A stretch of 50,152 nt of DNA from a virus, in the IMG/VR virus record IMGVR_UViG_3300048590_001393, positions 1 through 50,152 of that record; one strand, 5' to 3'. The position numbers and the translations under genes are program-made. Under the pieces are notes generated by a model, which worked only from the letters and a program-made list of their open reading frames with translations, ran no database searches and was not told where the DNA came from. Positions 1 to 50,152 of the stretch are shown here, in pieces (within the stretch, counting starts at the first letter, position 1; every line of letters begins with the position of its first letter).

Positions 1-207
1 ATGACCCCTCCTCCTTCCCCACACCCACCAACAAACCCATGGCCGCTGTCCAACTACTCCGAAACCGCCCTGAACGGCATACGCCGGTCTCTGGCCAGGT
101 GGATACCCCAAGGGCATCTGGAGCGGGAGTGGGCAAAGCAAAAACAGAAGGATCTCAAGGCGGAGATGCTGCGCCGGGAGACCGAGGAGGTGGAAGGCTC
201 CCTATGA
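1..207 (+). CDS. Small hypothetical protein, start uncertain
   Basis: 68 codons if read from base 1. From about base 46 the frame uses codons ending mostly in G or C, as in the neighbouring genes, and ends in a charged, probably helical tail (KQKDLKAEMLRRETEEV). The first dozen residues are proline-rich and come from a stretch (CTCCTCC...CCACCAACAAACCC) that looks like the untranslated leaders of other genes here. The true start may therefore lie before the window or be misread. An ATG at 39 opens another frame, but its protein is glycine- and proline-rich and unlikely. The stop (205-207) lies 15 bases before the next start. No family recognised. Confidence 0.45.
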   Translation: MTPPPSPHPPTNPWPLSNYSETALNGIRRSLARWIPQGHLEREWAKQKQKDLKAEMLRRETEEVEGSL

Positions 208-222
208 ACCAACTCTCACCGA

Positions 223-462
223 ATGCCTGACTATGAAAACGACCCCATCCTTGAACCAGCCGACATCCCGGTCGGATACGAACTCGTGGCCGAATGCGGT
301 TGCTGCCGCCAGGAAGCCTTGCGCCTTGCCAGCCGGATCAGAGAACGCCGCCCAGCATCAGCCGTGCAGTGCGGATGCCGCCGATACTCAGTGTGGGCGG
401 AACGCGATCCACGGTGGCCTAAGCCTCTCCAAGCTCCCCAAGGAGGATTTCAGCAGGCTTGA
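223..462 (+). CDS. Small cysteine-rich hypothetical protein
   Basis: 79 codons starting at ATG 223. An acidic N-terminus (PDYENDPILEPADIP) is followed by a cysteine-rich middle with CGCC near residue 26 and CGC near residue 50, which could bind a metal ion. The last 20 residues are proline/glutamine-rich and less protein-like. A 12-base direct repeat (406-417 and 461-472) encodes Asp-Pro-Arg-Trp in this frame and again in the next gene's frame, so the 3' end may have been altered by a small duplication. No family recognised. Confidence 0.45.
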   Translation: MPDYENDPILEPADIPVGYELVAECGCCRQEALRLASRIRERRPASAVQCGCRRYSVWAERDPRWPKPLQAPQGGFQQA

Positions 463-472
463 TCCACGGTGG
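406..472 (+). repeat. 12-base direct repeat pair, 55 bases apart
   Basis: GATCCACGGTGG occurs at 406-417 and 461-472. It spells Asp-Pro-Arg-Trp in frame 1 at the first copy and in frame 2 at the second. The 55-base offset is not a multiple of three. Removing one unit would fuse the cysteine-rich frame upstream to the membrane-protein frame downstream. Confidence 0.7.
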
Positions 473-496
473 GTGCAGGAACTCGCTCACCGCTCG

Positions 497-673
497 ATGT
501 GGTCCTGCATGATGCTGGCTTTCCTCGCAGGCAACCTCTCATTCCTGACCGCCTTCCTTGCTCGTGATGGCTCCATCGTGGCCGCCATCGCCTGTGCCCT
601 GCCCGCCTCGCGGCTGTGGGCTCTGGCCATCCGCAGCTACTGCCGCGCCAAGCGCATGCTGGCGAGTCTCTGA
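497..673 (+). CDS. Small predicted membrane protein
   Basis: 58 codons from ATG 497. Coding-like codon use in this frame extends upstream to about 400, so GTG 473 or a fused reading with the previous gene is also possible. Two hydrophobic stretches are visible, CMMLAFLAGNLSFLTAFLA and SIVAAIACALPASRLWALAI, separated by RDG. The C-terminus is basic (RSYCRAKRMLASL). This is the pattern of a two-helix membrane hairpin. Its position in the early block argues against a lysis role, and function is unknown. Confidence 0.45.
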   Translation: MWSCMMLAFLAGNLSFLTAFLARDGSIVAAIACALPASRLWALAIRSYCRAKRMLASL

Positions 674-703
674 ACCCTCTCCCAAAACCAACCAACGACA
701 CCA

Positions 704-889
704 ATGACAACTGAACTCCAAAAAGAAGCTGCCGAAATCATTCGGCAGGCAATCGCCTACGTGGAAGCCGGGTTTAGCCCAGGCGAACTATCGGGCGACG
801 AAACCATAATCTCCACACAGGCGGACGACGGACCAATCGCAACCTTCAACATCGCGGATGCCAGAGACTTGCTTGAGCGCCTCTCCTAA
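704..889 (+). CDS. Small acidic hypothetical protein
   Basis: 61 codons, starting at ATG 704 after a CCCTCTCCC...ACCAACCAA leader with no Shine-Dalgarno sequence. The protein is acidic and probably helical at both ends (TTELQKEAAEIIRQAIAYVE and NIADARDLLERLS), with a DETIISTQADDGP middle. No family recognised. It lies just upstream of the recombination cassette and is probably expressed with it. Confidence 0.6.
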   Translation: MTTELQKEAAEIIRQAIAYVEAGFSPGELSGDETIISTQADDGPIATFNIADARDLLERLS

Positions 890-920
890 ACTCTCTCCTT
901 CACCCAACCAACCAACCAAT

Positions 921-1727
921 ATGTCAACGACAACTGAAAATCAAACCCTGATCCTGTCCGGTAAGGGGTATGAACTGACCGTAGCGCCAGAAGCAGAAGC
1001 CATGAAGGCGGAGCTTCTGAAACACGCCTCCCTCGTGGTGGAAGTGTCCAACGAAAGCGACTCCGAAGCCGCTCGCTCGCAAATCAAGAAGCTGGCCGCC
1101 ATGCGCAACGCGGTGGAGAAGTCCCGCAAGATTGTGAAAGATCCCGTGCTGCAAGTCGGCAAGGACATCGACGCGAAGGCGTCCGAGTTCGCCGCCGACA
1201 TCCACGCCGAAGAGAAGCGCATCACAAAGCTGGTCGAGGAGCACGCCGCCAAGGCGGAAGCCGAACGCCAACGGATCATGCGCGAGATGGAAGCCAAGCG
1301 CCGTGAGGAGGAACGTCAGGCACGCGAAGCCGAAGCCGCACGCGCCAAGGCAGAGCGCGAAGCAGAAGAGGCACGCGCCAAGGCAGAAGCTGCTCTTTGG
1401 GCTGACGATGAGGACGAAGCGGCCAAGGACGCCGAAGCTGCCCGCATCGCCCAGGAAGAAGCCGCCAAGAAAGCAGCCGAAGAAGAGGCTGCCCGCGAAG
1501 CCGTGAAGCCGGTTCTGGAACTGGTGCCCGCGAAAGCAACCGGAGTGAAGTTTACCTACGACTTTGAAGTGACCGACATCCACGCGCTCTACCGCTACGC
1601 GTCCAGCCTCGTGAAGATGGAAGCCAAGCGCTCCAAGATTCTGGAGCACCTGAAAGAACTACCCACCGCAGATCCGGAGATTCCAGGCCTGCGCGTCTTC
1701 AAGAAACCAGTCGTTTCCACCAGATGA
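921..1727 (+). CDS. Coiled-coil protein upstream of RecT
   Basis: 268 residues. ATG 921 is chosen over an in-frame upstream start because a CCAACCAACCAAT leader ends directly before it. Residues 1-110 are mixed, with repeated Lys/Glu helices. Residues from about 110 to 200 are an almost uninterrupted Ala/Glu/Lys/Arg coiled coil (EEERQAREAEAARAKAE and similar). The C-terminal 65 residues (VTDIHALYRYASSLVKME...LKELPTADPEIPGLRVF) look globular. Proteins of this shape often sit beside RecT and YqaJ genes in phages, so a helper role in recombination is inferred. No catalytic motif is visible. The stop overlaps the next ATG (ATGA at 1724). Confidence 0.8.
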   Translation: MSTTTENQTLILSGKGYELTVAPEAEAMKAELLKHASLVVEVSNESDSEAARSQIKKLAAMRNAVEKSRKIVKDPVLQVGKDIDAKASEFAADIHAEEKRITKLVEEHAAKAEAERQRIMREMEAKRREEERQAREAEAARAKAEREAEEARAKAEAALWADDEDEAAKDAEAARIAQEEAAKKAAEEEAAREAVKPVLELVPAKATGVKFTYDFEVTDIHALYRYASSLVKMEAKRSKILEHLKELPTADPEIPGLRVFKKPVVSTR

Positions 1728-1825
1728 ACACTCCCCGCGCCTGCCAGTAGCTGGCCGATGCCTACGGGCTGCCAGTGAAGGGAAAGCGGCAGGCACCCAC
1801 TCTCACAAACCAACCGAAAACATGA
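1724..1825 (+). pseudogene. Tiny reading frame with in-frame TAG, fitted between two genes
   Basis: An ATG at 1724 overlaps the stop of the coiled-coil gene. The same frame ends in a TGA at 1823-1825 that overlaps the recT ATG. The ATGA junctions at both ends are typical of real genes in this genome. The frame of 33 codons is broken by TAG at 1748-1750. It reads MNTPRACQ, stop, then LADAYGLPVKGKRQ and a CCAACC-type leader. The second part resembles the core of a SAP helix-extended-loop-helix motif. It may be a decayed gene, a point mutation (GAG to TAG) or an amber-suppressed gene. Confidence 0.35.
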
Positions 1826-2724
1826 GCAACGAAATCATACTCAGCAACGAAACGCAGGCCTTCGAGCTTCTGCAACGCAAAGCAAACCTGCTATCCACAT
1901 CCACCCTTGTTCCCAAGGAGTTCCAAGGCAACATGGCCAACTGCGCCATTGGCCTGAACATCGCAAAGCGCCTTGGTGCTGACGAGTTCATGGTCCTGCA
2001 GAACATCGACATCATCCATGGCCGCCCGTCGTTCCGCGCAACCTTCCTGATCGCCATGGTGAATGCCAGCGGGCGATTCTCGCCATTGCAGTTCCGCATG
2101 GAAGGGCAAGGAGATACCCGCTCGTGCGTGGCGCATACCACCGTCCTCTCTTCGGGCGAAGTTGTGGAAGGTCCGGCCATCACGATGGCAATGGCCAAAG
2201 CGGAAGGCTGGAGCACAAAGAATGGCAGCAAGTGGCTGACCATGCCGGAACTGATGCTCCGCTATCGCGCCGCGGCATTCTTCGCCCGCATCTACGCGCC
2301 AGACATCACCCTTGGCATGCAGACCAGCGAGGAACTTTACGACACTGAGCCGACCATGCGCAACGTCACGCCGACCACGGCAGCGCCGAAGATCGAAGGC
2401 AACCCCTACGAGGAGCCCGCCAAGCCGAAGGCCGCGACCAAGCCGAAGGCAGCAGACAAGCAGGAGGCCGAAGTCGCACCAGAGCCCGCCGTGGAGCCCG
2501 AGGTTCTCGACTACCCTTCCCGCGTGGAAATGGTGAAGGACATCAAGGAGACGTGGAAAAAAGCGGAAATCAACGGGCTTCCCGCCGCCGAAGCCATCTA
2601 CAAGAAGAATGGCCTGCTGCCTCCGGATATGACGCTCTCGAAACTGAACGACGCGGAAGTGGCCCTGATCTGGAAGGCCGGTGCCGACGCCCTGAAAGTC
2701 AACAAGGATGGTGACGCGCAATGA
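1822..2724 (+). CDS. recT: RecT-family single-strand annealing protein
   Basis: 300 residues. RecT proteins bind single-stranded DNA and anneal complementary strands in phage recombination, together with a 5'-3' exonuclease. Hallmarks seen here are the helical N-terminus (QAFELLQRKANLLSTSTLVP), the core GRPSFRATFLIAMVNASGRF at about residues 71-90, a conserved AKAEGWSTKNGSKW segment and a TMPELMLRYRAAAFFARIYAPD block, followed by GMQTSEELYD. Residues 185-235 form a Lys/Pro/Ala/Glu linker, and a helical C-terminal domain follows. The start follows a CAAACCAACCGAAAAC leader. The YqaJ-type exonuclease gene about 600 bases downstream is the expected partner. The stop overlaps the next start. Confidence 0.93.
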   Translation: MSNEIILSNETQAFELLQRKANLLSTSTLVPKEFQGNMANCAIGLNIAKRLGADEFMVLQNIDIIHGRPSFRATFLIAMVNASGRFSPLQFRMEGQGDTRSCVAHTTVLSSGEVVEGPAITMAMAKAEGWSTKNGSKWLTMPELMLRYRAAAFFARIYAPDITLGMQTSEELYDTEPTMRNVTPTTAAPKIEGNPYEEPAKPKAATKPKAADKQEAEVAPEPAVEPEVLDYPSRVEMVKDIKETWKKAEINGLPAAEAIYKKNGLLPPDMTLSKLNDAEVALIWKAGADALKVNKDGDAQ

Positions 2725-2960
2725 ACCCGTTCCTCGAACAACTGCGCGGCAACATCCTGACCCCAGCGGAAGTCAACCGCCTGCGCCGCGCCGAACTCCG
2801 CCGCCGCGCCATCCGCAAGCGTGTTGTCCTCGATCGCTGCCGCACCCAGTCGCTCGAAGCCAAGGCAAAGCTGATCGTCACGCCCAAGGGCAAGAACGGA
2901 CGGAGCATGAATGTCGCGCTACTGGCACAGCACGGCATCAAGAAAGGGGGGCAGCCATGA
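2721..2960 (+). CDS. Small basic hypothetical protein
   Basis: 79 residues, with ATGA overlap to recT upstream and to the next gene downstream, so translation is probably coupled. It is very basic: residues 18-45 are arginine-rich (NRLRRAELRRRAIRKRVVLDR), followed by KGKNGRSMNVALLAQHGIKKGG. The basic character and its place between recT and the exonuclease suggest nucleic-acid binding, but this is inference. No known domain is recognised. Confidence 0.65.
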   Translation: MNPFLEQLRGNILTPAEVNRLRRAELRRRAIRKRVVLDRCRTQSLEAKAKLIVTPKGKNGRSMNVALLAQHGIKKGGQP

Positions 2961-3313
2961 GCGCCGACCTTTGGATGGGACTAGCCATCGGGTTAGCGGC
3001 CCCATGGCTACTGTTCCTTTTCTTCTCCGGCAAGCCGCAGCAAAAGCGGAACCTCGAAGACGCGAACGAGCTTCTGCGCGAGCGCAACCGGATCGGCGCG
3101 GAGATGCTGGATGTGCAGTGGGAGTTGTGGAGGAAAACACCGCCACGCCGCGAGCAGATCGCACGCTTGGCACTGCAAGGATATCTAGCCGGACGCATGC
3201 ACGATGACCGCGAAATGAAGCCGGGAGCCGCGCATCACAAATACATAGCAGAATCCTGTCTGCGATATACCGACGCATTGATTACTGCCTTGGATGGAAA
3301 GGAGGGCATGTGA
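2957..3313 (+). CDS. Single-pass membrane-anchored hypothetical protein
   Basis: 118 residues. ATG 2957 lies just behind a GGGGGG Shine-Dalgarno-like run. The N-terminus has one hydrophobic helix (LWMGLAIGLAAPWLLFLFFS, about residues 5-24). A charged cytoplasmic-type helix (RNLEDANELLRERNRIGAEM) and a helical tail follow. It has ATGA overlap upstream and shares its stop with the GTG of the exonuclease gene. Function unknown. A membrane protein inside a recombination cassette is unusual. Confidence 0.65.
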   Translation: MSADLWMGLAIGLAAPWLLFLFFSGKPQQKRNLEDANELLRERNRIGAEMLDVQWELWRKTPPRREQIARLALQGYLAGRMHDDREMKPGAAHHKYIAESCLRYTDALITALDGKEGM

Positions 3314-4011
3314 AAATTCACACGTTCGACCAATACAGCCCCGAATGGTGGGCTGCGCGTAAAGGGGTCATCACGGCATCCGAGGTTGGCGCGTTCGTCG
3401 TCAACTCCGGCAAGGTGGCAGAGAAAGCCCGCACCAAGCTCCTCTGCAAGAAGCTGGGAGAACACGCCGGCCAATTCGAGGAAGTGTTTCCTAACGACGC
3501 GATGAAACGCGGCACCGCCCTGGAGCCGTTCGCACGCAAGGCATACGCTGACCTGATGGGCTACGAGGTAACGGAAGTCGGATTTATTTCCCACGACCAT
3601 CTACCGCTTGGATGCTCCCCCGATGGCCTGATCTACGAGGGTGCGCTGATCAAGCACGGCCTCGAAATCAAGTGCCCCAGCGCCGCAACACATATCTCGT
3701 GGCTGATGGCTGACGAACTCCCCGACGACTACGCGTGGCAGGTCCACATGAGCATGATCCTCGCCCAAGCGGATCGGTGGGACTTCTTTGCTTACTGCCC
3801 GCTCGCCACGTTCCAGAAGGAGCGAGAAGCGTGGACCGTCCGCGACATCGAAGAGGGAGCCATCCCGCCGTTTCACAAGATCGTTCACCGCTCACGCTTC
3901 ACCGATGACCTTGAACGCGGATTGAAAAAACTCTGCGAACAATACGCGGACATGAAGCAGCGCATGGCGCGCCTTTACTCGGAAGTGTATGAAAGGAGGG
4001 CTGTCGCATGA
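3310..4011 (+). CDS. YqaJ/lambda-exonuclease-family 5'-3' exonuclease
   Basis: 233 residues with a GTG start at 3310 behind GGAGGG, overlapping the previous stop. The fold is the PD-(D/E)xK exonuclease of phage recombination systems, which resects DNA ends so that the annealase can load. Visible marks are the N-terminal SPEWWAARKGVITASEVG segment, RGTALEPFARKAY (helix with the conserved Glu), GCSPDGLI (metal-binding Asp), GLEIKCP (catalytic Glu-x-Lys) and YAWQVHMSM (Gln of the YqaJ motif). All catalytic residues are present and the length is normal. With RecT it forms a two-component recombination pair. Confidence 0.92.
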   Translation: MKIHTFDQYSPEWWAARKGVITASEVGAFVVNSGKVAEKARTKLLCKKLGEHAGQFEEVFPNDAMKRGTALEPFARKAYADLMGYEVTEVGFISHDHLPLGCSPDGLIYEGALIKHGLEIKCPSAATHISWLMADELPDDYAWQVHMSMILAQADRWDFFAYCPLATFQKEREAWTVRDIEEGAIPPFHKIVHRSRFTDDLERGLKKLCEQYADMKQRMARLYSEVYERRAVA

Positions 4012-4178
4012 GGCTGTCCCCCGAAGAGATGGAAGCCGCCAAGCGTGCCGCGCGCCGCCTGCATTGCCCTGGAGACATCGCAGGCAAGCACACGCTCCAG
4101 AAGGCGGTAGCCGAAGGGAAGCACCTCGTGTGGCGCTGCGTGAAGTGCGGATTTGAACCCGAACAAAAGAACCCATGA
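4008..4178 (+). CDS. Small protein with a Cys-x-x-Cys motif
   Basis: 56 residues, translated by hand from ATG 4008. It has a GGAGG sequence upstream and ATGA overlaps at both ends. It starts RLSPEEMEAAKRAARRLH and then has HCPGDIAGKH and, near the end, WRCVKCGFE. The CVKC pair and the earlier HC could form a small zinc site. Codon use matches the neighbours. Function unknown. Confidence 0.55.
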   Translation: MRLSPEEMEAAKRAARRLHCPGDIAGKHTLQKAVAEGKHLVWRCVKCGFEPEQKNP

Positions 4179-4351
4179 CAATGACTATCGTATCCATATC
4201 CCGCGACACAGAGGTAGCCACGTTCGCCAGACGCGCCGCCGAAGCGTTCCAGAAAACCCCCTCGATCTACACATGGGCCGAAGGTGATCCAACGCCCGGC
4301 CAACTCCTCGCCAACGAACTCCCTCCCCTCAACCGCCCTCCATTTTATTAA
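4175..4351 (+). CDS. Small hypothetical protein
   Basis: 58 residues from ATG 4175, which overlaps the previous stop; a second ATG lies two codons later. The sequence TIVSISRDTEVATFARRAAE followed by a proline-rich tail (PTPGQLLANELPPLNRPPF) matches no family known to me. The overlap and codon use support it as a gene. Confidence 0.5.
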   Translation: MTMTIVSISRDTEVATFARRAAEAFQKTPSIYTWAEGDPTPGQLLANELPPLNRPPFY

Positions 4352-4357
4352 CTCACC

Positions 4358-4549
4358 ATGAATGCAACCATAACCCACGAACTGAACCGGATGCCTCGCA
4401 ACATCGAGCAGCAACTGTCCGAACTCGAGCTGAAGCACATGCGCCATCAAGACCTGATGGGCTGGCAGGAGTACCAAAAGGCCGAAGCGCGCCGCCGCCA
4501 TCGCTACGGCGAGAACAAATACAAGCCTATCCCCATCCTGCTTGTCTAA
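4358..4549 (+). CDS. Small basic helical hypothetical protein
   Basis: 63 residues. The middle is helical and charged (NIEQQLSELELKHMRHQDLMG), followed by an arginine-rich stretch (EARRRHRYGENKYKP). The start lies 6 bases behind the previous stop with the leader TTAACTCACC and no Shine-Dalgarno sequence. No function assigned. Confidence 0.55.
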   Translation: MNATITHELNRMPRNIEQQLSELELKHMRHQDLMGWQEYQKAEARRRHRYGENKYKPIPILLV

Positions 4550-4583
4550 GCCTCTCCCACAACCCCAACCCCACGATACCGAA

Positions 4584-5117
4584 ATGCAACTAAACTCGAT
4601 CCACATCGACAACAAGGCCGTCACCATGAATGTGGTGGCCAACAAAGACACCGACGACACCAACGACCTGGTGGAATCTAAAATCACAGCCAAGGAAGAA
4701 CCCCTTCCTTCGCTGACCAAGGCATGGAACGCGCTCCCCGCCGTGTTCTGTGAAATCCTCGAACTGGACGCTTCCTACACGGCAGGCCTGACCATCACCA
4801 AGATGGCCATCCGTCGCACGAAGCAGGGAACCCGCAGCGTGATACTGCATGCCACCAAGCAACTGGAATGCCGCTCGGAGTTTCTGCACACGATGTCCAC
4901 CCCGTGCGTGCAGATCGACAAGGCCGCGGATGGCGAATCCGGAGCCGTGGAGATTGACAAGAAGTTGGCCGCCGCTGTGCAGAAGGCGATTCTCGAATCT
5001 GAGAAATACATGCAAGGCGAGCGCAGCCAGACGCTTCTGGACTTCGACTCCGCCAAGGCAGCGCTGCAAGCAACCGCCGATCTAGGCAAAGATAGTCTGT
5101 TTGCCTCCGGAAACTGA
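4584..5117 (+). CDS. Conserved-type phage protein of the recombination cassette, function unknown
   Basis: 177 residues. ATG 4584 is chosen because it follows a CCTCTCCC...CCCCAACCCC leader of the type seen before several genes here. The core (AWNALPAVFCEILELD, then TKMAIRRTKQGTRSVILHATKQLE, then IDKAADGESGAVEIDKKLAAAV, ending ERSQTLLDF) resembles proteins of unknown function that accompany RecT/exonuclease pairs in other phages. It is followed by a hairpin terminator, so it is probably the last gene of the recombination transcript. Confidence 0.7.
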   Translation: MQLNSIHIDNKAVTMNVVANKDTDDTNDLVESKITAKEEPLPSLTKAWNALPAVFCEILELDASYTAGLTITKMAIRRTKQGTRSVILHATKQLECRSEFLHTMSTPCVQIDKAADGESGAVEIDKKLAAAVQKAILESEKYMQGERSQTLLDFDSAKAALQATADLGKDSLFASGN

Positions 5118-5129
5118 ACTCCAACCCCC

Positions 5130-5160
5130 GTGCCGTGGCGGGTTTCCACGGCACACCTTT
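5130..5160 (+). terminator. Hairpin terminator after the recombination cassette
   Basis: Perfect 9-base inverted repeat GTGCCGTGG (5130-5138) and CCACGGCAC (5146-5154) with a 7-base loop CGGGTTT, followed by ACCTTTTC. It begins 12 bases past the stop of the preceding gene. The T-run is short, so it may be a weak intrinsic terminator or an mRNA-stabilising hairpin. It also argues against starting the next gene at GTG 5135. Confidence 0.65.
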
Positions 5161-5167
5161 TCACCCC

Positions 5168-5827
5168 ATGTCCAACGTCCCTGCCAAATTAAAAGGAGTC
5201 GAGTTTGAAGACCTGTTGATGCAAGCCGCCAACAGGGAAGAGAAGAACGGTGCCCTAACGATGAGTCGCTATGGGGTAACACTTTCCTACCAGAATGGCC
5301 AAACGCTCGGGGTGCCATCTAAGCCGGATTTTGAGGGAGTTCTTGCCACCGGACGGCAGTTCATCATCGAAGCGAAGGTTTGCGGTGATCCCGCCTTTCC
5401 GATGGTGGCCAAGCAGATCAAGCCGAAGCAAGTCCAACACATGCTGGACCGCTCACGATTCAATGTGCCGTGCTTCCTTGTGATACACTTCACGGCCCGC
5501 GTGATGAAGACATTCACTGATCCGGCAATAACCATTGCCATCCCGGTATCTGATGCAGATCCACGCTGGCAACGCTTTGTGGATGCCCACGCCGAAGCCA
5601 AGCGCCAGAGCAAGGCACAAGGCAAACCCGTGGCACCAGCGCCACAGGGCGGCATCTCACGCGATGATGCGCACAGGGTCGGCATCCTCATCCCCTGGGT
5701 GACACCTAAGGGCTGCCGCAAAGCATTGCCAGATCTAATTGCATTCCTGTGGCCGGAAGCGCGTCGCTTGGAACTTCCAACTCTTTTTCCAGACAACGCC
5801 ACTCCTCATCCTCCTTCAAGTCTCTAA
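5168..5827 (+). CDS. RecU-like PD-(D/E)xK nuclease, probable Holliday-junction resolvase
   Basis: 219 residues from ATG 5168, which lies beyond the terminator hairpin. The N-terminal half carries GKxFE-like KGVEFEDLLMQA, then VPSKPDFEGVL (metal-binding Asp) and FIIEAKV (Glu-x-Lys), the order seen in RecU resolvases that cut four-way junctions. A KQIKPKQVQHMLDRS helix and a beta-strand VPCFLVIHF follow, again as in RecU. The C-terminal 70 residues are proline-rich and less conserved. Its position after the annealase and exonuclease genes fits processing of recombination or replication intermediates. RecU versus another nuclease of this fold cannot be settled here. Confidence 0.75.
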   Translation: MSNVPAKLKGVEFEDLLMQAANREEKNGALTMSRYGVTLSYQNGQTLGVPSKPDFEGVLATGRQFIIEAKVCGDPAFPMVAKQIKPKQVQHMLDRSRFNVPCFLVIHFTARVMKTFTDPAITIAIPVSDADPRWQRFVDAHAEAKRQSKAQGKPVAPAPQGGISRDDAHRVGILIPWVTPKGCRKALPDLIAFLWPEARRLELPTLFPDNATPHPPSSL

Positions 5828-5831
5828 CGAC

Positions 5832-6167
5832 ATGGAAAACAAAACTCACGCCGCCCCGCCGGTTCCTCTCACACGACTTGTTCGGCTTTGGGATTCGATC
5901 CGCTACAATCGCTACGCCCTATTTGCTGGCATCGTCTGGCGACCAGTCACCGGAGACGCTGGTGACTCATGGCTCCAAACATGGCGCAAATATCGCATGT
6001 CATGGAAAACCGCGTGGGAAGTAGCCTGCGTGATTTATCCTCCACCGACGCAGAGTCCATCCACCCCGAATCGAAGCCTTAAGACCATGAACCAAAATCA
6101 GACACAATCGAAGCCGCAAAGCGCTGAAGAACCCACAGATGAGGGGGTGGATGAGACGGCTTGTTAG
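5832..6167 (+). CDS. Hypothetical protein with amphipathic/hydrophobic core
   Basis: 111 residues from ATG 5832. Residues 14-65 look globular (RLVRLWDSIRYNRYALFAG, then WLQTWRKYRMSWKTAWEVAC). From residue 70 the protein becomes a low-complexity Pro/Ser/Gln/Glu tail. It is the only other frame here that ends in TAG. A shorter product restarted at ATG 6087 is possible. No family recognised. Confidence 0.5.
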   Translation: MENKTHAAPPVPLTRLVRLWDSIRYNRYALFAGIVWRPVTGDAGDSWLQTWRKYRMSWKTAWEVACVIYPPPTQSPSTPNRSLKTMNQNQTQSKPQSAEEPTDEGVDETAC

Positions 6168-6414
6168 GCTTCTTTTTGGGGGGCCGTCCACGGGCTTCGT
6201 GCGCCCGAGCTATACCCCAGAGCCGCCAATCAGACGCATGGATTGCTGCCCATACTGCCGAGCAAAAATTCAGTCATCGCAGATAATCGGCGTATCACGC
6301 AGAGGTCACGTTCACGCCGATAAACGTGAATGGACGTGTGGAACGATGATCCGCCGCGATTTCTTCCGCGAGGTCGAGGTCAAGATTGGTTCTAATTGTG
6401 AGCCTAACGCATAA
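6151..6414 (+). CDS. Small zinc-ribbon-type protein
   Basis: 87 residues. ATG 6151 is preferred over ATG 6139 because GAGGGGG lies just before it. A basic N-terminus is followed by CCPYCRAK near residue 31 and WTCG near residue 62. Three or four cysteines plus nearby histidines could form a zinc ribbon. A later start at 6238 (MDCCPYC) is also possible. It lies just upstream of the methyltransferase gene. Function unknown. Confidence 0.55.
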   Translation: MRRLVRLLFGGPSTGFVRPSYTPEPPIRRMDCCPYCRAKIQSSQIIGVSRRGHVHADKREWTCGTMIRRDFFREVEVKIGSNCEPNA

Positions 6415-6418
6415 GCTC

Positions 6419-7267
6419 ATGGACGCCGACCTAAAGACTCTCGAACTCGCGCAGGACGCTCCTCGGCGTTCCATGCAGCGCCTTGTTGTGCATCTTGATT
6501 TATTCAGTGGGATCGGCGGCTTCGCGCTTGCGGCTCAGATGGTGGGCGGAATCAAAACGGCGGCATTCTGTGAGATAGACCCATGGGCGCGGCAAGTCCT
6601 CACCAAGAACTTCCCAAACATCCCGATCTGCGAGGATGTGAAAACACTCAACCCGAAAAACTATGGAACAATCGACCTTATTACAGGCGGATACCCTTGC
6701 CAGCCTTTCAGTGCTGCCGGGGAACGACGCGGCGAAGAAGATGCTCGCCACCTCTGGCCAGAAATGCGCCGGATTATTGAAGCCGCACGACCCCGTTGGG
6801 TGCTTGCTGAAAATGTTGCTGGTCACATCAGCATGGGACTCGACGAGGTGCTTGCTGACCTGGATGCCATCGGCTACGCCGCGACTGCGACCGTTATTCC
6901 GGCTTGTGCCGTTGGTGCCATCCATCGACGGGATCGAGTATGGATTACTGCCCACGATAGTCGCCTCGGAATACCGTGGGACATCGAGGCCAAGATACCG
7001 AGGATCGAAAGCCTACAAGGGCGCGAAGATGGCGGAAGGCTTGCGCCGCTCCGAGACATGCCCGCTCTACCTGCATCCGGTCTTTGCCGAGCGAGTGATG
7101 GGATACCCCGAAGGGTGGACAGACTGCGAGGGCTTGGAAACGCCATCGTGCCGCAAGTCGCCGCCGAAATCCTCCGATGCATGATGCGCGTCGATTCTTT
7201 GCACAACGCCCAAGCGATGGCATCCGCCGACGAGAAAACTCCGACTACACCAGAAAATGAGCACTGA
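6419..7267 (+). CDS. DNA (cytosine-5) methyltransferase
   Basis: 282 residues from ATG 6419. It transfers a methyl group from S-adenosylmethionine to C5 of cytosine in DNA. Motif I DLFSGIGGF (residues 27-35), motif IV GGYPCQPFS with catalytic Cys94, motif VI AENV (Glu131), motif VIII HRRDRVW and motif X GLGNAIVPQ (residues 238-246) are all present. The target-recognition region between VIII and X is very short, so the protein is smaller than most relatives. No restriction gene lies nearby, so self-protection of phage DNA or blocking of host restriction is likely. The overlapping frame at 7083-7184 reads a second C5-methyltransferase-like ending (see findings). Confidence 0.92.
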   Translation: MDADLKTLELAQDAPRRSMQRLVVHLDLFSGIGGFALAAQMVGGIKTAAFCEIDPWARQVLTKNFPNIPICEDVKTLNPKNYGTIDLITGGYPCQPFSAAGERRGEEDARHLWPEMRRIIEAARPRWVLAENVAGHISMGLDEVLADLDAIGYAATATVIPACAVGAIHRRDRVWITAHDSRLGIPWDIEAKIPRIESLQGREDGGRLAPLRDMPALPASGLCRASDGIPRRVDRLRGLGNAIVPQVAAEILRCMMRVDSLHNAQAMASADEKTPTTPENEH

Positions 7268-7571
7268 ATCCAACGACTCCGAAACACCCCAGAAGGCGGA
7301 TTGCAATCCGCGTCTTGTTAGCCCTCTTCGACCGCCGATACACTCCACGGTGCATCGGAACTACTGGGAGCGGTCACTGTATCCACACCCGAAAGTCCCC
7401 AGCGCGATCAAAGATGGGCGACTCATGCCCGATGCGGGATGGATGAGAGTGGAGCGCAATGGAGAGGTGACAGGCTTTGTATCGGATGGATGCGAGTGGA
7501 GCACTGTCTCTCTGGAGGAAAACGCCGCCGCAAAATCTCGGGCTAACGCTTATTCACAGGACCAGCCTTAA
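7257..7571 (+). CDS. Hypothetical protein
   Basis: 104 residues, overlapping the methyltransferase end by 11 bases. The N-terminal 30 residues are polar. The rest (YWERSLYPHPKVPSAIKDGR, then WMRVERNGEVTGFVSDG) looks like a small beta-rich domain. No family recognised. Codon use matches the surroundings. Confidence 0.55.
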   Translation: MSTESNDSETPQKADCNPRLVSPLRPPIHSTVHRNYWERSLYPHPKVPSAIKDGRLMPDAGWMRVERNGEVTGFVSDGCEWSTVSLEENAAAKSRANAYSQDQP

Positions 7572-7585
7572 CATAATTATCATCC

Positions 7586-8578
7586 ATGACAGCAATACAA
7601 CTCCAACGCAAAGAGCTTGAAATCAACAAGATGCGCTCATATATCCGCATGCAAGGGAAAGCAATTACCACAGAGCGGAGTTATTGCCGTTGGGTGGGGA
7701 AATACATCGAGTTTCTATGCCTCCAACAATGGGATGCAGACACGACTTCACGCCGCAAAGTGGAGGCATTCTTGACCGCAGAAGCGGAACGTGACGTGGC
7801 ATCCAGCACGCAGAACAGCGCATTTGCCGCAATCCTCTATTACTACGAGCACATCCGTAAAGAGAAGCTGGAGAATGTGGATGCTTTACGGTCCAAGGTT
7901 GGTGAGCGCGTGCGCGTAGCACCGAGCCGTGACGACGTGCGCAAGGTTTTGATGGCGGTCCAGGACTCAGGCGGATACCCCACCCGCCTCATTTCTCACC
8001 TAATGTATGCCTGCGGCCTGCGCATTGGCGAGACGCTGGCGATCAGAATCAAAGACATCGACCTTGACGCCGCCAAGCTGACGATCATCGAGGGCAAGGG
8101 AAAGAGTGACAGGTTTATCAATATCCCGCCGATGATGATCCCTCACCTCCGTTTGCAACTCACCGTCGCGGAATCCTACGCAGCGAAGTTCCGCGCCCAA
8201 GGTGTGCCGATCAAGATGCCGTCGCTGCACGGCAAGAAATCGCCGCAGTCCCAATTCCAACGCCGCTGGGCATGGCTTTTCCCGCTCGATCATCCGTGCC
8301 GTGATCCTCGCGGCGATGGTCTGGTAACGTGGCACTGCTTGGCAGGCCCGGTGCGCTGTGCAATCGCCTTAGCCTGCAAGCGCAGCGGGGTGGAGGGACT
8401 CAGTCCCCATCATCTCAGGCACGCATGGGCAACGCACTCGGCTGATGCCGGAGCACGCATCCAAGACATTCAAGAGATACTTGGTCACAAGGACATCAAG
8501 ACCACCCTGCGCTATATCCGGCCCGATCCAGAGCGCGTCCCTTCTCCGATTGAAACTCTTTTCCACCGATCCGCATGA
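7586..8578 (+). CDS. Tyrosine recombinase (integrase) with integron-integrase-like features
   Basis: 330 residues. It cuts and rejoins DNA through a covalent tyrosine link, as in phage integration or excision. The N-terminal SAM-like core-binding domain is at residues 12-100. Catalytic set: Arg146 (CGLRIGE), Lys171/Lys173 (GKGKSDR), His275 and Arg278 (SPHHLRHAW), His301 (LGHKDIKTT), Tyr310 (LRYIRP). Between the beta region and SPHHLRH there is a segment WLFPLDHPCRDPRGDGLVTWH. Its layout (WxFP...DPRxG...H) matches the extra helix region of IntI integron integrases rather than ordinary XerC/D. There is no integron cassette array in the window. It suggests a temperate phage. No excisionase or attachment site was identified. 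Confidence 0.9.
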   Translation: MTAIQLQRKELEINKMRSYIRMQGKAITTERSYCRWVGKYIEFLCLQQWDADTTSRRKVEAFLTAEAERDVASSTQNSAFAAILYYYEHIRKEKLENVDALRSKVGERVRVAPSRDDVRKVLMAVQDSGGYPTRLISHLMYACGLRIGETLAIRIKDIDLDAAKLTIIEGKGKSDRFINIPPMMIPHLRLQLTVAESYAAKFRAQGVPIKMPSLHGKKSPQSQFQRRWAWLFPLDHPCRDPRGDGLVTWHCLAGPVRCAIALACKRSGVEGLSPHHLRHAWATHSADAGARIQDIQEILGHKDIKTTLRYIRPDPERVPSPIETLFHRSA

Positions 8579-8874
8579 ACACCTACACCCTCACCGACAC
8601 CGCGGAGACCATCGCGGATAACCCCGAAGGCATTGCGCACCAAGAAGCCGCAGAGAAGGACTACGCCGCCTACGGTGCCGACCTGCGCGACGACTGCCTT
8701 GCTCTGCTCCACAGCGTAAGCCGCCGCCTCTCCGGCCACGAGATCGCCATGTGCCAGGCTGCCGCAGGCCAGCGCGACGACATCAAGGGGATCGACTGCG
8801 CGGTGATCGACCGCCTCCGGGCGGAGTTCCCAAGAGAGATCGCCCAAGCCAAGGAAATCCTCGCCCGCAGATGA
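8575..8874 (+). CDS. Small acidic hypothetical protein
   Basis: 99 residues, with ATGA overlap to the integrase gene, so co-translated. Mostly helical and acidic (NPEGIAHQEAAEKDYAAYGA, then VIDRLRAEFPREIAQAKEIL). There is no helix-turn-helix motif clear enough to call it an excisionase, although that is a natural suspicion from its place. Function unknown. Confidence 0.6.
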   Translation: MNTYTLTDTAETIADNPEGIAHQEAAEKDYAAYGADLRDDCLALLHSVSRRLSGHEIAMCQAAAGQRDDIKGIDCAVIDRLRAEFPREIAQAKEILARR

Positions 8875-8897
8875 TCCAAGAAATCTCCACTTTTGCC

Positions 8898-8937
8898 AGT
8901 TGCGCCCGTGTTTCGATTCCGGGCGGGGTGGCAGATT
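8898..8937 (+). promoter_or_regulatory. Phage promoter-like element, copy 1
   Basis: AGTTGCGCCCGTGTTT at 8898-8913, then 18 bases, then CAGATT (8932-8937) as -10-like hexamer. The seven bases before the element (TTTTGCC) are the same as in copy 2. It lies at the head of the block with the AT-rich accessory gene, replication initiator and helicase. Predicted start of transcription is near 8945. Confidence 0.65.
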
Positions 8938-8981
8938 TACAGCGTCAACCGCCGTTTGGAACCGGCCTGACCCTCACCAGC

Positions 8982-9428
8982 ATGACACTAAAAAAGCAAA
9001 CAGCCTCCGATTCTCTTCATCCGCCCGTAGTTCATGCCGGGGTTCCAACGGGTGGGGAGAGTCGGGGGTTTTTTGATACCATGAAGACACTTACCGACAA
9101 TGTTGTAATAAAACTTCTACGCATCGAAGTAGAACATTCAAAAAAGGTGGAAAAACTAGAGGAAGCGCTAGGAACGGAACACTCTAATTTGCATCTAGAT
9201 TTGATAGACCTCGTGCTGGACGTGCTTGGCATTCCTGTTGACAACACTTGCGAAACAAACGCCTGCGAAATTGCGAATACAACCGGTGTATGGCCCGAGA
9301 ATGCCTATTGCCGTGACGATTGGTATGAACAGTGGTATGACATCAAGAGCGGGAAATCCAAAGTAACCATAGAAGAATTTCCATCATGGGCCAGAGAGCA
9401 ACTGAAAGGGGGCCAAGGTGGCCGGTGA
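8982..9428 (+). CDS. AT-rich hypothetical accessory gene
   Basis: 148 residues from ATG 8982, or 115 from ATG 9081. The first 33 residues are low-complexity, and the globular part begins MKTLTDNVVIKLLRIEVEHS, so 9081 may be the real start. Helical N-terminal half with a Lys/Glu coiled coil (KKVEKLEEALGTEHSNL), then a cysteine pair (NTCETNACEI) and an aromatic segment (YCRDDWYEQWYD). Codons are clearly more AT-rich than in neighbours. Together with its own promoter this is the look of a moron, a late-acquired accessory gene. Function unknown. Confidence 0.6.
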   Translation: MTLKKQTASDSLHPPVVHAGVPTGGESRGFFDTMKTLTDNVVIKLLRIEVEHSKKVEKLEEALGTEHSNLHLDLIDLVLDVLGIPVDNTCETNACEIANTTGVWPENAYCRDDWYEQWYDIKSGKSKVTIEEFPSWAREQLKGGQGGR

Positions 9429-10158
9429 CTGGATCAAAGTAGAAAAGGCCACCCCCACCAAGATGGAGGTTTTGGCTATCTCTGAATTACTCGAAATTCA
9501 CCCCGCGCACGCCTTCGGGCTGTGTGTAAAATTCTGGATGTGGTGTGACGACCACCTGACGGATGGTAACGCAAAGCGCGTTACCAAGAAAACGCTCGAT
9601 TACGTTATTGGGCACGATGGCATGACAGATGCGCTCCTTAAAGTTGACTGGCTCCGAGACCGCTCCGGCTCTCTCGAAGTCCCTCACTTTGATCGGCATC
9701 TTTCCGAAGGCGCTAAGAATAGGGCACTTACGAAAGAACGAGTCAGAAAATCGAAAGCAAAAAGTAACGAAACGAGCGTAGCGAAGGTAACGCATACACC
9801 GTTACCAGAGAAGAGAAGAGAAGAGAAGAGAGAAGAAGATAATAGGGCGGCTTCGCCGGCATCTGTCGATAACGGATCATTTGACATCAAAGATCCTCCC
9901 CCGCCTCCAAAGCCAAAACGATTCCAAAAGCCAACCGTCGATCAGATCGCGGAATACGCATTCGAGATCAATGCCGGCATCAACGCCGAAACATTCTTCG
10001 ACTACTACGAATCCAAGGGCTGGATGATCGGCAAGACCCCCATGAAGGACTGGAAGGCATCTGTCCGCACATGGAAAAGGTCCAGCAACCCACAACCGGC
10101 CACCGCTCACGCAAACGGCTTCACACCACTCTTTCCCGGCCACCGCCCAGGCAAATGA
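9418..10158 (+). CDS. Replication initiator/helicase-loader-like protein
   Basis: 246 residues, GTG start at 9418 overlapping the previous gene. The N-terminal 110 residues (DWIKVEKATPTKMEVLAISE, then LCVKFWMWCDDHL) look like the winged-helix region of phage replication initiators. A highly charged linker follows (EKRREEKREEDN), and then a C-terminal domain PTVDQIAEYAFEINAGINAE...FFDYYESKGWMIGKTPMKDWK, which resembles the tail domain of many phage O/DnaD-like proteins that load the helicase. The DnaB-type gene follows with a 4-base overlap. The gene contains inverted GGTAACGC repeats and a purine tract that could be the origin, as in the lambda O gene. Confidence 0.75.
   Translation: MAGDWIKVEKATPTKMEVLAISELLEIHPAHAFGLCVKFWMWCDDHLTDGNAKRVTKKTLDYVIGHDGMTDALLKVDWLRDRSGSLEVPHFDRHLSEGAKNRALTKERVRKSKAKSNETSVAKVTHTPLPEKRREEKREEDNRAASPASVDNGSFDIKDPPPPPKPKRFQKPTVDQIAEYAFEINAGINAETFFDYYESKGWMIGKTPMKDWKASVRTWKRSSNPQPATAHANGFTPLFPGHRPGK
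9565..9839 (+). other. Candidate replication origin inside the initiator gene
   Basis: GGTAACGC (9565-9572) and its complement GCGTTACC (9578-9585) form a perfect palindrome with a 5-base loop. A second GGTAACGC (9786-9793) faces GTTACC (9801-9806). Directly after it lies a 33-base purine-only tract built of AGAGA units (9807-9839), then AT-richer ATAATAG. Inverted iterons plus an easily opened tract inside an initiator gene resemble the lambda origin within O. Function is inferred. Confidence 0.4.
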
Positions 10159-11540
10159 ACCAAGACGATACCACAACACCCTTCCCACATAGCATCATTG
10201 CTGAAAAATCCGTCGTTTCCGCCATCTTTGGCGATCCGGATCTGATGGCCGAGGCACCATACCTCAACGATGACCACTTTCACCTGCCGGGTCCGCGAGT
10301 GATCTTCCAAGTTCTCCAGCATTTCATTGCTCACGGGAAGCCGATGGACGCCAAATGCCTGCTGCAACACCTCCTTGACAAAAGCCTGCTGCAACGAGTT
10401 GGAGGGCCGTCAGAAGTGGCCGACCTGCTGCGTTTCGACAACAACCCAGCGCGCTTTCTCTTCCACATCAACACCCTGAACGACAAGCTGGCCCGCCGCA
10501 TGGCGATTATGGCAGCGGAAACCATACGGGTGGCCGCGTACGAAGCCGAAGACACCAGCGAGCTTGTGGAGGCCACATCCGCGCCAATATCCGCAATCCA
10601 CGACACGCTCCTTGCCCTACGGCCGGCAGACACGATGAAAATGGTGATGAGCGAGGTAATTGCCGACCTCAACGCCAAGATGAGCGGGGAGCGCTCTTCC
10701 ATCGGCATCCGGACCAACATCCCCTGCATCGATCATAAGCTGATGGGGCTGCACCCTGGGCGCACCACCATCATTTCCGGATACCCCTCGGGCGGGAAAT
10801 CCGTATTGGGCGGCCAACTGTGCGCGGAAGCCTTCATGCAGGGGAAGCAGACGCTGTTCATCAGCCTAGAAATGTCCAAGGCTGACCTTTCCAAGCGATT
10901 GCTCGCCTATGTGGCAGATATGAAGGGCATGGCCATCAGCGACCCGGTGGAATACGCCATCAGGCAAAGCACAGCAGAAGGCCAACCCGAAAGAAAAAAG
11001 CTGAACGCCGTCGAGCTTTCAAAGCTCGTACGTGCCACAAAAACAATCATCGAAGCCCCCTTCGAGATAGAGCGCCTGACGGGAGCCACCGAACAGACTA
11101 TTTCCGCGGTGATCCGCAAACACCACCGCAAGAGCCCGCTGGCCGTCGTGTGCGTGGACTACGCCCAGCGGATCCGCCCGTCATCCGAAATGAAAGGCCA
11201 GAACAGGGAGCAGCAGCTTTCCCACGCATCCAAGGTCTTGGCCGACCTAGCGGCAGAGCTTGGGTTTCACCTTCTGCTTCTATCCCAACTCAACAAGGAA
11301 GGTGCCGCCAAACACGCGGAAGCGCTGAACGAAGACTGTGACCTGCACCTGCAAATTTTACAGAGCAAGGACAACAAGGAGCACATCGGCCTAGCCGTTC
11401 CAAAAGACCGTCACCACGGCCAATGCGGTGCCCTGCTGTCTGTTGTGCTCGATGAGGAGCACCTGCGCTTCATCGAAGTGGATAAGCGCCCAGAACCCCA
11501 ACAAGCCCAACACCGCAAGGAACGTCGCCATGAAAACTGA
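10155..11540 (+). CDS. dnaB: Replicative DNA helicase, DnaB family
   Basis: 461 residues from ATG 10155, overlapping the initiator stop. It unwinds DNA at the phage replication fork. The N-terminal helical domain begins with HSIIAEKSVVSAIFGDPDLM, as in DnaB. The RecA-like motor has Walker A GYPSGGKSV (residues 209-217), a LFISLEMSKADLSKRL segment after it (H1a), Walker B AVVCVDYAQRI, and a LLLLSQLNKEG motif (H3). The C-terminal arginine-finger region is shorter than usual (VPKDRHHGQCGA). No primase gene was found in the window, so host primase may be used. Confidence 0.92.
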   Translation: MNQDDTTTPFPHSIIAEKSVVSAIFGDPDLMAEAPYLNDDHFHLPGPRVIFQVLQHFIAHGKPMDAKCLLQHLLDKSLLQRVGGPSEVADLLRFDNNPARFLFHINTLNDKLARRMAIMAAETIRVAAYEAEDTSELVEATSAPISAIHDTLLALRPADTMKMVMSEVIADLNAKMSGERSSIGIRTNIPCIDHKLMGLHPGRTTIISGYPSGGKSVLGGQLCAEAFMQGKQTLFISLEMSKADLSKRLLAYVADMKGMAISDPVEYAIRQSTAEGQPERKKLNAVELSKLVRATKTIIEAPFEIERLTGATEQTISAVIRKHHRKSPLAVVCVDYAQRIRPSSEMKGQNREQQLSHASKVLADLAAELGFHLLLLSQLNKEGAAKHAEALNEDCDLHLQILQSKDNKEHIGLAVPKDRHHGQCGALLSVVLDEEHLRFIEVDKRPEPQQAQHRKERRHEN

Positions 11541-11808
11541 ACTCCAACGCCTTGCCAGCACCGCAGAGCGCATGTTGCTCCGGCCCGCGCCAACCCCTAT
11601 CCCCTCCCCGCTTCTCCCGAAGGTGGGAGACATCGCCACCTACCTACGCGCAGGCCGCATACGCAGGCACTCCGGCTATGTCAAAGAGCATGCTCCACTG
11701 CCCGTGCTCGCCGTCAAAGTCGCCCCGCAACACCCCGAGTGGAAAGAAATTTGGGTTCAGATCGAAGAGATCAAAGCTGCGCAGAAAGGAGGCCACGATG
11801 CCGCGTGA
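11530..11808 (+). CDS. Small hypothetical protein
   Basis: 92 residues. ATG 11530 overlaps the helicase end. A helical start (TELQRLASTAERMLLRP) is followed by a proline-rich bridge and a beta-like region (VGDIATYLRAGRIRRHSGYV, then EWKEIWVQIEEIKAA). No family recognised. It overlaps the next start. Confidence 0.6.
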   Translation: MKTELQRLASTAERMLLRPAPTPIPSPLLPKVGDIATYLRAGRIRRHSGYVKEHAPLPVLAVKVAPQHPEWKEIWVQIEEIKAAQKGGHDAA

Positions 11809-12148
11809 AAAGACCAACGACGCCTGGACCGAGTATGACGCCCCTTGGGTGGAGGAGACCGACATCCCCTTCACCTACCGAGTCGAATCCCGCTCCGATA
11901 AGGACTTCGCATTCCACACCGTGGACCTCACCCAGCGCGGCGGGCATGGTGCGTGTACTTGCAGATTCTTCACAATTCGCGCGGCCTCCAACTTCCGGCG
12001 ACATTTCCGACACATTCCCTACGCCCCGAAGCGGGAAGGAGTGTCGGAATGCGTCCACATCCGGGCCGCCCTTGATCACTACCACCAGCACGTCACCATC
12101 CCCATGCTCGCCAACTTCCGCCACGGAATACCAACAAACAACCAATGA
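11798..12148 (+). CDS. SWIM-type zinc-finger-like small protein
   Basis: 116 residues. ATG 11798 follows GGAGG by a short spacing. It has the pattern Cys-x-Cys (GACTCRFF) and, 36 residues later, Cys-x-His (SECVHIRAA), the CxC...CxH ligand order of SWIM domains, which bind DNA or proteins. The helix between the ligands is arginine/histidine-rich (SNFRRHFRHIPY). It lies in the replication block, so a DNA-related role is plausible but unproven. Confidence 0.6.
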   Translation: MPREKTNDAWTEYDAPWVEETDIPFTYRVESRSDKDFAFHTVDLTQRGGHGACTCRFFTIRAASNFRRHFRHIPYAPKREGVSECVHIRAALDHYHQHVTIPMLANFRHGIPTNNQ

Positions 12149-12387
12149 GAACCAGAAAACAAATCCTCCAGGACCGAATCCGCCGAATCGTGGCGCACCG
12201 CGACAATCCAACCGCGCCAGTGGATGCCGCCACACTGCTACACATCGAGGGGCAGCGACTATTGAGCGTCGGGAACCCGCTCGCGCAAAAGATGTCGTGG
12301 TCCCTGAGGCTTGCAGCCGCCAAGCTCGAATCGTGGGGCGACCCCGCGTGCATGGTGCGCTATCAAAAAATCCCCACCAACCCATGA
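12145..12387 (+). CDS. Small basic hypothetical protein
   Basis: 80 residues with ATGA overlaps on both sides. Basic N-terminus (RTRKQILQDRIRRIVAHRDN) and helical C-terminus (MSWSLRLAAAKLESWG). No family recognised. The coupled overlaps and codon use support expression. Confidence 0.6.
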   Translation: MRTRKQILQDRIRRIVAHRDNPTAPVDAATLLHIEGQRLLSVGNPLAQKMSWSLRLAAAKLESWGDPACMVRYQKIPTNP

Positions 12388-12581
12388 AACGCCCAAGACC
12401 CATCAGCCTGCCCATCGAGGTGCAGATCACTCCCCGACTGCTCGCCGCGGTCGAGGGCTCCATCGGACGCAGGCTCTCACCAGGCTGCAAGGTCATGGTG
12501 GTGCCCCCGCCCCCGCCGCTGGACGAAATCCACATGACCAAACAAGACTTGGTGAAGATGGCAAAACGAACAACCCCATGA
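12384..12581 (+). CDS. Small hypothetical protein
   Basis: 65 residues from ATG 12384, in a chain of ATGA-overlapping genes. Contains ISLPIEVQITPRLLAAVEG, a poly-proline run (VVPPPPPLDEIH) and a basic end. Function unknown. Confidence 0.55.
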   Translation: MKRPRPISLPIEVQITPRLLAAVEGSIGRRLSPGCKVMVVPPPPPLDEIHMTKQDLVKMAKRTTP

Positions 12582-12856
12582 ACCACCCATACAACTTCCC
12601 CACCATCAGGATCAACCGCAAGCAGTTCCTCCTGTACGAAGGCATCATTACCCAAGTGACGGCCATCGAGATCACCGCCAGCGCCGTGCTACTCCGGCCA
12701 GCGCACAATATCACGAGGCATGCGCACCGCGAATCCTTCGCCCATGCTGACGGCTTCGCCTGCTGGGAGGAAATGCGCCAGTGGTTTGAGAACCAACACG
12801 GCCTACCCTTCACCGGCATCCTTATCCAGTGGAACCCAATCCCCAAACAACCATGA
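12578..12856 (+). CDS. Conserved-type small phage protein
   Basis: 92 residues from ATG 12578 (ATGA overlap). It begins with a short beta region (PTIRINRKQFLLYEGIITQV) and ends ADGFACWEEMRQWFENQHG followed by LPFTGILIQW. This ending (ADGF, W..M..WF, HGLPF.G.LI.W) is typical of small phage proteins of unknown function that I associate with the ASCH/PUA-like RNA-binding fold. That link is from memory and not certain. Confidence 0.6.
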   Translation: MNHPYNFPTIRINRKQFLLYEGIITQVTAIEITASAVLLRPAHNITRHAHRESFAHADGFACWEEMRQWFENQHGLPFTGILIQWNPIPKQP

Positions 12857-12890
12857 AAACGCCTCTGTCGAGGCACGCCAAAAATAGATC

Positions 12891-13253
12891 ATGAATACAC
12901 CAACCAACTCCGAGGCGTTACCTCTCACGAATTGTTCCTTTTTGGCGTTGATCCCCGAATGGGATGCTGCGGTCGAGAAAAAATGGAAGGAGGTGCGCGA
13001 CTCCAAGGGACATTGGATCGCCATCTACTCGCCTCAATGGGGGCACTCCGAGGATCTGCGCCGCCGCCGTGAAACATCAATGGAGGTGATACGCTGGACA
13101 GCGGAATGGTTTAAGGAGCGCGGACACCAGATCGAATGCCAGATCATGGAAGACGGCGAGAGTATCGGAATCCGTGAAGCGAACAACCCCAGCACAGCCG
13201 CCGAAGGTCGGCTGATGCGGCCTGTTCGTTTTGCCAGTTGCGCCCGTGTTTAA
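12891..13253 (+). CDS. Hypothetical protein ending inside promoter copy 2
   Basis: 120 residues from ATG 12891. Contains LIPEWDAAVEKKWKEVRDSKG, WIAIYSPQWGHSEDLRRRRE and IRWTAEWFKERGHQIEC. The last residues (FASCARV) are encoded by the promoter-like element itself, so the stop TAA lies at its edge. A promoter embedded in the end of a gene suggests that the element was fixed before or independently of the frame. No family recognised. Confidence 0.6.
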   Translation: MNTPTNSEALPLTNCSFLALIPEWDAAVEKKWKEVRDSKGHWIAIYSPQWGHSEDLRRRRETSMEVIRWTAEWFKERGHQIECQIMEDGESIGIREANNPSTAAEGRLMRPVRFASCARV

Positions 13254-13275
13254 AAATCTCGACAGGGTGCATAAA
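13236..13275 (+). promoter_or_regulatory. Phage promoter-like element, copy 2 (before terminase genes)
   Basis: AGTTGCGCCCGTGTTT at 13236-13251, an 18-base spacer, then CATAAA (13270-13275), with TAAAAT overlapping it. The predicted transcript start near 13283 leaves a 5' leader of about 30 bases before the terminase small-subunit ATG at 13316. Position at the start of the packaging genes suggests a late promoter. Confidence 0.7.
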
Positions 13276-13315
13276 ATCTCGCCACGCCGATAGGTGAGAA
13301 ACCGTCCAAGCTACC

Positions 13316-13927
13316 ATGAAAGCCACAACGAAGCCAAAAGCGAAGAAGGGGAAGACTCCGACGAAGAAAGCGGAAAAGCTCCAACCCAAGCACGAACGCT
13401 TTGCGGAGCTTGTGGCTGCCGGAATGCCCGACACCGAAGCGTACATTCAGTCTGGATGCGGGAAAACTGAGGCATCAGCCTTGAAGAACGCATGGAGAGT
13501 GAGGGATATTGAGGGAGTGAAGGCCAAAATTGCGGAGCTTACCGCCCCTAAGTCCGCTGAACTGGAGAGAACCAAGAAGGAAAACCTCCAGTGGCTCACG
13601 GATTGCATCGTGACTCCCATATCGGCAATCGGCCCCGATTCCCCTTTGTGCGTCGAATATGTGGAAGAGTTTGTGGCCGGAGGATCGCGCGGGAAACTCA
13701 AGCGAGGGCAAGCAGATTCAGGCAATGAGGTAGCCGGGCCCGACATCATCCGCAGGAGAGTTAAGAAGGCCGACCCACTCCGCGCAATGGAACTGTTCGC
13801 CCGCATGCGCGGTCACTTCGAGCCCGACCGCGTGGAAGTGGAAGCCGGACCGAAAACCCTGATGACAATCAAAGAACGCGCCGCCCAGGTCTCAAGCGCC
13901 CTTGCCCTCCGATACCAACGCAAATGA
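13316..13927 (+). CDS. terS: Terminase small subunit
   Basis: 203 residues. It recognises phage DNA for packaging and passes it to the large subunit. The N-terminal 22 residues are very basic. A helix-turn-helix follows (ERFAELVAAGMPDTEAYIQSG), then GKTEASALKNAWRVRD, as in terminase small subunits of the Terminase_2 type. The middle is a helix (AKIAELTAPKSAELERTKKE), and ADPLRAMELFARMRGHFEPD is the usual oligomerisation/C-terminal part. The stop overlaps the start of the large-subunit gene. Confidence 0.85.
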   Translation: MKATTKPKAKKGKTPTKKAEKLQPKHERFAELVAAGMPDTEAYIQSGCGKTEASALKNAWRVRDIEGVKAKIAELTAPKSAELERTKKENLQWLTDCIVTPISAIGPDSPLCVEYVEEFVAGGSRGKLKRGQADSGNEVAGPDIIRRRVKKADPLRAMELFARMRGHFEPDRVEVEAGPKTLMTIKERAAQVSSALALRYQRK

Positions 13928-15756
13928 GCGCAGAGCCCGAAATTGTGACGCAGTTCCGCCGCGTCCTCGATGAAACCAGCGAGGAAGACCTGCAGGTGAT
14001 GGCCTACAAGTCCCCTGCTCTCCATTTTGCGCTCTACATGGAGATCAAGGACAAGAATGCCAACTACATCAGACCTTTCCCCAATGTTCTCCAGCTCAGG
14101 ATTTCCCAAGCGATCGAGACGCTACGCGAATACTGCGCGGGCACCAGGATACGCCTGATCGTTGTGAAGCCACGTCGGGCTGGCTGTTCTACCTTCTCCC
14201 TTCACTGCGGCTACCATGAGGCACAGCGCCGCCCGATCGAGGGAATCACCATTGCGGACTGCGGAGACAACTCGAAGATGCTCATGGAGCGCTTGGCCGA
14301 CTACTCCGGCCACGACTCCTTTCCGTGGGACAATCCCCTGACAGCCGACAACACCAGCAACAAGGCATGGGCAAATGGATCGTCTTGGGTGATCGACACA
14401 GCGGAAAACCCGGATGCCGGTGTGGGTGGCACACGCCAGTTCGGACACTTCTCGGAGGTTGCCAAATATCCGCAAACCACCGTCAAGAACGACGTGAAGA
14501 CGATGACGGCCGCTCTCCCCTCGCTGGATGGTGACGACACGATCGGAATTGCAGAATCCACACCGGAAGGCGCGGTCGGTTGGATGCACGGCACCTTCAC
14601 CGAGAAGGCCATGTGGCTGGAAGACTTCCTTGCCCGATGGGAGCAGGGATTCAGGCCGGAGGAAGTCTGGATCCGCATCTTCGCCGGCTGGTGGGAGTTC
14701 GACGACTACCGCCGCAAGACACCGGTGAGCGATCACGAGCGCCAACACATCGAGGATACACTTTCCACCATCGAGGCCGAAGAGAGGGAGAAATACGATC
14801 TCACCTACGAGCAACTAGCATGGAGACGCGACACGATCGACAGCCAATGCGACGGCGACCCCAAGATTTTCGCCTACTACTACCCGAGCGACCCTGTTTC
14901 CTGCTGGCTTCACTCCGGCTCCCCGCGCTTCGACGTGGCCAAGCTGGCCGACATGAAGCACAGGGCGGAGTTGATCACACCTGACCGCGGCTTCCTCGTG
15001 AAGCAGGACAACGGGCCGGTGGTCTGGCAGTCCACTTGGGACGGCTCCGGTGACATCCAGATGTGGGAACAGCCGAAAAACGGCATGGCCTACCTGATCG
15101 CTTGCGACCCCGCCACCGGTGCCAGCCAGACGAAAGGCGCAGATCCGGACGCGACATCGATTCTGGTCCTTCGCGGGAAATACCACGATCCGGACCTTGG
15201 CCGGACACTGCCCGTAAAGGTGGTGGCCAGGGTGCGCGCCCCGTTCTTCGAGGATGATGACATCGTGGGCCGGTATGTCTGCCGACTCTCCGAGTTCTAT
15301 GGGCGGTGCATCACGGTGCTAGAAGTGAACCAAGGCCTGCACGTTCTCCGCGTCCTCAAGGATGCTGGGATTCCCCTCTACAAGCGGGTGGTGGAATCGG
15401 CCAAGACCAAGCGCATGGAAGAACAGTATGGCTTCAAGCTCAACGACCAGAATCAGCGCCGGATGGTAATCGACGGGTTGGCAGCGGCGCTCCGCAACGA
15501 TGAAATCGACATCCCCTGCCCTCACATCCTGCATGAACTGATGAAGTTCGTAAGAACCAAGACCGGACGCTACGAAGCAGCGCCCGGTGAACACGATGAC
15601 GACGTGATGGCGCTCGGCATGGCATGGGAGGTAATCCCCCACGCCACCATCAAGGCTCGCCGTGTGGTCCGTGACGTGGATCCGCCCGACATGGCCAAGC
15701 CCGGCACACGTCGAGCAGGCTGGAGAGTGACCAACGCGACCAAAACAGGCTGGTGA
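13924..15756 (+). CDS. terL: Terminase large subunit
   Basis: 610 residues. ATP-driven packaging motor with a nuclease domain that cuts the DNA concatemer. Walker A variant VVKPRRAGCS at residues 80-89. Walker B region FGHFSEVAKY. The C-terminal RNase H-like nuclease has IACDPATG (Asp395), the middle acidic strand ITVLEVNQG and EHDDDVMALG (Asp558-560). The length is at the long end for the family. Overlaps terS by 4 bases. The cutting mode (cos, pac or direct repeats) cannot be inferred. Confidence 0.92.
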   Translation: MSAEPEIVTQFRRVLDETSEEDLQVMAYKSPALHFALYMEIKDKNANYIRPFPNVLQLRISQAIETLREYCAGTRIRLIVVKPRRAGCSTFSLHCGYHEAQRRPIEGITIADCGDNSKMLMERLADYSGHDSFPWDNPLTADNTSNKAWANGSSWVIDTAENPDAGVGGTRQFGHFSEVAKYPQTTVKNDVKTMTAALPSLDGDDTIGIAESTPEGAVGWMHGTFTEKAMWLEDFLARWEQGFRPEEVWIRIFAGWWEFDDYRRKTPVSDHERQHIEDTLSTIEAEEREKYDLTYEQLAWRRDTIDSQCDGDPKIFAYYYPSDPVSCWLHSGSPRFDVAKLADMKHRAELITPDRGFLVKQDNGPVVWQSTWDGSGDIQMWEQPKNGMAYLIACDPATGASQTKGADPDATSILVLRGKYHDPDLGRTLPVKVVARVRAPFFEDDDIVGRYVCRLSEFYGRCITVLEVNQGLHVLRVLKDAGIPLYKRVVESAKTKRMEEQYGFKLNDQNQRRMVIDGLAAALRNDEIDIPCPHILHELMKFVRTKTGRYEAAPGEHDDDVMALGMAWEVIPHATIKARRVVRDVDPPDMAKPGTRRAGWRVTNATKTGW

Positions 15757-15762
15757 TTCGAT

Positions 15763-15802
15763 AGTTGCGCCCGTGTTTCCCGCCTCCGGCATCGGCCACA
15801 CT
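15763..15802 (+). promoter_or_regulatory. Phage promoter-like element, copy 3 (before the giant gene)
   Basis: AGTTGCGCCCGTGTTT at 15763-15778, 18 bases, then CACACT at 15797-15802. Only 8 bases (GCCGACCT) separate this hexamer from the ATG at 15811. Transcription would begin at or next to the start codon, giving a leaderless mRNA. No Shine-Dalgarno sequence precedes the gene. Confidence 0.7.
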
Positions 15803-15810
15803 GCCGACCT

Positions 15811-18800
15811 ATGAGCGACCCACGTTTTCGCGGGCAGCCCGGAGTGGACGAATACGCCCAATCCCTGCTGCAAAACCAACAGCCAGCCGACCAACAGAGC
15901 CAAGCCGCCACTGGCGAGCGTGCAATGCAGGCCACCGAGCAGGCATCCATGCAGACTCAGGCCACGCAACAGGCCAATGCCGGCGTGAATCAAGCCCTTG
16001 CTTTTGATCCTGACGAGCACAAGCGGAAGCTGGCCACCTACGCCATCCAATCCAACCAGATCGAGCAGCAGCGCTACGCCATCGAACCTGATTACACATC
16101 CCGCCGCAGTGCCTTCGAGGACGCCAAGAAGGCACGGGAGAAGGCGGAGAAGGAATCCGTGGAGCAGATCAAGGGCGGGTTCTGGATGGCGAGAAACAAG
16201 GAAACCGGAGTCGCGCGCTCACTCGCCCCCACAGACGCAACCGAGCTGCGAAAGGCACAGGATCAAGCCAAGGCACGCTTCGAGAACGAAGAGAAGCAAT
16301 TCAAGCCTTTGGAGGAGAAGTGGACAGCCATTACCGCGGAGAAGCGCCGCATTGCCATGGAAAAGCTGGCAGCCGAAGAGCAGGCACTGAAACACAAGGC
16401 CGGCCTCCTGTCCCCTACCCAGCAGCAACAACAACGACCACCGGGCGGAGTGGTCAAGGCGGGCGATCAGGCCAATTTCTCCGGCGACTCCTCGACGTGG
16501 ACACCAGCACAGCACCGCTTGTGGAGCGCGGCCAGCGAAGAGCAGTCCCGCTACAATGCCGGAGCCGACCAATACGGCGAGCGCCGCACTGTTTCCCCCC
16601 TTACCGCTCAGATCATCCGCATGGAGATGCAGAAGCGAGCCGTGCAGACTCGGGCAGAGCTTGGTGACATCGACCCGCAACAGGCCGCCCAGCGCGTGCA
16701 GACCATCGAGGCCAAGCAGGCGGAGATCACGACAAGAGCCAAGGCCGACGCTACCGCCAGCCTGCAAGCCAAGATCGCAGGGAAAGCACCTGGCCGCTCC
16801 TACGCTTCCGAGTTCTCCGACACACTCCAGAAGAGCGGATTGTATGCGTCTGCCACATCAGCCATCGGAACAGGCAAGTTCCGTGAATTGAAACGCGCGC
16901 AAGGAGGAGATTGGGATCTGCCTCTCCTCACCCAAGTAGCCGAAGACAGCAATATCGGTGACAAAATTGGAGCCGCGGTCGTGGCTGCAGGTCAGAAACT
17001 AGGCGCCGGCATGGACATGGCCGGACGCGGTATCGACAAGAAGGCTATCCAGAAGGTATTTCACGACTTCCAGCAAGCAAACAACCTCTCCGACGAGGAG
17101 ATGAACGCCACATGGCAGGACTTCACCAAGGCAACGAAAAGCTGGGACAAGGCCGAAAAAGCCCGTGTGTTCTCCAACGGGAAAGTGGAGATCAACCCGC
17201 TTTCACGCGAGTTTTTAGATACGGAGACAGCCAAGAAGCGCCTTGCTGAGTCCGGCGCATCCGAAGAAGCGCAGGCGGAATACCTTGCAGCGCTGCCAAC
17301 ACGGCAAATCAACGTAGCCAGCAACAAGCTCGAAGCCTACGAAGCCGCCGCTGCCGCCGCCGAATACATGCAATACACCCCAGCGGGCGGAAGCGTGCGA
17401 CTGACCAGCGGAAAACTCCTCTCCCCTTCTCAATACGCACAGCAAACCGGACGCAACGCCGCCGAATTGAACACCCCCGAGTTCATTGTGGAGTATGAGC
17501 GCGAGGTGTTGGACAAGCAGGGCAAGGCCGGAGCGTTCATCCGTGGCCTGACCGTCGATGGATTACTAGGTTGGAACAAAGTAGCCACCACCGGGCTGGG
17601 ATTGGCAGGTCTTGCAGGATCAGAGACGGCGGCAGGAGTCGCGCAAGAGGCTTCGAACATCTCTTCCACGATTGGCCAAGGTAAATCCGACACCGGCCTA
17701 GCTGGCTCCGTCATGCAGGAAGCACCCAGCATCCTGACACAAATCGTAGCGTCTCAACTGACGGGCGGTGCATCAGTGCTTGCCACGAGCGGAAGAGTAG
17801 CCGGAACCGTGAATACCGTTGCCACGCTGGCCATGGCCGGCAGCCAAAGCGCTGGCATGGTGTATGCAGCTGAGCGCGCCGAAGGAAAAACCCACGAGGA
17901 AGCGCAGAAGAACGCCCTCATTTCCGGAGCAAACACAGCTATCATCACAGGCCTATTCAACAAGATGGGCGCTGGCGGTGTGGAAGCAGTGGCGGCAGGA
18001 AAAAAGGTTTCCGAGGTGACAATGAAGGACTTGCTACGGTCCACGACCAAGCAGGAATTGTGGAAGAACACCCGAGAGATGGCCAAGGCACTCGTGAAAT
18101 CGACAGGCGGTGAAGCCACGGAAGAAGGACTAGACGAGTTCACCCAACAATTCCTGATAGCAGAACCAACAGACAATCTGGCAGATGCTTGGAAAGTCGC
18201 ATGGGAATCCTTCCGTGTGGGCGGTGTGATAGGTGGCGCAGTAGCGGTCGGCACAACAGCGGCAGGCGAACACAGCTCGCAAATCCGCCACGCGGAAATG
18301 ATGAACCGCATCCAGCGTCGTGTGGCATCCCCACCCGATACCGACCTCGTGGCCGATGCCATCGCAGAGATCGACCCCACCGAAGCGCCGGCCACTGCCG
18401 AAGAGATCGCGGAAGCCCGGAAACTGGTCAACGTGGATGCCGATACGGTCAAAGCCCTCGACGCCAAGGCCAAGGCATACCAGGAAGCCATCAAGGCCAA
18501 GGACTGGAAAGGAGCCGCCGCCATCGATGAGGAGATTCAGGCCATGGCCGGAGACGCCGAAGCCTCTCCGGTGCGCGACACAGCGGATGCTGTGATTCTC
18601 TACCGTGAGATTACCGAGCAGGACAAGGCCACCGAGAAGGCATACAACGAGGCACAAGCAGAGTTCAACGTGGCCATGATGTCCGGGGACAAGGACGCCA
18701 AGGCGCAAACAGGCGCGGAGTTGGCAGCAATACGCGCGGAGCGGCAGACGGTTCTGCAAACCCGAGCAGCCCTCAAGATCGCCAGCGGCAAGGGAATCGA

Positions 18801-21800
18801 AGCCCTGACCGAACAGGAGATCAACGCCATGGGCTGGGTATCTGACGAGAAGAACCCCGGCCAAATCATTCCGATGAACCCGAAGCAACTGGCTGACTCG
18901 GGTCTATCAACCAAACTGATGAAGCGTGCCGTTGATGGCTCTTTCCTCCTTACCGACCAAGTGGTGGAGACCGTCCGCGCCACCAACGAGCGAGCAGGAC
19001 GCCGCGTGAAGCTCTCCGAGCAGGATGCGGCCGCAATGGCGGAAGCCCGCTTCGAGGCCGCCCATCAACAGATTTCCCAAGAAGGAGACCCCACCCAATC
19101 CGGTGCGCCCGCGCCCGGAAACCAAGCTCCAATGGGAACGCCTGCCGCTTCGGGTGCGGCAGGCGCACCTTCTCCCGCAGCCACGGGACAGCCGACAGCC
19201 TCGCTACCTGACGGACAATCCGCCACGCCGGGAGGCGTTGCGCCCGCTCCTTTCCCACAAACAGCGGCCCAGCAAGCGCAGGCACCTTCGGTTGGTTCTG
19301 GTGTGTCTGTGTCAGGACAAGCCGCGCCGGGAACCCAGCCCGCGCCAAACGGCGCGGCTGGTGCATCTTCCGCGCCTGATGCGTCGATGGATGCCGGCAT
19401 CTATGAGGCCATGCGCCAGCAGGACGCGTCCCTGCCTGCCCTGCCCGACCGTGTGGCCGGAGCATTCGCCGCGGGCGGTCCGGTTTCCGTCTCCATGCAG
19501 AAGGCCAGCGGCATCGACGTGCCCGAGGGTTACACCCGCCAAGGCAATGTGTGGACTCCTCCCCAACAACCCGGAACTGGAGACGCCCAAGCCCCGCAAG
19601 CCGCGAATCAGGTAGCGGAGAACGTGAAGCAGGCCGTCGAGGCCAAGTTTCCCCGGATCAAGGGCAAGGTGAGCGTCATCCAGACCTTCACCGACCCTGC
19701 CACCGGCCAAGTGACACCGACAGGCGGTGCGCTGGTCAGCACCGATGGCACTGTCACGCTCGTTCTAAACGACATCGCCCGCGACATCGGAGCCACCAGC
19801 GACGCCCAAGCCGTGCAAGATGCGGTGGAAGCCATCGTGATCGACCACGAGATGACCCACGTTGCACAGGTAGAAGCGGTCCGCTCGATCTGGAAGAGCA
19901 AGGGTAAGCCCGGCACATTCAACGAGTTTTTCACGCAGTGGTATGGAGAGATGGCCGACCAACTCGCACCGGAAGTCATGCAGGCCGCCCGCTCGATCTA
20001 CGGGGAAGCCGCATGGGATTCCCGCAGCAAGGACCAGCAAGCTGCCGAAGTGGTCCGCATGCTCGTGGAAGCTGCCCGCCCTGGAGCCGACCAAGGGCGA
20101 TTCTCCGAACTCCTCCGCGCGGTGAAGTTTAACAACTCCCCCAACCTGATCCAGACCATCCGCGAAGCCCTGAAAAAGCTCATGGAGATGCTATCCGGTG
20201 GCAACCTTCCTGACAACGTGCGCCAGCACATCGAGAACATCGCAGCGATCTACGAGGAGATGAGCGCGGGTTACGTCAGCGATGAACTGGCAGACGCTCG
20301 AAAGACGGCAACGGAAGTCGTCACCGCCGCCATCGAGAGCAACCCCGCCATCAAGGGCAACGATGACCTACGCATCGACCTCTCCAACGTCGTTTGGGAT
20401 CTGGCCGACGTGATGGCCGGCATGCCCGAGGAACAGCGCAAGCCGTTCGTGGAAGCTGCGATTGCCGACTGGCTCGAAGGCAAGGCCGAAGACCTGCAAG
20501 CCGAGCAGGCCAAGCAGGAGGAGGCGGTGGGAAAGCCCGAAGCGGACAAGCGGAGCAAAGCCAAGGCTGCCCGCAAGGCATACGAGGCGAGGATCCGCGA
20601 CAAAGCGCGCGAGATCGTCAATTCCGGCAACTACTCTGCGCTGTATTCGATCTACGAGAGAGGAGCGATCACGCCGAAGCCAAGAGTCATTCCGCTGATT
20701 CTGGCGAGGAAGAAATCGGGCCAGCGCCTATCTGAAAAGGAAATGGAGCTTCTGCGCAACCTTTCCGAGTGGGATGGCATGCCGTTGAAGCAGGACTACC
20801 CCGGAGGAGGCAACAACGCGGTGATCCGAGCGATCATCGACATACTGATGGCACCGCAGGGCAAAGGGCTGATGCCGGACGTAATGGCGGATGACCTGAT
20901 TCCAAACGTCACCACATCCAGCGAGATGTTCGAGGCGCTATACCGCGAGCTTGAATCCATTTCACGCGGCAAGCAGATGATCGATGAGCAGTCCCCCGAC
21001 TACAAGGGAGACCCCGAGGCCATCGCAGAAGCCGACGCAAAGCGGAAGGCGGAGCAGGAAGCCGCGGCACCGACCATCGACAGCACAGCGGAAGGGATCT
21101 ACGACGAGTTTGGACCGGATTCCAACATTGCGGAGAAGGCGCACATCCTCGCCACCCACGCCAACAGGTTCGAGCCGGAGACATCCAAGACGATGGTGCA
21201 GTTCCTGCAAGCCGAAGCAGGCCGCCTGCGTGCTGGCGTGATCGACCCTGCCAAGTGGCTCGAAGGAACCCAAGGATGGCCTACCGCTCTCCGCAAGTTC
21301 TACGTCCCGCTGGCCAACATGAGCCCCGCGAGGCTCAAGGCATGGGCGGATTCCCTTCCGGTGATCGAGGAGGAAATGGGAGACAACCTTTTCTCCAGCC
21401 CAGCCGTAAAGATTAGCAGCAGCAGCCTGACGAAACGGAACAAAGCGATCGATGCCGCATACGAAGCAGGAAACTACGATCTAGCCGAACAACTGGATGC
21501 AAGACTCGAAGAAGACCTGGAAAACATGGATTCACGCATGGAAGGCATGGACGAAGCCGACCAGTCAGAAAACGAGATCAACGACGGAGTGGACAACGAG
21601 GATGGACTTGCATCCGATCCATACGCGCAGCTTCTCGCTTCCCGCATTGCTTGGGAATCTGGCCGCATTGATTTCGACGGCAGCTTTGGAGAGTACATCC
21701 TTTCGCATGGCTGGTTCGCCAATGAGAAGTTGAAAGAAGGAACCACGGCGGCACAAATTGAGGAGGCTGCCGACGAGTTGCTGGCATCCTATAAGGCAAA

Positions 21801-24800
21801 GAGAGGGGCAGCGGGAGCGATGTTCTCCAGCCCTTCAACTCCCCCACCCTTCTACTCGCAGCTTGCCCGCACGCTGGAAGCCAAGATGCCGAAGAGCGCC
21901 CCGCCTGCCCAGGTGATTCAGATCGCCACCAGCGGAGCCAAGGCGGAGGAAATCAAGTGGAGCGGCATCGTGCAGACCGCGCAGGACATGGCGCGTGACA
22001 ACGGCGGCAAGGTGGATAAGGCACGGCTCCTCGACTGGCTGGCAAACGAAGGTGCGGTGCGGTTTGAGGAGGTTCAGCCGGGTCTTTCTGGCAAATACCG
22101 CTTCCGCGGAACCGACGGAACCTATCAGGAGTTCGACACGGAAGAGGAAGCTCTGAAGGCGCGTGAAGGCGAAGTCGATTGGGCGGAAACCGAAGGGGCA
22201 GGCAGCTACTCAATCAACGAGGACGAGCGCGATGCCACATTCTACAACCACGAAGGCGACATCATCCACCGATTCACTTTCGACGAAGACGCCGAAGAAT
22301 GGTCGATGGACAAAGGGCATTTCCAAGAGTCCAGCGAGACTTGGACCACGGATCAGCTTGAGACCTTCCTCGATGAAGAGAAAGAGCGCCTTGCCGACGA
22401 GTGGAAAGACATGATCGGTGAAGTTGAGTTCACCGGCGAAGGCAAAAACAAATACGCCCTATACGTCCTCCCCGGCGGCGAGAACTACCGCGAGGTGGTG
22501 CTAGCAATGCCAGATGCGGACCCGCAAAACGTCGGCCCATCGGCCACAATTATTGCAAAATATCAAGATCAGTGGGACGCGCTGGTGGCCGAAAAAGAAT
22601 CCTTTGCATGGAACGATTTTGAGCCCCGCATGAAGGTTGATGAAAAGCTCGATGCCTTGCATGACAAAATGGTCAAAGAGACCGTGGCAAGCATGCCGGG
22701 AAATTACACATCATCCCACTTCCCCGACGTTCCGAACTACGTCGCGCACATGCGGCTGAACGAGCGCACGGATGCCGATGGCAAGCCGGGTCTATTCGTG
22801 GAAGAGATCCAAAGCGACAGGCACCAGGCTGGGCGAGAAAAAGGGTATCGCGAGCAAAGCAATCAATCCGAACTTCCAGAAGGCTATGTCATTCGCCAAG
22901 CGGAAAGCGGACTGCACGCGCTCTATTTCCAATCTCACGGATACGAATCCATGGTCGGATCATTCCGCGACCGCAAGATGGCTGTCCAAAAAGCGAACGA
23001 AGACGCAAACAGCGGCAAGATTGCCGACGCCCCCTTTCGCACCACATGGCCGCTCGCACTCTTCAAGCGCGCCCTGCGGGATGCCGTGGCTGGCGGGAAG
23101 GAGTGGATCGGCTGGACGGTCGGAGAGACGCAGAACGATAGGTTTGACCTGAGCAAGCAGGTGGACAAGATGGTGCTGTTCCCGGATATGACCGTCCGCG
23201 CATACAAGGATGGCGCAGAAATCATATCACAGAAGACCACCGCAGAAACGCTACCCGACCTGATTGGTAAGGACGCAGCGCAAAAATTATTGGACGCGCC
23301 CACCGTCAACGAAGCTCCAAACGAAAATCAAGAGGCGGAACCCCACCGCAAACTGGAAGGCGCAGACCTTAAGGTCGGCGGCTCCGGCATGAAGGGCTTC
23401 TACGACAACATCCTGCCCAAAGAGATCGGGAAGTACGTCAAGCAGTGGGGCGGGAAGGTGGAGACTGCCACAATTCCAGACCCCGAAGCACTAGACACCG
23501 AATCGCTTGCCGACTTCTTGGAAAGAACCGGCCTTTCGTGGGAAGCTGGCGCAAAGCGCTACATGCAAGAGCGCCAGAAGGTTCAAGTAGAGGAAACCCC
23601 AATCCACCGGATCACCATCACCCCCGAGATGCGCAAGGGCGTGCAGGCCGGACAGGCTCTATTCTCCTCCCCCTCCAACCAAGGCAGCCTGGACTTCGGA
23701 GCCACCGGCAGCATGGGCGACAAGCAGCAGGGCGGATTCATCTTCGACTCCCTCCCAGCCGAAGGCGACAAGGCCAAGCTCCACCAGAACGCGCAGAAGG
23801 CGCTGGACAATGCCAAGACCGAGAAGGCCAAGGAGGTGATCGCTACCGACATCGCCAAGCGCGAGGGCATCAAAGATCCCAAGCCGTTCATTCAGGCTGC
23901 CATCGGAGGCCAAGGATCATTCGACTTCGGCACCACGACCGGCTTCAACACAAAGAGCGGTCAGATGGGATTCGACTTCACCGGCAAGCCAACTACTGAA
24001 CCGAAAGAAACTAGTAGCACATTGGTAGATGTGAAACAACCATCGCCCGCTACGCCTGCACTGGTGGCGGAATACCTCGACACGCTGCAAAGCCTGCCGG
24101 AAGGCGCGTTGCAGCTTCATTATGACGGGATGATCCTCAAAGAACCGCTGGAAACCAAAGTTCAGCGGATTCTGGAGCTTGAACGATTGCACCCTGACAT
24201 CACCGAAGCGTCCTTAGACCTGCAATCGGAGCGGGTGAAGGCGCGGAGAGCGAAGCAAGCGGAACCACAGGATACAGCGAAGCCTGCAAAACCGCCACAG
24301 GCCACCCCTTCGGACCCGCCAAGCGTGGGCACCGATCCCAACGCCGCGATGATCGAGGAAGCGCAAAAGCAGTACGATGCCAACATAAAGAAAACGGTGG
24401 AGGATCTACGCGCCAAGCTTCCCGATGGAGTGGAAAGCATCCAACAGCTACGCCGGATGATGCCTTCGTATGAGGCCGAAAACGCGCTGAACTACATGCT
24501 GGACAACGGCATTCTTGAATCCGTGACCAACGAGCAGCGGACCATGGATACTTCCGCTTCGGTTTCCTACAAGTGGGACGCGGAACCAACCGCCAAGGAA
24601 TCCTTGACCGATGAGACGAAGCAAGAACCGGGCCGCAACATCAACGCCCGCCATACGGTCACGCTTTCGAGCATCCTCACGCCCGCTGGAGCCATCAAGA
24701 CCTCCGCACTACGCTCAGGTGCTGATTCCGCTGTCTGGCACTACCAAGGAGACATCGGCCAGCTTGCTTTCGACGTGAACGCCACCTTCGAGGGCAAGAA

Positions 24801-27800
24801 CTACGCCACCGACTACCAGAAGAAAGCGCTGGCGCAGGTAAAGGCCGCGCGCGCTGACGGATGGAGCGCGCAGACGTTCAAAGCGGGATCTTACGGAAGC
24901 ATGAAAGTATTTGTGAAAGGTGACAACGTGCTGACCAATGCCGGGGCAGATGCCCTTGTTTCTGGCAAGTTCCAAGCGCCAGATGTCATGCAAGACCGTG
25001 GCGGAGCCGCTGGCACCATCGCTCAGCAGGCCGAGTTTGCATCCCGCCTCGTGGAATGGATGGCAACGCTACCAGAATCGACAGTGAACAGCGCGAGCGC
25101 CTTCGGGGCGAAGGTATCCACCACGAAAGTTACCGAGTGGATGCTGATCGAACGCAACAAGGATGACGTGGCACTGTGGATGCAGGACAAGAGCGCGCCA
25201 GTAAAGGCGGGAACGGGCCGCGGAGTTGTGGCTATCCGGGGCGCTACTCTGGAGGATGCTTTGAACAAAGCCATAGCCATGGCAGCCAACAAACGGGAGG
25301 GCATGGACCCGAATCACCACATGGCGTGGTATGCGTGGGATAAATACGCCGGAGTGAACGAGGCCAGCAGCGTGAACGCTGCGCTGATCGCCGCAGGATT
25401 CAAGCAGGCGGAAACCGCGCCGGAAACGACTGGAAACGAAGCCGCCGCAGAAGAGATGCCGCCGATAACCAATCTTCGAGCACTCGCCATCCTCGATGAA
25501 CGCCTACGCAACGGAACAATCACCGCGGCGCAGATGAAAGCGGCATGGGAGGAATACAAGACCCACGAGGATGCTATCCGCGCCGAAACTGCCAAGCTAA
25601 CGATCAAAGACCTCTCCCGCTACTCCATGCGCAAGCCGGACAACAAGGAAGAGGCTGTACGCATGGCGATGAGCTACTACCAAAGCCGATTCAACCCGAC
25701 CGGAGGACTGAGCCCGCAAGTTTCACTTTCAGCCAGCCGCGAGGAATGGAAAAAGGCCGAGCGGAAGGCGATGAATGAAGCCGTCGCGCTTTGGACCGAC
25801 GAGAAGATTCAAGCAGACGCGCAAGAACGCCGGAACGCCATCGAAGCCCGCAAGAAAGCGCTCGAAAACCCGGAGACAAAAGACGAGTGGCAACAATTCG
25901 TTCGCAAATTGGGATCAACCGGACCTTTCGAGCCAGGCGAGAAAGAAGCCATCCAAAAGATCCGAGATTCCTACGCATTCGAGGCAGCAGTAATGAAGCG
26001 CGGGGAATCGAAGCTCACTCCCGATCAACTGGCTGCCTACGACGCAATCCGAGGCATCGACCGCAAAGCCGAAGCCCAACGCGAAGCGGAGAGCAAGGCG
26101 ATGGTGCGCGGAGTCAAAGCCGACACCGACAGCGAGATCATCGAAACCAAGCACACCAAGACCGGTGCAGACCTGTTCGTTGTTCGACTTGCTGATCGCG
26201 TGGAACGCGACGTTTACAACAGCCTGAACACCGCAGCGAAAAGGCTGGGCGGTTACTACTCCTCCTACCGCGGAGGCGGAGCCGTTCCCGGCTTCCAGTT
26301 CAAGGACAGAGCGACAGCCGAGCAGTTCCAAGCCATCACCAAGGGCGAGACGGTGGACCGCACAGAAGCTCTTGCAGAGAAGAAGGAGGCGAGGAAGTCC
26401 GCCACCGCCGAGAAGTTGTCAGCACTTGCCGACCGCATGGATAAGTCTGCCGATGGAGTCCTAAGCGCCGACCGCAAGACGAACACCGCCAAGCGTGCGC
26501 GTGAAGCAGGTTACGCCGAAGCGAACGCCAACAGCGTGAAGGCGATGGCCACCACAATCCGCAACCTCGCCGCAGCCATCGAAAGCGGAGAAGCCACCCA
26601 CCTTGACGGAGTCGCAGCGCGGACCCACGTCGAGACGCTGCAATCACTCAGCAACAGGGCGAAGTCCGACGCGGAAAACGCGGAAAATCTCAGCTACTCC
26701 GAACGGGAGAACCGGAAGGGCGAGAAACCAACGCCCGAGCAGATCGACAAGGCGAAGTATCCATACCCGTTCCTGAATGAAACCGCATGGCAATGGTTGA
26801 TCGAGAACGGCAAGAACACTCCAGGTGCCATGCGCTTGACCGCCCGACTTGAAAAGGTCTTCGCGGCCAAACCTTCCGCGCAATCCAACGGCAGCTACAT
26901 CACGGGTGAAGAGATTATCGGAGTCGTCAAAGACTTGCTGGGGAAAATCAACAAGCAGGACTACACGCGCAAGAACATCGAAGGAGCATTTGAACACTAC
27001 GACCGCTTGCAAACGATGGGACTGAAAGACCTGCCATCGCTCCGCGCCGCTTTGCGCGAGTTCCTGCAATACAGAGGAACCAAGGCGAAGGCCGACCCAG
27101 TGAAAGCCATGGAGCGCGAGCTTGTGGGCATGAAGATCGAAGGATTCTTTCCCACTCCGCCTGCCGTCATCGAGCGCATGACGGAGGAGGCCGGCGACCT
27201 GACAGGCAAACGATTGCTGGAGCCCTCCGCAGGCAAGGGAGACATCGTGGAGGCAGCACAACGCGCCGGAGCCACCGTGGATGCCATCGAGCAGCATTAC
27301 AGCCTGCGGAACATCCTCGAAGCAAAGGGAGCCAACCTGATCGGACGCGACTTCATGGATGTGGAACCGGTGGCGGAATACGACGTGGTGATGATGAACC
27401 CCCCCTTCGAGAACGGACAGGACGGGGAACACGTCATGCGGGCATTCCAGTTCCTCAAGCCAGGCGGCAAGCTCGTGGCAATCACCGGAGAAGGGACATT
27501 CTTCCGCTCCGACGCGAAGGCCCGCGCATTCCGCGATTGGCTGGAATCAGTAGGCGGCACCGACGAGAAGCTGCCGGAGGGATCGTTCAAGAGCGCATTC
27601 CGGCCAACCGGGGTGAACACGCGCCTTGTCGTGATCGAGAAATCCACGGCACTGCTTTCATCCCCCACCCAACCCGACCTCTTCACCGCCGCCAACGCGC
27701 CAGACGCGCCCGCCAAGCTCGGAAGCGTGAAGGTGGGCAATATGTCAGCCCTCGCCGCTTACAAGGCGCTGACGGCCAAGCGGGACGCTGGCAAGACGCT

Positions 27801-30800
27801 CACAGGCAAGGAAGAGCAGCAGCTACTGGATGCGGAGAAGGCGCTTGGCCAGAAGATGGCCTTCGACATGGAGTCGGTGAAGGGGGAAGTGCCGCCAATC
27901 ACCCAAAGCGCCGACGCTCGCGCCTTGGCCATGATGAATCGGAAGGGATTCACCAAGGAGGATGACAAGATCCGCAAACAGATCGAGGCCAGGCTGAGAA
28001 AGGCCGGAGCAGACGAAGACCTGATTTACGACATCACGGTCGGGAAGTTCCTCGATACGCCCCAAGCGGAGGAACCGACCAAACCAAAAGAACCGACCCT
28101 TTTTGCATTCGGGCAGAAAAGCACCCAGCAATCCATGTTCCTTGGCCCTGAGACGAGCAAGGACGGGCAGATGAGCCTGCTTTCCAGCGCAGCCGCAGCC
28201 CCCGGCAAATACGCCGCACGCTGGCCGCAGAACCTCTACGCCTACACCTACCGCACCGAAAACAGTCGAGGAATAACCCGCCACATCGTTAACACCTACA
28301 ACGAGACCTATGGCACCAAGGAAGATCGTGTATTCGACACCTACGCAGAAGCCAAGGAGGAGATGGACAGGCTGGATGATCTGGGAAGCCCTGCTTTGCT
28401 TTCCAGTTCTTCAGGTTCAAACGAACGCCTTGACGGGGATGGTAAGAATAACCCCATCAACACCAACGACCCCGGCGGGGCCAATATCAGTGACGCGGCC
28501 TCGCCGTCCTCTGTCGTCACTCCCGAAATGGACGCGGCGTATCTCGATGCGGTGGAACGGGGGGATTTAGACACCGCTTTGGAGTTCGTCGAAAAAGCTG
28601 CCAAAAACGCCGGATATACAAGTGGACCCTACTTTCACGGGACTCCAGACGGAAGATTCAACGCTTTTGATCCAACAGTTCGGCGCAGGAACAAGGTTCA
28701 AGGTGAACGAAATGCCTCCGCAGCCTTTTGGTTTACAGATAACGAGAATTTAGCCGCAAAATTTGCAATGGGAGGCGGCACTCTTGCGTTTGCTGACCCA
28801 AAATTCCTATCCAGGAATCAGACCATTAAACGAGTCCACCTGCGCCTAAATAATGCTGAGACGGTTGACATGCTTAATACTCCACTATCAAGCGAGGAAC
28901 GAAAATGGAGGTTCAACGACGCAATAGAAATCGGGTTTAGAAAAGAGCGAGTATCAAAGCAGGCCATCAAAGAGGGGAAAACGGCGGTCATTTTTAAAAA
29001 TTCTCTTGATGGAGACACTCTTCGTAAAGGAACCACCATCGGCATTTTCGATGTATCGGAAATCGCCATAACCGATGCCGTGTTGCGCGATTCATCCGGC
29101 AACGTCATCCCCCTATCGCAACGTTTTAACCAGCCCCCCCCGGCAGAATCCGGGGGCAATTTGCTGTCCTCCCCCACCCCCGACTTCAACCCGGTGAAGA
29201 TGGCGCTGGAGAAATCCCCGCCGATTTACGCCGACGTGTATTTCGCGTTGCAGGAAGGCAAAAGCATCGAGGAAACCGCCAAAGAGTTCGGAATCAGCAC
29301 GAAGGCCGTCCAGAACATCATCAAGCAAGTTCAGACGCGCATCACGGTAGCCACCAAGGCAGCCGCGGGCACGCTCAAGCCCAAGATGAACGAGGATGGA
29401 TTGTATCAGGGAGGACGGCCAGACCTCGCATATGGCGCACGCCCCGACATGGTCGCAATCGACCAGATTCGCAACGATCAAGACATCAAGCCGGGATTCG
29501 CCACCAGGACCATGAAGCAAATCCGAGAGGATGCCGACAAGGCGCTGGATGCCGACTTTGAAGGGCAATTCACACGCCTTGAGAAGCTGATGCAGGCCGG
29601 AGAGATGCCGACCGGCGATGACGTGGCTATCGCCATCCGACTGTTCGAGCGCGCATCAACAGACGGAAACATGAGCGATCCAGACCGCCGCGCACGCCTC
29701 GCATTGTTCCAAACGCAATACCGAGACCAAGGCACCATGCAGTCGGAAGCGTTCCGCATGCGCCAAGACGAGGAGATGCCGCCCGCCGCCCGCAACGCCA
29801 TGCACCTTACGAAACTCCTCTACGAACCCTCCCCCAAGGTTCAGGCCCGCGTCAAAAGCGCAGGCAAGGACAAGGCCGCCGTGGATGCCATCATCAAGCA
29901 GTGGATGGACAAGATCGACAAGTTCAACGCTGAGATGAAGGCCAAAGGATACGACATCGAGCAATCGCTGGCCGAGTTCCGCAAGCGGCAGGAAGCCATC
30001 AAGGAAGCCGAGGAGGTCCACACCGGCACCAAGGCCGCCATGGATCAAGCGTTTATGAAGCTCTCGGAGCAAGAGAAGGTGGTCATTCGCCTGATCCGTG
30101 AGGGAGCGAAGCTGTCTGTGGTGCAGCGTTCCACCGGACTAAACAAAGCGCAGATCATGGACATCAAGAGTCGCTTCGGCCAGACATGGAGGGAAGCGAT
30201 CATCGATGCAGGCAAGCGCTTTGCCGAAAGGTCTCTCCTCTCCTCCGCTCCGCGTGATGTCTATGAAGCCGTGATGACCGACCTTGGATGGCAGTCCGAT
30301 GACGACTTTGACGACACCGCCCCCGACTACCTCGAAAAGCAGGATGAGAAGCGCAGGGAGGCCAAGGCTCAGGAGCGCAAGGCGAGGAAACCCGCCGCGC
30401 CCAAGCCGCAGGGGCTCACCGAGCTTCAGCAAGCCGCAGTGGATGCCGCATTCAAGCGGTTCCAGAATGCCCCGCCCTCGACATGGACCGCCTGGTGGCA
30501 GGAAACCGCCGCCAAGCTCACCCCGATGATCGGCCAAGCATCCTTCGAGCAGTTCAGAGAACAAACCATGCAGCCATGGCGCGACCTCTGGCAAACCGAG
30601 ATGGACGCGATCACCGACCCAGCCGGGCGCATGTCCTTCGAGGAATGGATCAACAAACCCGCCGACCAGTGGACATCCAAGCAGCAAGACCTGCTGGATG
30701 AGCGCCTCTGGACTCCCGAGCAGAAAGCAGCATGGGAAGAGAAGACCAAGGGCACCTTCCACCCCGCCGACCCCGCGCCACTGGCCCACCTCGCCAACGA

Positions 30801-32868
30801 GTGGAGCCGCCACAACGGCACATGGATCAACAAGATCGTGGAGTGGTTCAAGATGGCCATCCTTTCCGGAGTGCAAACGATCCTTATCAACGCCTCCGGT
30901 GGCTTGCATGTCGGCTACATGCTCACCGCTCAGAAACCAATGGAAGCCACATGGAACAGCATCCTTGGCATGTTCGGCGCAGGCGACGTGAGATCCGCCA
31001 CATGGAGCGAGATCCTGCCGATGATCAAGAGCGTGAGGGCTGCCGCCAAGCTGGCCGCCAGCAATGCGGTGCGCTCATGGCAACTGGAAAGCCCGGTGTT
31101 CGACTCCTACGCGCAGGCCAAGCCCATCCAGATCGAGTTCAGCCTTGTGGGTGGCGAATACCAAGCGCCCGCGCTGTCCTCGACCACGCTCAAGGAACTC
31201 TGGCACGACCCCACCTTCCGCCATGGAATCGGATTCGTGAACCGCTTCATGCGCAACATCACCTTCCGCCAACTCACGGCCACCGATGAGTTCTGGAAAG
31301 GCATGTATTCCCAACTCGAAGTGGCGGCAGTAGCCCACCGCATCGCGGCGAAGGAAGAAAAGCTGTCCGGAGATGCCTACGCCAAGCGCACCGAGGAACT
31401 GATGAAGCCAGGATCGATCGCATGGCTCCGCATCATCAAGAAGACCAAGAGGGCCACCTTCCAGGACCAACTGGCCTATGGCAAGTTCACCGCAGAAGAC
31501 GAGAAGAAGAACCCCGCCCACAAAGAGGGAACCAAGATGACTTGGGCTCAAGCATCCAAGAAAGGACAAACGGAAAGCGCATGGACCTTGCTGGACGCAC
31601 TGGCAGCCGGAGCGATTGACCTCCGCCACACGCCATTCCTTGGCCCGCTCCTGCACGTTCTGGCGCTGCCGTTCATCATCACCCCGAAAAACCTCATCCA
31701 GCGAGGGCTGGAAGTCACCCCTCTTGGGCTGTTCGTGGACATGATCGACGGCATGCGGGCTCTCCGCCGCCGCCTCTACTCCGGACAACTCACCAAGGAA
31801 GAAGGCAAGCGCATCGCTGACGAGCTTTACAACAAGGCCCGATTCATTGAGACGCTCACCAACCAGAGCATGGGAGCCATGCTGTATCTGGTCGTGGAAC
31901 AACTGATCGATGGTGACGATGACGACGATGACAAGCGCCCGTGGATCACCGGCACCTCGCCATGGAGCCTTCAGAAACGAGGAGAAGGCGAGTTTGAAGA
32001 CGCTGTGATGCCGCCGCAGTCCATCCGCATCGGCAACACGATCATCCCGTACGGACGGATCGAACCATTCAGCACCGGGCTCTCCTTCATAACCGACATG
32101 GCCAACGCACGCCACCGCAACAACGGATTCAACTCCACGGCCACCACCGACCTGATTGTCGGCATGAAGGAGCAGTTCAAGGACAAGCTGTTCCTCAAGG
32201 GAATTGGCGACATCCTGCGCGTGATCGAAGATCCGGCCCGAGCCGCGGACAGGCTGACCGCCAACCACATCAGCGCCTACCTGCCCAACATCATCCGCCA
32301 ACCCATCCGCGAAATGGACAAGGTGAAGCGCGACACCAACCCGCTGGCCGACGACGGATTCTTCCAAGCCGTGGCCAAGCGGGTAGGATACTCGCTCTAT
32401 CCGCAGGGAGCACCGCCCAAGGTGGATCTATGGGGCAAGGTTATTCCTTCTCACCGTGGCGGCCTGATAGGCGGCTCAGAAGCAATCAACACCATGTTCC
32501 GCATCGTGGATCCGCTCAATGTCACCACTGGCCGCAAACCCGACCCGCTGGATGCCTGGGTATTCCGCTACAACCACACCACGCCAGAAAGCGCGGACCG
32601 CATCGGGCTGCCAGCCATTGATCGCACTATCGTGGTCACCGACCCAAGGACGGGCGAAAAGGTAAAGGTCGATCTTTCCCCTGAAGAGCACCTGCAAGCC
32701 AACCAGCGCGCCGGACAAGCCGCCAAGGCCATGCTGGAGGGGGACTGGAACAAGGCGGCCCTCACACCGGAGAACGCCGAGCGCATCGTGGAAAGCGTGC
32801 GCAAAGCCCAAAAGGAAGTTCGAGCAGAGATCCGCGCGAGAAAGGTTGCGGAGTTGCTGGCGAAGTGA
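15811..32868 (+). CDS. Giant polyvalent virion/effector protein (5,685 residues)
   Basis: One open frame of 17 kb with no stop. Domains in order: residues 1-300 Gln/Ala/Glu coiled coil; hydrophobic Gly/Ala helices at about 584-690 and 794-817; Pro/Ala/Gly/Gln linker at 1093-1193; zinc metallopeptidase motif HEMTH at 1346-1350; the polyvalent-protein domain with EEIQSDRHQ (2331-2339), WTVGETQNDR-FDLSKQ (2435-2450), GMKGFYDNILP (about 2527) and ITPEMRKGVQAGQALFSSP ending at 2621; a small winged-helix-like segment near 2860; a KHTKTGADLFVVRL/GGYYSSYRGGG domain near 3446-3510; an N6-adenine methyltransferase (EPSAGKG 3804-3810, NPPF 3863-3866); an ADP-ribosyltransferase-like domain (YFHGT 4274-4278, AFWFTDNENLA from 4305, Glu near 4417); helix-turn-helix segments at 4480-4510 and 4751-4790; and a long C-terminal region with hydrophobic helices near 5015 and 5275. 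The motif L(L/F)SS(P/A) recurs at domain junctions. Such proteins are known from phages and conjugative elements as polyvalent proteins, and delivery into the cell with the DNA to counter host defences is the accepted idea. The place between terminase and portal, and the lack of other injection or tape-measure genes, supports a virion location. Enzyme activities are inferred from motifs only. Confidence 0.85.
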   Translation: MSDPRFRGQPGVDEYAQSLLQNQQPADQQSQAATGERAMQATEQASMQTQATQQANAGVNQALAFDPDEHKRKLATYAIQSNQIEQQRYAIEPDYTSRRSAFEDAKKAREKAEKESVEQIKGGFWMARNKETGVARSLAPTDATELRKAQDQAKARFENEEKQFKPLEEKWTAITAEKRRIAMEKLAAEEQALKHKAGLLSPTQQQQQRPPGGVVKAGDQANFSGDSSTWTPAQHRLWSAASEEQSRYNAGADQYGERRTVSPLTAQIIRMEMQKRAVQTRAELGDIDPQQAAQRVQTIEAKQAEITTRAKADATASLQAKIAGKAPGRSYASEFSDTLQKSGLYASATSAIGTGKFRELKRAQGGDWDLPLLTQVAEDSNIGDKIGAAVVAAGQKLGAGMDMAGRGIDKKAIQKVFHDFQQANNLSDEEMNATWQDFTKATKSWDKAEKARVFSNGKVEINPLSREFLDTETAKKRLAESGASEEAQAEYLAALPTRQINVASNKLEAYEAAAAAAEYMQYTPAGGSVRLTSGKLLSPSQYAQQTGRNAAELNTPEFIVEYEREVLDKQGKAGAFIRGLTVDGLLGWNKVATTGLGLAGLAGSETAAGVAQEASNISSTIGQGKSDTGLAGSVMQEAPSILTQIVASQLTGGASVLATSGRVAGTVNTVATLAMAGSQSAGMVYAAERAEGKTHEEAQKNALISGANTAIITGLFNKMGAGGVEAVAAGKKVSEVTMKDLLRSTTKQELWKNTREMAKALVKSTGGEATEEGLDEFTQQFLIAEPTDNLADAWKVAWESFRVGGVIGGAVAVGTTAAGEHSSQIRHAEMMNRIQRRVASPPDTDLVADAIAEIDPTEAPATAEEIAEARKLVNVDADTVKALDAKAKAYQEAIKAKDWKGAAAIDEEIQAMAGDAEASPVRDTADAVILYREITEQDKATEKAYNEAQAEFNVAMMSGDKDAKAQTGAELAAIRAERQTVLQTRAALKIASGKGIEALTEQEINAMGWVSDEKNPGQIIPMNPKQLADSGLSTKLMKRAVDGSFLLTDQVVETVRATNERAGRRVKLSEQDAAAMAEARFEAAHQQISQEGDPTQSGAPAPGNQAPMGTPAASGAAGAPSPAATGQPTASLPDGQSATPGGVAPAPFPQTAAQQAQAPSVGSGVSVSGQAAPGTQPAPNGAAGASSAPDASMDAGIYEAMRQQDASLPALPDRVAGAFAAGGPVSVSMQKASGIDVPEGYTRQGNVWTPPQQPGTGDAQAPQAANQVAENVKQAVEAKFPRIKGKVSVIQTFTDPATGQVTPTGGALVSTDGTVTLVLNDIARDIGATSDAQAVQDAVEAIVIDHEMTHVAQVEAVRSIWKSKGKPGTFNEFFTQWYGEMADQLAPEVMQAARSIYGEAAWDSRSKDQQAAEVVRMLVEAARPGADQGRFSELLRAVKFNNSPNLIQTIREALKKLMEMLSGGNLPDNVRQHIENIAAIYEEMSAGYVSDELADARKTATEVVTAAIESNPAIKGNDDLRIDLSNVVWDLADVMAGMPEEQRKPFVEAAIADWLEGKAEDLQAEQAKQEEAVGKPEADKRSKAKAARKAYEARIRDKAREIVNSGNYSALYSIYERGAITPKPRVIPLILARKKSGQRLSEKEMELLRNLSEWDGMPLKQDYPGGGNNAVIRAIIDILMAPQGKGLMPDVMADDLIPNVTTSSEMFEALYRELESISRGKQMIDEQSPDYKGDPEAIAEADAKRKAEQEAAAPTIDSTAEGIYDEFGPDSNIAEKAHILATHANRFEPETSKTMVQFLQAEAGRLRAGVIDPAKWLEGTQGWPTALRKFYVPLANMSPARLKAWADSLPVIEEEMGDNLFSSPAVKISSSSLTKRNKAIDAAYEAGNYDLAEQLDARLEEDLENMDSRMEGMDEADQSENEINDGVDNEDGLASDPYAQLLASRIAWESGRIDFDGSFGEYILSHGWFANEKLKEGTTAAQIEEAADELLASYKAKRGAAGAMFSSPSTPPPFYSQLARTLEAKMPKSAPPAQVIQIATSGAKAEEIKWSGIVQTAQDMARDNGGKVDKARLLDWLANEGAVRFEEVQPGLSGKYRFRGTDGTYQEFDTEEEALKAREGEVDWAETEGAGSYSINEDERDATFYNHEGDIIHRFTFDEDAEEWSMDKGHFQESSETWTTDQLETFLDEEKERLADEWKDMIGEVEFTGEGKNKYALYVLPGGENYREVVLAMPDADPQNVGPSATIIAKYQDQWDALVAEKESFAWNDFEPRMKVDEKLDALHDKMVKETVASMPGNYTSSHFPDVPNYVAHMRLNERTDADGKPGLFVEEIQSDRHQAGREKGYREQSNQSELPEGYVIRQAESGLHALYFQSHGYESMVGSFRDRKMAVQKANEDANSGKIADAPFRTTWPLALFKRALRDAVAGGKEWIGWTVGETQNDRFDLSKQVDKMVLFPDMTVRAYKDGAEIISQKTTAETLPDLIGKDAAQKLLDAPTVNEAPNENQEAEPHRKLEGADLKVGGSGMKGFYDNILPKEIGKYVKQWGGKVETATIPDPEALDTESLADFLERTGLSWEAGAKRYMQERQKVQVEETPIHRITITPEMRKGVQAGQALFSSPSNQGSLDFGATGSMGDKQQGGFIFDSLPAEGDKAKLHQNAQKALDNAKTEKAKEVIATDIAKREGIKDPKPFIQAAIGGQGSFDFGTTTGFNTKSGQMGFDFTGKPTTEPKETSSTLVDVKQPSPATPALVAEYLDTLQSLPEGALQLHYDGMILKEPLETKVQRILELERLHPDITEASLDLQSERVKARRAKQAEPQDTAKPAKPPQATPSDPPSVGTDPNAAMIEEAQKQYDANIKKTVEDLRAKLPDGVESIQQLRRMMPSYEAENALNYMLDNGILESVTNEQRTMDTSASVSYKWDAEPTAKESLTDETKQEPGRNINARHTVTLSSILTPAGAIKTSALRSGADSAVWHYQGDIGQLAFDVNATFEGKNYATDYQKKALAQVKAARADGWSAQTFKAGSYGSMKVFVKGDNVLTNAGADALVSGKFQAPDVMQDRGGAAGTIAQQAEFASRLVEWMATLPESTVNSASAFGAKVSTTKVTEWMLIERNKDDVALWMQDKSAPVKAGTGRGVVAIRGATLEDALNKAIAMAANKREGMDPNHHMAWYAWDKYAGVNEASSVNAALIAAGFKQAETAPETTGNEAAAEEMPPITNLRALAILDERLRNGTITAAQMKAAWEEYKTHEDAIRAETAKLTIKDLSRYSMRKPDNKEEAVRMAMSYYQSRFNPTGGLSPQVSLSASREEWKKAERKAMNEAVALWTDEKIQADAQERRNAIEARKKALENPETKDEWQQFVRKLGSTGPFEPGEKEAIQKIRDSYAFEAAVMKRGESKLTPDQLAAYDAIRGIDRKAEAQREAESKAMVRGVKADTDSEIIETKHTKTGADLFVVRLADRVERDVYNSLNTAAKRLGGYYSSYRGGGAVPGFQFKDRATAEQFQAITKGETVDRTEALAEKKEARKSATAEKLSALADRMDKSADGVLSADRKTNTAKRAREAGYAEANANSVKAMATTIRNLAAAIESGEATHLDGVAARTHVETLQSLSNRAKSDAENAENLSYSERENRKGEKPTPEQIDKAKYPYPFLNETAWQWLIENGKNTPGAMRLTARLEKVFAAKPSAQSNGSYITGEEIIGVVKDLLGKINKQDYTRKNIEGAFEHYDRLQTMGLKDLPSLRAALREFLQYRGTKAKADPVKAMERELVGMKIEGFFPTPPAVIERMTEEAGDLTGKRLLEPSAGKGDIVEAAQRAGATVDAIEQHYSLRNILEAKGANLIGRDFMDVEPVAEYDVVMMNPPFENGQDGEHVMRAFQFLKPGGKLVAITGEGTFFRSDAKARAFRDWLESVGGTDEKLPEGSFKSAFRPTGVNTRLVVIEKSTALLSSPTQPDLFTAANAPDAPAKLGSVKVGNMSALAAYKALTAKRDAGKTLTGKEEQQLLDAEKALGQKMAFDMESVKGEVPPITQSADARALAMMNRKGFTKEDDKIRKQIEARLRKAGADEDLIYDITVGKFLDTPQAEEPTKPKEPTLFAFGQKSTQQSMFLGPETSKDGQMSLLSSAAAAPGKYAARWPQNLYAYTYRTENSRGITRHIVNTYNETYGTKEDRVFDTYAEAKEEMDRLDDLGSPALLSSSSGSNERLDGDGKNNPINTNDPGGANISDAASPSSVVTPEMDAAYLDAVERGDLDTALEFVEKAAKNAGYTSGPYFHGTPDGRFNAFDPTVRRRNKVQGERNASAAFWFTDNENLAAKFAMGGGTLAFADPKFLSRNQTIKRVHLRLNNAETVDMLNTPLSSEERKWRFNDAIEIGFRKERVSKQAIKEGKTAVIFKNSLDGDTLRKGTTIGIFDVSEIAITDAVLRDSSGNVIPLSQRFNQPPPAESGGNLLSSPTPDFNPVKMALEKSPPIYADVYFALQEGKSIEETAKEFGISTKAVQNIIKQVQTRITVATKAAAGTLKPKMNEDGLYQGGRPDLAYGARPDMVAIDQIRNDQDIKPGFATRTMKQIREDADKALDADFEGQFTRLEKLMQAGEMPTGDDVAIAIRLFERASTDGNMSDPDRRARLALFQTQYRDQGTMQSEAFRMRQDEEMPPAARNAMHLTKLLYEPSPKVQARVKSAGKDKAAVDAIIKQWMDKIDKFNAEMKAKGYDIEQSLAEFRKRQEAIKEAEEVHTGTKAAMDQAFMKLSEQEKVVIRLIREGAKLSVVQRSTGLNKAQIMDIKSRFGQTWREAIIDAGKRFAERSLLSSAPRDVYEAVMTDLGWQSDDDFDDTAPDYLEKQDEKRREAKAQERKARKPAAPKPQGLTELQQAAVDAAFKRFQNAPPSTWTAWWQETAAKLTPMIGQASFEQFREQTMQPWRDLWQTEMDAITDPAGRMSFEEWINKPADQWTSKQQDLLDERLWTPEQKAAWEEKTKGTFHPADPAPLAHLANEWSRHNGTWINKIVEWFKMAILSGVQTILINASGGLHVGYMLTAQKPMEATWNSILGMFGAGDVRSATWSEILPMIKSVRAAAKLAASNAVRSWQLESPVFDSYAQAKPIQIEFSLVGGEYQAPALSSTTLKELWHDPTFRHGIGFVNRFMRNITFRQLTATDEFWKGMYSQLEVAAVAHRIAAKEEKLSGDAYAKRTEELMKPGSIAWLRIIKKTKRATFQDQLAYGKFTAEDEKKNPAHKEGTKMTWAQASKKGQTESAWTLLDALAAGAIDLRHTPFLGPLLHVLALPFIITPKNLIQRGLEVTPLGLFVDMIDGMRALRRRLYSGQLTKEEGKRIADELYNKARFIETLTNQSMGAMLYLVVEQLIDGDDDDDDKRPWITGTSPWSLQKRGEGEFEDAVMPPQSIRIGNTIIPYGRIEPFSTGLSFITDMANARHRNNGFNSTATTDLIVGMKEQFKDKLFLKGIGDILRVIEDPARAADRLTANHISAYLPNIIRQPIREMDKVKRDTNPLADDGFFQAVAKRVGYSLYPQGAPPKVDLWGKVIPSHRGGLIGGSEAINTMFRIVDPLNVTTGRKPDPLDAWVFRYNHTTPESADRIGLPAIDRTIVVTDPRTGEKVKVDLSPEEHLQANQRAGQAAKAMLEGDWNKAALTPENAERIVESVRKAQKEVRAEIRARKVAELLAK

Positions 32869-32872
32869 GAAC

Positions 32873-33127
32873 TCAAAACCCCAGCACGCTCTTCCTAAGC
32901 CTCCGGTTGCTCCGGTAGAACATCGTAGCAACCCGCTGGCGTGAGTATCCAAGCTCGGTAATCATCACCCGCCACACACTCAGGCGGGCAATGTGGACCG
33001 ATGGTGAGTGGATGTGTGCCACGATGTAGGCGGGCGGGACCGCGTATTCTTGCGCCGCCGCCTGCACCAACCCCCGGATTCTCTCCGCTTCCGCATCTGT
33101 CAGGGGTGGCAGTTTTCTTCGTGGCAC
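32873..33127 (-). CDS. Small DNA-binding protein resembling DnaA domain IV
   Basis: 84 residues, GTG start at 33127, the only minus-strand gene. The N-terminus is basic (PRRKLPPLTD), then a helix AEAERIRGLVQAAAQEYAVP, then IARLSVWRVMITELGYSRQRVATMFYRS. The order Arg...helix...LGYS..+VA.MF.+ matches the helix-turn-helix of DnaA domain IV and of small phage proteins built on it, but the DHST box is replaced by YRSN. Its 3' end faces the giant gene's end at 4 bases. Its 5' end is back to back with promoter copy 4. A regulator of portal transcription or of replication is inferred. Confidence 0.65.
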   Translation of the reverse strand: MPRRKLPPLTDAEAERIRGLVQAAAQEYAVPPAYIVAHIHSPSVHIARLSVWRVMITELGYSRQRVATMFYRSNRRLRKSVLGF

Positions 33128-33166
33128 GGTCCAGCAGATACCACAGAGGATTTTTCAAATCAAGGC

Positions 33167-33206
33167 AGTTGCGCCCGTGTTTCATTTTTTCCGCACCGTC
33201 CACACT
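33167..33206 (+). promoter_or_regulatory. Phage promoter-like element, copy 4 (before portal)
   Basis: AGTTGCGCCCGTGTTT at 33167-33182, 18 bases, then CACACT at 33201-33206 and only 7 bases (CCCACCC) to the ATG at 33214. The hexamer and its distance to the ATG are almost the same as in copy 3. Predicts a leaderless portal mRNA. The divergent minus-strand gene begins 40 bases upstream. Confidence 0.7.
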
Positions 33207-33213
33207 CCCACCC

Positions 33214-35364
33214 ATGCAGCAGGTGACGGCGAGTGCCACAGGCAACGACTTCCAGGGCGATGAGCCCAAGGCCAAGCCATGGCGTAATCTTGAAAAGTGG
33301 CAGCAAACCCCGCTGCTCCGCGCCATCTCCAACACCGACAAAAACTGGCTCCTCACCCATTGCGTGAACCGCTGGCAAGGCCTGCACAACTCGCTTTTCG
33401 CGTGGCGACAGGACATGCAGAAGTGGGAGCGGCAGAGCGAAGGCGACTTCTCCGACCGCAAGAAAGCCCAAGATCCGGTGAATCAAGCCACCACGCGGGA
33501 CATCTTCCAAGACCAAAACGACACGTTGGGCCTCGTGAACGGCTTCTGTGATTTCCACTACTCCCAAGCCAAAGACGACCTTTTCGGCACCCGCCCATGG
33601 CTGGCCATCGCGCCCGAAGGGAAAGCCGACATCGATCTGGCCGAAACCATCACCCGCCACACGCAATGGAAGTTCGGCCACTCCAACCTTGAACCTCGCC
33701 TGCTGGATGCCCTGCGCGTTTCCACATGGGGCGGCACCTGCTTCCTCAAGTCCGGCTGGCACGTCGAAGCCGAATCCTTCCTCAAGAGCGAGTTTATCGC
33801 CATCGACACGGCCACCGGAGAGCCGATCCTGAATCCTGATGGCAAGACCATCACCTCCAAGGAAGAAGTGGAAGCGCTCATCGAGGCCGGGCTTCCCCTT
33901 GATCCGGCTGCCGTGGACTGGAAGGAGAACCAGACCGAAGACCTGCTTTCCGTTTATTCCAACGTCTCCACGTCGATCATCGACTTCAACGACGTTGCAT
34001 TCGACCAGATGGCCCCGGAACTGGACCTCCGCTACACCGATGTCTTCTGCCGCTTCAAGATGGGCCTACTCGACGCGATGGAGAAATACAAGATCCCCGA
34101 GAGCGAGAAGAACACCCTGCTGGGAGCCTATACCGGGTATGACGAGAACGCCCGCGCCCACCGCAACGAGACAGGAACCGACTTCGCGGAGAGCTTCGAG
34201 GAACGCGCCAATCCGGTTGTTACGCTCGTGGAAGGGTTCGTGCGCTGCCGGCCATCCCAAAACCGCCCGGTTTCCCGCCTGCATGTCATCTTCTCGCCGG
34301 ACCTGCATATCCTCTTCAAAGCCGACTTCCTCGCCAACGTCACCCCTGGAGCACTACTGCCGGTCTTTCCGGTCCGCATCAACAAGATGCCCAACCGCAT
34401 CCTTGGCGTGGGCTACTTCGAGAAGTTCGAGGATTTCAACAACGCGGTGGACCGCCTCTACAACACCACCACCTACCGCAACAAATTCAGCCAGCACGTC
34501 TATACGGCCTGCGATCCTTCTGTGCTGAAAGACGGCGGAGAAGGCGTGGACGTGCAAAGCCTTGATCCGAAGACCCCTTTCGAGCTTGCCACGGGAAAAA
34601 CCATCCAAGAGTTCATCCAGTTTGCCGTCATGCCGGACAGCACGGCCAAGAGCATCGAACTGATGAACCAGATGATGCAGATGGCGCAGATGATTTCCGG
34701 CATCACATCGGCGGCCCAAGGAGAGTTGAAAGGCGTGCCAAACGCTACCACGGCAACCGGAGTCAAAGACCTGCAAAGCCGCGGCGCGACCATCCTCAAG
34801 ACTCCCATCGATGAGCAGAAGGAGGACATCCGCAAGATCGTGGAATTTGCCGTGCATGTTCTCTATGCCAACCAAGACACCGACGAAACCTTCACATGGT
34901 CCGAAGGAAAGAACGCGGAACTCCTTACGCTCCAGGCCAACGACGTTTCCGGCCTCCGCGCCAACGTCACGCTGACCATGAGCCAAAGCCAGAACACGCG
35001 GAAGATCGAGAGTGCGCAAACCGCCATCGGACTCGTGCAGTCCTACCTTATGATCCCCGAGCATGACAAGGTGGCCGCAAAACCTGTCTTCGAGCAGGCA
35101 CTTTCCGCCCTTGGCTTCCACAACGCTTCCGACGTGCTCCGCGATGGCATTGTTACGCTGGAAAGCTTGCTGGAGATCGTCCCGCCCGACCTGCAACCGA
35201 TGATCCAAGCCGCCATTGCTCAAGAGCAATCCGGCATGATGCCACCCGGCGCAGGGGTGGAGCCGGACCCAGCTTTCCTAGACCCCGCTACCCCTCTTCC
35301 CGGCGAAGAAGAAGAACTTCCTCCCCCGGACAATCCCGAAGCCGCCGCCATGATGGCGCAATAA
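33214..35364 (+). CDS. Portal protein
   Basis: 716 residues. ATG 33214 is chosen instead of upstream in-frame starts because it follows the promoter-like element and because the upstream part overlaps the minus-strand gene. Portals form the ring through which DNA enters the head. Seen: helical N-terminus (NRWQGLHNSLFAWRQDMQKW), a central stem region (PDSTAKSIELMNQMMQMAQM, then ISGITSAAQGELKGVPNATT) and GVKDLQSRGATILKTP, as in the large portals of podovirus-like phages. The C-terminal 60 residues are Pro/Glu/Ala-rich. The length fits podovirus portals (around 700). It follows the giant gene, not terL directly. Confidence 0.85.
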   Translation: MQQVTASATGNDFQGDEPKAKPWRNLEKWQQTPLLRAISNTDKNWLLTHCVNRWQGLHNSLFAWRQDMQKWERQSEGDFSDRKKAQDPVNQATTRDIFQDQNDTLGLVNGFCDFHYSQAKDDLFGTRPWLAIAPEGKADIDLAETITRHTQWKFGHSNLEPRLLDALRVSTWGGTCFLKSGWHVEAESFLKSEFIAIDTATGEPILNPDGKTITSKEEVEALIEAGLPLDPAAVDWKENQTEDLLSVYSNVSTSIIDFNDVAFDQMAPELDLRYTDVFCRFKMGLLDAMEKYKIPESEKNTLLGAYTGYDENARAHRNETGTDFAESFEERANPVVTLVEGFVRCRPSQNRPVSRLHVIFSPDLHILFKADFLANVTPGALLPVFPVRINKMPNRILGVGYFEKFEDFNNAVDRLYNTTTYRNKFSQHVYTACDPSVLKDGGEGVDVQSLDPKTPFELATGKTIQEFIQFAVMPDSTAKSIELMNQMMQMAQMISGITSAAQGELKGVPNATTATGVKDLQSRGATILKTPIDEQKEDIRKIVEFAVHVLYANQDTDETFTWSEGKNAELLTLQANDVSGLRANVTLTMSQSQNTRKIESAQTAIGLVQSYLMIPEHDKVAAKPVFEQALSALGFHNASDVLRDGIVTLESLLEIVPPDLQPMIQAAIAQEQSGMMPPGAGVEPDPAFLDPATPLPGEEEELPPPDNPEAAAMMAQ

Positions 35365-35386
35365 CTCACGAACACCACCCTACCCC

Positions 35387-36844
35387 ATGAAAACGAAACC
35401 TCTCATTCGCTCGCACACCGCAGCAGTCTGGAACCAACTCCGCCCCGTCCTCGCCAAAGGAGAAGCTGGCAGAGAGTCGGATACCGGACGCATCAAATAC
35501 GGCAATGGATTCAGCGCGTGGGCAGATCTGCCCTATGATCCCGCCTCCGACACGCCAACCGCTTACGACGGCGAGCCGGACAACTACGTTGCAGCGGATC
35601 CGCCTGCAAATGTGTCCGCCACGCTGGAAGTGACATTCGACAGCACGGCGGAACTGACATTCACGGCAGTGGCTTCAGGCGCTGCGGGCAATGGGGTTGA
35701 GGTGACGCTTCTTGATCCATCGCAGGACTCGCAGGATTTGGCGCTCAGTATTGACGAGTTGGATGGCAAGGTGCTGGTTTTGCTGGCGACCGACGCGGGA
35801 GACGCTGCGGTTGCTACGGTCCCGACGGATACGCCGGACGAAACCATCACTGTAACACTGGACACGGCAGGCAGCGCCGCGGCAGTGGACAAGGCCGTTG
35901 TGATTGGCTTGGCTGAGATCGAAGACCCGTTTGGCGTGGCCTTCCCTGATCCGGCGGGTGTGCTGGCTGCGGAAGTGGATGGTGACGCGTTCAACGTCCA
36001 TCTGACGGCAGACGGCGGCCCGCCGGGAGAGATAGCACTGGCGGAGGATAGCGGATCGCTCGGCGAGGTCACAATTTCGCAAACTGCGGCGTATGCGGGG
36101 GCTTGGGGCGACAACGCGGTGCGGGCGCGAGTGCTGATAACCCCGACAGTAAGCACGGCGGCGACCTGTGTTGCGTCGTTGGAAGAATCTACCATCGACA
36201 TCACGTTCTACCTCGGGACGGATGCGGACGGGCTGCCCGTTGCAGAGAGCGATGATGATGTTGCCACGGCGATCAACGCGGCGTTGGTCACAGCATCACT
36301 CGACGGCTACCTCGAAGCCGCCAGTTCCACCGCGGGCGACTTCGACACGGCAACTGCTGATTGGGTGCTGATGGCGGGCGGGGTGGACGCGGCCATTGAT
36401 GGCAGCGACACCGCAGGCGACATCGCAACGGCGATTGCAGGACTGGACGGCATTGCCAGCGCGGTTGCCAGCACGCCAGCGGATACCAAGTCGGATGACA
36501 TTGGATCGCCGTTTAGCGGAGGAGGCGACAACTACGCCGTCACGACGACCGCAGCCGACATCGAGGCCGCCTTTACCGACCCAGAAGACCCGGCTTACAA
36601 CGCGGATGTGGCGGCGCTACTCACAGCGGAAGTCACATCCGGCAGCGGACTTGCCAACGTGCTGGACCCGACCGTGCAGGAAACCGCAGGCGGCAAGGAT
36701 GCCGGCGAGGATCAAGCGGAAGAGATTGGCACGCCGGGTTGGCTGGGCCGGTTGGCCACGGACGGAACGGACGTGTGGACGTGCCTCGCGTCGAATCTCG
36801 ACGGCAAAACCCCATCGGCCTGGGTCAAAACATTCACAGCGTAA
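35387..36844 (+). CDS. Tail-fibre-like protein with Mtd N-terminal-type domain
   Basis: 485 residues. The N-terminal 50 residues (HTAAVWNQLRPVLAKGEAG, then ESDTGRIKYGNGFSAWADLPY) match the small beta-prism domain at the N-terminus of major tropism determinant (Mtd) and many tail fibres, which anchors the fibre to the tail. The long middle is acidic and rich in Asp, Ala, Thr and Val with repeated beta-like units (VEVTLLDPSQD, GDAAVATVPTDTPDETITV). The C-terminus (GTPGWLGRLATDGTDVWTC) looks like a small binding tip. Receptor binding or virion decoration is inferred. No reverse transcriptase or template repeat is present, so no diversification system is seen. Confidence 0.7.
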   Translation: MKTKPLIRSHTAAVWNQLRPVLAKGEAGRESDTGRIKYGNGFSAWADLPYDPASDTPTAYDGEPDNYVAADPPANVSATLEVTFDSTAELTFTAVASGAAGNGVEVTLLDPSQDSQDLALSIDELDGKVLVLLATDAGDAAVATVPTDTPDETITVTLDTAGSAAAVDKAVVIGLAEIEDPFGVAFPDPAGVLAAEVDGDAFNVHLTADGGPPGEIALAEDSGSLGEVTISQTAAYAGAWGDNAVRARVLITPTVSTAATCVASLEESTIDITFYLGTDADGLPVAESDDDVATAINAALVTASLDGYLEAASSTAGDFDTATADWVLMAGGVDAAIDGSDTAGDIATAIAGLDGIASAVASTPADTKSDDIGSPFSGGGDNYAVTTTAADIEAAFTDPEDPAYNADVAALLTAEVTSGSGLANVLDPTVQETAGGKDAGEDQAEEIGTPGWLGRLATDGTDVWTCLASNLDGKTPSAWVKTFTA

Positions 36845-36847
36845 CCC

Positions 36848-38695
36848 ATGCAACTCACCCAATCCATAGGAGAATCGAGAACCTACCGAATCCCGCTGCG
36901 ATGGGACGGGAGGAATTTTGCGCCCAATGACGATTGGGTTCATTTCTTCATTGTGAAGACGAATGAGGATGATCCGGACGATGAGGCACTGATTGAGAAG
37001 GCAAGCGGTGGATACGGGCTTGTCATCAGCGGCGACGATGCAGTCGTAACGATCATCCCCAGGGACACGCGGGGAGACGCGGAGGCGGAACCCCCCGTGG
37101 AACCTCTCACGACGGGAACAAAGTATTGGTCGGTGCTTTCGTTGCACAGCGTGACGGGCGAACGGCGCTATCCGAATAGCGGCACGCTGGAACTTCGCCA
37201 AGGCCGCAAGCAACTCGACGAGACGGCCATCCCAATCTACACCACCGAAGACCCCGCGCCTTTGCTGAAGGGGGAGACGGGGGATCAGGGAGAAGCTGCC
37301 ACGATTGAGGTCGGAACTGTCACGACCGTATCGCCAGCCACACCAGCGAGCGTGAGCAACAGCGGCACCAGCGGCGCGGCAGTGTTTGATTTTGAGATTC
37401 CGCAGGGGTTGAAGGGGGATAAAGGGGATACGGGTGATACTGGCCCAGCGGCGACTCTTGCCCAAACCGCCATCACCGCCGCCATCACCAACAAGGCGAC
37501 GTTTGCGAGCGATAACAGCCTGCTGAGCGAAACCCGCCATCGCGGATTTACAATCCACACCGTTGCGGGCGGGGGTAATTATTTTGTGACCAACTACGAG
37601 GGGAGGATCGCCCTTGAGACCACCAGCTTTTCGACGGCGATGCACTACGCGCTGGACATTGCAAATACTGGACACCGCAAACGCATCCACCTATCAGGCG
37701 GGGCTGTTGGATCGTTAGACGATGCCACGCGCCCGAAATTTATCGTTGATGCGCCGATCATTATTAGCAGCTCGGTAATAATTACCGGCGACGAGGATAA
37801 CGCCACCATCATCGAGCCCGCTCCCGATTTTCACACCAATTATCCGGCGCGATCTTTATTTGAGTGTGGCGAGATCGCGTTTCTGGGGTCGTATGTGGTA
37901 TTCAAGGGCCTGCGGATACAATCAGGCGCGGCGGCATACGGGATTGCGTTTTACCAAGTCACCCAGCCAAAGGTTTGGCAGTGCTATCTCAACTCCGGTG
38001 TGTCTGGCGGCATTTTGTTTGGGGGATCGGGATTTATATTTAGCGCGCAGGTTTCCGATTGCGATATTCAGACGGCCAGAAATGCAGCGTCTGGGATTTT
38101 GGTCAACCATTGCAGCGATTTGATCGTGTCCCGGTCCACGTTCCGGGTGGGGGCCTCAGGTAGCCCTGTGTGTTACGGCATCACCGTGCAGGGCACCGCG
38201 TCTGCGGTAACGATCAGCAATAATGTTTTCATCCGCTCGGTCGGCCCGCACCCGGCGATCCGGGTGATAGCCGGAAGAGGGATCAATATAACAGACAACT
38301 GTTTCAGGGCATATACTACAAATTTCGGATCTGCGATCCAATTTGTCCCGTCCGTAGCTACCACATTCAATGCATTCATTTCGGGTAACTTGGCAGCGGG
38401 ATCAATCAACAACACGACTTCGCACGATTTGATTTTTGCGAATGCGGACGCGTCCAGCATCGCATTGGGTGATAATTTTGCGCCGGGTTTCCGGGCTGTC
38501 GCAGATCTGACCAACGCGGCTTTTGTTGTGACCGGACTTTTCGGGGTGACTCCGGCGACGATTGGGGCCGTAGCCAGCAACCCGTCTGGTGTCACAGGTG
38601 CGGCGGTGATCGGTAATGCCATCTCTCTAACGCAGGGGCAATACGACGCAATCGTCACGAAAAACCCATCCACTCTCTACGTTGTTATGCCGTGA
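36848..38695 (+). CDS. Tailspike/tail fibre with collagen-like and beta-helix parts
   Basis: 615 residues. The N-terminal 130 residues (a beta domain beginning QLTQSIGESRTYRIPLRWDG) probably attach to the tail. Then collagen-like Gly-x-x repeats (GETGDQGEA, GLKGDKGDTGDTGPA) surround a short VTTVSPATPASVSNSG strand. Residues 240-540 have the repeating Asn/Ser/Gly turns and short strands of a right-handed parallel beta-helix (SDCDIQTARNAASGILVNHC, ITISNNVFI-like units), as in polysaccharide-binding or -cleaving tailspikes. The end SLTQGQYDAIVTKNPSTLYVV is a common fibre C-terminus. Overlaps the next gene by 4 bases. Confidence 0.78.
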   Translation: MQLTQSIGESRTYRIPLRWDGRNFAPNDDWVHFFIVKTNEDDPDDEALIEKASGGYGLVISGDDAVVTIIPRDTRGDAEAEPPVEPLTTGTKYWSVLSLHSVTGERRYPNSGTLELRQGRKQLDETAIPIYTTEDPAPLLKGETGDQGEAATIEVGTVTTVSPATPASVSNSGTSGAAVFDFEIPQGLKGDKGDTGDTGPAATLAQTAITAAITNKATFASDNSLLSETRHRGFTIHTVAGGGNYFVTNYEGRIALETTSFSTAMHYALDIANTGHRKRIHLSGGAVGSLDDATRPKFIVDAPIIISSSVIITGDEDNATIIEPAPDFHTNYPARSLFECGEIAFLGSYVVFKGLRIQSGAAAYGIAFYQVTQPKVWQCYLNSGVSGGILFGGSGFIFSAQVSDCDIQTARNAASGILVNHCSDLIVSRSTFRVGASGSPVCYGITVQGTASAVTISNNVFIRSVGPHPAIRVIAGRGINITDNCFRAYTTNFGSAIQFVPSVATTFNAFISGNLAAGSINNTTSHDLIFANADASSIALGDNFAPGFRAVADLTNAAFVVTGLFGVTPATIGAVASNPSGVTGAAVIGNAISLTQGQYDAIVTKNPSTLYVVMP

Positions 38696-39552
38696 AAATT
38701 GGTAGCGCTAACATTGCGACATTGTATCTAGGCGACCAACAGGTCTCCAAGGTGTATCTTGGCGCGGAGCAGGTTTGGGGGGCATCGGTAGCGGACGCGG
38801 ACGTTGACGCGTTTGTCGCCGCATCGGGGGCGACGGATACAACCGTGACGCGCCAACTCGTCGCTTACCTGAAGGCGCAATCCCTATGGGCAAACGCCCG
38901 ATTCTACCCTCTCAAATCCGCGCAGAACGCAGGCAGCGGATCAACGGCATATGGACTGGGCGGATTGACGAGCAACAACGGCACGCTCGTCAACAGCCCG
39001 ACATGGGGAGCGGGAGGCATAGCGTTTGCTCTCGCATCCTCCCAATACATCTCCATCGCGGATTTTTACGACACGTCCACACTAACAACGTGGACTCGGT
39101 CAAAAATCACGACGGGCAGCGGCGACCGCGTTATTTGCGGGCAGCGGCAGTCGTCGCCGGAAAACCGGTCCGTTTGGTTGGTGCTGTCAGGAGCGGGGCA
39201 AAACAGCCAGATGGCCCGCACGTCATCCGGCAACGTGTCAAGCGGGTTTGAGACATACCAAAACACGGCAAATGCAACAGGTGTCGAGCGGTCATTTGTT
39301 GCGCAATGGATCGCAGGTGATGTCAGGGGTTACTGGTGGAACAAAGAATTGCGAGCAATTTCTCTCGTCGCCGGATCAGCTCAAACAGCCCGCGCAAATG
39401 TCGGCAGCGACATCACCATCATGGCAGGACTTTCGGGTTCATCACCCATTTTTCCCACATCCGGCACCGTTGTCGCGCAACTGTTTTTGCAGGGAGTCAC
39501 ACCCACCGCCGCACAGCGCGAGGCCATCACCGATTTGATCAATGCACTTTGA
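38692..39552 (+). CDS. Tail protein with lectin/LamG-like domain
   Basis: 286 residues with a GTG start at 38692 overlapping the tailspike stop. The N-terminus NIATLYLGDQQVSKVYLGAE-QVWG is a motif seen at the start of many phage tail-tip or fibre proteins. Residues 60-280 resemble a concanavalin-like (LamG) jelly roll: FYPLKSAQNAGSG, NNGTLVNSPTWGAGGIAFA, SQYISIADF, ending in TPTAAQREAITDLINAL. A carbohydrate-binding role is inferred. Confidence 0.68.
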   Translation: MKIGSANIATLYLGDQQVSKVYLGAEQVWGASVADADVDAFVAASGATDTTVTRQLVAYLKAQSLWANARFYPLKSAQNAGSGSTAYGLGGLTSNNGTLVNSPTWGAGGIAFALASSQYISIADFYDTSTLTTWTRSKITTGSGDRVICGQRQSSPENRSVWLVLSGAGQNSQMARTSSGNVSSGFETYQNTANATGVERSFVAQWIAGDVRGYWWNKELRAISLVAGSAQTARANVGSDITIMAGLSGSSPIFPTSGTVVAQLFLQGVTPTAAQREAITDLINAL

Positions 39553-39583
39553 CGCCCGCAGAAGACATCACCACTACTGACCA

Positions 39584-39898
39584 ATGACAACTCACGATCA
39601 TGAGCAAGCCGATAGTCGCGCCACCGAAAGGCACGATGATTTCACGCGCCTGAACGAAACCATCGTTGCCGCGAAACGATCATTCATGGGGTGGCTCATA
39701 CCCCTGATGGGCGTTGCCGTGGTGACGCTCATCGCAAACCATTTCGAGCAAAAACGTCTGTCCGAACAGGTCGCGCAACTGAACATGCAAATCGCCAGCA
39801 TGAACCACCGATTCGAGGTGATGAATGAAAAGGTGATTGTCATGTGGTCCGCTGGCGGATGGCAGGGGAAATACGATACCGCTGATAGAAAAAGATGA
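39584..39898 (+). CDS. Membrane protein of the lysis cassette, holin- or spanin-like
   Basis: 104 residues. A polar N-terminus of about 33 residues is followed by one transmembrane helix (FMGWLIPLMGVAVVTLIANHF) and then a coiled-coil-like segment (RLSEQVAQLNMQIASMNHRF). This layout fits a one-helix holin or an inner-membrane spanin. Its place directly before a hydrolase and the endolysin favours a lysis role. The stop overlaps the next start. Confidence 0.6.
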   Translation: MTTHDHEQADSRATERHDDFTRLNETIVAAKRSFMGWLIPLMGVAVVTLIANHFEQKRLSEQVAQLNMQIASMNHRFEVMNEKVIVMWSAGGWQGKYDTADRKR

Positions 39899-40485
39899 GG
39901 GCTATAATCACGTTCCAAGGCTTCCGCGAATCCGCTCGCAACCGCAGCGGAACGGAAGATCTGTATTGGCGCGTGATCAAAAATTTCGCCAACGACTCAG
40001 TGACCACGGCTTGGCCGCAGAACTGGAATGCGGACGTGAAATACACGGTTGACCAGATCGCCCGCCAAGGCATTAGGCACGTTGCTCTCGTCTCCTACTC
40101 TCACGGTCAAGCTGCCGCTACTGCATTCGCGCGCGAGGCCTACGAGCGAGGAATCGACATCGACCTCTGGCTGGCCTGTGATCCCGTCTATCGCCCGACA
40201 TGGCTGCCAAGGTGGAACTGGCTTCAGCCGTTTGCCTTCCGCGCCATGCTGAAGACGGGAAAAATCGTAGTCCCCAAGAACATCCGCCGCGTTGTGTATG
40301 TGCGCCAAGAAACCACGCGCCCATGCGGACACACCCTCGTTCCCTCCTCCCCTAACACCTACGTCCAGAAGCCAGCCGTCCTGCCCTACAGCCACACCAT
40401 GATTGATGAGGCCACGGCATGGCATGAACTGGTGAAGCACGAGCTACGCCACTGGCTCAACCCGCCAAAAGCCGAACCCGTATGA
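39895..40485 (+). CDS. Alpha/beta-hydrolase-type serine esterase in the lysis cassette
   Basis: 196 residues. The strand AIITFQGF, a strand-turn-helix RHVALVSYSHGQAAATAFA with nucleophile Ser69 in Ser-x-Ser-His-Gly, LWLACDPVYR with Asp96, and PYSHTMID with His167 give a Ser-Asp-His triad in alpha/beta-hydrolase order. The gene overlaps the membrane protein before it and a tiny membrane protein after it. Its substrate may be an ester in the host envelope, in the manner of LysB of mycobacteriophages, but no evidence here shows which. Confidence 0.65.
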   Translation: MRAIITFQGFRESARNRSGTEDLYWRVIKNFANDSVTTAWPQNWNADVKYTVDQIARQGIRHVALVSYSHGQAAATAFAREAYERGIDIDLWLACDPVYRPTWLPRWNWLQPFAFRAMLKTGKIVVPKNIRRVVYVRQETTRPCGHTLVPSSPNTYVQKPAVLPYSHTMIDEATAWHELVKHELRHWLNPPKAEPV

Positions 40486-40601
40486 TCCACCATCCCACAC
40501 CGCCCCCGCACGAAGAAAAGGGAATGCTCGCAGCCCTGCTCGTCTGCCTGCTGTTCTGGGCATCCCTCGCTTTCCTCATCGTATTTTTCTCACGGCTATG
40601 A
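40482..40601 (+). CDS. Tiny membrane protein of the lysis cassette
   Basis: 39 residues, translated by hand from ATG 40482. It has ATGA overlaps on both sides. A proline/histidine-rich start (HHPTPPPHEEKG) precedes one strong transmembrane helix (MLAALLVCLLFWASLAFLIV) ending in FFSRL. Size and context fit an accessory holin or antiholin. No sequence family was recognised. Confidence 0.55.
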   Translation: MIHHPTPPPHEEKGMLAALLVCLLFWASLAFLIVFFSRL

Positions 40602-41161
40602 ACCTACCCACACAATACCAATGGCTAACCCGCCTGCGCGGACTTCCCAACACCATCAAGGAAGGGCTGAAACTCTACGGCACGAAAGAGGTTGTCGGGC
40701 GCGGATCAAACCGCACCATCCTCGGCTGGCGGGACGAACTCAACGGAGCAACCACCAACGGCAAGCCGATTGTGGTTGGGTTCTCAGATGATGACATTCC
40801 GTGGTGCGGGCTTTTTGCTGCCATCGTCGCGTACCGCCGCATGCTCAGGATTGGGGAGGTTGTGGCATCCCCGCTGTGGGCGCGAAACTGGGCGAAGTAT
40901 GGGGTGAAGTCGTTGCTCCCTTCGCTGGGCGATGTTCTTGTGTTCTCCCGTGGCTCGGGCGGGCATGTAGGGTTCTACATCGGAGAGGATTCTTCATGCT
41001 ACCATGTGCTTGGTGGCAACCAGAGCAACGCCGTGACCATCACGCGCATCCTCAAAAGCCGTCTGCTGGCCTGCCGCCGCCCCCCTTACGTCGTCACTCC
41101 ATCTGCCTGTAAGCCGTTCAAATTGGCGGCTACTGGCGGGGTGAGCGTGAATGAGGCTTGA
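40598..41161 (+). CDS. Endolysin, NlpC/P60-CHAP type (TIGR02594-like)
   Basis: 187 residues. A cell-wall hydrolase with a cysteine-histidine active site: catalytic Cys in DDIPWCGLFAAIVAYRRM and His in GSGGHVGFYIGED, with PLWARNWAKYG, PSLGDVLVFSRG and YHVLGGNQSNAVTITRI between and after. These blocks match the TIGR02594 family of phage CHAP-like peptidoglycan hydrolases. No signal peptide is visible, so a holin is needed for release, in agreement with the neighbouring membrane genes. Confidence 0.85.
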   Translation: MNLPTQYQWLTRLRGLPNTIKEGLKLYGTKEVVGRGSNRTILGWRDELNGATTNGKPIVVGFSDDDIPWCGLFAAIVAYRRMLRIGEVVASPLWARNWAKYGVKSLLPSLGDVLVFSRGSGGHVGFYIGEDSSCYHVLGGNQSNAVTITRILKSRLLACRRPPYVVTPSACKPFKLAATGGVSVNEA

Positions 41162-41184
41162 TTTGACCGATCTGCCATTTGGGC

Positions 41185-41224
41185 AGTTGCGCCCGTGTTT
41201 CGATTTTCACCGACCCGATACTAT
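41185..41224 (+). promoter_or_regulatory. Phage promoter-like element, copy 5 (before scaffold and capsid)
   Basis: AGTTGCGCCCGTGTTT at 41185-41200, 18 bases, then TACTAT at 41219-41224, the best -10 match of the five. Eight bases (CGCGGTCG) separate it from ATG 41233. A small inverted repeat CTGCC/GGCAG (41172-41186) runs into the 5' end of the element. Predicts a leaderless mRNA for the scaffold and capsid operon. Confidence 0.72.
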
Positions 41225-41232
41225 CGCGGTCG

Positions 41233-42327
41233 ATGACCACTCCCGACAATAGCCCAGGCGCACAGCCGGGCACCGAGACTGTCAACGCCGCGCCCGTGAG
41301 CGAACAGCCGCAGGCAGAGCAAGAACCGCAATCGTTTGACGCATATTCCGCCGATGACCTCTTAGGAGCCATCGCAGGAGAAGCCCCTACAAGCGAAGCT
41401 CCTACCAGCACCCCGCCGCCCGATGCAACACCGCAACCACCAGCCGACCCCGCGCCGGCTGACGGGGAGGAACCATCAGGCGACACACCGCCGCCAGCCG
41501 ATCCGGTAACGGAAGCTGGCACCAGCAAGCCACCCGGACGCGTTTCCGTGCGTGCTCTACCTGCCGAACAGCAGTTGGAAACCGCTCAGGCGATCGACAT
41601 GGTGCGCAAAGGCGAGGCCTCGGACATCTTGGAAGCTCTCCAAGCCATCCGCGGCACCGGCCAAGCGCCTCCTGCTGACCCGTTTGAAGACGGCACACCG
41701 CCTGCCGACCAGCAGACAGCGCCGCCCGCGCAACCGCCCGCCCCTCCGACATCTCAGGATGTCACCGCCATCGAAGCCGAGATCAAGGAACTCCGCGCAA
41801 AGCGAGTTGCGGCCAAGTCGGAATACGATGTGGACCAAGAAGCCGCTCTTACCGAGCAGATCGAAGACACGATCATCCGCCTCAATGACGCAAAGATGGC
41901 CGCCTCCCTGCAAAACCAGCAGCAGGCCGCCGCGAACGCGAGCTACGAGCAGGTGTATCAATCGACGGTTGTTGAACTCGAAAGCCGGTTTCCCGATGTC
42001 CTCAACGATGATTCCGCCTTCACGCGGATCCTCGATGACAAGGTGACAGCAGCACAGGCCCGCCAAGACCCCGCTCTTTCGGACCCGCGCTACCTCCTGA
42101 AGTTCGCGGAAGAAGTGGCCTCCATGCTGGGAGCCTCGCCCACACAGCCTGCCGCGCAGCCCGCGCGTTCTGTGCCAGCCCCACCCGCCGCACCGCGCCG
42201 GGGGACTGCCGCAGACCTCGCCCCCGCTTCGCAGACTCCACGGCACAGCGTCGATCAAGTCCAAGCGGCCTTTGACCACGCCGACCCCGAAACCCTCCTC
42301 GCAGCCCTGGTGGCCACGGGCGGATGA
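41233..42327 (+). CDS. Capsid scaffolding protein
   Basis: 364 residues from ATG 41233. An acidic, proline-rich, largely disordered N-terminal third (EAPTSEAPTSTPPPDATPQP), then helices (QQLETAQAIDMVRKGEASDI, IEAEIKELRAKRVAAKSEYD), a domain with YEQVYQSTVVELESRFPDVL, and a Pro/Ala linker before a helical end (SVDQVQAAFDHADPETLLAAL). Composition and position directly before the major capsid gene are typical of scaffold or capsid-assembly proteins, which guide shell assembly and are later removed. Confidence 0.75.
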   Translation: MTTPDNSPGAQPGTETVNAAPVSEQPQAEQEPQSFDAYSADDLLGAIAGEAPTSEAPTSTPPPDATPQPPADPAPADGEEPSGDTPPPADPVTEAGTSKPPGRVSVRALPAEQQLETAQAIDMVRKGEASDILEALQAIRGTGQAPPADPFEDGTPPADQQTAPPAQPPAPPTSQDVTAIEAEIKELRAKRVAAKSEYDVDQEAALTEQIEDTIIRLNDAKMAASLQNQQQAAANASYEQVYQSTVVELESRFPDVLNDDSAFTRILDDKVTAAQARQDPALSDPRYLLKFAEEVASMLGASPTQPAAQPARSVPAPPAAPRRGTAADLAPASQTPRHSVDQVQAAFDHADPETLLAALVATGG

Positions 42328-42382
42328 CGCGGAAAGCACGCCTCACAGCAACCACAAAACAACCTCTCAACCTTAGAACATC

Positions 42383-43957
42383 ATGTCCTACAATACCAAT
42401 CCCAACGTGCAGACGTTGACCGAGATTCTGGCGATGGCCCCCAATGCCCGCCAAGATCTGATCACCGCCTACTTCCACAAGGCCTCCGCGCAACACAACG
42501 CGCTGATGTCCTTCACGTCCTCCTTTGACCCCAACAGTGTCAACGGCGGAGTCCAATCCATCTTTGCGGAGAAAACAGAACTCCGCGCCGGTGGAAAATC
42601 GAAGGTCCACTTCAACACCATTGGCATGCCGGCTGGTCCGGGTGCTCTTGGTGACGGCGTGCTGACCGGCAACGAGTCCAAATCGTCCATCGGCACCTAC
42701 TTTGCCACGGTCGATTGGGTCCGCGATGCCGTCTCGCTCACGCAAGACGACGTGGAAATGATCGAAGCCGGTCGGAACCTGCAAGCGACCCTTCTCCAGC
42801 TTCTCTCGAAGAAGATGGGTCTCACCAAGCAGAACCACATGCTCCAGCGCCTCAAAGTGTCTGCCGTGGCCGCCAACACCTACCGTGTCGGCAACCGCAT
42901 CAGCACCAACGGCCTCACCCCGGATGACACACTCAGTCTGGAAGTGAGCAACATCACCCGTTCCATGCTCAACACCCTTGGCGCTACCCCGCTCAAGAAG
43001 GACATGAGCAAGGCCGGATGCCCGGTGCAAAAGTTCATGCTGTTTGCCACGGACACCGCGCTTCTTCCGATCCGCAACGATTCGATCTTCTCCACCGCGG
43101 AGCAGGCCGACGTTCGCGGCCCCGGCAACGCGGCATTCACCGGCGAACTGCTCGACTGGCAAGGCAACTCGTTCTACGAGTTTCCCGTCACCGACATGGC
43201 CTGGGATGACTACAAGGGCGGCCCGCTCTTGGCCAAGGCCAAGGTCGGAGTAGCAGCCCACCCGCTTACCGCTGGTGGACCCAAGCTCATCGTCAACGCG
43301 GACAACACGAAGTCGAAATACTTCCAGTGGTTCGATGGTTACCAGTTCACGTTCAGTCGCCAAGAAGCGTTGCCCGACCTGTCCGGCAACGAATACTACT
43401 TCTGGGCGTGCAACCCGGACGGTTCCCGCGTGTTCGGCGCTTATGCTGGCAACCACAACGGCAACCAGATCGCCATCACCAAGATCCTCGCCCCGGCTGT
43501 CGGTGCGACCACGATTGACCAGGTGACGGTGGGTGACTTGAACATCGGTGACGCCGCCGCGTTTGCCTCCGGCTCCGCTGGCGTGTTCACCGTGAGCGGC
43601 ACCGTCGCAAGCGGCAAGCTGGCAGTGGACACCGCAGGCCCGAACGGCACGTTCGTTCTTACGGATACCATCGCCGCTGGCGCTGTGATCCTGCAAGCGA
43701 ACAGCCGCGGCACCGTCTATTCCCGCAGCTTCACGCTGGCCTCCATGGCTGGCATGTATGCGCATGGACGGGTCAAGATGGCCCAAATCGAGCAGAACTT
43801 TGACTATGATTACGTCATGGGCAAAGGATTCCAGATGATCTTCGGCACCGGAGTCGCCTTGGATCCGCTGGGAGTGCCGAACGGCTATGTCCTCATCGAG
43901 CACGCCATCGACGTGACCGGCTACCCCTGCCCAGCAGCGAAAGCCTCCTACGCGTAA
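42383..43957 (+). CDS. Major capsid protein
   Basis: 524 residues. Position after the scaffold, length and the segment GGKSKVHFNTIG...ALGDGVLTGNESKSS...VDWVRDAVSLTQ point to the HK97-fold capsid proteins of the N4 gp56/DUF4043 kind. Residues of about 365-460 (VGATTIDQVTVGDLNIGDAA, GVFTVSGTVASGKLAVDTAG) look like an inserted immunoglobulin-like beta domain exposed on the shell. The leader (CACAAAACAACCTCTCAACC) lacks a Shine-Dalgarno sequence, although this should be among the most expressed genes. A strong terminator follows the stop. Confidence 0.85.
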   Translation: MSYNTNPNVQTLTEILAMAPNARQDLITAYFHKASAQHNALMSFTSSFDPNSVNGGVQSIFAEKTELRAGGKSKVHFNTIGMPAGPGALGDGVLTGNESKSSIGTYFATVDWVRDAVSLTQDDVEMIEAGRNLQATLLQLLSKKMGLTKQNHMLQRLKVSAVAANTYRVGNRISTNGLTPDDTLSLEVSNITRSMLNTLGATPLKKDMSKAGCPVQKFMLFATDTALLPIRNDSIFSTAEQADVRGPGNAAFTGELLDWQGNSFYEFPVTDMAWDDYKGGPLLAKAKVGVAAHPLTAGGPKLIVNADNTKSKYFQWFDGYQFTFSRQEALPDLSGNEYYFWACNPDGSRVFGAYAGNHNGNQIAITKILAPAVGATTIDQVTVGDLNIGDAAAFASGSAGVFTVSGTVASGKLAVDTAGPNGTFVLTDTIAAGAVILQANSRGTVYSRSFTLASMAGMYAHGRVKMAQIEQNFDYDYVMGKGFQMIFGTGVALDPLGVPNGYVLIEHAIDVTGYPCPAAKASYA

Positions 43958-43974
43958 GCGTAGCAGCACACCTT

Positions 43975-44014
43975 GGGCGGGGCGGTGAGAGAAATCCGCC
44001 GCCCCGCCCTTTCC
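43975..44014 (+). terminator. Strong intrinsic terminator after the capsid gene
   Basis: Perfect 11-base GC-only inverted repeat GGGCGGGGCGG (43975-43985) and CCGCCCCGCCC (43999-44009), loop 13 bases, followed by TTTCCTTTTCC. It begins 17 bases past the capsid stop. It would let capsid mRNA exceed that of the downstream connector genes. Confidence 0.85.
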
Positions 44015-44045
44015 TTTTCCTTCCACAAACCGAACCAACAACCCC

Positions 44046-44597
44046 ATGCACCTGCCCAAAGTCATCAGCAAGACATCGCTGCAAAGCGTTCCCACTCCGA
44101 AAGAGGATACTCACGCCGTGCGCGTTACCCTACAGGAAGTATCCAACGCCGGCCCTTACCGGCTCCGCTGCCGCAACCGAGAATACATCTTCACGAAAGA
44201 CCCGACTCTTGGCCGTCACACGTTGGAGATTCCCGTGTCGATCTGGATGGCTGGCGCGGGAGACCGCAGCGCAAAGCCGATCTGCGATGACTTCCGCGCC
44301 GCGGCAGGCCCGCCCTTTTCCGTTCATGTCGTGCAAGTCCGCGAAGTGCTGCCCGACGTATTCGCCTCCAACGCCCTCGATCAAGTCCGCCTGCTACTGA
44401 GCGTGCTGGGCGCACCCGATGAAGTCGTGACGGCATTCAAGTTCATCGACCAGCACGACCTTGGCGGACTCCTCGATCACGTCGCGCAATTCAACGCCCC
44501 GCAGCCGGAGGCGATCAAGGAGACCCCCGCCGCCGCCCGCGCGCGGAAGATGCGCGAGGCGAAGGCCAAAAAGAAAGCCCAACTCGTTCCCGCGTAA
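44046..44597 (+). CDS. Virion-region hypothetical protein
   Basis: 183 residues, with start behind a CAAACCGAACCAACAACCCC leader. A beta-rich N-terminus (VRVTLQEVSNAGPYRLRCRN, YIFTKDPTLGRHTLEIPVS) and a helical, Lys/Ala-rich C-terminus (AARARKMREAKAKKKAQ). The position between capsid and connector genes suggests a head-completion or head-decoration protein. No family recognised. Confidence 0.6.
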   Translation: MHLPKVISKTSLQSVPTPKEDTHAVRVTLQEVSNAGPYRLRCRNREYIFTKDPTLGRHTLEIPVSIWMAGAGDRSAKPICDDFRAAAGPPFSVHVVQVREVLPDVFASNALDQVRLLLSVLGAPDEVVTAFKFIDQHDLGGLLDHVAQFNAPQPEAIKETPAAARARKMREAKAKKKAQLVPA

Positions 44598-44600
44598 CCC

Positions 44601-45530
44601 ATGAACATCCTCGAATGCACCAAGCTCCTGCTCTCCCACTTCCCGCATGAGGAAAGGGAGATTCCAGACAACGCGACCTTCCCTGGTCGGACGGCATCCG
44701 TTCTGGCTGCGATGAACGCCGCTCTGGAAGAATGCTACGCCAAGGAAAGCCCGTGGGTGCGCGAGGATGACATCGGGGAACTGGTGCGACCGCCTGCCGC
44801 CGTCACCATCGATGTGACCAACGGCAGCAAGGAAGCGGAAATCACCGCAGGTTGGCAAAACTGGATGGCGGGATGCTCGCTGGTCATCGAAGGCCACGAC
44901 ATCGACAACCAGATCCGCGACGACAACGAGCAGTGCCACCTCAAGTTTCCCTACGGCGGATCCACCGGCACCGTGCAAGCCACGGTGTATCACGACTGCA
45001 TCACCCTTTCGCGCAACGTCCTGCTGGTGATCGCCCCGCTCCGCATCGACGGGATGCCGCTTCCCGCTCTGGTTTCTGGTGGTTCGCTCTCCAATCCGCT
45101 GCACGTCGAGGACTACGGCATGCACCGTCAGCCGGAAGCCTACCCCACCACGGACCCCAAGCGCCTCGCCGACCTCGCAGGCCGCGTGCGCGCCTACTCG
45201 GTGGAAAGCTACGCCCCGGACGGCGTGATGGTCCCCTACAACCGGGTTCGCCTGCATGGCACTCTCTCCACCACCGGCACCGCCTCCTTCAAGGCGAAGC
45301 TCCGGCCACCGGCCATCACAGATCCCGCATCGGAAGACACCCCGCCTGTGCCGCATGAGTTCGTGGCCAGCGTGTTCCTTCCTATCGCACGCCAAAAGCT
45401 CACCGCTTCCCCTTTCTTCCGAGACCAGGCGGGCAAGGAAGAAATTGCCAACGCCTACAAGGAAGCCCGAAGCATCCTCACCGCGTCCAACCCCAAGCCA
45501 GCCCGCCGCATCCGATTTGAAACCCGATGA
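44601..45530 (+). CDS. Head-tail connector/adaptor-like protein
   Basis: 309 residues. A helical N-terminus (RTASVLAAMNAALEECYAKE) is followed by a beta domain with EITAGWQNWMAGCSLVIEG, NEQCHLKFPYGGSTGTVQAT and VYHDCITL. This arrangement (helix, then a Gly-Cys-x-x-x-x-x-Gly strand, then a Pro-Tyr-x-Gly-x-Thr-Gly turn) resembles adaptor proteins that extend the portal in podovirus-like and other phages. The C-terminal 60 residues are helical and basic. The assignment is by pattern and position only. Confidence 0.55.
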   Translation: MNILECTKLLLSHFPHEEREIPDNATFPGRTASVLAAMNAALEECYAKESPWVREDDIGELVRPPAAVTIDVTNGSKEAEITAGWQNWMAGCSLVIEGHDIDNQIRDDNEQCHLKFPYGGSTGTVQATVYHDCITLSRNVLLVIAPLRIDGMPLPALVSGGSLSNPLHVEDYGMHRQPEAYPTTDPKRLADLAGRVRAYSVESYAPDGVMVPYNRVRLHGTLSTTGTASFKAKLRPPAITDPASEDTPPVPHEFVASVFLPIARQKLTASPFFRDQAGKEEIANAYKEARSILTASNPKPARRIRFETR

Positions 45531-48091
45531 GCGAACGCGCCGGACACTCTCCCATCACGACCAAGCAGCGGCTCCAACTGCCGCTCAATGGCATTCTCTA
45601 CACCACGACCCGCAGGGTTTCCCCTGAGAAGCCGATACCGGCCGTGGGCGGGACGATGGCCAGCGAGTTGGGCGAGTCCTTCGCCACGAGCTACATCATT
45701 GCGGTGGACCGCCAGCCGGACCAACACGATGTGCTCGTCATTCAGCACGTCCAGATTCCGAGTGAGACAGAACAGCTTCTATCGAATTGGGAGGAGACCA
45801 CCGAAAGCATCGGCGGCAAAGCGTTTCCCGCGGTCATCCGCACCGTCATCATGCTGGCCGGTGACTACAGCAGCAGTTCGCCAGCGCCAAACAGCGCTAT
45901 GCCAATCGGCACGGATGGCAGATTCAACGGTGCGGGATACGTCCTTTGGGATCGCTCATGCGTTAAGACCGGCCTGCCATTGGAGCCTGTTTTCCGCGTG
46001 GATCGCCGTGTGTTTGTTATCCCGCAGACCACCACCGGCCAGACGTTCGCGCCGGAGGGAATGATTTTGGACGAAGTGGGAAACATCGTGCCGGAGGGCA
46101 CGGCTGCCACCCAGGCATTTTTGGTCGAGCAATCAAACGTGGAGCCGATGGGCAACGGTAACGCCATCAAGATAACGCGGACTCCGCGAAAAAGGAACAC
46201 CAACGGAACCACCGAAGCGGGCTTCCCAAAAAAGCAAACCAAGCGACGTGGAACTGAAAGCGGCACACCCTCCAAATTTCGCCGTCTCACAAAAACTGTC
46301 GTCACGACCACGCAGAAAGAACTGAGCGCTACAGATGTTGATGGTATTCCCGACCCTCCCGCGCTGACCGGGGACCAGTTGGAAATCGAACACCGGAAAG
46401 TCAACGACCATCGCTATGAGGAAATAGTGACCAGCGAGATTTTGGATGAAGGGGCCGCGCCGCTGGTTACGCCGTCCCAAGAAGACCAACTTTACATCAC
46501 GGTGGAATCCATGGTTCTTGAAGGAGCGGCCCCAGACAAGGGACCAGGCGTTCTCCTGTCGCGGGTGGACGCCATCGGGAACGGCAAGGCGGTCAAGACA
46601 ACCCGCATCGCTCTTTCCGCCTACACCAGTTCCTCTTCCTACACCGCAGGATTCAGTATCTTTGCCACGGTGACTGAAGGCAAGCAGGAGACAATCCCAG
46701 CCGTGTTCCTTGCCAAGCTCGGGATGAAGACATGGGAGTTCAAGGTCAGCGCGAATGCCTACCCTACCAGTCCCACCCTTGGCGTGGGATCGGGCGAGTA
46801 TGCCGGATACTACCTGATCGAGCGCATCGTGAAGAAGGTTCAAGACCAGCCATCGCCCACATCGGGGACGGAAGCTGACACCTACGAGGTGGTGGTGGTT
46901 GGACTCGCGGAAGGATCGGAAACCATTGTGGACAGCGCGGTGACAAGCTCGATGACTGGTGGCGTCTTGACGGTTACGCAAGAGCTTGTGGATGAATCGA
47001 CGTCCCCTCAGCCGGAAGAAGGATTTCTTATACTTGAAAGCTCGGTGCGCGACCTTCAGAACGGAAAAATGCTCGTGGAAACGCGGGCGTTTGATGAGCC
47101 ATTCAGCGAGCTTTATGGGCAAACCTATGATGCCGACATCGGGCTGGACATACCATTCAGTGAGCAAATTGTAGAAGCTGGGACGGCAGAGGAGGCTGCC
47201 GATATTCAGCCGATGGACAAATGGAGATCCAAGCTCAAGAAGATCGATTATGACGCATACAAGTTGGCGCTGGAAGAGGTTCACATCATTCTTCCGGGGG
47301 AGGATAATGTCCAGATTCCCGACACTCTACAATCAGTGACCGTTCTCGTGTCACGCGCCCAAGCGATAGGCAATTCCTTTGGTCAAGGCTCGGGCTTCAA
47401 CATGGAGATGAGCGGCACGGTTTCCCTGAGCGCCGACCTCTCTTACGAGATTGAAGAAGGCTACGCAGGACCAGTTCCGGCAGAGACGCACATCTTTTTC
47501 ATGGCTCAGGATCAAGTGGATGCGATGGATTTCATCAAGGCGAAATGCAACGCCGACCTCTGGCCGCGCTACCGCCCATCCTCGAAGCGCATGGTGATTG
47601 CCGGAAATGGCATGAGCCAACGCGTGACCATCAAATCTTCGGACAACGGCTCGGGAGGCAGTGAGTCGTCGGATGTCCAAGCGTTCACAAACGTGGCGAC
47701 CATCCCGCGCACCATCCATGGCGAGGTTGTCCCCACCATCGAGTATCACGACTTCATTGCGCCAACGGGGCTCTTTGATGACATACGCGATCAGGCCATA
47801 GCGACGTGGGCAGCCCGCCTCGCCGCCCTGCAAGCCCTCGTGGACGAAGCCCCCGTAGGCACGGACCCATTCGTCATCAGCTACCTAACCTCCTACATCA
47901 CGGGCATGGAGGAGACGCTGGAAATGGCATCCGATCAAGACATCGAGGATTTCGTTGTCGCTCTATCCCCTACCGTTTTCGCCGCCACTGAACCCGCCGC
48001 CGTTCAGGAGGGCAGATTCATAACCAAGACCAACGCCCAGCTTTACGGCTTCGGCATGGTGAAGGTGACGGCGATTGTCGCAATCGTATAA
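45527..48091 (+). CDS. Large virion protein with internal repeats
   Basis: 854 residues, overlapping the previous gene by 4 bases. A similar unit appears around residue 205 (VEPMGNGNAIKITRT), 347 (VDAIGNGKAVKTTRI), 507 (VRDLQNGKMLVETRA) and, weaker, 611 (AQAIGNSFG). Each is followed by a Tyr/Phe/Gly-rich stretch, and the first 50 residues carry a related TTTRRVSPEKPIPAVGG part. The rest is mainly beta-strand and acidic. It may be a tail-tube, nozzle or hub protein built from repeated beta domains. Position after the connector supports a tail role. No family recognised. Confidence 0.65.
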   Translation: MSERAGHSPITTKQRLQLPLNGILYTTTRRVSPEKPIPAVGGTMASELGESFATSYIIAVDRQPDQHDVLVIQHVQIPSETEQLLSNWEETTESIGGKAFPAVIRTVIMLAGDYSSSSPAPNSAMPIGTDGRFNGAGYVLWDRSCVKTGLPLEPVFRVDRRVFVIPQTTTGQTFAPEGMILDEVGNIVPEGTAATQAFLVEQSNVEPMGNGNAIKITRTPRKRNTNGTTEAGFPKKQTKRRGTESGTPSKFRRLTKTVVTTTQKELSATDVDGIPDPPALTGDQLEIEHRKVNDHRYEEIVTSEILDEGAAPLVTPSQEDQLYITVESMVLEGAAPDKGPGVLLSRVDAIGNGKAVKTTRIALSAYTSSSSYTAGFSIFATVTEGKQETIPAVFLAKLGMKTWEFKVSANAYPTSPTLGVGSGEYAGYYLIERIVKKVQDQPSPTSGTEADTYEVVVVGLAEGSETIVDSAVTSSMTGGVLTVTQELVDESTSPQPEEGFLILESSVRDLQNGKMLVETRAFDEPFSELYGQTYDADIGLDIPFSEQIVEAGTAEEAADIQPMDKWRSKLKKIDYDAYKLALEEVHIILPGEDNVQIPDTLQSVTVLVSRAQAIGNSFGQGSGFNMEMSGTVSLSADLSYEIEEGYAGPVPAETHIFFMAQDQVDAMDFIKAKCNADLWPRYRPSSKRMVIAGNGMSQRVTIKSSDNGSGGSESSDVQAFTNVATIPRTIHGEVVPTIEYHDFIAPTGLFDDIRDQAIATWAARLAALQALVDEAPVGTDPFVISYLTSYITGMEETLEMASDQDIEDFVVALSPTVFAATEPAAVQEGRFITKTNAQLYGFGMVKVTAIVAIV

Positions 48092-48095
48092 CCCC

Positions 48096-49013
48096 ATGGC
48101 CGAAGAAAATCCAGAAGAGGAAAAGGCACGCAAGGCCGCAGAGGAAAAGCAGCGTGAGTTCATCCGCGAGGTGATCCGCGAGGTTGTTTCTGCCGATATG
48201 GGGCGCAGCGAGGGCCGAAGGCTGGCAAGGCGCGTAGAGCGGCAGGAAAGGTCCGCAGCGAGAGCGGAAGCCCGTGAGCAGCAGAAGGGGGTGAAAGAGA
48301 AGTTGGGAGCGGAAGAGAAGCCGATGTTGAAGGTGGATATGACCCCGATTCAGCAACAGGCCAAAAAAGATAGGGAGGCGCAGAATCAGAATCTAGCCCA
48401 GAACAAAGCCGACCCCCCGCCCGCCCGCGACAGCAACGAACAAGAGCGAAAAAACAACTGGATGAATTTCTTGGCTCCTCGACAGGCTGAGAATCCGCTT
48501 CCGAGCTTCAACATCAAGGAAACCCTCTATGGGGCCGGATTGATGACCACTGCCAGAATCGACCACATGTGGAAGGTGTCGAAGGGCACGGAGGTCAATA
48601 CAGAAGATCCTGACTACGAAGAAGGGCTTGAGATGCCTTGGAGTGTCCGGGGAGGCGTGGTGACGGTTCAGGGCGAGACGGTTGAAGTGGCAGACCGCCC
48701 CAATTTGCCCGGAAGCGGAGACGGCTTCGTTGTCCTGAAGGTTGAGCGCGACCCGGATTCTCGCGCTTATGTAGCCGCTTCGGCAGAAATCCAATGGTCC
48801 GCCACTGAGCCAGTCAATCACCCGTCGCCATCTGAATCGGAGGAGTTCTATATCCTCGCTCAAATCATCAGTGGAGAGATTCGCCAGCACCGCTTCGAGG
48901 AAATCATCAGCTACGAACTGATGGTCGTGGTGAATGGAGAATTGAAGCTAGGGCCGTTCTCCATGCTCACCCGCAACGTGTATGATTTGCCCGAACCCGA
49001 ACCCGAACCATGA
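48096..49013 (+). CDS. Virion protein with coiled-coil N-terminus
   Basis: 305 residues from ATG 48096, 4 bases behind the previous stop. The first 110 residues are a highly charged coiled coil (EEEKARKAAEEKQREFIREV, then RRLARRVERQERSAARAEAR). The C-terminal half is a beta domain (VRGGVVTVQGETVEVAD, GDGFVVLKVERDPDS, YVAASAEIQW), a form common in tail appendage proteins. It ends with a Pro-Glu repeat. Function unknown, probably structural. Confidence 0.6.
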   Translation: MAEENPEEEKARKAAEEKQREFIREVIREVVSADMGRSEGRRLARRVERQERSAARAEAREQQKGVKEKLGAEEKPMLKVDMTPIQQQAKKDREAQNQNLAQNKADPPPARDSNEQERKNNWMNFLAPRQAENPLPSFNIKETLYGAGLMTTARIDHMWKVSKGTEVNTEDPDYEEGLEMPWSVRGGVVTVQGETVEVADRPNLPGSGDGFVVLKVERDPDSRAYVAASAEIQWSATEPVNHPSPSESEEFYILAQIISGEIRQHRFEEIISYELMVVVNGELKLGPFSMLTRNVYDLPEPEPEP

Positions 49014-50152
49014 GCCAAGGAGTTTACACGCCCGATTTGAGATTTGAACTGGTGAAAGGCCAGATCACCAGCGGCACGCCCGATGAGGGATTTGTCGCGT
49101 GCTCACCCGGCAAACGCTTTTGCCTGGAAGTCACCCGCGAGCAGTTGGAGGAAATCATGTATCGCGTGCAGGACGCCAAAGTCACGGCTGGTGGATTATC
49201 GTATAGCATGTCCTCGCCTACATCCGGCGAAGACAACACGGAACTCAGCATGGATTGTGATGTGTTATTTGATACCGGAAACCCGCCCGCCGCGTTGGTT
49301 ATGGTTGCTGCAAACCACGACTCGTATCGAGGGTATGTAACCATGCGCTATATGGGAGATCCCGAGGATGAGGGCTATGGATTACCCCCCATGGCCAACG
49401 TCACATCAACCACCAACATCGGCGCGGTGTATGACGTGGATGAATCCAATGGAGCCTACGCCCTGCGCGTCCGCGAGGCGGTGGCGGAGCGCGGTATGTG
49501 GGAGAGGTATGGGGACAATGACCCGTATTATTTGAGTGGAGTTGCCCCCACCGTATATGAAATGATCGATCCGTATTTTTCAAATCTTGAGGGGCTAAAC
49601 TCCCCGTGTCCTTTTCGCACCGGCTTGTCGCTTTTGTCGTCAGGAATGTATTCGCCCCCCGCTGATACAAACGTCATCGGAACGTATGTCACCAGCGAGG
49701 GAGATTGGCCGACGGGGGAACATGAACCCACTCTGGGAGGCATATCGGCATACCTTTTTTTGGAATTTCCCGGTCAGGTCGCATGGGTGGACCTCGATGA
49801 GTCGGGCAACCCGTTTTCGCCCGGCAATAAATTATTCGTTGCCATATCATTCCGCCTCACATCGTCGGTTGATTTTCCGGGTTACCTGCCTGACAGCGAG
49901 ATATTTATCACCTCGCTCAGCGAGACCGATTACCACGGCGAGTATGAGACGACCGACAAAACACTGAGCATTGTGCTCGCGAGCGGCACGGTTAGCTGTC
50001 CGCTCTATGTGTTGCCGCTCGGAGATTACGGAGACATCACCACCAGCTACACACTCGCAAACGTCGTCATCACCGCCACCAAATGGTGGCCCTACGCCAA
50101 AAACTCCCCCGCCGAACCCGTGTGGAACGCCGCCACGGGCGCGGAACTGTAA
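49010..50152 (+). CDS. Virion-region hypothetical protein ending at the window end
   Basis: 380 residues, overlapping the previous gene by 4 bases, with its TAA at the last three bases of the window. The protein is beta-rich, with Tyr, Ser, Gly and Asp (VTREQLEEIMYRVQDAKVTA, then SYSMSSPTSGEDNTELSMDC). Codons are somewhat more AT-rich than in the head genes, as is common for fast-changing tail genes. A tail or decoration protein is likely. No family recognised. Confidence 0.6.
   Translation: MSQGVYTPDLRFELVKGQITSGTPDEGFVACSPGKRFCLEVTREQLEEIMYRVQDAKVTAGGLSYSMSSPTSGEDNTELSMDCDVLFDTGNPPAALVMVAANHDSYRGYVTMRYMGDPEDEGYGLPPMANVTSTTNIGAVYDVDESNGAYALRVREAVAERGMWERYGDNDPYYLSGVAPTVYEMIDPYFSNLEGLNSPCPFRTGLSLLSSGMYSPPADTNVIGTYVTSEGDWPTGEHEPTLGGISAYLFLEFPGQVAWVDLDESGNPFSPGNKLFVAISFRLTSSVDFPGYLPDSEIFITSLSETDYHGEYETTDKTLSIVLASGTVSCPLYVLPLGDYGDITTSYTLANVVITATKWWPYAKNSPAEPVWNAATGAEL

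Follow-up and report, generated by a model that had tools for sequence, protein, structure and literature searches.

Does the integron-integrase-like recombinase encoded in this phage genome insert the phage into integron-like or folded sites of its host, as an earlier note on this DNA had suggested, or does it serve an integron that the phage itself carries? The window, by which we mean the whole 50,152-bp stretch analyzed here, is the record IMGVR_UViG_3300048590_001393 of a bacterial virus in IMG/VR; it comes from an environmental sample, and its first codon is ATG and its last TAA. Integrons are familiar as the gene banks of bacteria; the examples described so far in phages are mostly pieces captured from hosts. 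We consider it very probable that the locus is a phage-borne integron with inverted cassettes that exchanges mainly DNA-modification genes. The recombinase gene lies among the following genes.

858 to 5827, + strand: phage recombination genes (exonuclease, RecT, RecE/YqaJ, RecU-like; PHROGs and Pfam), with the attC array 3' of them
7586 to 8578, + strand: intI-like tyrosine recombinase, 330 aa (TIGR02249, PDB 2a3v and trees)
8575 to 15756, + strand: early and packaging genes (replication initiator, DnaB, TerS, TerL; PHROGs), downstream of the integrase gene on the same strand

The portal gene is likewise on the + strand. The TerL of the window is 44% identical to a protein of the Verrucomicrobiota genome G208 and at most 27% identical to those of named phages, and because it is closest to the G208 copy and distant from named phages, the host is probably a member of the Verrucomicrobiota. 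Homologs of both TerL (44%) and portal occur in G208 (contig C12, about 29.8-61.3 kb), and neither an IntI-like gene nor an attC was found in that region. The window also contains, at 15811-32868 on the + strand, a single ORF of 5,685 aa that takes up a third of the genome and has weak matches to polyvalent-protein ADP-ribosyltransferase and methyltransferase domains, in the manner of a giant polyvalent protein.

The integrase and its relatives

The earlier note had described the product of 7586 to 8578 as a recombinase with the full R-K-HxxR-H-Y set and an IntI-specific insertion, and both observations were borne out. The catalytic residues (R146, K171, H275-x-x-R278, H301, and Y310) align with those of IntI and Xer proteins. 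The top NCBIfam family is TIGR02249, “integron integrase” (3.7e-61), with XerA, XerC, and XerD behind it, at a score of 207 bits that falls under the curated cut-off of 265 bits. The top PDB sequence is VchIntIA/IntI4 (2a3v, 2e-38), and the alignment is unbroken across the IntI-specific segment, which is absent from Xer proteins; W219, P232, H240, and H241 of VchIntIA correspond to W228, P241, W249, and H250 of the window enzyme. Structure prediction and phylogeny, the checks that the same note had called for, point the same way. An AF2 model (pLDDT 85) matches 2a3v at an E-value of 2.6e-22, with XerA as the next family (1e-11), while a tree of 56 proteins separates a group of IntI and the window clade from Xer with support of 100/100, the clade itself receiving 100/99. 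A tree of 111 proteins agrees, with the window integrase nested within IntI. The enzyme thus groups apart from XerC and XerD and carries the IntI insertion, and on these alignments and trees it is a divergent IntI, one of a distinct and mostly phage-borne clade of integron integrases.

Members of this clade were found on roughly 45 IMG/VR contigs and a few Verrucomicrobiota genome contigs, and a single-protein search with the window integrase returned distant matches only. Several of the IMG/VR contigs are fragments, and phage hallmark genes, checked on a subset, were found for L123, L131, L142, L129, and the window. In VchIntIA, P232, H240, and H241 hold the extrahelical base T12'' of the attC site, and W219 touches G20'' (PMC3053210). 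W219 and P232 are nearly always conserved in the clade. Unlike in the integrases of bacterial integrons, an aromatic residue (W, Y, or F) always takes the place of H240, and the H241 position is Arg across most of the clade (His in the window); given these changes, the substrate preference of the clade integrases may have shifted. Outside the window clade, a phage from a DAMO enrichment (L015, Virus Rctr41k) encodes at 4680-5678 a bona fide IntI-family protein that scores 383 bits, above the cut-off, and is annotated merely as integrase-like.

Recombination sites beside the integrase gene

Two loci of the clade, L271 (on the same contig as L167) and L168, are chromosomal integrons of Verrucomicrobiota, which prompted a search for attC sites at the phage loci. 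L271 carries an IS110-like transposase gene besides its cassettes and attCs, and two attC-like repeats, 94% identical, are present in L168; by eye, IS110-like transposase genes lie inside both cassette arrays (L271 2210-3430 and L168 1113-2370). A strict scan turned up attC-like pairs 5' of the integrase gene in many phage loci; it gave 56 matches in 1.5 Mb, whereas 0.55 Mb of shuffled sequence gave 1. The strict pattern (RYYYAAC...GTTRRRY) found zero attCs in the window because the R boxes there vary. They were found by a covariance model, R1, which was trained on 12 attCs from the strict scan with the window sites excluded. Its top three matches in the 50 kb are the window's three attCs, all on the - strand and just 5' of the integrase gene; these sites and an attI had been missed by the earlier note, which had proposed such a search.

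6044 to 6169, - strand: attC3 (R1 18.9 bits, E 0.0085 over the window; 13/13 pairs, two bulges six apart)
6402 to 6491, - strand: attC2 (R1 47.8 bits, E 7e-10 over the window; 13/13 pairs)
7201 to 7322, - strand: attC1 (R1 26.5 bits, E 1.2e-4 over the window; 12/13 stem pairs, two bulges six apart)
7541 to 7560, - strand: attI, with the core GGCTAAC (GTTAGCC on the - strand) and then GCTTATTC, about 40 bp 5' of the integrase start codon

All three attCs have two extrahelical bases six apart, as read by IntI enzymes. The best of them, attC2, has the stem CATGGA(A)CGCCGA/TCGGCGTCCATG, extrahelical bases of the form T-N6-C, and the R' core GCCTAAC (+ strand), and it scores only 2.2 bits with R1 on the + strand. 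The extrahelical bases of attC1 are also T-N6-C and its R' core is GCACAAC (+ strand), while the R' core of attC3 is degenerate (ACCGACG), without AAC. Both outer sites score low, and a methylase ORF runs through the attC1 core; these two sites seem to be partly decayed, and the array copy in the window may be partly fixed or decayed. Thermodynamic folding of the whole attCs gave weak z-scores (-0.6 to -1.1), a measure that was uninformative here.

At most loci of the clade, R1 detected attC arrays in the same place and on the same strand, with up to 13 sites (L133). L046 (10973-11855) is unlike the remaining clade in having its attCs 3' of the integrase gene, and an R1 search of related Verrucomicrobiota DNA (80 kb) found no attC. 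The attI motif (AAC-N3/4-GATT/TATT) is kept in most clade members, 25-59 bp 5' of the integrase gene. L138 has, beside this usual attI, an extra attI-like copy (2530-2575; 91% over 46 bp) about 0.8 kb 3' of the gene. The starts of the contigs L132 and L137 coincide with the attI core or lie close to it, just 5' of the integrase gene, as would be expected if the population varies in cassettes. With an attI beside intI and cassettes bounded by attCs with extrahelical bases, the locus has the make-up of an integron. Elsewhere in the window, a 16-bp exact repeat, AGTTGCGCCCGTGTTT, occurs in five copies (8898, 13236, 15763, 33167, and 41185, + strand), mostly in gaps shortly 5' of genes. Scattered as they are before genes, the copies were rejected as att sites, and their placement suggests a promoter-like or other regulatory element specific to this phage.

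Cassette genes and their orientation

Three cassette genes of the window fit between these sites, all on the strand of the integrase gene.

6139 to 6414, + strand: 91-aa gene (ORF and stop position), with its start within attC3 and its stop just beyond the attC2 core
6419 to 7267, + strand: C5-cytosine DNA methyltransferase (PF00145 8.4e-41; phrog_363 2e-77); the ORF is listed from TTG 6386, and the ATG at 6419 falls within attC2
7257 to 7571, + strand: 104-aa gene closest to attI (ORF), with its start within attC1, its stop just beyond the attI core, and zero Pfam matches

Recognizable cassette cargo (Pfam) at the window and other loci of the clade consists of the following genes.

Window, L127, L133, and L143, + strand: C5 methylases
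L133 and L134, + strand: N6/N4 methylases
L129, + strand: MT-A70
L144, + strand: Mom
L125, + strand: PAPS-reductase-like protein

All cassette ORFs with Pfam domains were found on the + (integrase) strand, mainly + ORFs having been selected for testing; five - strand cassette ORFs tested against Pfam had no domains. Of the 105 attC cores, 33 contain the stop of a + ORF with a length of 60 aa or more, compared with 5.6% at random positions, and 14 contain that of a - ORF with the same minimum length. The orientation was less clear and less one-sided in a second set of loci, and ORF length by itself left the cassette strand undecided (59 vs 45).

The polarity of an attC is determined by its extrahelical bases, and recombination takes place at the R' box (PMC2727003). 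When we looked for two bulged bases six apart on one arm, 75 of the 105 clade attCs were placed on the - strand and 3 on the +, and none of 525 shuffled sequences passed. Most of the bulges are T-N6-C, the type that IntI1 uses efficiently (PMC3053210), and a class 1 control attC has T-N6-G on the gene strand. In the R1 controls (Vibrio phage p16, a Vibrio plasmid, a class 1 integron, and L271), the attC lies on the gene strand and 3' of the gene, whereas the phage cassette genes are mostly on the strand opposite to the attC. Domain matches, stop positions, and attC polarity together settle the cassette strand: as read from these, the cassette unit is an attC followed by a gene, running toward attI and the integrase gene, and is inverted relative to ordinary integrons.

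Several features of the phage loci are nonetheless those of bacterial integrons such as class 1 integrons and the Vibrio superintegrons, namely an IntI with the conserved patch, an attI 5' of the integrase gene, an attC array extending from attI, the polarity of the attCs relative to the integrase gene, and promoterless cassettes. They differ in that the cassette genes are mostly inverted to the attC, toward attI and the integrase gene, and in that the array sits in a phage early region. Canonical integron cassettes read away from attI, and the canonical layout of genes on the attC strand, away from attI and divergent from intI, is not the one found here. In the atypical integron of Treponema, intI reads toward attI and the genes come after attI (PMC3607928). 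The integrase and cassette genes share a strand there too, but the phage genes read toward attI and the integrase gene follows, so that the phage arrangement is a third layout beside the canonical one and that of Treponema. The chromosomal integrons L271/L167 and L168 share the integrase clade and have attC-like sites 5' of the integrase gene, but the cassette gene of L271 is on the attC strand.

Natural recombinants and their meaning

Comparisons among relatives of the window phage uncovered products of recombination at these sites. L131 and L145 were recovered from different metagenomes and share a stretch of 11,002 bp at 100% identity, which extends from attI across the integrase gene to phage genes including portal; a further 127 bp on their left side are identical as well. 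Two cassettes of L145 are missing from L131, in which an attC core (TCTAAC) is joined base-exactly to the right half of attI (GATGTTTCTGCAAC). L295 and L303 have 99.2% identity across the 7 kb that run rightward from the attI AAC, with unrelated cassettes leftward, so that the AAC of attI is the recombination junction in both pairs. L293 matches the end of an L145 cassette as far as the core and diverges beyond it, and phages that are otherwise unrelated (L142/L297, L133/L325, L129/L141, and L129/L286) have attCs with 93-98% identity that end at the cores or close to them. Further support for the attC polarity comes from the position of the junction, which falls at the left (R') core. To the extent that sequence comparison can tell, these exact recombinants show that the integron system works in nature. 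Site-specific gain, loss, and exchange of cassettes at attI and attC cores were seen in the relatives, and the window itself gave no such variant. We infer that the window's own enzyme would catalyze the reaction; a host integrase acting in trans may also be a source of the relatives' recombinants.

It is highly improbable that the attC-like elements have nothing to do with the recombinase and are hairpins, such as terminators, that separate early genes. They do lie between co-directional genes and their folding z-scores are weak, but the R cores and attI are conserved, the T-N6-C bulges have a fixed polarity, and recombinants exactly at the cores contradict such a reading.

The recombinants also bear on the proposal that the enzyme is a lysogeny integrase, with an attP beside its gene and a host attC/attI or dif-like site as attB. 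A Vibrio prophage bordered by attC sites has been reported (PMC9892861), the integrase is the sole PF00589 protein in 10 of 13 related phage records, and the record ends with ATG and TAA could be those of a provirus trimmed at gene borders. We nevertheless regard this proposal as very unlikely. The integrase gene and array are located inside the early region and not at either end, a second tyrosine-recombinase-like match is present in 3 of the 13 records, and the phage variants differ in cassettes at attI, not in phage junctions. Clade members (E 1e-95) were detected in only two of 388 Verrucomicrobiota genomes, G016 and G163; G016, like L168, represents a chromosomal integron, and the G163 copy is 2-3 kb from a contig end. 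A search of the same 388 genomes for prophage junctions found no integrated copy with readable ends. The trees, the patch, the fold, and the adjoining attCs support two parts of the earlier interpretation, IntI ancestry and the use of folded sites. Its suggestion that the phage integrates into integron-like sites lacks support, as the phage's own attI and array adjoin the integrase gene and relatives vary by cassettes at attI. The clade integrase most likely shuffles cassettes instead of lysogenizing the phage.

A further alternative, which we likewise consider very unlikely, is that the locus stems from a chance capture of host chromosomal integron DNA and is decayed and inactive, like the integron pieces of known Vibrio and Shewanella prophages. 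The integrases of L271/L167 and L168 belong to the same clade, and two of the three window attCs have weak scores. Against this, the window integrase is intact, the array-attI-integrase layout is common to many unrelated phages of the clade, near-identical phages show fresh exact recombinants, and the cassette gene of L271 has the canonical orientation while those of phages are mostly opposite.

In the phage-borne integron that we favor, the integrase would bind folded single-stranded attC sites through its conserved patch and recombine them with the attI about 40 bp 5' of its gene, so that cassettes could be inserted, deleted, and swapped within the phage early region. As the cassette genes are co-directional with the early genes, the early transcript would express any docked cassette. 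Because the recurrent cargo is DNA-modification enzymes, which would counter restriction, the array is most likely an exchangeable bank of anti-restriction genes. We lean toward the broader view, with less assurance than for the locus itself, that tailed phages, probably of Verrucomicrobiota, have their own lineage of reversed-polarity integrons, with cassettes expressed from the early transcript and a shared pool of DNA-modification cassettes swapped to escape restriction.

Integrons in phages are already known: Qi et al. described integrons in four phages as well as CALINs, some with methylases, and functional attCs in virulent phages (Qi et al. 2023, PMC9892861). Integron parts and methyltransferase cassettes in phages are common to that study and ours. 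The complete integrons reported there are captured host or class 1, Vibrio, or Shewanella types (PMC9892861), whereas the present integrase clade is a separate one that recurs in many unrelated phages; it has an attI of its own and inverted cassettes, and their exchange is visible. Three of those four phages were included in our trees, and their integrases (Vibrio, L250; P1, L249; Shewanella, L016) fall outside the window clade. No dedicated phage integron lineage or inverted cassettes were described in the literature searched, preprints and most subscription papers lying outside it. If our reading is true, it raises the questions of where the single-stranded attC comes from, phage replication being a candidate, and of whether phages feed cassettes to bacterial integrons. 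A dedicated and recurring phage integron for the exchange of anti-restriction genes would represent a new route by which phages change their defense-evasion genes, and the polarity of integron cassettes would be reversible to fit a different transcription plan.
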